NCBI GenBank assembly: GCA_034401795.1 | Contig: CM067370.1 | Span: 105,069,387 to 105,133,386 of the forward strand | Source: Chaetoderma sp. LZ-2023a | Taxonomy: Eukaryota; Mollusca; Caudofoveata; Chaetodermatida; Chaetodermatidae | Length of the DNA stretch: 64,000 nt | Direction of reading: 5' to 3' | In this document: positions 1 through 64,000 of the stretch, in pieces | How the letters are laid out: the number at the start of each line of letters is the position of its first letter | How positions within the stretch are numbered: the stretch's first letter is position 1 | Notes under the pieces: generated by a model | Database searches by the model: none | What the model was told of the DNA's origin: nothing | The model's input: only the letters and a program-made list of their open reading frames with translations | Translations under genes and position numbers: made by a program

Positions 1-879
1 CGAGGAAGACACACCCGTGAACACGTCACCCGTTGACGCGTTCACGGGCCTACCAGCCACAGCCTCCCAGCAAGGAGCCGTGGCTGACATGGCAGGCACT
101 CCGGTACCATACGGTTCCGCCGCCACCCCATGAAACACACCAGTCCATGGGGTAGGTCCGCACGGAAAACCCCACGCCTGACCGCCGGACCAGGCGAGTA
201 CCACGCCTGGCCCGGCACACCCGGCACCGTGTCGGCTGGCATCAAACCAACCATCACGGTGCCTGGTACCAGATTGGCCTCAACCACGGGCGGAGCCGCT
301 GCCCTGCGCCAAGCCAGACAGATGGAGGACGGTTCCGTCCAGGACGGAATCGACCTCCATATTCTCCACCCGTGGCATCACAGGCCGCAGCAACCTCTCC
401 TCCTCGTCTTCAGACTCCGAAGAGTCGTCACTAGACGAAGAAACCGTGGAGCCATCCTGGTGGACGGCTCCCATGCCTGACGGACCGGCCACCGCTACTG
501 GACCACCCGGAGGTGGCCGCAGAGAGACAGAACCCGTCAGGCCGGAGCCCGACGGGACTGCCAGGGGGCCGTACGAGACGGCTCCATTGGTGACCAGTCC
601 AGAACCCTGTCCAAGGACAGGGTCCATACCAAGCATGGGGAGAAACTGGCCCCCAACCTTCGGCAGCAGTGACGACACCAGCGTGGGCAGAACGCTATGC
701 AGAAAACCCTGCATAGCCGGACCAAACCACGCCGGCGGTGCCATCTCCGCCACCTCCAGCTGAGGACGTGGAGCGCCCCCACCGGCCGAACCAGACGCTC
801 CACGATTTACCTTCGGACTGCCTCACCCCGCGTCAGACCCAGCCAAATCCTTCTGGGCAAGGAACTTCAACATCATATC
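1..879 (-). pseudogene. GC-rich decayed ORF with acidic cluster, runs off left edge
   Basis: I do not recognise this gene. On the minus strand an open frame can be followed from an ATG pair near 879 to the window edge if TGA stops near 823-825 and at 280-282, and probably a frame change near 280, are tolerated. The best part (753-280, 157 aa) is rich in Gly, Pro and Ser and carries an acidic serine cluster (SSSSDDSSESEDEEE). The stretch is clearly more GC-rich than the DNA to its right. The stops could be CGA-to-TGA changes. The composition would suit the gag-like first ORF of a retroelement, but no zinc knuckle or catalytic motif is visible, so this is only a guess. It could also be part of a host exon. 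Confidence 0.35.
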
Positions 880-1385
880 CGCGGACCACACTGCACACAC
901 ATTACACCTACTATCAAGGTTACATGGAGTACATCTAAAGCAGACATGGTCCTTAAATAGGACCCGTACGAACTTGTGGCACTCATCACATGATGGCGGG
1001 GCTGGCTTGGCCTATAAATAAGCACAAACCTACAATAAGCAAGCGGAACGAGACACGGATGGAAGGCAGACAATTAATTTTCAAATAATTTGACCATAAA
1101 TTAACTGTAACCCTCCCACCCCGCAACGTTATAGCAAAGATCGCATTGATTATGATGACAAGAACGAAGCGGGCATAAATACACCCATAAATTGATCCTC
1201 CAGGATGTATAACGGAACCAGGAATCATATCGCATAGCATTCGGGGTATATTTACCAATCAATATAAATTATACTCCTAATGAAAGCCAAACCGATATGT
1301 GAAGAAACAACAAAATGTAAACAAACTGCTGTAGCACACGGTAAAACCGCAGACCACACATCTATCAAGAATTTTGAAACCACCG
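880..1385. other. Non-coding stretch
   Basis: No coding signal is seen. An isolated TATAAATA lies near 1013-1020 on the plus strand, without any gene that could use it. Confidence 0.4.
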
Positions 1386-2745
1386 ATCATTGCAAACAGA
1401 TCGTGATAACATGCAAAACTTGAACATTCCAAAGTTTTCTGGTACCATTTTTGATACGCAGCACCCAGAACAAGATGCCCGAATTAATGAAAAAAATTTT
1501 CTTCACATAAACATCCGAGCACCACGGGTGTGACATCACCCGCTGGGATCCTATGGAGAATGACGTCAGCCGATATTCATGTTACAAATACCGTAGCAAA
1601 CACCTATTTTCATATCTGCCGATCGCCTGTTGGGGTTAAAGAAGGTGACCATCCGGCATATCTCGTTGTTAACACACATCCCAGATTCTTTGGGCTCAGA
1701 AATTGGAACATGCGACACAACAAAATTTTAGAGACCTAAGTCTTTTAACTATGGAATAATAAGGAAATATACGACCTGGTTATCATCGGCGGTATCCATA
1801 TTATCCAATTATCCTTGCAAGAGAATTACTAGCTATCACAATCACAGACAAAAAGACTTAGTTTATTTCTTAATCTCTCCACTGCAAAAAGCATGTAGCT
1901 CTTGTTGCTATGCAAACAAGAATGAGCTCTATGGTAGACGGGTACTCGGCAGTTGGGAGCCGAGTACCCGGTTCCAAGGAGTCAGTAAAGCTTTCTAAGT
2001 CTATAGTCCTAGAGCCAGCTGTCAAGGCCAGCTGTATATCAGAAGTAACAGAATGGTGAGTATTGATCGAAGGAGAACGTTATTTGCACACAAAACCTGA
2101 CATAATTCTAAAGTTTCTGGTACAAAAACGCACACAGCACCAAGAATATGATGCGCAATTTTATGAAACATTTCCTTCACCATAAAAATCAAAGCAATCA
2201 AATGGGTGTGACGTCACCCCCTCGGATAATACGGAGAACGACGTCAGCTGATTTTAGTGTTAAAAACTGTATAGCCAACATCCAATTTCATATTACTGTC
2301 CGATCGCCGTTGGGATTAAAGGAGGCGATCGTATCTGGCATATTTCGTTGTAACCACACGTCCCAGATTCGGGGTCAGAAATTGGGAAAAGCAACACACA
2401 AAATTTCGGAGTCTTAAGTCTCCATATAGCTAGAGAATAACATGAAAGAATACGACCTGAGTTTCAGTAGCTTCTTCCATGGTAAATCCAATAATTCCAG
2501 CTGCGAAACAGCTAAATTATGCACAAAGAAAACTAAGATTTCTCTCCATGCAAAAAGCATGTATGCTCTTGTTGCTATGCAAACAAGAACGATTGTCTCT
2601 GGCAAACGGGTACCCGGTTGTTGGGAACCAGGCACCCGGTTCCAGGAGCCGGTAAAGCTTACTAAATCTAGATTCCTAGAGCCAGCTACCAGGATAGCTT
2701 GTTATCAATGAGTAATATAATGGTAAGTATTGATCGAAGGAGAAT
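1386..2745. repeat. Diverged tandem duplication, two ~680 bp units
   Basis: Two head-to-tail units are recognisable by eye: about 1386-2075 and 2076-2745. Each ends with GTATTGATCGAAGGAGAA-like sequence (2060 and 2728). Each contains a GTGTGACRTCACCC box followed about 30 bp later by a GACGTCAGC box (1527-1567 and 2206-2248), a block around GATCGCCNGTTGGG, and paired pentamers such as GGGTACYCGG near the end. The short ORFs at 1530-1739 and 2148-2417 are homologous to each other only because the DNA is duplicated. Divergence is considerable, so the duplication is old. I see no protein family in it. Confidence 0.75.
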
Positions 2746-3036
2746 GACTGGCTCGTCTCACTGGTAAATCTTCAAAAATAGTTTTCATTTGGCTTAAAAA
2801 TGTACATTTACTAGAGACAAATTTAATTTTCTTGACAAATCTTGAGCAATAACCCATTAATGGTCAAGCCGACAAAAAACCAGCTTCTGCTGTGGTCTTG
2901 AGAAATGTCCATTGGCAGATTAAGATTTTTTTTTTTTTAATTTACCAGTGGAAGGACTGGCTTCATAACCGAGCCAGTCATTTCATCAGTAAATTTTCAA
3001 AGAAATTCTCTTGGGCGCCAAAAAGAATAGTTTTAA
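2745..3036 (-). repeat. Palindromic repeat P1, two partial copies
   Basis: The core is an imperfect palindrome of the form GGAMTGGCT(C)...GAGCCAGTCATT, flanked by TTTACCAGTGG-like and TCAGTAAATTTTCAAA-like arms. A half copy lies at 2745-2865 and a fuller one at 2864-3036. Orientation, judged from the arm carrying GTGGTCTTGAGAAATGTCC, is opposite to the copies inside LINE A. Confidence 0.6.
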
Positions 3037-3437
3037 TGAGAAAATTGAAATTAGATTGATCAAATTTGACCATTAAATGGTAATACTAAATCTATAACCA
3101 TGTAAAAGTATGGAAATATTTGAAGAGCATTTTCATTATGATGCTGACTGAATTTAATATTGGTATAGAATAAATCTGTAAAGTTGTATTGAACCGGATA
3201 ATAAGCTCTTGATGAAGTGTCCATTTAAAAACTTTCTTCCAATCCTTGGTGCACACCGGATGCCATTTGGATCATTATGTCGAGCCATCCAGTTCTTTGC
3301 GCAGACAGTGACAAAAAAATTAATTAAGATTGACTTTTTGTATTTGTAACATTGTGTATATCATTCTCTTTTTAAGCTGTTAACACCAAAACATTCCCTT
3401 ATTAGGGCTTTGTCGGTCATGCACAGTTGCCAGGTCT
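3037..3437. other. AT-rich non-coding
   Basis: Nothing recognisable was seen between two palindromic repeats. Confidence 0.4.
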
Positions 3438-3636
3438 TAACCCTTTAACACTCAAGTCGGCCAAAAACAGCTTCTGTAGTGGTCTTGGGAAATGTCCATT
3501 TGCAAACCAAGAGAATATTTTGGAAAATTTAAGACTGGAATGACTGGTCATTCCAGTCATAAATTTTCAAAAATAGTCTTCTCTTGGTCTGCAAATGGAC
3601 ATTTCTTGAACAAATTTGGGGTTACGGGGTTAAGCA
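3438..3636 (-). repeat. Palindromic repeat P1, near-complete copy
   Basis: This copy is about 200 bp long and bounded by TTAACCCTTTAA on the left and GGGGTTAAG on the right. The arms read CTTGGGAAATGTCCATTTGC and, inverted, GCAAATGGACATTTCTTG. The centre is GACTGGAATGACTGGTCATTCCAGTC. It would fold into one long hairpin and is a good type copy for the family. No TSD could be assigned with confidence. Confidence 0.7.
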
Positions 3637-5164
3637 ACGTCCAAAATTACTGACAATTTGACCCATGCCGACCTAAGTATTACTCAACTGATTTGTATAT
3701 AAAATTAATAATATAGATAATATAGGTATATAAAATTTCAGACACTACTATGACTGTGTAGAAAGTTGTCCTTTCATAACCTACCCCAAAATGGTGATAA
3801 AAATGTGCAAAATTATGCACTATGGGATGGTGTGGAACAACTTGGTTTGTCGAACTTATGGGTACACAAATATGAGTACCAGTACCACCATAGCTGTAAC
3901 CTTGAATGTGTATACTACAACATGGCACTATCAAAACTTTGTTTGATGTACTTCAGGTGGACTAAAATCAATGATGACTGATGAAACAACTGATCAATCA
4001 AATGTCACGTTTTCTGACGCATACTACACTAGCTCCCTTCCAACCAACTTGCTTAAAATCGGCCCAACGGTTAATGAAAGGTAGTAGTAGTTTAACTCAT
4101 TTCCTGAACATTTTCGGAAATCCAAGATGGCCACCGAAAACATTAATGAGAGAGAGAACATAATACTGCAGAAATTTTCCAGCCTAAGACCTACGTGGTG
4201 GGAACTTACCGTAATTCTATGGACAAAACCTACATGTATGTACATCGTTCCCACAATTACAGATTGTGATAAGCGTGAAACGTCCAAATATGCATTTATT
4301 ATTCGTGCCCAAATAAAGTATATGTGCGACACTGTGGGTTATATTTCTGTAAGAGAGAGGCAAACAGTGATTTACAGCATATGTTTATAATAATACCTCC
4401 AGTAAGTGAGTTAGCCACACCTTTCTTCAATCTGTCACTGCTGTCATAAACTGTGAAATCTGTAAATAGTCAATGAGATCTGATAATTACAATTCCTCTT
4501 TTCAATCTATTCTATTCATTTCCATCATGAAACATCCAGACCCATGGGAAATAAATATGGAACTGTCTAAATGGTAGACTTGTGCGATTATTTCTTGTAA
4601 TGATCATGATCGATTATTTGAGAATAATCGTGATTACTCGATTAATCAGCTTGGGTACAAATTACCCAGATGTAACATCAAAAGCATATCAGTGATGAAG
4701 GTTCTAATGGTGATTAGAAATGTCGCATTTGTAGTGGTTATTTTTCTGCAAAAATAATTTTGCGGAAAATTTTCTATTTTTCCAGAAAGTTTTCCTAAAA
4801 TTGGAAAAATATGTGTATATTTTGACCCATAAAATGTGTGTGCGTGCGTGTGTGTGTGTGTGTGGCACTGTGGTCTGTGGATGTGTCAGTGTATTGGTGT
4901 GTGGGTAAGTTGGTGGGTGGGTGGGTGCAGGCACTGCAGGGCTGTCTGATTGTTTGTTTGACAGACTGCCTGCTAATTTTTACCAATTTCAGTTTAAGAA
5001 CAAAAAAATGGGTATTTTTAAACTAATTATTTTGAAAGTTTAATGACTAAAGCAACTGTCACATTACATGTCCTTTAAACCAGCTGATTTACATGTGACT
5101 AACTGAAGTGCGTAAGTTTCATATATAGCTCAACAGTTCATTTTGGTCATTACAGGCCTATTTT
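3637..5164. other. AT-rich non-coding with TG microsatellite
   Basis: There is no coding signal. A (TG)n/(TGCG) tract lies at about 4836-4866 and explains the Cys/Val and Pro/His-rich ORFs that cross it. The segment around 4590-4650 contains several overlapping inverted repeats built on GATTATT/AATAATC. Confidence 0.5.
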
Positions 5165-6715
5165 GGTGTCTATCAGAACTTGAAGCAACTACAGACCCAT
5201 CAGTCTAACTTGCTCACTTTGCAAACTTTTAGAACCAATTGTAATAATACAATAATGAAACACATGGAAACAAACAACCGTTTCAACAGCTGCCAACATG
5301 GCTTCAGACATAACAGATCATGCAAAACACACTTACTGGAGTACATGGAAACCATAGTACCCAATCTAGATGAAAACAACCCTATAGAGGCAATATACTT
5401 AAGATTTTTCCAAAGCCTTCGATACAGTACCACATAAAAGACTTCTAAAGAAAATGAGAATGTATGGTCTAGGAGAGCAATTAATTAACTGGACTGAATC
5501 ATTTCTAACTGAAAGAAAACAGTGTGCAAAGATCAACGAAGCAACATCCGACTGGACAGCCGTCACTAGTGGCCACAAGGCAGTGTTTTGGGACCTACAC
5601 TTTTCCTTTTGTACATAAACGATCTACCCGATTCCGTAACCTGCCCTTGTAAGATCTTTGCAGATGATACAAAACTGTTTGGTAACCCTAACACCGTAAA
5701 CCTTCAAGACAATATAGATAATGTATGTAATTGGTCTCAGATTTGGCAGCTACACTTTAATAGACAAAACACATGTAATACACATTGATTCAAATAATCC
5801 TAGGACCCAGTATTACATGACAGACACTACATGCCAGTGAAAAAGATCTTGGCGTACACATAGATGAAACCCTCTCCTTCGATACCCATATAAATGCAAC
5901 TGTATCAAAGGCTAACAGCATAGTTGGTCTAATTAACAAAACTTTCAATTACATAGATGAAAACACGCTTACCCTGTTATTCAAATCACTAGTCCGACCA
6001 AATTTTGGAATACTGTAACTGCATAGCTCATTTTAAAAGACAATCTTGTATAATCAAAAGGGTCCAGCGCAGAGCCACTAAACTTGTTCCCCATTTGAGA
6101 AACTACTGCTACACAGACACGTTAAGGCTTTGAACCTCATGTCACTAAAATACATAAGGCTTAGAGGAGACTTAATCGAAACATACAAATTTATCCATGA
6201 TTACATTGACACAAACATATTCTTTGACCGATCAAGTAACACACGTACTAGAGGTCACACATTAAAGCTCTAAACGCAGCAGAAAAGAAATTTGTAAGCA
6301 TTTTTTCCCAAACCGAATTATTAACACATGGAACTCACTCCCTTCAGTTGTGATCGAGCCACCCATGCTCTGCATGTTTAAATAAAAACTAGATATGCAC
6401 GTAAATGACATAATATACATAATCAACTAATAGATATATAATAATAAAACAATCTAGAAATATACCCAAATGCTACGCGCAGAAGGGTGTAACCATGAGC
6501 GTAGGTGCCACACTGCAGCTGACGCGGGGATAACCTATCTGCGCCACAGCACCTCCCAAAGTCAACCAGGGTCCTGAATAATGCCAATGAATAATGCCAA
6601 CCAAACAAATAAACAATTGTAACTAAACAAAGTACAAGCACTAGTAATACAATACCAACACAGCTCCAGAGGCAATAACGAGCAAAGGGCTTATGCCTTG
6701 TAAAATGATGATAGA
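5165..6715 (+). pseudogene. CR1-type LINE, 5'-truncated RT fragment, decayed
   Basis: The reverse transcriptase part of a non-LTR retrotransposon. Recognisable in order and spread over several frames are YRPISLT, a QHGFRHNRSCKT block, a damaged AFDTVPHKRLL block (about 5410-5450), a GSVLGPTLFLLYINDLPDS block (about 5582-5638), [11 protein letters not shown] (5658-5690, catalytic DD kept) and the C-terminal LVRP..LEYCN and RVQRRATKL blocks. At least five frameshifts or stops separate them. The tail (6480-6715) has CACACTGCAGCTG and an AAAATGATGATAG end, matching the 3' end of LINE G, so both belong to one family. It is an inactive relic, 5'-truncated as is usual for LINEs. Confidence 0.85.
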
Positions 6716-7527
6716 CCGTAAATGTAAATGGAAGTTATTTACAAATTTCTTCTCTTACAGACTTACAATTTAGTCACACAAAAAGTAGCAATATTGTAAA
6801 AGAAATCTGGCATTATCATCAATCTCTGCTCCTACGAGGCTTTTTCCATAGATAGGCCTAGTCAGAATGGTCTTGGTGTCTTGCTTACCTAATTAGGGGT
6901 AGCCTATTGCGCAATAACTACTTTAAATTAATCTTAATTAGATTATCATTATTTATTAGACTAGTCATTTGGTGCGATTAAAATGTGATTCAAGTCCAAT
7001 TTGTTGACCTCCCATGACTGGACATGATTATCTCATTCACAAATCTAAGATAAAGCATTTCTCCTAGCTCAAGTTAAATGTGTAAGGATCAGAGAACGAT
7101 GTCATTTGTTTGGAGATCTAAGGAATGAAAACGTTGTTGTCTCTGGAAGTGGAATGACACCGTCAATTTACCGGGAAGCAATCATTGAATTCGCGAATGA
7201 CTGTTTCAAATACCGTTTTCAGCCGCAAATCTAGTTGTTTCACGCCGCTTTCCACCTCCACCTCCTCGCGAGCCCTTGGGCATGTCCACACTACCCGCTC
7301 CGTTTCTTGGTGTGCCATTGTATGCATAATTCTAAATAAAATAAGGGGAGGAATAAGATAAATATATCTGGTGGTTTCGCCGCCATGTTAATGACGACAT
7401 TGTCATTCGAATAGAAGTCTATAGTAACTTTCTCAGTTCGAGATTTTTTTTCTGTCAGTTCGAGATACATTTCACATAATCGCGATTTTGTGGTTGCATG
7501 AAGAGACACTAGCGTAAAGGAGGAGAC
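6716..7527. other. Non-coding
   Basis: No domain was recognised. The minus-strand ORF at 7291-7509 has no family resemblance I can name. Confidence 0.4.
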
Positions 7528-7848
7528 TCCTGATTTTCATAAACCATATGAGGATCCGCTACTAAAATTACTTGAGCAAACAGCAACTGGTCTACATATA
7601 GGGTCAATATATATGGGCTCAATAACACCATGCGATGATAAGACAGTCCTAGATACATCCCCAGATGGGTTACAGGTGGGACTGAATGCTGCAACAATGC
7701 ATGCAAATAAAGAACGGTATGTTAATAGCATTGCCAAAAGCGAAGTGATGGTTTTCAATCAAGGAAAAGAAACAGAATATGAGTGGACACCAAACGAAGA
7801 AAAGATGGACGTGGTAAAGGAATATAAACATCTGGGACTAATAAGAAC
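7528..7848 (+). pseudogene. LINE F, left half (RT palm-thumb fragment)
   Basis: The frame from about 7534 reads as reverse transcriptase of the same lineage as LINE N. It has a DPLLKLLEQTATGLHIGS block, the catalytic region decayed to PCDD (where N has CADD), DGLQVGLNAA, KSEVMVFN and finally YKHLGLIR, where homology stops abruptly at about 7848. The next residues expected from N (a Lys-rich stretch, then AYSLMGAG) appear 12.5 kb away at 20352. The copy is therefore split by an insertion. It is 5'-truncated at about 7528. Confidence 0.75.
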
Positions 7849-8463
7849 TTCACTACTCTTCTTAAGACAGCGGGAGTGATGGAAGAAATCAAGCAAGATG
7901 TATACAGTGGTATCACCATGGATATCAAATCCACAAAAGATGACATTGATAACATGAAATTGGCGCTCCAATCACTACGACAGGCTAATGAGCATCTAGC
8001 CCTGGAGCTGGATGCCCATCAACAGTACACCCGCAGAACATGTCTGCTGCTACATGGCGTCCCAGAAAAAGCGAATGAGAGCACCGATGAGCTTGTTATA
8101 CAAACAGTCAATGAAAAGCTTCACGCCCATGGTGTTAAACTGAGCAGCACAGACATCTGCAGAAGTCACAGACTCGGAAGAAAAAGTCTCACACAGACTA
8201 CAACCGCACGCCACCGACCAATTATCTTTAGCCTCACTACATACAACAAGAAAAATGAAATCTTCACCCGTAAAAAGTTTCTAAAGAACACTGGAATCAC
8301 GTTAACAGAAAGCCTGACACCAGCAAGGTTCCAACTACTTAAGGATGTTCAACGACATCAATCTGTTGAAAATGCTTGGACAATCGATGGAAGAGTGACA
8401 TGCCTACTCAGATCTGGTAGAAAAATACCAATCATGTCACCAAATGATCTATCCAAACTCTAG
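7849..8463 (+). CDS. LINE A ORF1 protein, L1-ORF1p-like, 5'-truncated
   Basis: RNA-binding chaperone type ORF1. A predicted helical/coiled-coil segment (about residues 10-65, heptad-like, ending LELDAHQQYTRR) is followed by the hallmark CLLLHGVPE strand and an RRM-like core: DICRSHRLGR, RPIIFSLTTY, FTRKKFLKNTG, ITLTESLTPARFQLL, and a C-terminal domain with NAWTIDGRV. This order matches the Transposase_22/L1 ORF1 fold found in several LINE clades. The frame is open from before the junction at 7849, so the true start is lost. A GTG at 7876 is not a credible start. LINE B has a homologous ORF1 (36809-37271). In L1-like elements this protein coats the element RNA; the role here is inferred. Confidence 0.75.
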   Translation, partial: FTTLLKTAGVMEEIKQDVYSGITMDIKSTKDDIDNMKLALQSLRQANEHLALELDAHQQYTRRTCLLLHGVPEKANESTDELVIQTVNEKLHAHGVKLSSTDICRSHRLGRKSLTQTTTARHRPIIFSLTTYNKKNEIFTRKKFLKNTGITLTESLTPARFQLLKDVQRHQSVENAWTIDGRVTCLLRSGRKIPIMSPNDLSKL

Positions 8464-11400
8464 CTTTTTGAATTCTTTCTTAATGTTACATAATATCATG
8501 ACTATGTATTTCCAAATGTGTATAAATAGTATGCACAGATGCACATTTATTTGACCATATAACGGCTAATCTGCTCAAGAAAAAACAAAATATTCTGAAT
8601 GCCCATTTGTAGGCCAACAGACTATTTTTCACGGTTTACCACTGGAATGAAGGGCTCAGCCTATCGAGCCAGTCATTCCATTGTTAAAATTTAAAAAATG
8701 TCATTCTCTTGGTCTGGAGAAAAAAAAAAAAAAAATGGAAGTTCTTCAAGGCCACTGCATAGGTTGTCTTGCCGTGAAATTATATGTATATAACACTCTA
8801 ATCTTTCATATTATTATTTTACAGAGGATGAAAGCACCTGAACCCATCTAGAACAGTTGGCAAAATTGTGACACCAGGCAAATCGTCAACACGGTAATAT
8901 ATAGTACACAAACCACTATGTGTTATCTGTTGTCTGTCTGCTTTGGTGAGTGGTGCTGTACATACTATCAAATTGTATGTGCTAAAAGTAGTCCAAATGT
9001 CTAATTGTCTGTCCTCCCGATTACCTAAGTACAGGGAGTAATAATAATGTTTATATGCCTGAAACCGATACCCAACACTTTCAACGATGAACTCCCCATA
9101 TATATCTCAATTTCAACGTTTAAATTTGTCTGGAAGCCATTGCTGTCTTAAGGAAGCAATGATTCCCAGTCAGGTTGATTTCAAAAGACAACAGTATACG
9201 TTCGATATCACAAAGATTCGACTTTTTCTGGAACTTCTCAAGGAAGGGGTTAAGCTGTTCTAGCTTCAGTGACTTAAATGATTGTTGCCTGAATATCCAC
9301 AAATGTAATTACGATCCCAATCCCTATAGATACGCTTGTCTAACCCATGATCTGAATACTCGTCATATGGTTATGTAAATGCTCACCTCTACCTATATAT
9401 GTCGCCTCGCTTTACTTGTGATCTATCAAACTCCAACAATAGTTTTTCTCTTACTGTTGGACAATATCAAGACTATGTGTTTTCAAATGTGTATAAATAG
9501 TATGTATAGATGCACATATATCTATTTAACCCTAATCTGGTCAATAAAATCAAAATATCCTAAATGCCCTTGGCAAGCCAAGATAAGATTATTTTTCAGG
9601 GTTTACCACTGGAATGAAAGGCTCGACTACTGAGCCAGTCATTCCAGTGTTAAAATCTCAAAGATGCTACTCTCTTGGTCTGGGAAAAATGTAGGTTCCC
9701 CAAGGCTACCGAAGAAGCCGGCCTGCCGTGTAAGGATTAAATGTAAATAATATACAACAAATTTTCTCTTACTGTTGGACAGTATCAAGACTATGTGTTT
9801 CCAAATATGTATAAAGAGTATGTATAGACGCACATATATCTATTTAACCCTGTAATCTGGTCAACAAAATCAAAATATCCTGAGTGCCCTTTGCAAGCCA
9901 AGAGAAGATTATTTTTTCCAGGGTTTACCACTTGAATGAAGGGCTCCGCTATCGAGTCAGTCATTCCAGTGTTAAAATTTCAAAAAATGGCATTCTCGTG
10001 GTCTGGAAAAAATGGAAGTTCCTCAAGGCCACAGCAGAGGCTGGCCTGCCGCGAAAGGGTTAAATGTATATAATCTAATTTTTCATATTATTATTTTACA
10101 GATGATGATAACACTTGAAGCCACACAGAATAGTTTGCAAATTGTGACACCAGGCAAATCTTCAACACGGTAATATATAGTACACAAACCACTATGTGTT
10201 ATCTGTTGTCTGTCTGCTTTGGTAAGTGGTGTTGTACATACTGTATGTGCTAAATGTAGTCCAAATGTATATTTGTCTGTCCTACCGATTACCTAAGTAT
10301 GTGAATTAACAATAATGTTTAAATGCCTGAAACCATTACCCAACACTTTCACCAATGAACTACCCATATATCTCAGTTTCAACGTCACCACTTCGGAAAA
10401 CTGCTGAATATTATCAGTTAAATCTGTCTGGAAACCGTTGCAGTCTTAGGCAGCAATGGTTCCCAGTCAGGATGATCTCAAAAGACACAACAGTATACGC
10501 CCGATAACACAAAGATTTTACTTTTTCTGAAACTTCTCAATGAAATGGTTAAGCTGTTCTAGCTTCAATGACCCAAATGATTGTTACCTGAATATCCATA
10601 AATGAACTTACATTCCCAATGCCTATATGCTTGTCTAACTCGTGATTTGAATACTTGTCAAACTCCGAAGATACATGTCACCTGGCCTTACCTTCGCTCA
10701 TATCTGCCCATGACGTAACTGACATAATGTATGGTTGTATAAATGCTCACCGCTACCCATATATGTCGCCTCGCTTTACTTGTGATCTATCAAACTCCAA
10801 CAATAGATCTTCTCTTACTGCTAGACAATATCATGACTATGTGTTTCCAAGTGTGTATAAATGGTATGTATGGATGCATATGTATTTGTTTAACCCTGTA
10901 ATGGCTAATCTGGTCAAGAAAATAAAAATATCCTGAATGCCCTTTGCAAGCCAAGAGATTATTTTCCCCAGGGTGTACCACTTGAATGAAGGGCTCCGCT
11001 ATCGAGTCAGTCATTCTAGTGTTAAAATTTCAAAAATGGCATTCTCTTGGTCTGGAAAGAATGGAAGTTCCTCAAGGCCACTGCAGAGGCTGGCCTGCCG
11101 TGAAATGGTTAAATGTATGTAATGTTCTAATCTTTCATATTATTATTCTACAGCTGATGATATCACTTGAATCCACATAGAATAGTTGGCAAACTGTGAC
11201 ACCAAGCAAATCCTCAACACGGTAATATATAGTACACAAACCACTATGTGTTATCTGTTGTCTGTCTGTTTTGGTAAGTGGTGTTGTACATACTGTTATA
11301 TTGTATGTGCTAAATGTAGTCCAAATGTACATCTGTCTGTTCTACCAATTACCTAAGTAGGTGAAGTAACAAGGTGAACTCCCAATATATCTCATTCTCA

Positions 11401-11920
11401 ATGTCACCACTTTGTCTTAGGCAGCAATGGTTCCCAGTCAGGTTGACTTCAAAAGACACAACAGTATACGTTCGATATCACAAAGATTCTACTTTCTTTG
11501 AAACCTCTCAATGTAAGGGCTAAGATGTTCTATCTTCAATGACTTAAATGATTGTTACGTGAGTATCCATAAATGTAGCTACGATCCCAATGCCCATAGG
11601 CTTGTCTAACCTGTGATCTGAATACTCGTCACTCTCCGAAAATACATGTCACCTGGCCTTACCTTCGCTCATATCTGTCCATGGCCTAACTGCCATAACT
11701 TATGGTTACATAAATGCTCACCGCTACCCATATATGTCGCCTCGCTTTACTTGTGATCTATCAAACTCCAACAATAGATCTTCTCTTACTGTCAGACAAT
11801 ATCATAACTATGTCCATCTAATCCATTAACATTTTATATAATCTCATTTTATTAGATAAACACTATCTCTCCATCACAGTAGCCAGCAATAGCCTTTAGC
11901 CACCCCATTTTTTGCTGTCC
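8464..11920 (+). repeat. LINE A inter-ORF tandem array (~1 kb units)
   Basis: Head-to-tail units are anchored on a CAATATCATGACTATGTGTT-like sequence at about 8488, 9461, 9780, 10826 and (last, cut off) 11804. The units are therefore about 970, 320, 1045 and 980 bp, the second one internally deleted. Full units contain, in order: a P1 palindrome (8555-8775, 9848-10065, 10892-11113; also 9530-9745 in the short unit); a TTATTATTYTACAG pyrimidine tract; a block of about 120 bp with GACACCAGGCAAATC...CAACACGGTAATATATAG; a TTTGGTRAGTGGT site; and a second palindrome P2 (GGAARCCRTTGC...GCAATGRTTCCCAGTC). No ORF of note is present. In a bicistronic LINE this position would be between the two cistrons. 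Confidence 0.8.
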
Positions 11921-14900
11921 ATGCCTGTCCGGTTCCCGTGCTTATCCTGCAACAAACCTGTCAAATCTAATCAGCGTGCAATTCTATGTGACTGTTGTGG
12001 TGATTGGGTGCATTTAAGATGCTCCCAAGGGCTAACTATCACAGATTATGAAGAACTCCAGAGTTCTGATGAGCCATGGTGGTGTTTTCAATGTAACCAA
12101 ACTAATTTTCCTTTTAATCACTATGAAAACGATACTGAATTTCTGCTTAATATCATAGGTGCCAAATATGACTACAGTACATATATAAATGCAAACATAC
12201 TTGTAAACCCATTCAAGCTAAATACTTCTAACCAGGGCAATGAATACACAAATTTCTCTGAAACAGATATTGATAATGAAGGTATGAATTTTCCACTCTG
12301 TGACTATATACTTCAGAAAGAATTTAATGATAATATTATCAAGAGTACTGATGCTATCACCTTTTCAATGATTCATATTAACATTAGATCGCTGCTAAAA
12401 AATTTTGATAAATTTAATAACTTTATGGATTCCAGCTCACATGAATTTAGCGTCATAGGAATTACTGAGACATGGTTGAAACCTGACTCATCACTGGACT
12501 TAATTAATATGCAAAATTACAAATTCATTGAAAAACACAGGCCAACTAAAAAAGGTGGTGGTGTAGGCATCTACATAAAGGACAGTTTACAGTATGATTT
12601 GAGAGATGACCTGTCAATGAATGAAGAATTTATTGAAACTATTTTTATTGAAATTCCCAATGAAAAAACTAAAAATAAACTTGTCGGTGTCACATACAGA
12701 CCTCCTGGAAGTGACAACGACAAATTTATGAAATCATTCGAAAAAATTCTAAATACCATACAAAATGAAAAGAAATCCGCTTATATATTAGGTGACTTTA
12801 ATATTGATTTGTTAAAACAACATAGCTTCTACACTCAAGACCTATTAAATTTATTAAAAATATCTGGCTTTTATCCATTTATAACGAAACCAACAAGAAT
12901 TACAGAATGCTCGGCTACTGTTATTGACAACATCATCTCGAATAATGCTGTAAGTGGCAAGAATCAAACAGGTATCTTTGTTGTAGATATTTCAGACCAT
13001 TTACCTATTTTCTATATAGAAAAAGAAAACAAAAAAGGAAAATCATTTGTAAAAGAAACAGTAACTTGTAGAGACTTCAAAAAGGAAAATATAGAAATGT
13101 TCAAAAACAATATGGCTAACATAAACTGGAACCAGGTAATTGAATCCCAGTCATGTGAAGATGCCTACAACACCTTCCACACTATATGCTCTAACATCTA
13201 TGAATCTGCCTTTCCACTTAAAAATATTAAGAAATTTAAACAAAATCCTACTAAACCATGGATTACAAGAGGAGTGATAGCTGCCTGTCACAAGAAAAAC
13301 AAGTTATATCTGAATTTTATTAAATATCCGACAAAGTATAATGACTCACAGTTCAAGAAATATAGAAACAGGCTAAATCAGATAATTAGGACAGCAAAAA
13401 TACATTATTTTCATAATAAATTTGATGAACAAAAAGATAATATAAAGGAAACATGGAAACTGATTAAATCATTACTAAATAAGAAAAAAACCAATACTGA
13501 AGCATCACGGTTTATTTATAATAATAGAGTCATTAACGACAAAAAAGAAATAGCAGACAAATTTAATGAGTATTTTACTAACATTGGTCCTAATTTATCA
13601 CAAAAAATTCAACCCAGCTCGAACATACATATAACGGACTTTCTAACAGGTAGTTATCAACACTCTATTTTCCTAAATCCAACAGATACTCACGAAATCT
13701 ACAAAATACTAATGCAAATTAACACAGCTAAAAGTGCTGGAATCGATAATTTCAAATGGAAAATTTATAAACACTGTGTAACAGAAATACTAACACCATT
13801 GGACCACATCTGTAATCTCTCACTTACACAGGGAGTATTTCCATCAAGATTAAAGGTTGCACGTGTGACACCCATATACAAAGCTAAAGATGTATCTGAC
13901 TTTACTAATTATCGGCCAGTCTCGGTACTTCCACTTTTCTCAAAACTCTTAGAAAAGCTGTATTTTAGTAGAATTACTAAATATCTAAACAAAAACTCAA
14001 TCATATATCCTTCTCAATATGGTTTCAGAGAAAAACACTCTACTATGCTTGCCATTGTGGATATGATAGAAAAATTATCAACCTCCCTTGAGAATAATGA
14101 ACATACGCTAGGTGTATTCTTGGATCTTTCCAAAGCCTTCGATACAATTGATCATACAATTTTACTGCAAAAGCTTGCATACTATGGAATAAGAGGTACT
14201 GCATTGAACTGGATACAGAGTTACCTGTCAAACAGGGAACAGTGTGTACAATTCAATGGGGCTATCTCTGAATACAAAAATATAGTTTGTGGTGTTCCCC
14301 AAGGTTCAGTTCTTGGGCCCCTGCTGTTTCTCCTATATATGAATGACATACCCAAAGTCTGCAAACATCTCTCACTAATACTTTTTGCAGATGACACAAA
14401 TGCTTTCTGCAGCCACAAGGATATAGAAATTCTATACAAAAATGTCAATAATGAAATGGCAAAATTAATAGACTGGTTTAAAGTAAACAAATTGTCCTTA
14501 AATGTATCAAAAACTAATTATATACTATTCACAAAATCTAAGAAACTAAAAGAAATAGCTCTCCCAAACCTCTATATCGACAACCAGATAATTCAAGAAG
14601 CACAATATGCTAAGTTTTTAGGAGTATATCTGGACAAAAATTTAACATGGGAGAAGCATATTGAAATTATTACTACCAGGGTAGCAAAAAGCATTGGCAT
14701 CATTCGCAGACTGAAACCCTATCTAACACCTAATATTATTAAAACCCTGTACTGCACAATGATACTTCCTCACATCACTTACTGCAATGCTATCTGGACT
14801 AATACATCTCAAGCTAGACTAAAAAAACTAAAATCTCTGCAAAAGCAATCTATTAAACTATTTTCACAAACAGCAGGTGGCCAGGATATCTTTAAATCAG

Positions 14901-15208
14901 AAAAGGTCTTAAAACTTGAGGACATAGGAGGCCTCCAACTATACACAATCTTAAGGGACTTCCACAATGGCAACTTACCCTCATCCTTATCTAACATTTT
15001 TATGCTCAATACACAATTGCATCCTCACAACACAAGAACAAGAGATAACCTCCATTCAACACACCACCAAACAAAAGCAGCACAACAAAAACCCTCATAC
15101 AAAGCAATTCAGTTATGGAATAATACAGACACAAGCACACGCACAGACATCATAAAGCTACAGTACTTTAAGCAGAATATCAAAAAGAAGATTATAGAAA
15201 CCTACTAG
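11921..15208 (+). CDS. LINE A ORF2: PHD finger, endonuclease, reverse transcriptase
   Basis: Intact 1095-aa polyprotein. The ATG at 11921 is preferred to upstream TTG codons because LINE B ORF2 starts at the same residue (MPVRF versus MPIKF). Residues about 6-52 form a PHD-like Cys/His finger (CLSC..CDCCGDWVHLRC..WWCFQC). Residues about 145-360 are an APE-type endonuclease with ITETW, TYRPPG, LGDFNIDL, IDNI and SDHLPIF. Residues about 610-870 are the reverse transcriptase with NYRPVSVLP, LDLSKAFDTIDH, GVPQGSVLGPLLF and catalytic FADDTN. A C-terminal region ends at IIETY. No stop or frameshift is present. The protein would nick target DNA and reverse-transcribe its own RNA in the nucleus (target-primed reverse transcription). 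The PHD finger could bind histone tails. Clade: CR1/L2/Daphne-like, not resolved. Confidence 0.93.
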   Translation: MPVRFPCLSCNKPVKSNQRAILCDCCGDWVHLRCSQGLTITDYEELQSSDEPWWCFQCNQTNFPFNHYENDTEFLLNIIGAKYDYSTYINANILVNPFKLNTSNQGNEYTNFSETDIDNEGMNFPLCDYILQKEFNDNIIKSTDAITFSMIHINIRSLLKNFDKFNNFMDSSSHEFSVIGITETWLKPDSSLDLINMQNYKFIEKHRPTKKGGGVGIYIKDSLQYDLRDDLSMNEEFIETIFIEIPNEKTKNKLVGVTYRPPGSDNDKFMKSFEKILNTIQNEKKSAYILGDFNIDLLKQHSFYTQDLLNLLKISGFYPFITKPTRITECSATVIDNIISNNAVSGKNQTGIFVVDISDHLPIFYIEKENKKGKSFVKETVTCRDFKKENIEMFKNNMANINWNQVIESQSCEDAYNTFHTICSNIYESAFPLKNIKKFKQNPTKPWITRGVIAACHKKNKLYLNFIKYPTKYNDSQFKKYRNRLNQIIRTAKIHYFHNKFDEQKDNIKETWKLIKSLLNKKKTNTEASRFIYNNRVINDKKEIADKFNEYFTNIGPNLSQKIQPSSNIHITDFLTGSYQHSIFLNPTDTHEIYKILMQINTAKSAGIDNFKWKIYKHCVTEILTPLDHICNLSLTQGVFPSRLKVARVTPIYKAKDVSDFTNYRPVSVLPLFSKLLEKLYFSRITKYLNKNSIIYPSQYGFREKHSTMLAIVDMIEKLSTSLENNEHTLGVFLDLSKAFDTIDHTILLQKLAYYGIRGTALNWIQSYLSNREQCVQFNGAISEYKNIVCGVPQGSVLGPLLFLLYMNDIPKVCKHLSLILFADDTNAFCSHKDIEILYKNVNNEMAKLIDWFKVNKLSLNVSKTNYILFTKSKKLKEIALPNLYIDNQIIQEAQYAKFLGVYLDKNLTWEKHIEIITTRVAKSIGIIRRLKPYLTPNIIKTLYCTMILPHITYCNAIWTNTSQARLKKLKSLQKQSIKLFSQTAGGQDIFKSEKVLKLEDIGGLQLYTILRDFHNGNLPSSLSNIFMLNTQLHPHNTRTRDNLHSTHHQTKAAQQKPSYKAIQLWNNTDTSTRTDIIKLQYFKQNIKKKIIETY

Positions 15209-15893
15209 ACTCTGGAAAACACACACCATCATGGCATGCTATTCTCATACTTGCACCCAGTCACCAGAACAAATAATAATAATAATAATAATATTAATAA
15301 TAAGAAGAATATCTGTCATAATGGTAACTACCAAACAACTAACTCTACCATCACAGCCTAAAAAATACTTTGTCATTGATAATAAGAATATGTAATATAG
15401 AATTATTAACTTAAGCAAGATAAGCACACATCCCTCTGTCATGTCTTTCCCTGTAAAAATGTAAATTGTCATACGTCTATTAACTGTTGGACTGCTGGAA
15501 GCGGACAATAACTCCAATTGGCAATGACTCTGGATTGGCTGAGTATTCTAGAAAAATTTGACTGAAAGTTGCTTGTGGCTTAGCCACCGACAACGTTTGG
15601 TCAAATTGTTTTAGAGGTACTCAGCATACCCTGAGTTAGGCTCCATGGAAAATGTAGACTGCAGAGGCTTGGCAGCGAGACAGTTAACTATATGTATATA
15701 TAGGACTATAACATGTTAACCGTATGTATTCAGTATTCTCATGTCCTATACTGTTGTTGTTATATGTTATATGTTATATGTAGGGGTCCACCGCCACATA
15801 GGCTCTGCCTTTGGTGGACTACCTGTTGTGAAACTGTAAATGTATATTCTATATCAAAATAAATAATCTTGAACTTGAACTTGAACTTGAACT
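15209..15893 (+). other. LINE A 3' UTR and tail
   Basis: Contains (AAT)n at about 15271-15302, a diverged stretch, then TAGGGGTCCACCGCCACATA...GGTGGACTACCTGTTGTGAAAC and an AAATAAATAATC end followed by four TTGAAC units (about 15868-15892). The mirrored block near 28860-28950 identifies LINE B as the same family. AATAAA-like sequence occurs near 15860. Confidence 0.75.
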
Positions 15894-16773
15894 ACCTCAG
15901 CCGCCACATCTTGGGTTTCCTCCGCCACCACCCCCAGCAGCTGGATACCGGAATTTTCCACAATCTCAGCCGCCTTTAGCAGCGGGGTACCAGAGCTTTC
16001 CATCACCTCAGCCACCAGCACCAGCTGGATACCAGAGCTTTCCACCATGGCCACCTATCCCACCATGCTGTCACCAAAACCACTATATGAGTCAACCAAA
16101 TGTACCATCTCATGCAGGTCATATGGACACCCTGGTTGCGTCACTGACAACATTAACTACCGCTCTGATCGCAAATGTCACTAACAGTACTATGCAACTG
16201 CAGAAACCTAACAACCATAGTGCTAGGCGTAGCCAACAGGCGGGTAACTTCGGAAGAGTCTCACACCAGAATCAAACTAGACAGCAGGATTTGAACAAAC
16301 CATCAACAACATTGCCAATTACAGTGTCCGATTCCACATGCAAACTCTACCAGAATGAATCTCAGCCAGTGCCTAGCAACGGGCTACAGGATGCAGCTTC
16401 CATCTGTCGCATAGTAGTCAAACCAGTAGCTGTAAATATAACGAGCGAAAGTCAAGCTCAGTCAGAAAGTCAGCAAAACCAAGACGTAACCTCCAAAGTC
16501 ATAGCCACAAATAATCAGACCAATATATCAGAGGTTCTTTCTCCTCTAACTCCGACAGACGAATGGTCAGCGCCTGCGTTTGACAATAATAATGAGAGTC
16601 AGAAAGAACATTCCTGCCAAATACCTAACCAATCATCCACAGATAAACAATATTGCAGTGAACAAGCCTCGCTAGATAACAACCAGCAGCAAGTCTCACC
16701 GGCTCCAAGTAACACTCATTTTTTAGAGTCTCCTCAGGGGACAGACAAACCACCACCCCACAGAAACGACTAG
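15894..16773 (+). CDS. LINE N ORF1, proline- then Gln/Asn/Ser-rich, 5'-incomplete
   Basis: The frame is open from the junction at 15894 to the TAG at 16771. The N-terminal 60 residues are Pro-rich with a threefold AAGY/APAGY-(R/Q)xFP repeat. The rest is low complexity, rich in Gln, Asn, Ser and Thr (for example QSESQQNQDVTS). No RRM, coiled coil or CCHC knuckle is visible, which is unusual for this LINE group, where ORF1 is often gag-like. It is probably an RNA-binding or aggregation-prone ORF1 product, but function is not shown. The listed ATG at 16087 is internal, and the start is lost. The last 61 nt overlap the ORF2 frame and include the heptamer TTTTTTA (16719-16725) in the ORF1 reading frame. 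Confidence 0.65.
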
Positions 16774-19700
16774 ACACTACACATCTCTCTGATGTATACC
16801 TAAGAATTGTTTCCTGTAACATTGAAAATATCACCAGCAACATCGCCTATGTGGAGGAGCTATTGAAAGGAAACCAAACCATCCTCTGCCTCCAGGAACA
16901 TTGGCTCTTTAACTACCAAGCAGATCATATTTGCAAAGCATTTCCATCACATGAAGCAGCCATAAAGTGTTCAGACGATGATGACCCTCTACCTTCCTCG
17001 TATAGACCTAGAGGTAAAGGCGGGGTTGCAGTCATCTGGCATAAAGATCTGTCAAGGAAAATTGAAGTATTACCGGATGGCAGTAACAGAGTCCTAGCAA
17101 TACGCATAAGTACAGAGGAAACACCCTTAGTTCTCATTAACACCTATCTGCCTTCCCAAGGCTCTTCAGACCAATACAACTATAAAAGCATCTTGGACGA
17201 AGTTTTTGAAATTCGAGAACAGTACAGAGAGGACAGCCATATTCTATGGACAGGTGATGTAAATGCAGACATAAATAGAGAGAAAACTTCAAAGAATGAT
17301 GTACTTTTTAAGGAATTCTGCACTTCTGCAGCCTTCAGAGTGTCTGATAAAACCACAGATTGCCCAACATATTACCACTTTTCAGGGAACATTACATCCC
17401 ATATTGACCACTTAATTGAACCGACAGATCAAGAAACAATAATCACAGATATTGTAGTTGACACAAGAAACGTTATTAACCAGAGTGCACACGACCCAGT
17501 CACTGCAACCTTATCACTAACAATACCCCCAGGGAGGGTAAAGAAGATAAACTGCCCTCCGCAACCACGCGTTAATTGGTCGAAAGCAAATCTGGAGTGT
17601 TATAAGTCATTGACTAAGACCAGACATACCAAGGTCTTAAAGGACTGCCCGCCAGACACTTCTCCAGATATCATACTTCAAGCCACTAACTCTATTCTAA
17701 AGAAGACCGCTCTTCAGTGTGATCCTACATATGCTAAACCTCCTCGCCGTAGGACAACAACTAAATGGAACTCGGCACTAAAACCGCTACTCTCTAAAGC
17801 GAAAGCTGCGCACTGGGCCTGGAAGAATGGAGGCCGTCCTACAGACAAAGGCAACCAATTAACTAATAACAGGATGCGCGCTAAACAAGCCCTACGCCAA
17901 CTGTCAGCTGACTTGCGTAACAATCTTGACAGTGCTATCATGTACATGTCAACACATGACAAACAATCCATGTTTAAACTTGTACGTAGACATCGACCTG
18001 GTAGCAGAGCATCAAAAATGTCAGCCATCGACTTCAAGCAGTTCTCTTCAAGAATATCAGAAACTGAAGGATGGGCCAACTATTTTGAGGATTTGGCTAC
18101 TGCCAAGCATCATCCTAGTTTCAGTGAAGACGCAAACAACTCTGTTAACATGATCCATGCTCTCCTTAGCTCGTTGCCATCAAACGAAAATGCTGTTCAA
18201 CTGCTCACAGATGCTGACACAAAGAGACATATTGATTCAATGAAAAATGGTAAAGCTCCAGACTCATTTGGCCTATCGGCGGAGCATGTGAAGTTTGCCT
18301 CTGAGGAAGTAATAAGTGTCATCACATGGCTAATTAACGGAATACTGAAACAGGGGACGATTCCAGACGGTATGAAAATGGGCATCGTATCACCAATCTT
18401 GAAGAAAGCAAAACCAGCAAACAATCCAGACAGCTATAGGCGTATTACGGTTACATCCCTTTTAAGCAAGTTGCTAGAGAAAGAACTTCTGAAACGGTCA
18501 AGGGCAGTCCTGGACCCAGAACAAAACAAGCTGCAATTTGGATTCACCAATAGATGCTCTTCTACTCATGCAGCCTTCTTGCTTACTGAATGCTTAGCTG
18601 AGGCAAAAGATAGTGCGTTGCCACTGCTTATTACATTCATGGATGCTTCAAAAGCGTTTGATATAGTCTGTCACAAAAGCATGCTGAATGCAGCCTCTTC
18701 TCAAGGACTAGATGGCAGACTATGGGAGCTATTTAACAGCATGTATACTGGCATCACATCAGTTTTCAAGTGGCAGGGGAATGTATCCAGAGCCTTCAAT
18801 GAAGAACTAGGCATCAGGCAGGGCGCATACACATCTCCCGATCTCTTCAAACAATGTAGCAACCCATTACTGAATAAACTGACAGCTCATCCAGGTGCTT
18901 TTCGCATTGGTTCTATTCCTACTGGCGCCATCATGTGTGCAGACGACCTGGCCATTATCTCCAGGAGTGCCTTTCAAATGCAGCAACTATTGAATATTGC
19001 AGAGCTCGATGCATCAAACGAGCGATACCTGTTTAGCACAGCAAAGACCAAAGCTATGGTCCCAAAAACAGCACCTGGTAAATCTTCAGATGCATTTCTT
19101 CATCTTAATGGAGCTGAATTGGAACTTTCCCTAGAGGAAACACATTTGGGAATTCATAGATCAAATAATGTAAAAAACAAGTCAACAATCGTTGCACGTA
19201 TTGACTCAGCACGCCGAGCAGCATACTCGCTGATGGGTGCTGGAATGCACGGTCTTAATGGTATCAACCCAATGACATCCATCAAGCTATGGGAGATCTA
19301 TATCACACCAATCCTTTTATATGGCCTAGAAGCAGTTGTGCTCTCAAACAGCGAAGTCCAAATGCTGGAGGCCTACTACAGAGGGACTTTAAAAAGACTG
19401 CAGCATCTACCTGCCTCAACCGCTAATGCTGCTGTTTACCTGCTCCTTGGCATTATCCCAATTGAAGGTCAAATCCATAAGAGAATACTGACACTGTTTC
19501 TCAATATGCTGCGACGACCTGACTCAATTGAAGCATTAGTTATTAGATGACAGCTGGCAGTCAAAAGCTACAACTCGCATAGTTGGGTGATTGTTGTTAG
19601 AAAGCTCCTGATTCAGTACAAGCTTCCATCAGCGTTCAACCTTGTAAAATCCCAACCTACAAAATGTTCCTGGAAGAAGCTGTTGCATGCTAATGTGAAT

Positions 19701-20339
19701 AACTACTGGCTAGAAATCCTACTCGAGGAAGCTGCAGCGAAAGTAACATTGGGATACATCAACTTATCGTCCTGCAAAATAGGAAGTTGCCACTCAGTCT
19801 GGAATATGGCAAACACTGATACCCTTACGGTCATCAAAGCAACAGTCAAAGAAAAGTTGCTCACTCAGCGCTACAACTTGTATGCCGGCTCTACTCGAAA
19901 CCGTGCCTCTAACACTGATTGTCCACTCTGCGAATCTGAACCAGAGACCACTGAACATCTTCTTCTTAATTGTCCATTTCTGGAAGAAACCCGCAAACCA
20001 CTCATCAGCAAGATTGAACACATCATGTTAGCCGGTAACCTCCAAACCTTGAAAGAATGTCAGCAGGACAACATCGTTAGACTAATTCTCGACACCTCCC
20101 ATACATTCACTAAATGCAATCCGCTCGTGATCATGCTAGAGGAGGCCACCCGTGACCTCTGTTTCAAGCTGCACCACAAGAGATCTTGCATACTAACTGG
20201 AAAGTCTCAGTACACTATATTTCGTCCAAGAAGGCATGATAACACAACGCGACAAAATCAACATTTTACATCAGCTAGGAACTTAGTGCCGGCTGGTGGT
20301 TCTCCTAGAACAGAGAGGAGGGATTTACAGAACAAGTAA
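16713..20339 (+). pseudogene. LINE N ORF2: endonuclease, RT, zinc knuckle; one TGA
   Basis: A single frame of about 1209 codons interrupted only by TGA at 19548-19550. Order: APE endonuclease beginning RIVSCNIENI (about 16803), with LCLQEHWL, NTYLPSQG, TGDVNADI and SHIDHLI motifs, then SAHDPVT; a linker; reverse transcriptase with ITVTSLLSKLLEK, TFMDASKAFDIV, GIRQGAYTSPDLF and catalytic CADDLA; a thumb with AYSLMGAGMHGLNG; and a C-terminal knuckle CPLCESEPETTEHLLLNC (about 19921-19974). By alignment with F, which has Arg at this position, the TGA replaces an Arg codon, so CGA-to-TGA is likely. No ATG precedes the endonuclease in this frame, which opens at 16713 inside ORF1, so expression by -1 frameshifting or reinitiation is needed. 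Confidence 0.88.
16719..16742 (+). promoter_or_regulatory. Candidate -1 ribosomal frameshift site
   Basis: T-TTT-TTA is in the X-XXY-YYZ register of the ORF1 frame, two nucleotides before a perfect 6-bp stem GTCTCC/GGGGAC (with one G-U pair) and 3-nt loop at 16728-16742. A -1 slip here enters exactly the open ORF2 frame. The spacer is shorter than the usual 5-9 nt, so a different downstream structure may be the real stimulator. Confidence 0.5.
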
Positions 20340-20351
20340 CAAGTAAGTAAC

Positions 20352-21470
20352 AGACGATAAAAGTGGCCTAGGCAAAGAAATTATAAGAAAAGCTCGTGCA
20401 ACAGCTTATTCATTGATGGGTGCTGGCTTTCATCGACTTAATGGACTAAGCCCAATTGTCAATATAAAACTATGGTCAACATATGTAATACCACGATGTA
20501 CGTATGGACTGGAGGCATTAATTATACCAAAGAAGGAAATGAGTCAGATCACTACACATGAAAGGAAAACCTTAAAGCAATTGCAATCACTTCCAAATAG
20601 TTGTGCAAATTCACTGGCATATTTACTTCTCGGTGCACTGCCGATAGAGGCGCAAATTGAAAAGAAGAAGCTGACATTACTTGGTGCAATACTAAGGAGT
20701 GAAGGCTCTGTCGAACAACAGTTAGCAATTCGGCAGCTCGTTATGAAAAGAGAAGGCAGACACAGTTGGTTTCAAGATGTCGAATTGATTTTACAAAAAT
20801 ATCAATTACCATCAGCCCACCTGCTGCTACAAGACCCACCACCTAAATGTGTATGGAAGCGTCATGTCCAGAAGGCTGTAAACATAGTAGTTCTAGAGAT
20901 GCTAAAGGAAGACATTAAGCAGAAATCATCAGCCCGGTTTGTGAATGTTGACATCCTTGATATCGGAAGGCCACATCCGATCTGGTCAACAGTGACAGCA
21001 AATACATATGATGTAAAACGTGCCATCATCAAGGCAAGGTTACTAACCAGTACATCTGCAAGCACACAGATCCAAATTTAATCAATATGAGAATGATGCC
21101 TGTCCTTTTTGTAAGAACGTTATAGAAGACCGTATGCATTTCCTAGTTCAGTGTCCAGAATTTGCAGATATCAGAAGCATCTATATAGTGGAAATCGAGC
21201 ATCTAGTGGCGGCAGATAGCTGGGAATTAATAAGCAAGGATGAGAATCTTATTCTCCAGATGTTACCCGACACAACTCTCTTGTTTGGCCTTATTGGAAG
21301 CGATTCAATGTCGAAAATTGAACCCATCTCCAGGAAACTCTGCTATAAACTTCATATCATACGTAATCATCTCTTGAATGAAATGAATTACCTAACAAAG
21401 CTTGCATTATATCAACATAGTATAACTAAAGTCAATTGCACATAGAAAAATACGGTGCACCTTATTCTTT
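20352..21470 (+). pseudogene. LINE F, right half (RT thumb to C terminus)
   Basis: Continues the fragment ending at 7848. From 20352 the frame reads TDDKSGLGKEII, then AYSLMGAGFHRLNG and the thumb and connector domain homologous to LINE N (about 20413-21081). After a 1-nt frameshift near 21060 it has a knuckle CPFCKNVIEDRMHFLVQC (about 21098-21154) and the C terminus to 21445. Protein similarity to N is clear but moderate, so F and N are distinct subfamilies or F is old. It supplies the reference for reading N's internal TGA as an Arg codon. Confidence 0.78.
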
Positions 21471-21608
21471 CTGGATGCTCCTACATGTATTTCAATAACA
21501 ATGAACTCATTTACGCGTCTGGTGAACATAAATTTACTCGTCTATGAACTGTGACCATTTACCTATATACAGACAGGAAAATCACTTGCGTGATTATTGC
21601 GCATGCGT

Positions 21609-21679
<71 letters not shown>

Positions 21680-22058
21680 CAATTTATTTACCAAATTGGA
21701 ATTTAAATTTAAATTGATTTTTAAATAAGAATTTTCATAGTATAATACTTAATACGTTTGTGGAATTAATTTTTGGTGCATTTAAAGTCATTAGTATCGA
21801 ATTAGCCAGCCAAATGTGTTAGAATTTACATGTTTTCAACTGGATTACATACCACGAACATATAACGATATATCATCGTCATTGTTTCCATGGTAATCGA
21901 AAATTAAATAGTTGTCGTTTTTCCTTGAGATCGTCAACAGCTACAGTTCGGCGATCAGGTCTGTATTACTAAGCATATACTTTTTGGCATAAATACAGCA
22001 CTTCACACGACAAAGTACGGCGCATTCAGATGGCAGAAAAGAGTCAACAAGCTCCAAC
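21471..22058. other. (GA)n microsatellite and LINE G 5' UTR
   Basis: A (GA)n run lies at about 21610-21677. Everything from about 21680 to the ATG at 22059 is taken as the 5' leader of LINE G. An out-of-frame ATG is at 22030. The exact 5' end was not found. Confidence 0.5.
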
Positions 22059-22889
22059 ATGGGTAGTAATGAAAGAAGGTCATCGCTGAGAGACTCTACA
22101 TGTGGATCTTGCAATTACGATGTGAAGGAAAATGATATGGCTCTACAATGTGAAAACTGTGATACGTGGTACCACACAAAGTGCCAAGAAATAACTAACA
22201 CAGACTATAAAGTACTGCAGAAAAAGAATCTTGGACTGATGTGGTACTGCACACTATGTAGGAGTGGTATGACAAACAAAAGTAAACAAGAAGACAGATG
22301 TACCAAACTAGAGAGCAAAATAGACTTGATGGTGGCAATGCTCGAGGAGCAGGGTACCATAAAAAATGATCAGCCCAAACATATAGATGAGAAAATACTG
22401 AAAACAGTGGAAACCAAAGTCAAGGAAAGGTTTGACGAATTAATAGATCGTCAGAATAGAAAACAAAATGTGATCATGACTAATATAGAAGAAAACAACC
22501 AAGAAAATGATGAAGCAAGGAAGCTTGCAGATAAATCGAAAGTAGATCAGGTAGTACATGGGATGACTGAGGTGGACCCAAGCGAAATTCAATCCTTCTA
22601 CCGGTTAGGAAAAAAGGGAGACAAACCTAGGCCGATCAAGGTGGTATTAAAGTCAGAGGAAAGTAGGGACAAAATAATCCAGGATGCAATTAAGTACAAC
22701 AAATCCAAAAATGCCAAAGGATCAAGAATTTACATCAACCCAGATAGAACCCCACATGAGCAAGAAGAAACCCGTATCTTGAGAAGGCAACTAGCAGAGC
22801 AGAGAGACGACAATCCAAATGATCTAATGATAATCCGGAATGGTAAGATCATCAAACTGGACCCAACTAAAAGAGGACCCAGAAACTGA
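22059..22889 (+). CDS. LINE G ORF1: PHD finger and RRM-like ORF1 protein
   Basis: Complete 276-aa ORF beginning at ATG 22059. Residues about 14-67 are a PHD finger (CGSCNYDV..ALQCENCDTWYHTKC..MWYCTLC). Residues about 80-125 are charged and helical (a likely coiled coil). Residues about 128-230 form the RRM-like ORF1 core with KQNVIMTNI, IQSFYRLGKKGDKPRPIKVV, RDKIIQDAI and RIYINPDRT. This layout is typical of CR1-group ORF1 proteins of invertebrates, which bind element RNA. The frame runs in phase through one TGA into the ORF2 endonuclease, so either ORF2 starts downstream or the stop is recent or read through. Confidence 0.88.
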   Translation: MGSNERRSSLRDSTCGSCNYDVKENDMALQCENCDTWYHTKCQEITNTDYKVLQKKNLGLMWYCTLCRSGMTNKSKQEDRCTKLESKIDLMVAMLEEQGTIKNDQPKHIDEKILKTVETKVKERFDELIDRQNRKQNVIMTNIEENNQENDEARKLADKSKVDQVVHGMTEVDPSEIQSFYRLGKKGDKPRPIKVVLKSEESRDKIIQDAIKYNKSKNAKGSRIYINPDRTPHEQEETRILRRQLAEQRDDNPNDLMIIRNGKIIKLDPTKRGPRN

Positions 22890-25643
22890 CTGAAACAAAA
22901 GCCAGTTAAAACACATGTAAATAGTTCTTGTTCACCATGCACTTCTATTTGTATATACACTAACAGTGATAATTTATTAAATAAAAGACAGGAGCTTGAA
23001 CTTCTAGCAAATGAAATCCAGCCAGCCGTGATCTGCATAACAGAGGCATTTCCAAAGTACACACAGACAGCTCAAACACAGTGAATTGCAGTTGAATAAT
23101 TATGACTTATTTACAAACACCAGCCCTTTGCGAGGAGTAATTGTTTACACACAAGTCCATTAGTGCTCAACCATGTGACTCCTTGAATAATTCTGACGTT
23201 AATGAATCTGATTGGTGCCACTGGACAATGGGTAATAATGAGAAGGTCCTACTGGGGTGCGTGTATCAGAGCCCGAGATCCAACAGTAGCAACAACGACA
23301 ACCTAATCAGTCTGTTAAATAATACTGACAAGGAAAACGCAACGCATTGTTTGATTGTCGGAGACTTTAACTACCCTAACATAAACTGGGATACAGGTAC
23401 CTCAACTGATCAGACCGGTCAACACTACATGATAATCTCCTACAGCAATTTGTTCACAAACCCACTGGGCATCGGGAACTTCAAAAAGAAAGCACCGTAG
23501 ACTTAGTTATTACGAACAATGCCAATGTAATTATCGACATTTCACATGAAGCCCTTCTTGGCAAGAGTGACCATGACACGCTAGAAATACATATACACCC
23601 TAACCTAATCAGCGGTGACAACTTCACTTAAGAACCAGACAAATTACTTCTCCACAAAGGCAATTATGACAGCATGAGAAGTGAACTGACTGAATTGATT
23701 GGAGCATAATGAATAATCTAACTACAAAGGATGCAGCAAACTTCTTCTATCAGAAATTGACGGACATAATGTCAAAAAACTTCCCTACAGCAAAAGCAAA
23801 TAAAACACAGAACAGGAAACCCATCTGGACCAACAAGTCTGTACTTGATACGATTAAAGAAAAACGTAAAGCTTTTAAGAAATTCAAGAAGACTAAACGT
23901 ACTAATGATTACAACAATTACAAACATGCGAGAAACTTAGCCAATGCAAAAATTAAAGGAGCTAAAAGGGATTTCGAACATAAAATAGCCACAGAGAGTA
24001 GTACAAACCCAAAAACATTCTGGAATTATGTGAAGAGCAAAACACCATTAAAAGACAACATTGGCAACTTGAAGGATCCAAACAGTGGAAATATTGCAAC
24101 AACAGATACAGAGAAATCGCGAACACTTAATACATTTTTTCAGATGTATTTACCATCGAAAGCCTTAACGAAATCCCAGAACTTTCACAAAGAAATGGTG
24201 GAAATTTTCTAGCCAACATCGTAATAACTCCAGTTGCTGTAGAAAATAGACTGAATCAACTTAATCCAAACAAAAGTAACGGGCTGGACAAGACACTACC
24301 AAGAATTCTAAAAGAGACAGCCAAAGAAATCAGCACACCAATATGCATCTTGTTCAATAAGTCGCTAGACGAAGGAACATTACTAAGTATATGGAAAACA
24401 GCGGATGTGACATGTATCTACAAAAAAGGCCCGAAACATAATCCTGGAAACTACAGGCCTGTTAGTCTCACGTGTATACTGTGCAAAGTATTGGAATCAT
24501 TTGTCCGGGATGCAATAATGGAGTACGTTGAACAAAACCATCTTCTATCTGAATGCCAGCATGGTTTTAGGTCCAGAAGATTGTGTAAGACACAGTTATT
24601 AGAATATCTAGAAATCCTAACCCGAACCTTAGATGCCCATCAGCCAATTCACGTAAACTACCTAGATTTCAAAAAAGCATTTGACACGGTACCGCATGTA
24701 AGACTACTAAACAAACTGCAGGCGTACGGAATGGGTAGCCTCATAATAAACTGGATTCGTGATTTCCTCACCAACAGAAAGCAAAGAGTGCAACTGGGAT
24801 CAACTAAATCTGATTGCAAGGATGTAGCTAGTGGGGCGCCACAGGGCAGTGTCCTGGGTCCGGTACTTTTTGCTCTCTTTATAAATGACCTGCCAGATGT
24901 TATCGACTGTATCTGCAAAATCTTTGCTGATGACACAAAGTTAATTGGGAATCCTGAAATAACAGACATACAGAAAAACAGCGATTGGACATGCCAGTGG
25001 TCACTTGATTGGCAGCTTAGATTCAATTCGACAAAAATCCATGTTCTCCATCTGGACAAAAATAACCCACCAATACAGTACAACATGACAGATACTCCAA
25101 TTGCCCAACCAATAACCAAAACGGAGTGTGAAAAAGATCTGGGAATCCACATCGACAACAAATTAAACTTTTACTATCACATACACACCATCGTCAATAA
25201 GGCAAACAGCATACTAGGAGTTATAAAAAGAACATTTACCTATCTGGACTCCACAATATTGATACTGCTATGCAAACCCCTAGTCAGACCTATACTGGAA
25301 TACTGCAATACGGTGTGGGCATCCCACCTTCTGAAACAGTCACGGACACTAGAGAGGGTACAACGACGAGCAACTAAGTTATGAAGGGAGACTTAAAGCA
25401 TTGAATTTGTTCTCTCTGAAGTACCGCAGGACACGTAGAGACCTGATTGAGGTGTACAACGTGACGAGAAACATCTACAATGTTGATCCATCCAATCTCT
25501 TCAGTGTACCCTCCACAAGCATCACCCGTGGTCATAGCTTCAAACTAGGAATTCAAAGCTGCAACACTAACTTAAGAAAGTACTTCTTTACAAAACGTAC
25601 CCCACCAATCTGGAATAACCTACCTGCACACATAGTGGACTAA
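22890..25643 (+). pseudogene. LINE G ORF2: endonuclease and RT, several breaks
   Basis: Endonuclease N-terminus SICIYTNSDNLLNKR..PAVICITE (about 22950-23050) in phase with ORF1, with a stop near 23081. A second piece (23141-23500) has GCVYQSP and LIVGDFNYPNINW. The connector (23709-24212) has WTNKSVLDTIKEKRKAFKKF and FWNYVKSKT. The RT (24350-25384) has NYRPVSLTCILCK, LDFKKAFDTVPH, SGAPQGSVLGPVLF and intact FADDTKL. The C-terminal domain (25401-25643) is in a shifted frame and has RGHSFKLGIQ and IWNNLPAHIVD. At least four frameshifts or stops make it non-functional. Confidence 0.88.
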
Positions 25644-26225
25644 GAATTTAGACGAATTCAAGGCAAAACTGGACTCATATATGACAAACTCGACATATCT
25701 CTTCGACTAATATTTCGAATGAGATGTAGCATGTAGACATGACACCAAAAATGATTGACAACTAGTTTCTCCGCATACAGTCAATATACAGGACATCAAA
25801 TACAGAAATTTCTTATGTAAATTGTAAGCGCAGGCTGGACTTAAAGTGCAGGCGGCACACTGCAGCTAACACTTAAACCAATGCCTAGCAGCTGTAGGTG
25901 ACACACTGCAGCTGGCGGCTGTTGGGCAGGCGCATCCTATAAAGCAGCATTTAAAGCCAAGTCCAGCAGCTGTAGGCGGCACACCACAGCTGGCAGCTGC
26001 TGGACATGCATATTCCATAGTAACAACTAGCCAATATTAAGATATGTACAATATCTATTACTAATAAGTAATAGCACATAACAATGTCATATCCTCTCTC
26101 TTCCGTATTCGCTAATTATAAGTTTTTAAGAAATCGACAGGACTAGACGAAAAGCCTAAGGCTTTTAAGTCCTGAGAAAATGATGATGATGATGATGATG
26201 GTGATGATGATAATGATGATTATTT
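25644..26225 (+). other. LINE G 3' UTR with internal repeats and (ATG)n end
   Basis: No coding content. Three imperfect repeats of about 60 bp are built around GCACACTGCAGCTGGC (25840-26010). The terminal (ATG)n lies at about 26182-26222. Confidence 0.65.
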
Positions 26226-26846
26226 TAAATCAGTACTTACTACATAACCTGAAAGCGAACCTCTATCAATCCCACTTAGAAATTATTGTAATGACCTGGA
26301 TATTCATATTACTCTGGAAATGGTGAAAACTAATCTTTCTAATGTCAAAACCTCAAAATCCATCCTCGATTATTATATGAATTACGCCATGTGCTTAGCC
26401 TCCCATTTTCCATGTTGTTCAACAAATCCTTGAGTCTTGGCAAACTGCCAGATGCGTGGACAGTTACAAACATCACAGCCATTTACAAAAAGCGGGATAA
26501 AAAGAAGCCTGATAATTACCGTCCAATTAGTCTTACTTCCGTTGTTTGCAAAGTCATGGAATCGTTCATCAAGGACGCAATAATGAAGCATCTTACAAAT
26601 AACAATATGCTATCAGAGAAACAATTTGGCTTCGTTAGTGGTCGGTCCACCACCCTTCAACTATTGGTGGTTCTAGAAAAATGGATGGAGACACTCAATA
26701 ATAAAGGCATGGTCGATGTTGTATATTTTGATTTCATGAAGGTGTTTGATAAAGTTCCCCACAAACGTCTGCTTACAAAAGTACATGCATACGGCATACT
26801 AGGAACACCACTAAATTGGATAAAATTATTTCAGTCAGTCCTCGGG
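26226..26846 (+). pseudogene. LINE C, part 1 (RT fingers)
   Basis: CR1-like reverse transcriptase, 5'-truncated at about 26226, immediately after the LINE G tail. The frame from 26391 has KLPDAWTVTNITAIYKKRDKK, DNYRPISLTSVVCK, KQFGFVSGRST and VYFDFMKVFDKVPHKRL. A deletion of about 30 residues then precedes QSVLG, where the Tc1 element begins at 26847. Continuation: 28673-28823 and 37277-38040. Confidence 0.82.
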
Positions 26847-28823
<1,977 letters not shown>

Positions 28824-29206
28824 TTACAGCTTCTTCTTTTTTTTTTGATTTGATTTTATTCTCTTGGTAAATATTACAAATTACAATATGATAACAGGGA
28901 GTCCACTGGAGGCTGTGCCTATTAGCTTGTGGACCCCTGACATCGAATAACATACAAATTACACATGATTTGACACAAGTAGACATAAGGCATTATGACG
29001 ATATATTATACATAACTACAGACAAATAATATAGGATTTGACATTAAAAAAAGAGAAGAGAAAAAAAAAAGACAAGACATTTGACAAACATGGTTCACTT
29101 GTTTTTTATTGTTTCTCATACTGTGGGTAACATATTTCACTCATTGGAATGGGCTAGGGGATGAAGGGGATGGGGTGGGGGAGGGGGCTGGCGTTCATCC
29201 TGTTTC

Positions 29207-29276
<70 letters not shown>

Positions 29277-29724
29277 GTCTATCACCTTCTTTCCCTAGAG
29301 GAAAGAGGGTAAATGTGACCATGTGAATCTGTGTGCGAGTCTATTTCTTAGTGTGTCTGTCATGGCTGGGTTTCTTAGAGCTCTTAGATATGATCAAGTA
29401 AAGATAACAATGGCCAACATGATTCTAGCAAAAAACTGTTTTAGTTATGACGTAAGTAATCTTCTGTACACATTTGGAATAGAAGACATTGCTGCCTTAT
29501 GCAGAAACTTCTCCCACAAATTCCACTAGGTCCAGAATATTCAGCATTACCTCTTTTATTTTATGTAGACAATATGTCAAACCGGATTGTAGAGGCAAGG
29601 CAAGAGCAGTAATATCAATATTGCTTACAGGTGGTTCTTCATTATGAATTGCTGGTAATTGCTCTGGTGTCCGGGCGCATCAAGGTGCAGTAACTAATAT
29701 ATGAGTGAGGTCCAATTACTCGAT

Positions 29725-32700
29725 TTAGTACTTATTAATGAACATTTGTTTAATAATATGTGTGTAGGAATTTTGACTAATAATCTGTGTAGGTGTGTTC
29801 GTGTCTGTGTTATTCCAGAGTTTTGTAGCTTGAAAGGATGGTTTTCGTTTTGAGATTTCCATACTATTGTATTCTGTGTGAAAGCTGTGTCTAGATCTGG
29901 TGTTGTATGAGTGTATTTCAGTATTTAGGTTACAGAGAGCAGACAGTGAATTTGGTAGATTACCTTTGAAAAAATCCTTTATTATTGTATATAATTGTAG
30001 ATTACCAATATCTTCTAGTTTTAATAAATTTTCTGTCTTGTAAACATTTTGGGCCTCTCCTGTTTGTGCAAAAAGTTTAACGGCTTGTTTTTGAAGTGAT
30101 TTTAGTCTTGCCAGTCTGATTTTATATGTATTAGTCCAAATAGTGTTGCAATAAGTAATTTGTGGGAGTATTGACGTGCAATATAGTGTTTTTAGTATGT
30201 TAGGTGGTAAGTATGATTTAAGTTGTCACATGATCCCAATGTTTCTTGCCACTTTAGATGTTACAATCTCTATATGTTTCTCCCAGGTTAGATCTTTATC
30301 CAGGTAGACGCCTAAGAATTTAGCAAACTCAGCCTCCTGTATTTCCTGACTATCAATGTACAATTTTGGCAAGTCATTTTTCTTTAGTTTTCTAGATTTT
30401 GTAAAGAGCATGTAATTAGTTTTCCCGACATTCAGTGATAATTTATTTACTTTAAACCAATTTATTACTTTTTCCATTTCTTCATTTACATTTTTATATA
30501 GTGTTTCTATATTCTTGTTGTGGCAAAAAAGCATTGGTGTCATCTGCAAACAGTATTAATGAAAGGTGCTGACAAACATTGGGTAAATCATTCATATATA
30601 TTAAAAACAGGAGAGGTCCAAGCTTTGATCCCTGCGGGACACCACAGACTAGGTTTTCGTTGCTAGAGCAAGCTCCGTTGTATTGTATGCACTGTACGCT
30701 GTTTGATAAATAACTTGTTATCCAATTTAGGGTAATTCCTCTCACTCCATAATAAGATAGCTTTTTTTTATTAGAATCTTATGATCAATTGTGTCAAAAG
30801 CCTTAGAAAGATCAAGAAATATGCCAAGAATATGTTCTTTGTTTTCTAGAGAATTTGTTATTTTTTTCAGCATATCTATCAGAGCCAGCATTGTTGAGTG
30901 GTTTTGTCTAAAACCATATTATCCTTTATAGAGAATGGAATATTTATTTAAGAAAATTATCAGTCTATTGTAGAAAAGTCTTTCTAGAAGTTTAGAAAAT
31001 AGCGGAAGTACTGAGATGGCCAGGTAATTAGTGATGTCAGAAGAGTCCTTGGCTTTATATATTGGTGTCACCCGTGCTACTTTTAGTCGAGATGGGAATA
31101 TACCCTGCACCAGGGAAAGATTACAAATGTGGTTCAGTGGGATTAATATTTGTGAAAGACAGTTTTTAAAAATTGTTCCATTTAAATTATCAATGCCTGC
31201 ACTTTTGTTCAGGTTTATTTGCATTAAGATTTTTTAGATTTCATCTGTGTTAGTAGTATTTAGAAAAACTGAGGATTGATAGCTGCCTGTCAGATAATCT
31301 TCTATATTTGCATTAGAGGTATTCCTAATTTTTTCCAATAGGCTGGGTCCAACGTTGATAAAATATTCATTAAATTTATTTGCTATATCTTGGTTGTCGG
31401 TTAAAACTTTGTCATTATATATAAATCTTGATGTCTTTATTAACGTTATTAACTTCCACATTTCTTTGATATTGTCTTTCTGATTGATGAATTTATTATG
31501 GTAATGATTGATTTTGGCTCTCCGGATTACTTGGGTTAGTCTGTTGCAATATTTTTTATATTGAGATTCATTGTACTTTGTAGGGTGCTTAATAAATGTT
31601 AAGTACAGTGTGTTTTTCTTATGACAAGCAGCTATCAATCCCCTAGTTAGCCATGGTTTAGTCAGGTTTCGTTTAAATTGTTTAGCTGTTTTTAGTGGAA
31701 AGGCGCTATCATATACATCTGTGCACACAGTATGGAATGTGTTGTAGGCATCTTCACATAACTGACAATCAAGAATGCAATTCCAGTTTATAGCAGACAT
31801 AGCGTTCTTAAATTTGTCAATATTTTCTATTCCAAAGTCCCTACACCTTAGATTTTCTTTTATAAATGATTTTTGTTTAACTTCTGGGTTTTTTCAGGTG
31901 GTAAACAGGCAAGTGATCAGACAGGTCTGCAACAAAAATACCTAATTGAGTTTTCCATTCAGCAATGCTATTTGTGAAGATATTGTCAATGATGGTCGCA
32001 GTTGTTTCTGTAATTCTAGTCGGTTTTGTTATGAGTTGATAGAAGCCATATGAGTCAATTAAGTTTAGTAGGTTTTGTGTATAAAAGCAGTTTTGTTTTA
32101 GTAGATCATTGTTGAAATCCATAATGTGTGTATCCTTTTGGATAGTTTGCAAAATGTTATTGAAAGCTTTGATAAAATTATCATTATCCGTTCCTGGGGC
32201 TCTATAAATAACACCAACAATTTTGCTTTTTGATTTACTTCTGGGTATTTCAATAAAAAGGCCTTCTATATCTGCTTCCATCATGTACAGATCCTCTCTT
32301 ATATTATATTGAATGGTATCCTTTACATAGATGACTACACCACCTCCCCTTGCGGTTGTGTTGTGCTGGTCTATGCTTTTCAATGAAGTTATAGTGCTGT
32401 CTATCAATTAAGCTTAGTGGTGAGTCTGGTTTCAGCCATGTCTTAGTAACACCAATTAGATCAAATTCATGAGAGCTTGCATCCAGAAACATGCCTAGTT
32501 TATCGTTATTCTTCAGAAGAGATCTGATATTAATATGAAGTTGAGAGAATGTGATTGTTTCATTTACATTCTTAATTAAATTATCATTAAATTCCTTTTG
32601 AAGAACATAGTCACATTCTGGTGTTAGATATTTAATTTCTTCATTATCAACATCATCGTGAGATATACTATTTTGGTAGGATTTGTTACGCTTAAACGGA

Positions 32701-32993
32701 TTAAAATGTGTGTCTTGGTGGGTATATTGATACATGTGGTTATATCGTTCATTTATGTCCAGGATAGCTAACATGAAATCAGTATCATCATCATAGTGAT
32801 TATAGGGAAATAAATCTTTATTGCAGTCAATGCACCACCATGGCACCTCTGAGTTTTCTAGTTCTGCATATTCAGCAGTGGTAAGCTTTGAGCAGCGTAA
32901 GTGTATCCAGACACCACAGCAATCACATAGTATGGCATATTGGTTACATCTAACTGGTTTTCTACAGGAAGAACAAAGGAATTTGATGGGCAT
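29725..32993 (-). pseudogene. LINE B ORF2: PHD, endonuclease, RT, frameshifted
   Basis: Homologous along its length to the intact LINE A ORF2. The PHD finger starts at the ATG at 32993 (CSSCRKPV..CDCCGVWIHLRC..WWCIDC). Endonuclease blocks are IGVTKTWLKPD (the catalytic Glu region reads TKTW instead of TETW), IYRAPG, MDFNNDLL and SDHLPVYH. The connector is at 31800-31234. The RT has the fingers at 31224-30919, GVPQGSKLGPLLFLIYMNDLP and FADDTN at 30745-30494, and the thumb at 30549-30226. The C-terminal end WNNTDT lies near 29800 and the TAA at 29725-29727. At least six frame changes make it dead. Confidence 0.88.
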
Positions 32994-33685
32994 AGGACGA
33001 GTGAGGTATAGGTGTAATTGTGGGTAGAATAATTATTATGCGATTCGCTATTGAAATATTAGGGAAGTGGACAAGTGAGAAAAGGCTACCGGAAGGTTTC
33101 CTCAGCTTGGCAGAAAACATGTGGTTTAGGATGGCTGGAAGCAATTTAGATTTTTCATAATATCTAGCTGGTGGCTTCGGAGAAGCGGATATACTGGTAT
33201 GGGTATTGGTCTGGCTGTATATATGGCTAATTATTCAGGATGGCAGTTTAATATTTTTATACCGGCATGACAGAGCATAAATAACGAGGGTAACATTTTT
33301 TTTAAAGGATAAGGAATGAATAGTATCTTCTGATGGAAAGGAAAATGAAAGCAGTCGCTTATAGCTATATGAGCACTTATAATTATGATCAGTGGCAATC
33401 CCCCCCCCCCCCCCAGACAAAAAAAAACCCTTGATGTAGTGAAAAAAGAATATTCAAATTCTTGTTGGATAAATAATATACATGTACATTCGCATGACCA
33501 GTGTAGACCTCTCTCGGGAACCTATCACTGGAATGGCTGAATCAATTAGTATGTCAGTCAACCCCGTGGTAAGAACCTCAAGAAAGGCCACTCTGAGTCT
33601 GTAAGCCGGCACTTCTGAAGACTAGTATAAGACTGGATTGGTTGGCGGAATTAAGGAGCAAGATAAGAAGGAATAAGATACGCGT

Positions 33686-33746
<61 letters not shown>

Positions 33747-36700
33747 CATTAGCAATACACAGTTTGCATGTATAAGTAGATGACATTGGACACATGAATT
33801 TAAGGAAAAAATTGAATGTAGATATTGAATGCATGCAGTTTGACACATATACAAAGCATAAAGCAAAATGATAGTGACAAATTAGGAAAAAAAGAAAAAT
33901 GAGGGAGAAATATGACAGATATTGAGAGCATATAGCTTGACATAGACAAAGCATAAAGCAACAGCATAGAATTGTCAAGTTGACAACTTAATACAAAGCA
34001 GCAAAGCAAAATGAACAGAAATATGACACAGACATTGACAACGTATAATTTAACATATACAACGCATAAAGCAAAATGATATTGACAAAAAAATCATAAG
34101 GTGAAACAGAGCACAATGACACATGTAGTAGACTGAAGCAGAGCACTGACAGACCAAATGAAAATAAATAGAAAATGGATAAAATAAAACAAAAATCAGC
34201 AGATTTAGTGCCTCTGATGATATAATGGTCATGTAGATCACTGATGCAGGAGAATGCAAACAAAATGCAATAGTTAAATTGAAGCATGGGCTTTTTAGTT
34301 GCAACTCGCAGCCAGTACACATTGGTCTGGCAGTCTATTTCTGGCAGGGCCATTGGAGTCGCAACTATAGCATGTTTAATTAAATTGTAAATTTTACCAT
34401 AATTTTGAGCTGTCAAAGTTGGAGCTTCACGTCTATGCCACACTTTCTCATCTGGGAAAAATAACAGTGCGTGAAGAACATGTATATATGACTATATGAC
34501 ATTTTATCATTAATATTGTTGCTATCTGGTACTTTGAAGCAAATTTACACTGGTATATGATATCCATCTTTCAATAAATGAGATGGAAGCTGTCATTTAT
34601 AGTTTAGGTAATCAGTCATTTTTTTTAATTTTTACCCTGCTTGGAGCTCATGATTTATCAAAAAATTTGAATTTTTTGTGAGTGGATGTCCACTCGCATC
34701 CGTAGGTCAGGTGCAGACCGCCCCTGAACATTATCACTGGAATGCCCGACTCCGTTATTGAGCCAGTCATTCCAATGGTAAAGCACCAGGAAAGAGGTCA
34801 TGTTTGTGCCCACACATTGATATTACTCAAGATACATACACGGCCGGTTCTGGACGGCTTTGTGGTTATCTGATTACAATTGACTCATAAGAGTTTTACG
34901 TCATAAGCATAAGCAAAATGAGGTTTTTTTAAATAGAATACATTGCGAAAAACAAATGAAGAAGATTTTTAACAAATATGGAATTGGACGGGCACAAGCT
35001 TAACCCTTTTATGACGAAGCCACCCAAAACCGGCCTCTGTAGTGGTCTGGAGGAATGTCCATTAGCAGGCCAAGAGAGGACTATTTCTGCAAATTCACCA
35101 CCGAAATGCCTGGCTCCATAACCGAGCCAGTTATTCCAGTGGTAAACTTTAAAAAATAAAAATAAATAAATAAATCTCCAGGCCTGCAGATGGACACTTA
35201 ATAAGCAAATATTCTGTTTTTCTTGACCGAATATAGGCATTAAATTGTTAGGGAAGGCAGACAAAAATTAAAAGACTTTGGCATAAATATCGACATATTT
35301 AGTTGGACGTACACAGTGGATAAAGCAAATAAAATGTATGATATGACAGGTCAGATATTGACAATACTAGGCTGAAGCAGCAGTCCATGCATAAATGAAA
35401 ATTTAAAACGAGGTAAGTTTGTAGAAATAGGCAAGCAATTTAGTTTTCATATATCCAGAGTTTGGGATGTCTGTTGATCTTCTTGATAATCAATCGGGCG
35501 GGAAGCTGAACATCGCTAACATAACATGTAGCAACTTCCAGTCCGAACCATTTTCAAGTGCACATTCAGGTAATTTCCACATTATTAGATTCTTGTGACA
35601 TGTAATTTTCGTGAACTCATCTCACAATGTGAGATACATAATTCAGGAAGACGGTTAACTAAATATAGTTTCAGGGCATAATTTAGAATTTGATATTTAC
35701 ATAGCATATATTGCTTCTCAAATTATAAATTGTATAGTTTTCAGCAAAAATGAATAGCAATAAATTCCCTGTATCTCAATCTCAGAGCAAACAAACAGGA
35801 AAGCTGTTGAATATTTCGAAATTAATTTTGAAATTAATATGACTGGAAGCCACCGCTTCCTAAGGCAGCAATGACTTTCAGTCATACCAATTTCAAAATA
35901 TTCAACAGAATATGCTATGTATGTACATAGTAAAGAATATACTTTTTCGGGAATTTGTCGTTGAAAGGGTTAATAATAGAATTTAAGAAAATTAATAATA
36001 TAGCTATACATTTTGCAGAATGTATAGTAAATACCTAAATATATGTAGCAAATTGAGATGCGATACTAGATTATGCAAATAAATCATGATACAGGCGACA
36101 GAGAGCACAAAATAAATTACAATGCAACGAACATTTAAAACTAAATTGAAAAAAATAAATAAAGAAAATAAAAAACCAAAAAAAACCCCAGAGGGCAGCA
36201 TATGCAAAGAAGCAGTAATTAAATTGATGCGTTAACTTTCTATAAATTTTACCACAATAATTGGCCTGTCAGGTTAGGGCTTCATCTCTGTAACAAACGT
36301 TGTTATCTGAAAGAAATAACAGCAGGCAATTTATATAGAATATCTACATGTATAATGTATAGGATTATGATATGTTATAGCTTGGTAGTACGCAGTTGAC
36401 CACTTCAGTTACTGGTTTCCCTAGTTACCCCCTCATTTGTCAACTTAAGTCAAGCCGGTCAAAAAGTAGTCTGCACGGATATTCATTTGCAGGCCAGCAG
36501 AAGACAATTCCTGAAAAACTTTTCACTGGAGTAATTGGATCGGTAATCGAATAAGTCACTCCAGTGGTAAAACCTCAATAAACAATCATCTCCCTGCCTG
36601 GATGCACATTGCTAAATAAAGCTCCAACAACTTTCTTGCAAAAATGGTGACCATTAAAGGTTAAAGTGAAAGAAGATACATTGACACAAATATGCAGAAA

Positions 36701-36808
36701 GGGTTAATCATTGTTTTGTAGTCTCTTGCTTAGCTTAGATTTAATTAGATGTAATACATATATTGTTTTTCATTGGTTAGGTTTCATGTAATAATGTCCT
36801 TAATTTGC
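32994..36808 (-). repeat. LINE B inter-ORF spacer with palindromic repeats
   Basis: 3.8 kb without coding signal. P1 palindromes lie at about 36440-36665, 35001-35240, 34700-34800 and 33505-33605; the two best copies (36.5 and 35.1 kb) have the same orientation relative to the LINE as in LINE A. A P2 palindrome is at about 35800-35960. A block near 36216-36330 recurs diverged at about 34374-34480. A unit of about 100 bp with CAAAGCATAAAGCAAAATGA repeats at 33838-34085. A (GCAC)n run lies at 33681-33747, a poly-C run at 33401-33414, and short ORFs overlying the (GCAC)n run are artefacts. Confidence 0.75.
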
Positions 36809-37271
36809 TTATTTCAGCTTATTAAGATCTTCAGCTACATCAACTATCATCTTTCTGTCGTTCTTCGTTTGATAAAGGATTCGGCCATCCATTGTCCATG
36901 CCGATTTAACATCTTCATGATGTTGCATTCGCTTCAGGAGATCTAACCTGTTCTTGGTCACACTTTCAGTCAGCACAGTGTTGTTTCCTTTCAACTTTCT
37001 TTTATTACTTAAGATATGGTGCCTAGTGTTATAAGCCACGAGACGAAAGATGATTGGCCTTGATTTAATGCGACCATCTGCAGTGGCTTGTGTGCCTATG
37101 CGTTTTGGCCCAATTCTATGACTGCGACAGATGTTCGCTGGATCAATTCGTATGCCAAGTTTCTCATTAATTACATTTATCACCACATTATCTGTATTCT
37201 CATTTGGGGTTTCTAATACACCGTGTAGAAGCAAACAGTTCCTTCTACTATACTGTTCATACTGTTCATAT
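36809..37271 (-). pseudogene. LINE B ORF1 protein, 5'-truncated
   Basis: The minus-strand frame from the junction reads YEQYSRRNCLLLHGV, DPANICRSHRIGPKR, RPIIFRLVAYNTR, NTVLTESVTKNRLDLLKRMQ, SAWTMDGRI and ends DLNKLK at the TAA near 36809. It matches LINE A ORF1 block for block (CLLLHGVPE; DICRSHRLG; LTESLTPARFQLL; NAWTIDGRV). The upstream part of the apparent ORF (to 37366) is antisense LINE C sequence, not ORF1. The coiled-coil N terminus is missing through 5' truncation. The remaining frame is open. Confidence 0.82.
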
Positions 37272-37276
37272 TTACA

Positions 37277-38040
37277 TCCTGACAAGTGTACAAGTATGTG
37301 TATTTTTACCCGCAGGACAATCCCACACAAATGCACAAATAACCATAGTATTTGTGACTTCAGCAACTGAAAAGGATATTGGGGTCGTGATTGACGAACG
37401 ATTAAGTTTTGATTATCATATGAATGAAAAAATAAACAAATCTAACCAAATTATGGGACTGATTAGAAGAGCATTTAGCTACATAGACAAAGAAAGCTCT
37501 AAACATCTATACAAATCCCTTGTCAGACCGCATATCGAGTATGCCAATGTAGTATGGGCACCATATTTGAAAAATCACATAAATGCAATAGAAAATGTAC
37601 AGAGGCGAGCCACCAAGCTTATGCCTGGTATGCAAAACCTTCCATACAGTAAACACCTACACATATTGAATCTACCGACCTTGGCATTCAGATGACTGCG
37701 TAGGGATATTCTTGAAATATACAGAATTTTACACAACCATTATAACATGCCCACATCCAAATTTATCAAACTTTTTGATGAAAGCAGTGTTACGCGGGGT
37801 CATAGCATGAAAATCAGAGCTAGATTAAATCTAAGAAAATTTTCTTTCCTGCTGCGGTGCACAGACCATTGGAACAGTCTAGATGAAAACATTGTCACTG
37901 CACCATCCATCAATACATTCAAAAACAGATGTGATAAACTATGGAAAGACCATCCATTGCGTTTCAATTTTGAATCTGTAGCAGACTTCACCACTGTTTA
38001 TGACACAGAAGTAGACCTGACGTTAGAGGCTTGCTAAAGG
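37277..38040 (+). pseudogene. LINE C, part 3 (RT thumb and C terminus)
   Basis: Resumes LINE C after LINE B: HPDKCTSM in one frame, then after a frame change near 37350 ATEKDIGVVIDERLSFD, MGLIRRAFSYIDK, LVRPHIEYANVVWAPY, VQRRATKLMPG. One TGA occurs at 37693-37695, probably from an Arg codon, followed by LRRDILEIYRILH, SVTRGHSMKIRARLN and HWNSLDENIVTAPSINTFKNRCDKLW, to a TAA near 38035. A short tail with ATCATGTTTCATGTTTC follows (38057-38075). This is the standard C-terminal region of CR1-like ORF2. Confidence 0.85.
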
Positions 38041-38082
38041 CCTACAGTCAGTAGAATATCATGTTTCATGTTTCAAGTCAGC

Positions 38083-38498
38083 ATGCAGAGTAGCATACTT
38101 GGTCCCGCATTGTTTCTAATTTTCATACATGACTTACCAAACTTGGTCAAATGTACTTGCAAAATGTTCGCAGATGGTACAAAACTACTAGGAAATCCAC
38201 TAACCACAAATATGCAAACCGATGTGAGTGGTCCCAAACCTGGCAACATACATTCAATCATGACAAAACAAAGGTTATCCATTTTGGCACTAATAATCCA
38301 AAAACGAGGTACTGCATGGGTGACACTGATACGCGCCTAACTATTTCTCCATCAGTTGTCGAGAGGGACCTAGGAATCTATATAGACAACAACCTTTCCT
38401 TTGATTCACACATTAACAAAATCGTATTAAAAGCAAACAGTACACTAGCAGTTATTAAGCGAACCTTTTCCCACATGGATTAAAACAACTTCATCTTA
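38083..38498 (+). pseudogene. LINE D, part 1 (RT catalytic region, mutated)
   Basis: CR1-like RT beginning near SSILGPALFLIFIHDLPNL. The catalytic motif reads FADGTKL, so the second Asp is lost. After a frameshift near 38220 it continues WSQTWQ, KVIHFGTNNP, VVERDLGIYIDNNLSFDSH and VIKRTFSHMD. It is cut at ATCTTA (38493-38498), where LINE E begins. It continues at 40173. Confidence 0.82.
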
Positions 38499-38749
38499 TG
38501 ATATGATATGATATGATATAATTTTCAGCTGAAATATATTAAGCATGTTGAAGCCTGTCAGCTGGTCCTAGCATTCATAGCTTAAAACTAATCTCCACTA
38601 ACGTATAGTATTTACAATAGTATATGTTTGGGTCATAACTCATTCCAGAATTTAGAGATAACACAGAGAAGTATTCACAGAACTTGCTTATGGATGAGCC
38701 GGTGTGCTATTAAAATACAATAAATGACAATACAAGTGTAATTTTAACA

Positions 38750-39302
38750 TGGACTGATGCGGTTCCACACCCTGTCCATGTTCCGTCAAGTTTATGAACT
38801 GGCCTGGATTACCATACCCAGTTTCTATCCCTATAATTTACTAGACATTGATACATTTACAAATGGACTTACTATATGGACTGGTGTGGTTCCACACCCA
38901 GTCCACGCTCGCTCATGTACGTGAACTGGCCTGGATTAGCATACCCAGTTCCTAACTTATAGGTTGATATATACAATGATTTACAATGTAACTGTAGTAT
39001 GGACATGTAGATACTACATAATGATAAATAAACAAATGAATTAACAATATGGACTGTTGTGATTTCACACCTGGTCCTCACACCCTCTTGTTTATGAATG
39101 GCCTGGATTTCCATACCCAGATCTTGTACAATAGAACTTTATATAAAGTGATAAGCTAATGTAATTGTACTATGGACTGATATGATTTCAAACACTGTCC
39201 ATGGTCCCTCAAATTTATGAACTGGCCTGGATTACCATACCCAGTTCTTGTCCACATGCTTAAAATACAGTACAGTACAATACAGTAATATACAATGTAG
39301 TG
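38750..39302 (-). repeat. LINE E 3' UTR tandem repeat, 4 x ~125 bp
   Basis: On the plus strand each unit starts ATGGACTGRTG and contains GAACTGGCCTGGATTACCAT followed by ACCCAGTT. Units begin near 38750, 38876, 39049 and 39172. About 50 bp of extra sequence separates units 2 and 3. Confidence 0.85.
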
Positions 39303-39341
39303 TTATATCAGTTGATGATGACCAACTATAACTCTAGCATT

Positions 39342-40166
39342 TCATATGGCAAACATGTATTGTGCCCATTCCTTGTCAAGTCTTGATTTGAAGCTATTTA
39401 GTGTTGGAGCTGTTACGACGTGATCAGGTAGAGCATTCCATGATTCTACTATCGCTGAGGAGAAAAACTGATGACGAAGTGCTGTCCTACAGTAGTGTTT
39501 CTTAAGTTTATAAGGATGACCTCGCGTTACTGTGTTTGAGTCAAGCTCTACGAGTTTACTATCAACTGTGCAAATACCATGTATGCACTTATACCCTTCA
39601 ATCATGTCACCATGTGCTCTTCTGTACATCAGACTCGGCAGTCTCAGAGTTCTTAGTCTGTCCTCGTACTGGAGTTTTGACAGTGATGGGATAAGTATCT
39701 TATTTGCTTTACTCAGCTGTCCCTCTGAATGTATAGAGAACTTTAACTCGTCGTCGACATTAACACCCAAGTCCTTTTCAACTGAAGTTGTCTCCAGCGC
39801 TGCCATGCCTTCTTTACTGGACATTTCATAACTGTAGCCAGGGTTGTTGCCACCAAAATGTACGACCTTGTGTTTTGAGGCTTTGAATCCAAGCTGCCAT
39901 GTGCGTGACCAGTCAGTTAGATTGTACAGATCATCTTGAAGTTCTTGGTGGTCACTCTCGGAACGGATCTGGGTGTACACCTTAGTGTCATCTGCAAACA
40001 TCTGAGCAGCACACTTTATGTTATCTGGCAAGTCATTAATGAATACAAGAAACAAGACAGGTCCGAGGACGCTACCTTGTGGTAGTTTGATGGTGATACA
40101 TTTACCAGCACTCGCTGCTGTCTATTTCCGAGAAAGCTCCTGATCCACTCTGCACACTTGCCTACA
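39342..40166 (-). pseudogene. LINE E ORF2 fragment with internal deletion
   Basis: The frame 40055-39342 (237 aa) has FLVFINDLPDNI, MFADDTKVYT (catalytic DD intact), NLTDWSRTWQLGF, VEKDLGVNVDDELKFS, then a jump from LSKANKIL to PSLSKLQYEDRLR. About 35-50 residues normally found here (the LVRP..LEY..VQRRAT block) are missing, so there is an in-frame deletion. It ends SRLDKEWAQY and a stop. The 5' part (40166-40056) lies in another frame. Confidence 0.85.
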
Positions 40167-40172
40167 ATGTTA

Positions 40173-40570
40173 CATTATAAGTCTTTGGTCAGGCCCATTC
40201 TAGAATATTGCAACTCAGTTTGGTCACCTCATTTACTAAGGCAATCAAGAACAATAGAAAGGGTTCAGCATAGAGCAACACAACTTATCCCTACCCTCAA
40301 ACACCTAGGCTACAGAGACAGATTGAGCTCACTTAAGCTCATGTCAACGAAATATAGAAGATTCAGGGGGGGGGGGTGGTCTGATTGAATCATACAAAAT
40401 TTTACACGGGATGTACAATACAGACGCAGATCAATTCTTCACTAATAATCATACGGCACACATGACAATGCGTGGTCACAAACTCAAGATTCAAACCAAT
40501 ATTTGTCGCAACAATACTAGAAAACATTTCTTCTCACAACGAGTGATCTCACATTGGAACTCACTACCTG
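40173..40570 (+). pseudogene. LINE D, part 2 (C-terminal domain)
   Basis: HYKSLVRPILEYCNSVWSPHL, VQHRATQLIPTLKHLGYRDRL and LKLMSTKYRRFRGG; then after a G-run slip at 40368-40377, LIESYKILHGMY, MTMRGHKLKIQ, FFSQRVISHWNSLPE. The sequence is cut off at 40570 by the fold-back element. Confidence 0.82.
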
Positions 40571-40853
40571 AGTAGTAGTGTCGGATTTAAATTGATACCA
40601 CCTCCCTCAACTGGCCGCCGTTCGGCGATCCGTGGCCCCCACCACCCTCTCAATCCCTGGGGCATAGGTTGTTGAGACATGTGGTTGGTGTATGCCTCTA
40701 GATGGAGTCCCACAGGGTTGTTGAGACAGGTGGTTGGTGTATGCCTCTAGATTGAGGCCCCCAGGGATTGAGAGGATGGTGGGGGCCGCCACGGACCGCC
40801 GAACGGCTGCCAGTTGAGGGAGGTAGTATCATTTTAATTCTGACACTACTACT
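40571..40853. mobile_element. Fold-back (inverted-repeat) element, 283 bp
   Basis: Terminal inverted repeats of about 100 bp start AGTAGTAGTGTCGGATTTAA and end with the near-complement through GACACTACTACT. Inside are two direct copies of GTTGAGACANGTGGTTGGTG followed by TATGCCTCTAGAT (40673-40699 and 40720-40750). No transposase is present. The AG...CT ends and long TIRs suit a MITE or a terminus-only remnant of a larger element. No clear target duplication was found. Confidence 0.82.
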
Positions 40854-40945
40854 ACCACATATAATAGGGTCTGAACGCCCATTTAGAGACAAGGTCTTGA
40901 CGTGATGTCATGCTTCTCGGGTAACGGGTAAAGAGTAATCTTCCT
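40854..40945. repeat. Segment shared with the DNA polymerase element
   Basis: ATAATAGGGTCTGAACGCCC plus ATTTAGAGACA (40861-40891) recurs directly at about 61005-61035. The adjoining GGTCTTGACGTGATGTCATG plus CTTCTCGGGTAACGGGTAAAG (about 40892-40935) recurs inverted at about 60608-60657. Adjacent here, the two parts are about 350 bp apart and oppositely oriented there. Confidence 0.75.
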
Positions 40946-41150
40946 CCTGTGGACTACAGCGGAGGTGGCCACGCCTCCCACATGGTCTTCAGAATGCTGA
41001 AGGTCAGCTGGTCTATCAGAAAATGGATCAATGACGAAACTAGATTATTATAGAGAGTTTGTGGACTGTCATGAACAAAAGAAAAACAACTAAAAAAACT
41101 ATAAAACTCCCATACCCCACCTCTTCGGGAGAACCCACACATTATCGCCA

Positions 41151-41189
<39 letters not shown>

Positions 41190-42039
41190 GGGTTTTTAGG
41201 TGGTTCCCTGTTGCTCCTATTTTTCATACAATTTCGAACTTGGTACAATCTCGCTGAGGTTTTTTGAGAGATTTTAACCATGTTTTTTTTAATTAGAATT
41301 CAGCGCTGTTATCAACTGAGCCAACGGGGAACCGATAATTAGATTACAAATAATGATACTTATTTGTTGTGCAATAATACCAAACAGATCAAGTGGACTG
41401 ATAACCTACTGGTAACTACAAAATTACAGTGTAATATATGTATACTTACTGACGGTAATCTGTAGGCTTATTCCCTCTGCCCTGTGAAACCGTGAATAAT
41501 GCATCTGAGGTAGTCAATTGGTTATATTATATGTTGCACCATCGCAGGTTCAATTATCGCCATTAAACTGACAATACTGTTACAAAGATATAGACCTATA
41601 TATATTCCAGCCAATGTGTGTGTACTGCGTTATCTCGAAGTGACGTCAAGATCTAGAGGGACTGATAAGTGAAGCAATACAGCAACGTGAGAACACATAA
41701 CCTATCAGCTATAATTACTAATGTATACATGGTCGAGATAGTTAATGCGTTGGTTCAAATCCTTGTTTTGTGTTATTAGCAAACTTTAAAATCACAGGTT
41801 CAAATCTTGCTATGTGTTATTAGCATTTGTGGAAAACTCGGCCATTTCTGGTCCGATTTTAAAAATGTAAAAGGTTTTGAAATTCTCACTTCATTCCGGT
41901 CCTGATCGGTACCAAGAACGACGAGAATGAAGTGATTTAAAGAAATGACCAGTACCAAATCGGTACAATATAAGCATACACTCTCACAATACTGACACGT
42001 GTTGCCAGGGAAGATCTGACATGTACGCATGCATGCTAG
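40946..42039. repeat. SINE-like tRNA-derived pieces and (CT)n
   Basis: No ORF of interest. A (CT)n tract lies at 41155-41187. A minus-strand tRNA-like head at about 41295-41336 reads TGGCTCAGTTGATAACAGCG (A-box-like), with an AAGTTCGAAAT B-box-like match near 41235. A plus-strand head is at 41508-41570 (TAGTCAATTGGTTATATTAT, then GGTTCAATTATCGC). Two GGTTCAAATC boxes at 41752 and 41799 are each followed by TATGTGTTATTAGCA-like sequence. These look like broken tRNA-derived SINEs. Confidence 0.45.
41825..41970. repeat. Module also found in the Gypsy LTR
   Basis: CTCGGCCATTTCTGGTCCGA through ATTCCGGTCCTGATCGGTAC to AAATCGGTACA resembles 45075-45215 and 60020-60175 in the LTRs (CTCAGCCATTTCTTAACCGA; ATTCCGGTCTTGATTAATGC; GTCTCGGTACA). 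Confidence 0.55.
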
Positions 42040-45000
42040 TGTAGCTCGCGGGGTAGTGTTGGGCCGTTCCAGTGTCTGATGTCAACTCGCCGCGCCGCAA
42101 GTGCACGACGAATGATGACGCTGGTTAGCTTCCAGTCTCGGGGTGACGGACCCTGTACGATACTGCCCTACGGGTAACAAAGACTGGCTCCTAAGGCTGG
42201 TGGAACTCAATCATTCCGGTGGGGCCGTGCGACGATCGTCGCGAACATTAAACACAACAGTCTCATCCCAAGAGTTTGTGTCACCAGTATGCCTGTCCAT
42301 AGCAACTTCGTGATCTATGGACTTACAAGATTTGATTTGGTGACCTAATTAAAATAAGTCTATACAATAGTTCTACCTAAACAGACCATCAAGTATGCTG
42401 GATAAAAATAATGAGCATACGGAAATACAAGACATAGAGACAGCCTGATGAACTTTTAAACGTGGGGCTCCCGGAGGTACTACACAGACTCGTAGGTCCA
42501 CAGAGGTATCCCCCGCAAGGGAGGCCCCCATACACGAGACTTAACTAATTAACTTAATATAAGCTATTGTATCTCTAAGCTAAAAGGAAAGAAAATTATC
42601 TTTGTGTTGACGGAAAATCATATGCCTCACGCGGGCACTACTCCTAGTGCTAGTTTGGATGAGGAGTATTATCCTCACGTGGACCGTTGTCACTGAATCC
42701 TTGCGAGAGGATAGTGCCTCGTGCGGGCCTCCATCACGGGAAAATGTCGCCACTGCTTAAAGCGGCAGAAGAGTAGTGGTCGAAAGGGGCCCATTCTAAT
42801 ATTGAACCAAAATGCTGTAAAGAAAAGACCATACCTAGTGAGATTATGACTATAAGGTTGCGTGCTGTTTTACGTGAAGATGGGACGAACGATTCCCGAA
42901 GGATTCCCACATCACCGTCTTATGTAATTCTCAGTATGCTGAATTAGTAGTTGCCGCTTTAATTTATGCGGGCCTTCTTCTATGCTTAACCTAATATTTA
43001 GTTTTTAGTGACAAGAATTATTTTAGGCCGCAAATGGCTGGCGTCTACCTAGATTTTAGATACGGCTGTCATTGAGAACAGATGCCCTAAGACATCAATA
43101 CTTAAGACAGCGTGCATACATGTTACATAGTAAGATCTCCGAACTGTATAAGAATCCGGACATCTCGCTCCGTAACAAAATAAAACGTCACAGGACATTG
43201 GTTACTTTTCACAAAAGCATTTTTAGGCACCTGATCTATCGTTTTGGTGGGGTAAGAGAGACAAATACCTACTGTAAATGTCCTTCCCGTGAGGGCGTGG
43301 CAGATTTGAATTCGGTGGGGATGCGCATCTCGCCCGTTACTAGGTCCTATGGAACTAATTTTTTAACCTGTCGTTAGATTTAAACACAAGTTGCCCAGCT
43401 ATGCACTGCGGTGCGTGAGGATTGTTCAGCAGATTAAAGAGAATAATAATTAAGACATGTTTTCACAGTGCTTTCCTACATTGGCAAATGTGCTAACTAC
43501 TGAGTATCAGAAGATACATGTGAAATGTGTGTGACACCACACCCTGGCCATCACCGCTCGGTAACCCCAATAGTTTCCCCGGGTCGTATCAATCCATGGT
43601 GCGGAAAGGGCCATCCAAACAATTAAGAAGCCATAAGGCTTAGTGGAACATGAAGAGAGACAATAACTTAGAAATATGAGGCCCTTTAGGTATTTTGGCC
43701 AATGTTACTCAACCTTGCCGGAGTACGAGGCTAAATTATCGCAACTACCGGAAAAGAGGCGTACACTACGTGTTTCCTAACGAAGAAATCATCTCTAATC
43801 ATTTGAACCTATCCTATCGAGCTGAATAGAAAAGGTTTTTAGTCGGTAGCATGCCGGGCTAAACAGAGTTATAGCTCGGACAGCGACCTCAGTGAAAATT
43901 GTTGGTGGCGTGAGAAAGTGCTGCATATATAAATGTTACATCTATAATACAGGTTAAGGAACCTACTACGGTGCGGTTAGCAAAAACACCTTACAGAAAA
44001 TAAGAATAACTATAAACAGACACAGAATTTACAACTAGCGGTCGCAAAACCATTACGATGCCTCTTAGTCATCGGGACCATTTACACAGATACGATACAA
44101 TTATCAAAAATGTAATTAAGGGAATAATTAAAGTGTCAAGTATAGTTACTTGAATACTCCGTAGCCATTCTTAAACCTGGGCTATCGTGTAACTGAAATT
44201 GATACGTCACTCTTAGGTTGACGTGAGTTGATGCATTCCCTGGAAGCTGGAAAGTTCCCGCAGGATGGTTTCCGAAACAGGATTCCCGCAAGCAGCTCAT
44301 GAGATACAATAACATTACTGCTGTGACGAAAGTTCCCATACACCGATGGTATGGATGGAAGTTGACAACAACCCATCATAAGCGGGGGTTGTTAAATGCA
44401 GATGAAGATACATAACTAAGCTTAACAGTGCGGGGTACGTCAACCAGCTCTGAAGATGTACCGGGCAAAGTTTACCTGCTGCGGTTGAAAAGTTTAGATA
44501 AGCCTGCACGACATCAGTGCGGGGACGGTTAAATAACCACTTTTTGGCGTGGCGGGCAGATCCGGCGAGTCATCCACCTAAGATCATCGCTGCCTCTACA
44601 TCTGTAGAATCACATTTTCAGGCCGGGAAAGGCCTCACCGCAAGTTTGTGTTCCGAATTAGTTCTTGATATATTCGTGAACAATATCTAAAAAGTTCCAA
44701 AATTGCTCCCGCAGGCAACGGGAGTTACAAAATTGGTTCAGTGCAGTGGGTTGGATTACTTCAGGCTATGGGAGAGAAACCGACAGAAAGTGACGTGATC
44801 TGCATAATGCATGTCGTGCTGATCGTAGCTGACACAGGTCCAACCTATTCGGCCCCTGGCCGAGGATGCTCTCGAGCTCTGGATCTTGTCTCCTTTTATA
44901 CTACTCGTGACGTCACAGACGCAGGCTCCAACCAATCATCGGTCGAGCAACAGCCAATCAGTGCGTAGCTAATAATAACGCAGTCGAATGTTCTAGAACA

Positions 45001-45455
45001 TTCTAGAAGTTCTGCGTACACGTGGTTATGACGTCACTGCAATATTTTGAAGATAATCAAAAGGGGTTTTCCGTGGATAACTCAGCCATTTCTTAACCGA
45101 TTTTGAAATGGTTTACAGATTTGGAAAGCCCGTCGAATTCCGGTCTTGATTAATGCCAGATTCGGCGGGAACAGGTGATTAAAAAGGATTACATTGTGCC
45201 GTCTCGGTACACTAAAAGCATCATCCTATCTTGGTCGTAAACTACGCGCTCTGTCAAAAATAGCATTTAAGCGTGCACATGCGCACTATGCGCTTTAACG
45301 AACTTAGTCGTTTTTATAACTCGATCTCTCTCATAGGCTCATATACACTTATGGCTCTACCCAGGGGGCCATGTTCAGGGAATGAATCCAGGACGGGCGG
45401 CGCGTATCCAGCTTGGCTGGTACGGCCGGTACCCGTCCGGTCAATCCGAACTACA
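42040..45455 (-). repeat. 3' LTR of the Gypsy element
   Basis: 3416 bp. On the plus strand it runs from TGTAGCTCGCGGGG to CCGAACTACA. It aligns by eye with 57082-60419 throughout. It holds about 280 bp (roughly 42205-42495) absent from the other LTR and lacks two inserts of about 65-120 bp present there. It contains the promoter cluster at 44892-45036. Confidence 0.92.
44892..45036 (-). promoter_or_regulatory. LTR promoter: TATA, CRE, CCAAT, heat-shock element
   Basis: Read on the minus strand in the direction of gag-pol: CRE TGACGTCA (45036-45029); five alternating GAA/TTC triplets with exact 2-nt spacing (45008-44986), a perfect heat-shock element; two ATTGG/CCAAT boxes (44958-44954, 44936-44932); a second CRE (44915-44908); and GTATAAAAGG (44901-44892). 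Order and spacing are those of a textbook inducible RNA polymerase II promoter, and the same set is preserved in the other LTR. Confidence 0.8.
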
Positions 45456-45468
45456 CCACCCCCTCCTA
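45456..45468 (-). promoter_or_regulatory. Polypurine tract next to the 3' LTR
   Basis: The minus strand reads AGGAGGGGGTGG immediately before TGTAG of the LTR. This is the expected plus-strand DNA primer site and it fixes the inner LTR boundary. Confidence 0.78.
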
Positions 45469-46399
45469 GTTTGACATCCATGGCAAATGATCGTGCATTG
45501 CGGATCGACGCATGGACGTATATTAGGCAGGAATTATATAGACTTCCCAGGTAGGCGCGTGGCCGGAGAGGAGTAGTGATACGATAGATGCGTATTTAAG
45601 GGCCAGAGCACATAGAGGCGCCAAAAGAGGAGAGGGCAGGCATACTTTTAGTTTTTTAATTTTTGACCTGGAATTATTTTTCCAGGCCTTTTCTTTTTTT
45701 TCTTTTTTTAAATATTTTGGTGCGTGCTTTCAACTTTATTTAGCTAATGATTCCTAAACAATAGCTCGCATGGGTGTTCTCTTTGGGTGCGGATTATTAT
45801 TATCTCCGCAGAGAACACCCAAGCTCCAACATACCACAATTTAAGTCTAAGATATATAATAATATAAAATATATGTATATCAAATATATAATTTTCACGT
45901 AACATACCCTTATGGGTTATCTAAAATATTACGATCGAATTACTTGCACACCCCGGGTAAATAAAGGGGTACGCAACACGTATCTTGATTTAAAATATTT
46001 TTGCTGCCGGTTATAGCGGGTCCGCAACGGGCAGCTCTCGCTGACCCCATAGCCGTCCTGACATCTAAGACAAGAAGAAAAATAATAAGAAAAATAGAAC
46101 ATAATAATAATAACTCAAAAGTTAGTTTATCAGCCAGTCCCAACATAGCTGAGACTGCATGATGGGATTATGACATTATTGCACTGCAGCATGTTGTATT
46201 CTTTACATCGCACACAACATTCCTACAACACCGGAGTCCGCAGTGCTCATTTTGTGTGGGACACAGCTGGGCAACTTAAGTGTGCAGCTGTGTCGGATAA
46301 CCGTAGTCATCCTAGGGATGAGATTCAATTGATCTAACACATATAATAAAAAGAAAAGTATTTCAGAAATAAATTAATAATTAGTAAGTTTCCATGAAT
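45469..46399. other. Non-coding between accessory ORF and polypurine tract
   Basis: No domain seen. T-rich runs lie at 45650-45715 and short AT-rich palindromic stretches at 45840-45890. Confidence 0.45.
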
Positions 46400-47775
46400 C
46401 GCACCACTGATGTTCTTCTGTATCACAAATGACCACACCCCTGCTACAAAATTTCCCCACTGAGTCTGGGTCCCACGACTGACGGTGGTTGGTCGCGGTG
46501 GATGAACTATTAATGCTGAGATGCGTTCATTATCACTGGCACTTTCGGAAATGTCTGAAGTGATGATGGCGTCTATAATGTCTCTCACAGTTACTGCTGG
46601 TGCTAGAATATTTGTCTGTAAGGCAGCGTTGGTGCTAGTGGGTGTCGAGGCGGCCGATCCTGTTGCCTTCGTGATGGTCGTGGTGGCTGTAGTGGTTGTT
46701 GTGGCGATGGCGGTGAGTTGAATCGTAGGCTGAGGCAATGATGCGGGAGCGGATACGGCAGGTGATGACATCTTCCGAGACTTGGCGTACTTCAAGAGAC
46801 CATTTGCAGTAACATTGGGCACTGGCTGGATGTCCTGCATGTGAGCGATACGTCTTTTTCCCGTGTATGGTCGTTCCGGAGTAGTTCCCTTCCTGATAGC
46901 TGGATCACAAAGACTGGGATGCGGATGCTGGAGTAATGCTAATGGACGCAAGCTGCGATGGTCCCGGTCCCTCGTCTATGGTCAGGTCATGAGGAGATGG
47001 TGACTGCGGGTAACTTGGAATCTCCATCTCCGTAGGTGTTGTGATAACTACCGATATTGGCTGACTGGCTGAGATTGCTTTGCACACTACGTGTGCGGAT
47101 ATAGTGGCTGCAGTTTTGTGGCTGGTTACGGATGCGGGTGCTGCTGGACTGGATTCAGCGGAGGATTTGTGCTTCTTGCTCCACTTCAGGACCGGTGTAG
47201 ATGTAGTGACTGGATGTGGCATAGTGGATGTGGATGTGGCATAGTGCTCCCCAACTTGGCTGTGGGTAGGATCTCATTTCTTGCTGCCCAAGGTAGCCGC
47301 GGGAGGACGATGACTAATGGGATGTCTACGGGTAGTATTCTTCGTGCGGGCCTACTTCTCGGTCGGGAGAATTTTAACTGGAAATGGCGATTCAAAACGT
47401 GTGGCTAAAATGGCACAATCCTCGTTTTCTTCCCCTGGAACTAATGTCACTTCTAACACACGGTGATGATGACGGAGCGCATGGGTCACTCCGTAGCGGG
47501 TAGCGGCATAGGGATACGCATCGTGCAGAAGGCTGTCTGGAGGAGATGATCCTTGTTAACATGAAGTGTGCGGTCGGACTTTCTCGTAAAAGTTCTGGTA
47601 CAGGGTTCTCCGTTAGCTAATAACGAGCTGCACGGGAATCTTTTTGAAACTGGTACCAATTCTTCTTCAGGCGAATCCGACAATGCTAGATCTTCGAGGA
47701 GTGAAATCTCGTCATTTTCAAGTATTGTAATAATGAAATAATAATAAGAACAGCAGAATTTAGTTTTCGACACGA
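46400..47775 (-). pseudogene. Accessory ORF in env position: C2H2-like fingers, Ser/Thr/Pro-rich
   Basis: Not a protein I recognise. A minus-strand frame from about 47773 (no ATG; the frame simply opens) has an acidic stretch (LEDLALSDSPEEELVPV) and a finger-like block CSSLLANGEPCTRTFTRKSD followed by RTLHVNKDH. After a shift near 47500 there is a His-rich second block (THALRHHHRV) and PVKILPTEK. Further fragments (47222-46905 and 46951-46400) are Ser/Thr/Pro/Ala-rich, with KWSKKHKSS, RKGTTPERPYTGKRR, a Thr run and DIIDAIITSDISESASDNER. No signal peptide or envelope-type membrane anchor is visible, so it is unlikely to be env. A nuclear DNA- or RNA-binding regulator is a reasonable guess from fingers plus basic and acidic patches. 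Confidence 0.5.
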
Positions 47776-47850
47776 AAGAAGCCTAATGCTATTTGTTCTT
47801 CCCTGGTGTCGAGTTTTGACGGGAAGACGAAGTTTCAGCGTGCGCTTCCT

Positions 47851-47875
47851 CCTTTTATACTATTTGGTGACGTCA
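47851..47875 (-). promoter_or_regulatory. Internal CRE/TATA promoter before the accessory ORF
   Basis: The minus strand reads TGACGTCA (47875-47868), then 7 nt, then GTATAAAAGGAGG (47860-47848). The LTR promoter has the same pair at nearly the same spacing (16 versus 17 nt start to start) and the same TATAAAAGGAG core. The accessory ORF frame opens about 80 bp downstream. CCAAT boxes and a full heat-shock element were not seen here. Confidence 0.6.
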
Positions 47876-50149
47876 TAGATGGCGGATGACTACATCTGGA
47901 AGTTTTGACAGGTGATTTGGTCAGCTCTATATGGAAAGTTTCTCCTTTTTTCATTCTGATCGTCACTGGATTAAGTCTTCCCATGTAAAGGGAGTACTTT
48001 TAATTATAAGATGAAAGGCTCACTAACCTAGTCTTATTTTAGCGCATCTAAAGTTTTCTGATCAACATAACAACAGGGTACTACTTATTTCTGCAGAGCC
48101 TCACCTTTTAAATAGAGTGAGGCGGTTTTACAGATTGGATGCTTATAAATTTGCCTATTTTAATCTTAGTCTGGAGCACCCGATGGGGTGTGTGGGAGCC
48201 TGGTGACGTCAGCAGCAATTACCCTGACTCACCCTCGCAACTCCTCCATCACGCCGTGGTAGTTGCGTATTTGGGCGGCTCTTTGGTTTAAAGCGTTTGA
48301 TCCAATTTACTGGAAATAGTAGTAAAAGTCACGTGGCCCTTGGAAACACGTGGTTGATCGGAAACATATGTGCTATTTACGGCGATGGCCAAGATACTGT
48401 TGCTGAGGTGTAGTCTTTTGTAGATGCGAGATATGGAAATATATATATATGTTATACCAAGATTTCGTTTTATAATAATGTCCCTATTTGCGCAGGTTCT
48501 TACACGTGCGTCTTATAGTTGTCTGTAAAGGTAGTTCTCAGCCAGTGCTGATTATGGACTGGAACACAGAGAAGATAATTTTTTTTTGAAATTCTCCTTG
48601 TAATTATACTGTTAGATTTTTGATGCCGCGCTTTACCGGTCCGTGCGTGAATGATTTGTAGCACGGTAGAGCAGTTGTGTTCTTAATCAAAAATATAACA
48701 GTAAAGTTGTAAGTAATTTGATGTGTGATTTAAACAGATCTATTCAGGCGGTAGATCAAAGTTGCTGATCCCAACATGATACCTGCGTTTTCCGAGTGGG
48801 AGGGCTGCCAAGCATTCTCCTCGATGGGTAGAACTAGCTCCATCCCGGCCTAGACCAGCCACATTAATACCATTTAATAATGGTTAAATTACAGTACAAC
48901 TCGGAGGTGGGTGCACACGGTGTTACAATTTACAATGCCGTCGTTTGGAGATTGTGAATACAGTCAACCTGAGTGTTTATGTTTCTGGTGATTTGAATCT
49001 GATTCGCGTGGCTGGTTATCTGTGGATGATACTTGTGCTGTGGTGAAGGTGACGTTCTTATGGCCGCCAGGTGCGGGAATGGGTGGGGGGAGGGGTGCGG
49101 CGTGATGTCAACTTTATCGAACCTTGATGGTATTTCGCTCTGTAATGGTCGAGCCCGTGGGCGGGACAGAGTTACTTTTTGTTGACCTGTCGGATGCTGT
49201 TGTAACGTTGATCAATCCATTATCGAATTCAACTTTTCAGTAGTAAAATCCTACTCGTGACTGACGACAACGCGGGCATCTTGCTCTCTTAATAATATCG
49301 ACTGTTATTACGTATATATGATGTATGTAGATTTTGGCCGTTTCCGTATGACGTCGGGAGAAAGGGAAGGGCAGGAACGTTGGAAAAACGTTCCTCCCGT
49401 GACGCGTACTGTAGATGGCTGTAGTGCAATCCTTAAATCCATATGATCAGTTCTCCCGTAACTAGATAAGAAGGTGTGTGCAGGAGATTTGCTGGCTGTT
49501 GTTTGTTGACGATAATGTTGTTGTTGGGATGTCCGGGCTGCTGTATGATGCCAATGTTAAAGTGAAGTGGGCACATTCCAGTTTTCCACGCTGGTGAATG
49601 CCAAGTCTGGTGTTATTGCAGGAGGTGGGGGTTTGCGGGAGATATTATTTCTCCTGCATCTTGTGCGGGAGGAACTGTTGTGGGAATTTTTATGTCTCTA
49701 TCGGGAATTAATTAATACCGGTAGGTACTGCTAAATGATGTTGTTGCCGGTGTTCAATGTCTCTGCTATGCTGAGTATAACGGAGTATGTATGTGATGTA
49801 CGCGCAATGATGAATTGACGTATCCAGCCTTGAATGTTGGTCAGTGCAGTGCGGGATGCCACCTCCTCTGTAGCACCAGTCTCTCTCATATCTGAAGATT
49901 GATGGTCAACAGACGACGAGTGGAGTGTGAAATGGACCGGGCAGGTGATGTCCGAACTTGGTGCATAGATAAGGGATGCCAGTTGGATTTGGGGTGGTGA
50001 TGCGGTTATGGTTAAGGGTCCCGCTTGGGTGGGAATTGGTCTGCGAATTTGGGGGGGGGGGTGGTCAGATACACCTTGTTGTACGGTTTTGCGGTTCTAG
50101 ACACTTCAAGCCTTCATCTAGCCTCTTCACTTTCATTCTATTCATCATA
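47876..50149. other. Long non-coding stretch inside the Gypsy element
   Basis: 2.3 kb between integrase and the accessory promoter, without a coding signal I can support. Short poly-G runs occur at 49083-49096 and 50049-50061. Confidence 0.5.
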
Positions 50150-51226
50150 TGTTCCACGCCACGGGGCCTTTCCACTGGTAACTCAGTTTACTTGGTACGG
50201 TTGCAGATCATCGTGAATCGTGTACTCAAACCAGCCTTCCTGCTTCATAAGGATCTCCATGCACCCTTTGGTAGAGCCACGTCTTTTGCCGCTGGTGTGC
50301 AGTGGATAGTGTTTCTCTCACTAACTCGTGGGCTTGTGCTATCCGTTGCTGCAAGAGTTTTTCTCTCCTGGTATCTGAGGCATGGCCAGATCCAGGGGTA
50401 AGGCTAATTCAAGGCCTAACATTAACCGAGAAGGGGTATACTCCGTGCTGGAATGTACTGAAGTGCGGTAAGCTATGAGTACATATGGGAGGCGTAGATC
50501 CCAATCTCTAAAATCAAGGCGTGTTTCCTTCGTAAGCATCTCCGCGAGAGTTCTGTTGAATCTCTCTACCATTCCATCACTCCAGGGGTGGTATGGACTC
50601 GTCCTTGTTTTGATGATATGGAACAATTTGCAGAGCTCTGATATGAGCCGGCTCTCAAAATTACTTCCTTGATCGGAGTGCAACTCATAAGGCATACCAA
50701 AACAGCAGAACACATCGCTTGCCAGGACCTCCGCTATGGTGGATGCCTCTTGGTCTAGCAAAGCAAATGCTTCTACCCACTTTGTAAAGTAGTCTTGTAA
50801 TACGAGGATGTATTTATTTCCGTCATCCATCGTATTCAAGGGTCTGAGCACGTCGATAGCCACTCGCTCTCACAGTGCACCAACAATCTTAATTTGAGAT
50901 GGTGCGATATGGTGTTGGCCAACAGCGCGTCTTTGGCATGGGATATATTTGGCAACCCATGCCTTGACACTATCGCGAATTCCGATCAAGTGGAATCTCA
51001 AATTGATATGGGCAACAGTCCTTTCCACGGCCAGATGGCCGGCGTTATCATGTAGTTGTTTTAAAATAAGATCACGATAACTCTCCAGGACTACCAGATG
51101 GTTATTAATGTACAGAACATTATTTATCAATTGACATTCTTCGAACCGTTGGTAATAATATTTTGCCGTAGTGGATAGTGGTGTTACCGATTCCTTGGGA
51201 GGACCTACTCCCTCCTGGATCCACAC
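50150..51226 (-). pseudogene. Gypsy integrase
   Basis: The N-terminal zinc domain is in 51226-50870 (LHDNAGHLAVERTV, with its first C-x2-C Cys now Tyr: YIPCQRR). A stop follows at about 50868. The catalytic core (50863-50339) retains the DDE triad: AIDVLRPLN, LHSDQGSNFES and DGMVERFNRTLAEML. After a shift near 50342 the C-terminal part continues to about 50150 (ELVRETLSTAHQRQK, RVHGDPYEAG, then TGA in the GPY-like region). It inserts cDNA into the genome. The core looks well preserved compared with its flanks. Confidence 0.9.
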
Positions 51227-51229
51227 GTA

Positions 51230-51848
51230 TATATTTCATATCTACATGTCTGTTGTTTGGTGGTGTGTGATTTTCTCCGGATTCCACTCTGCGCACCTCA
51301 ATTCGGGGAACTCCGGAGATGGCTGTGTTGACTGTGTCACGGTGGCGGCCTCTTTGTGTTCAGCCTCCACGCCAACTCCACTGAGGGCGTCAGCATTTCC
51401 ATGCAATTTGCCGGGACGGTGAACAACGTTAAAGTTATAGGCCTGCAGGGATTCCTGCCATCTCGCTACCTGGCCCTCCGGATTTTTCAGGTTCCTGAGC
51501 CAGCGTAGTGAGGCATGGTCTGTACGGAGTGTAAAAGGGCGCCCATACAGAAAGAGTTTATAATGCTTGACGAAATGTACCGCCGCTAGTAGTTCTCGCT
51601 TGGTGGTTGCATATTTTCTCTAAGTTTTATTCAGAGTACGAGAACCATAACCCAATACCTGCTCCGTTCCGTCTTCTGTGACCTGAGATAGAACCACACA
51701 GATAGCGTAAGCTGACGCGTCAGTGTCTAAGATGAAATCGAAGCTTGGATTAGGATGAGCAAGAATCTGGGTGGTCGTCAAGAGTTCCTTCAGCGTCCAC
51801 TCGAATGGTCAATCTTTTTCGGTGATCTTGTAGAGGGGTGAAGCAAAC
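51230..51848 (-). pseudogene. Gypsy RNase H
   Basis: Fragments after the RT: FSEFASPLYKITEKD, TGA, PFEWTL, then DFILDTDASAYAI (catalytic Asp region), QVLGYGSRTL, a TAA in place of the residue before RKYATTKRELLA, LRTDHASLRWL and WQESLQAYNFNVVHRPGKLHGNADALS. The order and motifs are those of Ty3/Gypsy RNase H, which removes template RNA. At least two stops disable it. Confidence 0.83.
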
Positions 51849-52982
51849 TCACTGAAATGTACGGTGATAGTACTGGCATAAGCCACGAAAACTCTGTGTC
51901 TCTGTGACTGAAGAGGGCATTGGCCACTCCGCTACTGCCTTAGTTTTTGACAGCTTGGTAGCCACTCCATCACCGGATATGACGTGTCCCAGGAACTCAA
52001 AGCTCTGTCTAAAGAGATGACATTTCTTGGGTTTGAGTTTCAAATTGGTCATGTGGAATCTTGAAAGCATGGTGTCCAAATTCATTAAGGTTTGCTCAAA
52101 CGTTGGTCCAAAGACTATTACGTCATCAATGTAACAAAGACAGATTTCCCATTGCAGGGTGATTAATACCTGCTCAATGAGACGTTCAAAGGTTCCGGGA
52201 GCGTTGCACAAGCCGTAGGGCATCTTGCAGAATTGGAAAAGACCATCCCTACAAACGAATGCGGTCTTTTCCTTGTCAGCTTCATCCATGGCTACTTGCC
52301 AGTAACCGCTAGCTAAGTCAAGGGTACAAAACCACTTGGCTCCGGACAAGGAATCCAAAGCCTGATCTATCCGAGGTAACGGATAAGCATCCTTGATGCT
52401 AAGATCATTAAGGCGGCGGTAGTCAATACAAAACCGCAGGGTTCCGTCCTTTTTGCCAGCTAGTAATATTGGGCTAGCCCATGGAGATGCTGAGGGTTCC
52501 ATAATACCGGTCTGCAACATGTCGTTCACTTGTTGATGTGCTTCCACTTCTTTATTAATGGGAAGACGTCATACCGGTTGACGTATGGGGCGATTATTGC
52601 CTGTGTCGATGGAGTGTTGTACGAGATGAGTTTCTCCGAGATCCATGTCTCTGGAGGAAAAACTATCACGATATTTGTACAGTAATTTCCGAATTTCATG
52701 TTTCTGTGATTGCGGTAATCCAACTGTGGCACATAGGTATAAATCATGCAAGTGTTCGGGTAAATCATCAGTCATATACTATGGTGTGTCGGTAGGTGTA
52801 GGTGATTCCAATGAGATTATATCCACTAAATGGCTGCAGCATACTCCTGGTTCCAGAGTGATGGGGTCTGCGGTACCACTGAACACTCTAAAAGGTATAT
52901 GTTCCTTATTAGTAGTGTGTACTATCATGCAGGGACTTGCGCATTGAGAGGCGATCATGTAATCAGGGTCGGGTTCCAGCAT
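51849..52982 (-). pseudogene. Gypsy reverse transcriptase with upstream linker
   Basis: A linker (52982-52569, two frames) includes LPEHLHDLYL and LLYKYRDSFSSRDMDLGET, the usual entry to Gypsy RT. The RT core (52547-51849) has GIMEPSASPWASPILLAGKK, FCIDYRRLNDLS, YPLPRIDQALDSLSGAKWF, TLDLASGYWQVAM, KTAFVCRDGLFQF, MPYGLCNAPGTFERL, catalytic YIDDVIVFG (about 52133-52107), KLKPKKCHLF and FLGHVISGDGV. The core is open, with breaks in the linker. This domain makes the cDNA. Confidence 0.93.
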
Positions 52983-53117
52983 GGCGATGTGTGTGTTACT
53001 TCCTAACTGTGGTGTGGTGGCCCATAAGATTTGTACTTGTCCCGGCCCAACTGTGGCTGTACTTGATAATATTACAGCACACGTGTCATATAATGACGAT
53101 GCCGGTCCAAGAGGTAT

Positions 53118-53510
53118 TCATCGGCCGTGTATGTCAAGTTCCTGTTGTTTGCAATGTATGATGGCTTCGCTGGCACTGAGGAAATCAGAGCGAAGGAGGG
53201 CATCATTATGAATAGAGGCGATGACAACTCGCTGTATGAAATACATCTCCTCTATTTGGATGACTAAATTGACTACACTGGCTATGGGCACATCAGCTCC
53301 CATAGCCGTCTGTAGGTAAGTGTTTGTAGGTTTAAGGGGTGGCCTTTTATGAGGTGGAATGCTCTCATATAAGCCCTTGTTGAATACTGTGATTGAAGTG
53401 CCAGTATCAACGGTGGCACTGGTGGAAACACCGCTAAACAGACAGGCACATTTGTATATCACTTTGCGGTGTACCTGTGGAAGAGTTTCCGATGACGCCG
53501 TCTGTGACAA
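53118..53510 (-). pseudogene. Gypsy aspartic protease
   Basis: Retropepsin region of about 130 aa. The active-site strand reads ATVDTGTSITVF (Asp-Thr-Gly), followed by a flap-like region and LLRSDFLSASEAIIHC, corresponding to the LLGxDFL motif of Gypsy proteases. The frame is open over the whole domain. It would cleave the gag-pol polyprotein during particle maturation. The start of the ORF is arbitrary, as the domain is part of a polyprotein. Confidence 0.82.
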
Positions 53511-53606
53511 TGGTGTCGGAGCGGAATCATTCTGTATGTAATTGGACTGTTTCTGAATCGTTTCTTTTAATGTGGTGGATGGCTGAGTGAGGAAGGGGCC
53601 AGTCCA

Positions 53607-54196
53607 TCATCGCCGCTGCTGTGAGCGCTGCGGTGAAAGCGGAGCTGAGGGTAGCAATGATGATGGAGATGTGGCTGTTTCAGGGTATGCAGTATTAGTG
53701 TAGACAGCAGTGCGTACGGGATAACGGATAAGCTCCACCTGCGTGAGCCATTTCTTGCAATGCTTAATTGGATGTTTGGCGAAGCACAGAAGAAACAGCG
53801 ACACTGTTAGGGACGGGTTTCTACCCATCTACGTCGGCATTTGCGAATCCAAGAGGTGAAGTGAACCGTTTCTCCCGAGTTGCTGCTGTCTGTGGATGCG
53901 GGAGATGATGTTGTGTGGGGTGGTGTTTTGGTGGCGGGACGTGGTGCTTGCAAAATCGTTGTTTCAGCGGAGGTGCTACAACCTACCACTGGCGTTTTAC
54001 AAAGGAAAGAAGGCTTGTTATGTACGGAGATAACGGGGGATGGCAATGCTGTGGATGTGGGAGGCATCGTAGGCATCGACATATGTGAAGCCGTCCATTT
54101 TGGTGTAGGTGTAAAAGCTGAATTTGGTTGGTAATAGTTTGCCACCGACTGTTGTTGTACGAAGGCTACAGTTGAGCCGGGAGCGAATACAGGCAC
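53607..54196 (-). pseudogene. Gypsy gag-pro linker region, low complexity
   Basis: Two overlapping frames (54196-53807 and 53828-53607) rich in Pro, Ser and Thr, followed by a Cys/His patch (LCFAKHPIKHC) that may be a second, damaged knuckle. Its position between gag and protease suggests part of the gag-pol polyprotein. Nothing firmer can be said. Confidence 0.4.
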
Positions 54197-55099
54197 CGAG
54201 GTGGCTCTACCTTCGGTGCCCTTAAGAGTTTCACTTGTAACCTTTGGCCTTCCTGGTGTGGTTCGCTGTCCCTGCCACGCCGGACGAACGCCCAGTTCCC
54301 CACACAGGATGCAGCCTAGGCTAGGTACATCTCCGTATATGCCTGAGATAAAGACCTGTCCAAATCAGGCGAACAGAATCTGGAACAGAGCCAAGGTGCA
54401 CACTGACAACTCCCGAGCCGAGTAGACACAGTACTGGGTGCCAATAAGGTCGTCTTGGCATGGGCCACAGCCCAGCTGGACCATACCACGGAGCCGATGC
54501 CCGCTAGACGCATCGCAGCTAAGGCCCTTGCGTAGATCATTCTTTGACATCATTTTTGCCGAGAGGCTCTGCACAGATCGTACGTGACAGGTCATCCACC
54601 CCATGGGTACCCAGGCACCAGACTGCTCCACCCGTCCAGCAAGTGACAGGTTACACCGTCTCACACACATACCCTCCTGCTTCCCAAAGAATCACTTTTC
54701 ATGAGCTCTGATCACAGGAGGCATGACTCGCAATACGAATGCTTGCCATGGCTTGACTGTACATTGAGCCATCTTGACCACTCATAACCAGTAACAGGTT
54801 GATGAACTGACATGATCAAGATGACCGGCCAGTGACCCAGTCGATAGCGATCACCATCTGAGCTCACACTCAGGGGCAACCGATGGTGTGATCTGTACCT
54901 ATCTGCCAACAGAATGCGAACTTTGACCGTTTTCCCCGGCCTTGCCTGCAGGGCGTCTCCGATTACCCGGCTCTTTTAATACAGAGACTTGGTTTGCCCT
55001 GCGTGAGGTTTGTCGCCTACTACCACGCACGTCCATTTACTAAGATCGGATGAACCAAAAATCTCAGCAGCCCGAACAATGCGCCGACTAGACGGTACC
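54197..55099. other. Unassigned stretch between gag and protease
   Basis: About 0.9 kb inside the Gypsy element without a recognisable domain on either strand. It could be an insertion or a decayed gag-pro linker. Confidence 0.35.
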
Positions 55100-57043
55100 A
55101 CAGTAGGATGTTACTTCATCCTTCATTAGACACGGAGGCCTTCAGTATCTCCTCTGCACTATAGGAGATTGTTTCTTTTACGTGTCCCCGGACCCTCGTT
55201 GGCCCACTGCCGCCTGTTGCATCACCCTTCGAGGAGCCTATCCCTCTCTGGTGATGGGTTCTCTGGTTGCGGTGTGCTGCGGTCAGGGGCAGGCGTTGTA
55301 GAAGGAGGTTGGTTAGGACACCGTTCCCTCCAATGGCCTGGCTGACCACATCCGAAACAGGTGTTTGGTGGCAGTGCGGTGTTGGTGGTGTTCGTTGTCC
55401 TGAAGTGAGTGGTGGCGAGGTTCGTGCTGAGTGTGGTCACTAAATTGGTTAATGCGGACATCTGTTTGTTGATCTCGTCTATGCATTCCTTCATGTTGTC
55501 GTTGGTGTTATTGTTGCGCTGGTTTCTACGTTGTAGCTTCCTCTATGGGAATGGCCCCTTCCTCCAGGCACTTGATTCTGATTGGAATTTTGTACATTCG
55601 TTTGTGGTGATGTTGGTGCGGTCGGTGTTGATGATCTGGGGGAGCATTAGTGGGCATGGCGATGGCTGCACCCTCTAGCTCGTGGATAGGGTGAAGTTGG
55701 CATCAGCTACTCTTTTCCCGCTCCAGAAAGTTTTCTATTTGGACCGCGGTTGCCGTTAATTGGGCCAAACTCCTGTGGTCGCCAAGAAATAGTTTTTCTT
55801 TCAGGGTGGGTTCACCGCTTAGTGCATCAATGAAGGTATCTAGATGTAGATGTATCACGCCTTCTATGTTGGTGCTAGGATATGCGTGGGTGACTAGCGT
55901 TCTAATTCGACTAGCTAACTCTGGAAGAGTTTCTCCCGCGTGTCGTCGGAGATTTTTGAGTTGCAGATGACTCGTTTCCCTGAGAGCAGTATCGCCAAAT
56001 CGCTCAGTTAATGCTCATTCCAGTTGGGTGTAGGTGGGTGTGTAGTCAGTCTCGAGATCTGCAAGAACTTGAAGGGCTTTTTCAGAAATCTTTGCGGCGA
56101 GATATTCACCCATTTGCTGATCGCTCCAATGGTTAGTTCAACTTATTATCTCGAACTGTATTTTATAGTTGGTCCAGTAGTTATTCTCCCCACTAAATTC
56201 GGGTGGGAGAATGACTCGGCCAAGACCACGGGAAGAATGAAGTGGTTGAAATCCAGGTGGTGGTGGTATCTGCGAGCTGACGAGTATTCTGACGCTGGTC
56301 GTTGTGCGGGCGGTGGTGGTGGTGGTGTTGGTGTTATCCATTGATGCTGATGCTGAGGAGCGAGAACGCGCGTACTCCAATTCAGTGAATCCTGCCCCGT
56401 TGTAGAACCATAAACTGGCATAGGTCTATGGACGGGAGGTGGAATATTATGAAGATTACGCAGACGTTCATCTTCGTGTGAGGACAGATATTCCTCATAT
56501 GGCGGTGGTGCAGTCGGTTGACGGTTGTGGTGTGTAGCATGACTGATGTACCGGCGAAAAGGTGGTGCCGATTCCTCCTGATGATGCCGTGGTGTTCCCC
56601 TCGAGTATAGTATTATGTTTGAAGGGGCGGCACGGGAGGTTGTCTGTAATATGGATTGTCACCCTGCCATATTGTCTCGGTAGATGACACAGGTGAACGA
56701 TAGTAGTCTGAAGGATTATGTATATGCCCGTAATCGGGTCTTTGTCGTGATCATCCACGATTTGGCCCCGATGGAGTTGGCCTGTCAAGGACGTCCGATA
56801 TGGTTCTAATCTAAACTCTGTTCCCGCCTGTGAGGCATTCCGAAAGGTGCCGTCACTGACAGGCGAAAACAGGTTATATTACGGGGTTGTTGATTCCGCT
56901 GGTGAATTGCTGGCATAGTCGGTGAGCATGTGAGCTTGGAATCCATCGTATGATGCTACCTCTTGATCGAGGTAGTCGTCGCTAAATGGAGATGGTATAG
57001 AACTAAGCTCACTATATGGTGTGGGCGTGAGTTCGCTGCGCAT
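55100..57043 (-). pseudogene. Gypsy gag with CCHC zinc knuckle, decayed
   Basis: Structural polyprotein. A minus-strand ATG at 57043, just inside the PBS, opens a frame (MRSELTPTPYSELSS) that meets TAA at 56881-56879 and continues to about 56495. A later frame (56380-56146) holds LPPEFSGENNYWTNYKIQFE, a typical gag entry motif. It continues, with breaks including a TGA where Arg is expected, as HWSDQQMGEYLAAKI, LETDYTPTYTQLE, LTERFGDTALRETSHLQLKN and TLPELASRIRTLV (56130-55780). The nucleocapsid knuckle CFGCGQPGHWRERC lies at about 55320-55361. At least four disabling changes are present. Role: particle assembly and RNA packaging. Confidence 0.85.
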
Positions 57044-57062
57044 TATTTATGATGTTCTTCGA

Positions 57063-57080
57063 GCCCCACATTGGGCGCCC
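57063..57080 (-). promoter_or_regulatory. Primer binding site, tRNA-Lys type
   Basis: On the minus strand, directly inside the 5' LTR, the sequence GGCGCCCAATGTGGGGC matches the known PBS for tRNA-Lys(1,2) except for one C-to-T change. First-strand synthesis would start here. Confidence 0.75.
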
Positions 57081-57081
57081 T

Positions 57082-60000
57082 TGTAGCTCACGGGGTAGTG
57101 TCGGGCCATTCCCGTGTCTGATGTCGACTCGCTGCGCCGCAAGTGCATGACGAATGATGCCGCTGGTTAGCTTCCGGTCTCGGGGTGACGGATCCTGTAC
57201 GATACTGCCCTACAGGTAACAAAGACTGGCTCTAAGGCCGGTGGTGTCTCTGTGGTGGTCCACAGAGGTATCCCCGCAAGGGAGGCTCCCGTACACGAGA
57301 CTTAACTAATTAACCTAATATATACCTCTAAGCTGAAAGGAAAGAAAATTATCTTTGTGGTGACGGAAAATCATATGCCTCACGCAGGCACTACTCCTAG
57401 TGCTAGTTTGGGTGAGGAGTATTATCCTTGCGTGGACCATCATCACTGAATCCTTGCAAGAGGCAAGTGCCTCACACGGGTCTCTGTCATGGGAAAATGT
57501 CGCCACTGCTTAAAGCGGGAGAAGAGTAGTGGTCGAAAAGGGCCCACTCTAATATTTAACCAAGCTGCTGTAAAGAAAAGACCATACCTAGTGAGATTAT
57601 GACTATAAGGTTGCGTGCTGTTTTACATGAAGACGGGACGAACAATTCCCGAAGGATTCCCACGTCACCGTCTTATGTAATTCTCAGTATGCTGAATTAG
57701 TAGTTGCCGCTTTTATTTATGCAGGCCTTCTTCTATGCTTAACCTAATATTTAGTTTTTAGAGACAAGAATTATTTTAGGTCGCAAATGGCTGGCATCTA
57801 CCTAGCTTTTAGATACGGCTGTCATTGAGAACAGATGCCCTAAGACATCAATACTGAAGACAGCGTGCATACATGTTACTTAGTAAGATCTCCGAAATGG
57901 ATAAGAATCCAGACATCTCGCTCCATAACCACATAAAACATCACAGGACATTGGTTACTTTTCACAAAAGCATTTTTAGGCAACTGATCTATCGTTATGG
58001 TGGGGAGAGACGAATACCCACCATAAATGTCCTTCCCGTAAGGGCGTAGCAGATTTGAGTATCATGCCCAGACATTCTTACGGAATTCGGTGGGGATGCG
58101 CATCTCGCCCATCACCATGTCCTATGGAACTAACTTTTTAACCTGTTATTAGGTTTAAACACAAGTTGCCCAGCTATGCACTGCGGTGCAGGAGGATTGT
58201 TCAACAGATTAAGGAAAATAATAATTAAGACATGTTTTCGCAGTGCTTTCCTACGTTGGCAAAGGTGCTAACTACTGAGTATCTGAAGATACATGGGAAA
58301 TGTGTGTGACACCACACCCTGGCCATCACTGCTCGGAAACCCCAATAGTTTCCCAGGGTCGGATCAGTCCATGGTGCGGATAGGGACATCCAAACAATTT
58401 AGAAGCCGTAAGGCTTAGTGAAACATGAAGTGAGATAATAACTTAGAAATATGAGGCCCTTTAGGTATTTTGGCCAATCTTACACAACCTTGCCGGAGTG
58501 TGAGGCTAAATTATCGCAACTACCGGAAAAGAGGCGTACACTACGTGTTTCCTAACGAAGAAATCCTCTCTAATCATTTGAACCTATCCTATCGAGCTGA
58601 ATAGAAAAGGTTTTTAGTCGGTAGCATGCCGGGCTAAACAGAGCTATAGCACGGACAGTAACCTCAGTGAAAAATTGTTGGTGGCGGGAGAAAGTGCTGC
58701 ATATATAAATGTTGCTGTATAGTGTTGCCTACGTGCACTGCAGTCTACAAATAAACAAAACATATGAACTGATGGTCGCTGGCCATATATAAACTAACCA
58801 GAACAATCAATACAGTGTGAAATGATCAGAATAATATATCTATAGTACAGGTTAAGGAACCTACTACGGTGCGGTTAGCAAAAACACCTTACAGAAAGTA
58901 AGAATAACTATAAACAGATACAGAAATTATAACTAGCGGTCCGAAGACTGTAACCGTGCCTCTTAGTCATTGGGACCGTTTATACAGATACAATATAATT
59001 ATCAAAAATGTAATTAACGGAATAATTAAAATGTCAAGTATAGTTACTTGAATAATCGGTAGCTATTCTTAAACCTGGGCTATCGTGTAACTGAAATTGA
59101 TACGTCACTCTTAGGTTGACGTGAGTTGATGCATTCCCTGGAAGCTGGAAAGTTCCCGCAGGCTGGTTTCCGCAAACAGGATTCCCGCAAGCAGCTCCTG
59201 ACGGGAGCGGATCGAACTCAGGACTGTAATTACAATATAGAATGTCTAACGAGTAGTCAGCAAGAGATACAATAACATTACTACTGTGACGAAAGTTCCC
59301 GTACACCGATGGTATGGATGGAAGTTGACAACAACCCGATCATAAGCGGGGGTTGTTAAATGCAGATGAAGATACATAACTAAGCTTAACGGTGCAGGGT
59401 ACGTCAACCGGCTCTGAAGACATACTGGGCAACGTTTACTTGCTGCGGTCGAAATGTTGAGATAAACCTGCACGACATCAGTGATGGGACGGTTAAATAA
59501 CCACTTTTTGGCGTGGCCGGCAGATCTGGCGAGTCATCCACCAAAGAACATCGCTGCCTCTACATCTGTAGAATCACATTTTCAGGCCGGGAAAGGCCTC
59601 ACCGGAAGTTCGTGTTCCGAATTAGTTCTTGATATATTCGTGAACAATATCTAAAAAGTTCCAAAAATTCCCCCACAGGCAACGGGAGTTAGAAAATTGC
59701 ATTAGTGCGGTAGGTTGGATTACTGCAGTCTATGGGAGAGAAACCGACAGAAAGCGAAGTGATCTGCGTAATGCCTGTCGTGCTGATCGTAGCTGACACA
59801 GGTCCAACCTATTCGGCCCCTGGCCGAGGATGCTCTCGAGCTCTGGATCTTGTCTCCTTTTATACTACTCGTGACGTCACAGGCGCAGGCTCCAACCAAT
59901 CATCGGTCGAGCAACAGCCAATCAGCGTGTAGCTAATAATAATCCAGTCGAATGTTCTAGAACATTCTAGAAGTTCTGCGTACACGTGGTTATGACGTCA

Positions 60001-60419
60001 CGGTAATATTTTGAAGATAATCAAAAGGGGTTTTCCGTGGATAACTCAGCCATTTCTTAACCGATTTTGAAATGGTTTACAGATTTGGAAAGCCCGTCGA
60101 ATTCCGGTCTTGATTAATGCCAGATTCGGCGGGAACAGGTGATTAAAAAGGATTACATTGTACCGTCTCGGTACACTAAAAGCGTCATCCTCTCTTGGTC
60201 GTAAACTACGCGCGCTGTCAAAAATAGCATTTAAGCATGCGCATGCGCACTATGGGCTTTAACGAACTTAGTCGCTTTTATAACGCAATCTCTCTCATAG
60301 GCTCATATACGCTTATGGTTCTACCTAGGGGGGCATGTTCAGGGAACGAATCTAGGACGAGCGGCGCGTACCCAGCTTGGCTGGTACGGCCGGTACCCAT
60401 CCAGTCGATCCGAACTACA
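57082..60419 (-). repeat. 5' LTR of the Gypsy element
   Basis: 3338 bp, the same termini as the other LTR. Relative to that LTR it has an extra stretch near 58712-58835 and another near 59200-59265. The promoter cluster is at 59856-60000, about 420-560 bp from the LTR start, implying a short U3 and an R-U5 region of about 2.7 kb. Confidence 0.92.
59856..60000 (-). promoter_or_regulatory. 5' LTR promoter driving gag-pol
   Basis: The same arrangement as in the 3' LTR: CRE 60000-59993, five-unit heat-shock element 59972-59950, CCAAT boxes near 59922 and 59900, CRE 59879-59872, TATAAAAGG near 59864-59856. The heat-shock triplets are unchanged between the two LTRs although surrounding sequence has diverged. 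It would transcribe leftward through gag-pol. Confidence 0.8.
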
Positions 60420-60600
60420 CTACGCGTTCTTACGGACTTAGCCATTTAACGAAACCTCTCTCATAAGGCTTTATACACGTGTACTATCCTATCCAGGGGG
60501 CATACTTGGAATACACCCGGAGCGGCCGTCCCATACCCGGCCTAGCTGGGATGGCCCATACCCGTCCGGCTGATCAGCACTACATGATCACGTGATTCCA
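60420..60600. repeat. Diverged second copy of the LTR terminal ~165 bp
   Basis: CTTAGCCATTTAACG, CTCTCTCATAAGGCTTTATA, CCAGGGGGCAT, CCCGGCCTAGCTGGGATGGC and GATCAGCACTACATG follow the same order as 60255-60419 (CTTAGTCGCTTTTATAACG, CTCTCTCATAGGCTCATATA, GGGGGGCATG, CCCAGCTTGGCTGGTACGGC, GATCCGAACTACAC). The Gypsy element therefore sits next to, or inside, an older relative of its own LTR end. Confidence 0.65.
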
Positions 60601-61053
60601 TGTCTACAATTACTCTTTACCCGTTATCCGAGAAGCATGACATCACGTCAAGACCAACTCGCAAGGTCACATAAAACCCATGATTGCAGACCACAGACCC
60701 TTGACTGGGCCAAAGTCAAGAATAGTAGTTTAGCCCACCTGCTATGCGTTAACACCCAATTAGACACAGCATCGATAATGGTATACCACGTGTGAACGCA
60801 CAACCATACATTGCGTGTAAACACTCAAAACACTCAACTACGTGTAAACGCTCATCTACAAAAAATATTACACACAATGGGCCGGAGCGCCTTGTGATCA
60901 ACCCCACACACATCTGAAAGCCCATTTAGAGACAAGCATCCACTCTCACATCGACACAACGGACCCCCCCCCCCACATGTACTGATCGCCAGCACCACAC
61001 ATAATAGGGTCTAAATGCCCATTTAGAGACAGCCATCCACAGGGATACACACA
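60601..61053. repeat. Leader of the polymerase element with short repeats
   Basis: GCCCATTTAGAGACA followed by AGC(C)ATCCA occurs at about 60919-60940 and again at 61018-61040. CGTGTAAAC repeats occur around 60807-60850. A poly-C run lies at 60964-60974. Parts match 40854-40945. No ORF of note. Confidence 0.55.
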
Positions 61054-61389
61054 ATGATTGCTGTTGCACAGCTTCGCGCTATTGCAAAGCAATTCGGCCT
61101 TAGAGGCTACTCTAAGGTCAAGAAAGCCGACCTGCTCCAGATGATTGGACAGGCCCGTGCCGAGGAGTTGCAGAAGCGACTCTCCTGAGCAATGAAGACG
61201 GGAAGGTTTCCAGCACTTACCAAAGATGATCCTTGGAATCCCCACAAGAAAGCACAGCAGATACGTGAGTTTCGTCTGTTGGACGAGGAGGTGACTGCTA
61301 GCTTGCGAGCCAAGACTGTAGCGAGGCGGATATGGTGGACCATCCACTGGAGCACTTACCTCCCCTACGCAGGATCACCAAGCGAGTGA
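61054..61389 (+). pseudogene. SAP/Rho-N-like small protein, one TGA
   Basis: ATG 61054 opens a frame of 111 codons with one TGA (61186-61188). The first 30 residues (AQLRAIAKQFGLRGYSKVKK then ADLLQMIG) have the helix-turn-helix pattern of SAP or Rho N-terminal DNA-binding domains. After the TGA the frame continues TGRFPALTKDDPWNPHKKAQ to a natural TGA after GSPSE. The internal stop follows RLS and precedes AMKTG and may be a decayed CGA. SAP proteins bind AT-rich or linear DNA; a terminal-protein or DNA-packaging helper role is only a guess from the adjacent polymerase gene. Confidence 0.6.
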
Positions 61390-61538
61390 TGAGGGGGGGG
61401 GGGGCGAGGTCTGCACCCTTAGCCCGGAGCATGAGGTGAGAAGGCGAACACGTTCTCGACCAGCGTCTTGGCGAAAGGGAGACAGAGGATAGAGGACGCC
61501 GGTCAGTACACTCGACATTCGGGGTCTAGAAGGAGATC

Positions 61539-64000
61539 ATGCAAAAGATCCAGTAGACTGTCCAGAACACCTTCTACCTCCGCTACACCCATACCTATCG
61601 CATCCGTCACATCGAAGACGGTAGGGTGATGTTCTTCCACAAGAATGCTCCAGGGAGCCCGTGGCTGAACACGATGGGAGCAGCTCAGGACTGGGTGGCA
61701 GCAAGTGAGCAAGCCTGCCTCGACACAGACAATATCGATCGACCCAACACCAAGTGGGCTTTCGTTCGATCAATCAACGTTAAGGTCAGAGCTGTCATCG
61801 ACCACCAACCTCTGCTTGGGACAGGCCCCCTCACAGACTGGCTACGACAGAAGAAGAGTATGACTGCCCTCGACACCTACAGGGACAACATGTGTCTCTG
61901 GAGAAGTCTTGCACTCCACCGAGGACTTCCTACATCAGAGCTTGCCACACAGTTCTACAGCAAGACAGTGACAGTACCTGATGTCCGCAAGAGCATGCTG
62001 GATCAGCTGGACAAGGTAGAGTTCTTCGCCAAGAGCGGGATTCGCGTGTATGAACCAACCAAAGAGGTCACCTGAAACTTAATCAGGCAAGTAGTTCACT
62101 ACCGTGACACCATGACCATCGGAGTGTGGGACCACCACACATTCTCCATCAAGAACATCTCCAAGCTGGCACATACAGTAGTCTGCCGTCACTGTCAGCA
62201 GAGGTTTACACAGGCATGCAATCTTCAACGCCACGCTGATCACTGTACAGGCAGCAAAACAACAATCGTGTGTCCTAACGAGAAGGTTGAGGTGCCACAG
62301 TCTGCGTATGAGAAAGCCTTCTATTCCCCCCAACCATCCAGTTCATCGGCTACTCGTTGGATAGAGTATGAGTCAAGAAACAGAGGAGTACACATACACC
62401 ATGTAGAGTGTGGGCACAGTGGTGAGCGTTGGATCGAGGGTGCTCCCGTAGATGGTTATGATCCGACCACAACACCGTTTACCAGTTCCATGGCTGTTAC
62501 TGGCATGGGTGCCCACAATACCAGCGAGGTGAGGATGCCGAACAAAGATACCGCAAGACAGTCCTGAGAGAGGAGACGCTGAGAGCATCTGGATGCACGC
62601 TTGTGGTACAGTGGGAGTGCTGTATAAAGCGCTGTCCAAGTGTCCCTAAACGAGTTTGGACTGTCCCATACCCACACTTCATAGTTTACGACTTCGAAGC
62701 CCCCATAGATGGTATCAAGACTCATCCTACGGAGACTCTCACGATCGAGAGTACTGACATACCTATCTCTGTGTCAGTTGGCTGCTCCTTAGATGGCACC
62801 ATGAGTGAGCCCACTCACCTCTGCAATCCTGACCCCAACGAACTGATTAGAGAGTTCATGCTGGAGATCCAACAGCGAGCATCTCTAATCCGGACAAGGG
62901 TTAGGGCACAGTACATACCGACAGACCTGGACAAGCTCCCAAAGCAACATCAGCGACTGATCAATGAGTGGTGTGACCAAGTGCCTGTACTGGGGGTCAA
63001 CTCTGGGCGGTATGACCTGAACCTCATCAAGAAGTACTTTCTCGATGAGCTGACTGACAGTACAGGTACCGTGAAAGTCGCCAAGAAGGCTAGTCAGACC
63101 ATGTTCCTCATAACACCTGAGCTACGGTTTCTCGATGTGCTGAATTACCTCGGCCCAGGAGTCTCGTACGAGGTATGGGTCAAAGCTTACAGGTGTACAC
63201 AGCAGAAGAGATGGTTCCCGTATGAATGGTGTGACACACATGAAAAGCTCAACTATCCAGGGCTTCCTGACTACTCAGCATGGCCATCTAAGCTCAAGGG
63301 TGGCTACGTAGAGTGGGAACAGTGTAACCAAACATTCAGCGAGCATGGAATGCGGACATTCGCCGACTGGCTGTGATACTACAACAACCTGGACGTCAGT
63401 CCACTCATCGAAACCCTAGAGCGGATGCGGGAGTTCTACACAGAACGAGAAGTAGACATCCTCAAAGAAACGGTGTCTCTCCCAGGTGTGCCACTGCAGT
63501 ACCTCCTACATGGAACCGCTCAGCACATGCCGGATGTTAGCCTCTATTCACCCGGCCAGGAAGCCTACGAGATGCTGAAGGGTGCTGTTGTTGGAGGTCC
63601 CAGCATCGTGTTCACCAGATACCACGAGGCCGGTGTGGCTCGAATCCACCAGAGTGAGCGTGTCTGCCAACGTCTACTCGGCTACGACGCAAATGCTCTG
63701 TACCTGTCAATAATGGCCAAAGAGATGCCATGTGGTAAGGAGACAGTGCGCCATTGGTCCGGTGCTAGTGGTGTAGCTAGTTTTAAGGAGGCTCTCCTAA
63801 CAGACAACTGGTTTGGGTTTGCTGAGGTGGATATAGAGGTCCCCACGGATCTGTGGGCAAAGTTCGAGGAAATTCCTCCTCCCTTCTATAACCGTGAGAT
63901 CCCGGTAGAGGCAATCTCTTCTGAGATGCTGGCATATCTAGGGTGAACAGGGAGGAAGCATCCCACCACCCAAAAGCTGGTCGGTGCCCTCTCTGGCAAG
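61539..64000 (+). pseudogene. Family B DNA polymerase, protein-primed type, decayed, runs off window
   Basis: A large ORF from ATG 61539, in frame through a TAG (61554) and a TGA (62073). It has an N-terminal domain (YTHTYRIRHIEDGRVMFFHK..), a C2H2-like finger VCRHCQQRFTQACNLQRHAD (about 62181-62240), then a 1-nt shift near 62470 into VYQFHGCYWHGCPQY, a signature of protein-primed PolB. Exonuclease motifs follow: YDFEA (Exo I), VNSGRYDLNLI (Exo II) and YYNNLDV (Exo III) just after a TGA at 63374. Then comes polymerase motif A, GYDANALYLSIM (about 63681-63716). Another TGA at 63943 precedes TGRKHPTTQKLVGAL. The catalytic motif C lies beyond the window. Such enzymes replicate Polinton/Maverick-like elements and linear plasmids. 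No integrase, ATPase or capsid gene is visible here, so the element type is open. Confidence 0.85.

Follow-up and report, generated by a model that had tools for sequence, protein, structure and literature searches.

A clade of LINE families in this genome has been found to carry a kilobase-scale spacer between ORF1 and ORF2 and to transpose together with it, as is supported by copies both within and outside the window (the whole 64-kb stretch of DNA analysed here). The initial annotation had described one family of this kind from LINE A and LINE B (Table 1), and this description has been upheld and extended to a clade of families. The long spacer raises the question of how the second gene is read. 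Judged from the sequences compared below, the chances are evenly balanced that this two-ORF clade, with its unfixed kilobase spacer, has ORF2 entered at or near a short leader rather than from ORF1. More tentative, and in our estimate somewhat below even, is the fuller reading that the clade has uncoupled its genes, ORF2 having its own mRNA and the spacer growing freely, taking in and duplicating MITE-type palindromes, with the element still mobile. A recently active clade with gaps several-fold beyond those of the L1 survey (PMC4072516, in excerpt) may thus serve as a natural experiment on an uncoupled second protein, and on a retrotransposon that carries and duplicates DNA-transposon-like repeats within its own body.

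Table 1. Positions of LINE A, LINE B and their component features in the window
Feature	Positions	Strand	Remarks
LINE A	7859-15893	plus	5'-truncated inside ORF1; 3' tail (CTTGAA)n
LINE A ORF1, C-terminal part	7859-8463	plus	
LINE A inter-ORF spacer	8464-11920	plus	3457 nt, 102 ATGs
Spacer tandem unit u1	8465-9435	plus	971 nt
Spacer tandem unit u2	9436-9753	plus	short, 318 nt
Spacer tandem unit u3	9754-10799	plus	1046 nt
Spacer tandem unit u4	10800-11770	plus	971 nt
P1 modules, LINE A	8539-8793 (in u1); also 9508-9752, 9826-10074, 10872-11124	plus	
P2 modules, LINE A	10395-10498 (in u3); also near 9124-9186, 11413-11469	plus	
Conserved ORF2 leader, LINE A	11871-11920	plus	alignment with L021/L022
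LINE A ORF2	11921-15208	plus	PHD, endonuclease, reverse transcriptase
LINE B	28829-37271	minus	5'-truncated inside ORF1; TTACA on both flanks
LINE B ORF1, C-terminal part	36809-37271	minus	
LINE B inter-ORF spacer	32994-36808	minus	about 3.82 kb; no array of kilobase units
LINE B ORF2 homology	29725-32993	minus	split over several frames
P1 modules, LINE B	34993-35258; also 36417-36684, 34622-34895, 33407-33678	minus	
P2 module, LINE B	35810-35924	minus	
P1 comparison copy	3436-3637		bounded by TTAA, outside LINE A/B

The two-ORF unit and its copies

ORF2 encodes an APE-type LINE endonuclease and a reverse transcriptase (Exo_endo_phos, 3.2e-09; RVT_1, 2.2e-35), with a PHD finger at its start whose matches (E 8.2e-4 in LINE A, 4.5e-4 in LINE B) both fall below the Pfam gathering score. 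The complete ORF1 of 285 aa (copy L001) has given no Pfam match with HMMER, no Tnp22 and no meaningful PDB match; PF25298 has been found in one distant relative. ORF2 of LINE B is broken across several frames, and mismatches between A and B amount to 25/17/50% by codon position, a pattern indicative of purifying selection on the ORF2 frame. Neither an Rfam match at gathering score nor a tRNA has been found in the window. LINE A had been placed at 7849-15893; its true start is 7859, as five other copies extending beyond it match from query base 11 only, and the ORF order, the spacer of ~3.45 kb and the P1/P2 palindromes then described have stood.

LINE A belongs to a young family with at least 42 near-complete ORF2 copies of 96-100% identity in this genome (the ORF2 matches are the best 42 of 77,078, those of ORF1 the best 150 of 660 first-look candidates). 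Both ORFs occur together outside the window as well, 2.39-4.26 kb apart in all 11 coordinate pairs among the matches listed, none of which is adjacent; measuring this distance was the check that the initial annotation had proposed. An uninterrupted DNA match over ORF1, spacer and ORF2 has been observed at 8 of 22 scored places, LINE A included, and in each of the six copies that reach ORF1, out of 20 fetched, the units of the spacer array have been recognised one after another, most of them at 98-100%. Four copies share a common 5' end upstream of ORF1 in unrelated flanks, and therefore an unspliced RNA, of ~8.5 kb with the usual spacer, was the copied template. It has thereby been shown that the element is transcribed over its full length, in family A about 8.5 kb, and copied unspliced to new sites.

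The tail (CTTGAA)n is found at four of four fetched 3' ends, no clear target-site duplication has been seen in the four full-length A-family copies, and the match ends before the full 5' end in 18 of 19 unique fetched copies. Splicing of the spacer as an intron of the genomic RNA has been rejected, as spacer-less copies number zero among the 11 listed pairs and the 20 fetched loci. A subgenomic template RNA with a single start site within the spacer has likewise been rejected, since the 18 truncation points form no tight cluster; two of them lie 1 nt apart in unrelated flanks (P about 0.10). The distal spacer half holds 2 truncation points vs 11 in the proximal half (P 0.02), a scarcity that could equally be due to drop-off of the reverse transcriptase.

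The layout is common to seven related lineages of the ORF2 tree, among which ORF2 identity falls to about 53%. The gap, determined to within a few nucleotides, spans 1889-4052 nt in 11 copies of these lineages, a list from which L024, L025, L027, L028 and L033 have been left out. ORF2 was measurable at 10 of the 14 divergent ORF1 loci fetched, L033 among them, with a gap of at least about 1.45 kb in each. L033 lacks the start of ORF2 (first residue seen 158), its gap being extrapolated to about 1.45 kb; L025 shows ORF2 only from residue 687 onward, 2.4 kb beyond ORF1; and in L024, L027 and L028 ORF1 is present and no ORF2 has been found within about 5.5 kb.

The ORF2 leader and access to ORF2

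Between LINE A and copies L021/L022, the last 50 nt before ORF2 are 84-86% identical, the next 50 nt 56%, and further sequence is at background. Between L030 and L032 the last 150 nt are 72-88% identical, and identity is close to background further upstream. Third codon positions are 72-77% identical, so leader identity stands near or above that level; between distant families (A-B, A-L026) the leader could not be aligned. These alignments show a spacer that is not maintained as a fixed sequence, its last 50-150 nt alone being kept in the two comparisons of sufficient closeness. From the short conserved leader and the unfixed spacer we infer that ribosomes do not arrive at ORF2 from ORF1. In addition, each of 13 spacers counted contains 42-104 ATGs, which renders scanning from ORF1 implausible. 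On the other side, the 219-nt 5'UTR of ORF1 itself contains 5 ATGs, so the family tolerates upstream ATGs.

Entry into ORF2 would accordingly be placed at or just upstream of the leader, most likely on an mRNA of its own, produced from a promoter, or by way of a splice acceptor, close to the end of the spacer, internal ribosome entry being a less likely route; the spacer would then be free to drift and grow. Among candidate splice acceptors, the AG is missing in L022, L032 and L034. TATA-like and splice-like strings noticed by eye in the LINE A units have been discarded, being absent from the aligned ends of other spacers. In 9 of 11 copies (all but L023 and L026) the leader is rich in pyrimidines and has no ATG over 80-148 nt; in most families it is G-poor. 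This ATG-free run does not stand out against composition-matched shuffles of the leader (P 0.145-0.641, 11 copies); compared with other positions of its own spacer it gives P 0.007-0.07 (nine copies). Against separate entry counts that translation of ORF2 depends on that of ORF1 in SART1 and human L1 (PMC2881922, in excerpt). Also against it stands a megabat L1 gap free of AUGs that was less effective, a result taken by its authors to agree with reinitiation (PMC4072516, in excerpt).

Possible, if doubtful, is the alternative that the full-length RNA serves for translation of ORF2, through internal entry at the leader or reinitiation, as has been argued for L1, with the spacer as tolerated junk; equally doubtful is its corollary that the spacer only lowers ORF2 output. 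An RNA with both ORFs does exist as the retrotransposition template, and the pyrimidine-rich, mostly G-poor leader counts for this alternative. According to the excerpted text of PMC4072516, an IRES has been reported upstream of ORF2 in mouse L1, and the long megabat gap has persisted though it inhibits L1 jumping. However, a gap of 1.9-4.1 kb filled with ATGs, set against the L1 maximum of 580 bp (PMC4072516, in excerpt), makes reinitiation very unlikely; these features do not count against internal entry.

The nearest known layout is that of the L2 lineage, subgroup 5, with ORF1 type IIB, likened by layout and PHD rather than by reverse-transcriptase clade (the ORF2 tree holds unnamed proteins only). 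As far as the excerpts of PMC4120745 go, it has a separate ORF1 upstream, as here, and an ORF2 with endonuclease, reverse transcriptase and probably a PHD at its start; its ORF1 is of the transposase-22 type (coiled coil, RRM, CTD), whereas no Tnp22 match has been obtained here. Megabat lineage 1 L1 shares an unusually long, non-coding, persistent gap, although mammalian L1 gaps cover 18-580 bp in the survey compared with about 1.9-4.05 kb here; the PHD finger of ORF2 is a further difference of the elements here, and the excerpted text describes no tandem array or MITE-like repeats (PMC4072516). In short-gap bicistronic LINEs such as L1 and SART1, ORF2 follows the ORF1 stop by tens to hundreds of nucleotides, as against 1889-4052 nt here. 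The earlier statement that no such family had been described is thus too broad for L1 gaps of up to 580 bp and has stood for the kilobase scale, of which no case occurs among the literature matches listed.

A hybrid origin, in which the ORF1 of one LINE acquired a second, 5'-truncated PHD-EN-RT LINE on its downstream side and the spacer is the remnant between the two formerly separate elements, is rather unlikely. ORF1 swapping by this route has been proposed by Metcalfe and Casane (PMC4120745, in excerpt), and it would account for a non-coding gap of arbitrary length. However, it addresses origin and not present function, and any fusion must be older than the seven lineages that all have the layout. 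Furthermore, no short-gap outgroup has been found among the 42 places listed for P0019, of which 38 are already-known family A copies and one of the other four pairs with ORF1 at 3.8 kb.

Palindromic repeats in the spacer

The spacers of LINE A and LINE B alike contain P1 and P2 palindromes. P1 is ~235 bp long, self-complementary and dispersed, with TTAA-type ends and CCCTTT termini. It starts with TTAACCC in five of six fetched copies and in the window at 3436-3637, and with TTATCCC in the sixth, its 3' boundary being less regular. Because similarity stops at its ends, P1 is by sequence a discrete, dispersed palindromic repeat of MITE type, presumably resembling palindromic MITEs of the piggyBac type. 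Near the copy at 3436-3637 there is no ORF1 match and only a weak reverse-transcriptase match at 5252-5773. P2 is likewise dispersed, and as both repeats are also found outside the LINE, with copies at many other places (40 scored), a reading of the palindromes as a LINE hallmark is not supported.

P1 and P2 are nevertheless enriched in spacers: all 12 scanned contain P1 or P2, at densities where present of 0.26-2.1 per kb, whereas 128 kb of flanking DNA gives 0.047-0.14 per kb. This control may include LINE remains, so that some outside copies may themselves sit in such spacers. As LINE-trained profiles bias these densities toward LINE copies, profiles trained on free-standing copies have been run as well; two of the six "free-standing" P1 copies (L045, L047) adjoin a further P1- or P2-like stretch.

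That the hairpins are retained for a function of their own in the LINE RNA or DNA, be it as entry site, RNA packaging signal, boundary or promoter, is improbable. Besides their general occurrence and density, the order speaks for it, since in each of the four lineages with both repeats a P1 comes before any P2, as does the slightly better folding of LINE copies (mean z for P1 -4.8 in 27 vs -3.8 in 6 genomic copies; for P2 -5.4 in 24 vs -4.9 in 12). This difference is too slight for stronger LINE hairpins to be claimed from predicted folds, however, and on the P1 tree copies from LINEs are interspersed with genomic ones. Moreover, neither palindrome occurs in every lineage (P1 is missing from L030, L032 and L033, P2 from L031 and L034), copies lie at many other places, and at least one match per 3.3-kb spacer is estimated to occur by chance in about one half of cases with the free-standing profile.

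What is shown is a spacer with copies of these two dispersed repeats, amplified to tandem arrays in some families, from which units can drop out cleanly. The LINE A units are 79-89% alike; u3 is precisely missing from copy L001, and u2, or the equivalent start of u3, from copy L017. The 5'UTR monomers of mouse L1, which have promoter activity, are likewise tandem non-coding units varying in number between copies, but they lie upstream of ORF1, whereas the units here lie between ORF1 and ORF2.

Insertion and palindrome layout of LINE B

LINE B is flanked by 5-bp direct repeats TTACA at 28824-28828 and 37272-37276 of the window sequence, and fusing its flanks with a single TTACA yields a continuous reading frame RNSLLHPDKCTSMC over the junction. 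As one TTACA restores the interrupted frame, the 8443 bp of LINE B inserted together, which bears out the earlier claim of a single event that included the spacer. An artefact, by two unrelated adjacent insertions or chance nesting in the window, could be suspected while the case rested on two copies, both 5'-truncated, and is refuted, its probability being negligible, by the common 5' end, the near-identical arrays at many loci, the target-site duplication and the frame repair.

The spacing of P1 had been described as long-short-long in both A and B, which is literally true; a shared cause has not been borne out, and the likeness is probably coincidence, because A is a tandem array and the P1s of B are scattered. 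Common descent of the two layouts has likewise been rejected, as the P1 copies of A group on the tree and the four of B are not mutual nearest relatives, these branches being weakly supported. The shared orientation reported for the better copies in both LINEs holds with the LINE-trained profile, whereas B is mixed with the profile trained on free-standing copies, as are L031 and L034 (one of six each).

Copies of family A across the genome

Four copies of family A share the end of their upstream match to within one or two bases, with unrelated flanks beyond it, and we take them to be full-length. In one of them (L001), the order from the shared 5' end is a 219-nt 5'UTR with five ATGs, an ORF1 of 285 aa, the spacer, ORF2, the 3'UTR and (CTTGAA)n. 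Full length in these copies implies a transcription start upstream of ORF1 and a copied RNA that includes the spacer. No clear target-site duplication has been found in these four copies.

Searches of the 2.44 Gb genome (window at G000:C12:105069387-105133386) have placed ORF2 at no fewer than 42 places with 96-100% identity, LINE A counted in, and ORF1 at no fewer than 150 places, as many as were scored, with identity from 100% down to 37%. Whether genomic copies carry the two ORFs side by side, a question raised by the initial annotation, has been addressed by matching the coordinates of the two lists, together with the results for P0019, a protein outside the clade. None of the 11 pairs among the listed places is adjacent, and their gaps span 2.39-4.26 kb. 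Ten pairs belong to family A, and the eleventh, whose ORF1 is 58% identical, comes from a more distant relative; six lack a stop in either matched stretch, three of these with ORF1 matched almost from its start. The widest gap, in L007, contains an inverted piece: part of the spacer is inverted between ORF1 and the remainder, a pattern as from twin priming.

Twenty of the 41 ORF2 places other than LINE A have been fetched. Six extend to ORF1, all with the spacer kept, and in the remaining 14 the match ends within the spacer. Two truncations with unrelated flanks, in L009 (A 11783) and L012 (A 11784), lie one base apart (P about 0.10); this may point to a short ORF2 RNA, or it may be due to chance. 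L013 and L014, on small contigs C623 and C1891, have equal truncation points and identity figures and are probably a single locus present twice in the assembly. Of the database proteins P0004 and P0005, one matches LINE A ORF2 at 100% identity over 97%, and the other falls very close to the L026 family in the ORF2 tree; both are host or close-relative DNA within public sequence sets.

The spacer and the long gap in the clade

The LINE A spacer, which contains 102 ATGs, is a tandem array of four units (u1-u4: 971, 318, 1046 and 971 nt) that are 79-89% alike among themselves. When loci are compared, every unit pairs with its equivalent, in most cases at 98-100% identity (the lowest values are 94% for u3 of L017 and 97.5% for part of u1 of L007), and the array is therefore older than the copies. 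L001 is without exactly u3, and L017 without either u2 or the corresponding first part of u3, which points to loss of units through recombination or template jumping.

Fourteen divergent ORF1 loci have been fetched, 10 of them with an ORF2 that could be placed. Only a late part of ORF2 is present in L025, and no ORF2 lies within about 5.5 kb in L024, L027 or L028. Measured from ORF1 stop to ORF2 ATG and accurate to a few nt, the gaps are 3457 nt in A, about 3.82 kb in B, and 2694 (L021), 3330 (L022), 3858 (L023), 3473 (L026), 3123 (L029), 1889 (L030), 4020 (L031), 2967 (L032) and 4052 nt (L034), with about 1.45 kb extrapolated for L033. The ORF2 tree joins ((L031/L034),(L030,(L032/L033))) with ((B/L029),((L023/L026),(A,(L021/L022)))), and the long gap has been found in all seven of its lineages, whose ORF2 identity to A goes down to about 53% (45% for the partial L033). 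Most simply, the long gap would be ancestral to the clade. The P0019 search, with 42 places listed (38 of family A), has yielded no short-gap sister, three of the four other places being unfetched; one of these four has an ORF1 partner at a distance of 3.8 kb.

Compared by layout only, the clade is like type IIB of subgroup 5 in the L2 lineage, in which ORF1 is described as separate and ORF2 as probably starting with a PHD (PMC4120745). Inter-ORF gaps reported for the mammalian L1s surveyed are 18-580 bp (PMC4072516). In the titles and abstracts searched, a scope mostly outside subscription papers and repeat-library reports, no kilobase gap has been found described, which is weak evidence of absence.

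Spacer matches between lineages lie almost all on P1/P2 or adjoining ORF2. Over the last 50 nt ahead of the ORF2 ATG, A is 84-86% identical to L021/L022, and over the last 150 nt L030 is 72-88% identical to L032, with 72-77% at ORF2 third codon positions of the same pairs; in bins upstream of this conserved leader, identity falls near the shuffled-pair level. Leaders of distant families are not alignable. The leader is pyrimidine-rich and mostly G-poor. Nine of 11 copies (all but L023/L026) have it ATG-free over 80-148 nt, which is no better than in shuffles (P 0.145-0.641) and thus follows from composition.

Proposed routes to ORF2 expression

A single long RNA as template, an ancient gap and a spacer sequence unmaintained save beside ORF2 are all shown or closely implied. 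We infer that ORF2 would be expressed independently of ribosomes arriving from ORF1, with control at the leader. Such uncoupling would be unexpected, since ORF2 translation is reported as coupled to ORF1 translation in SART1 and L1 (PMC2881922) and long inter-ORF gaps as inhibiting L1 (PMC4072516). A separate ORF2 mRNA, made by a promoter or by splicing, seems most likely, and internal ribosome entry would come next. There are candidate splice acceptors close to the leader, but L022, L032 and L034 have lost them. Reinitiation is what the L1 authors see their own gap as in line with (PMC4072516), a reading that counts against ORF1-independent expression.

Palindromes and neighbouring elements in the window

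The initial annotation had described the palindromes as a feature of the LINE spacer, with a P1 layout common to A and B. That they are specific to the LINE, or that A and B share the layout by descent, is not supported: P1 and P2 both occur outside the two LINEs, and a P1 tree of modest support clusters A's P1s but not B's four, with LINE and genomic copies intermixed. P1 is a discrete repeat, as six aligned copies are palindromic, start with TTAACCC or a close variant and lose similarity past their ends; two of the six are adjoined by another P1- or P2-like stretch. From its ends, we take P1 to be a MITE of piggyBac type. A genome search with 3436-3640 gave 3629 first-look candidates, and the 40 of these that were scored, on 18 contigs in all, are 79-87% identical apart from the query. 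Both repeats are self-complementary on folding, LINE copies only slightly better than genomic ones. At least one of them is present in 12 of 12 spacers (0-1.5 P1 and 0-2.1 P2 per kb). In 128,327 nt flanking the fetched loci, LINE-trained profiles find 6 P1 and 9 P2, and free-standing-trained profiles 12 and 18; the latter find 3 P1 and no P2 in the window minus LINE A/B (47.7 kb). Enrichment in spacers is partly tandem duplication.

LINE B had been described as lying between TTACA repeats, one copy of which restores the host RT frame, and indeed the flanks joined with a single TTACA read unbroken over the insertion site. Its 5-bp duplication has the length given for inserts that zebrafish ZfL2-1 makes in DT40 cells (PMC4245944). 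The start of LINE A has moved from 7849, as all five other copies extending beyond it match only from 7859 onward. Mismatches between the A and B ORF2s (25/17/50% at codon positions 1/2/3) indicate that both lineages descend from working ORF2s.

Features of the window
Feature	Position	Strand	Remarks
P1-like cluster	2742-3637		three palindromes inside 0.9 kb, not within LINE A or B; either old LINE spacer or cluster of MITE insertions
P1 outside LINE A/B	2850-3095; 3436-3637		no ORF1 match nearby
Weak RT match	5252-5773		only match near these P1s; 26-42% identical
LINE A	7859-15893	+	ORF2 open (PHD, endonuclease, RT); ORF1 fragment
Element directly 3' of LINE A	15832-20336	+	313-aa frame with 42-bp repeats overlaps 945-aa frame (RVT_1, no endonuclease match), then frame with weak zf-RVT match; overlapping ORFs, unlike LINE A
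PHD frame	21993-22889	+	separate; 1.4e-07, above Pfam cut-off; upstream of LINE B insertion site
RT frame	24131-25384	+	further on, upstream of the same site
Tc1/mariner-type transposase frame	27370-28179	+	HTH_Tnp_Tc3_2, DDE_3
(TA)n	28502-28672		perfect, about 85 copies, just ahead of LINE B insertion
TTACA repeats	28824-28828; 37272-37276		bound LINE B
LINE B	28829-37271	-	5'-truncated within ORF1; ORF2 frame-broken
P2-like palindrome	29469-29559		in LINE B 3' part, not in inter-ORF spacer
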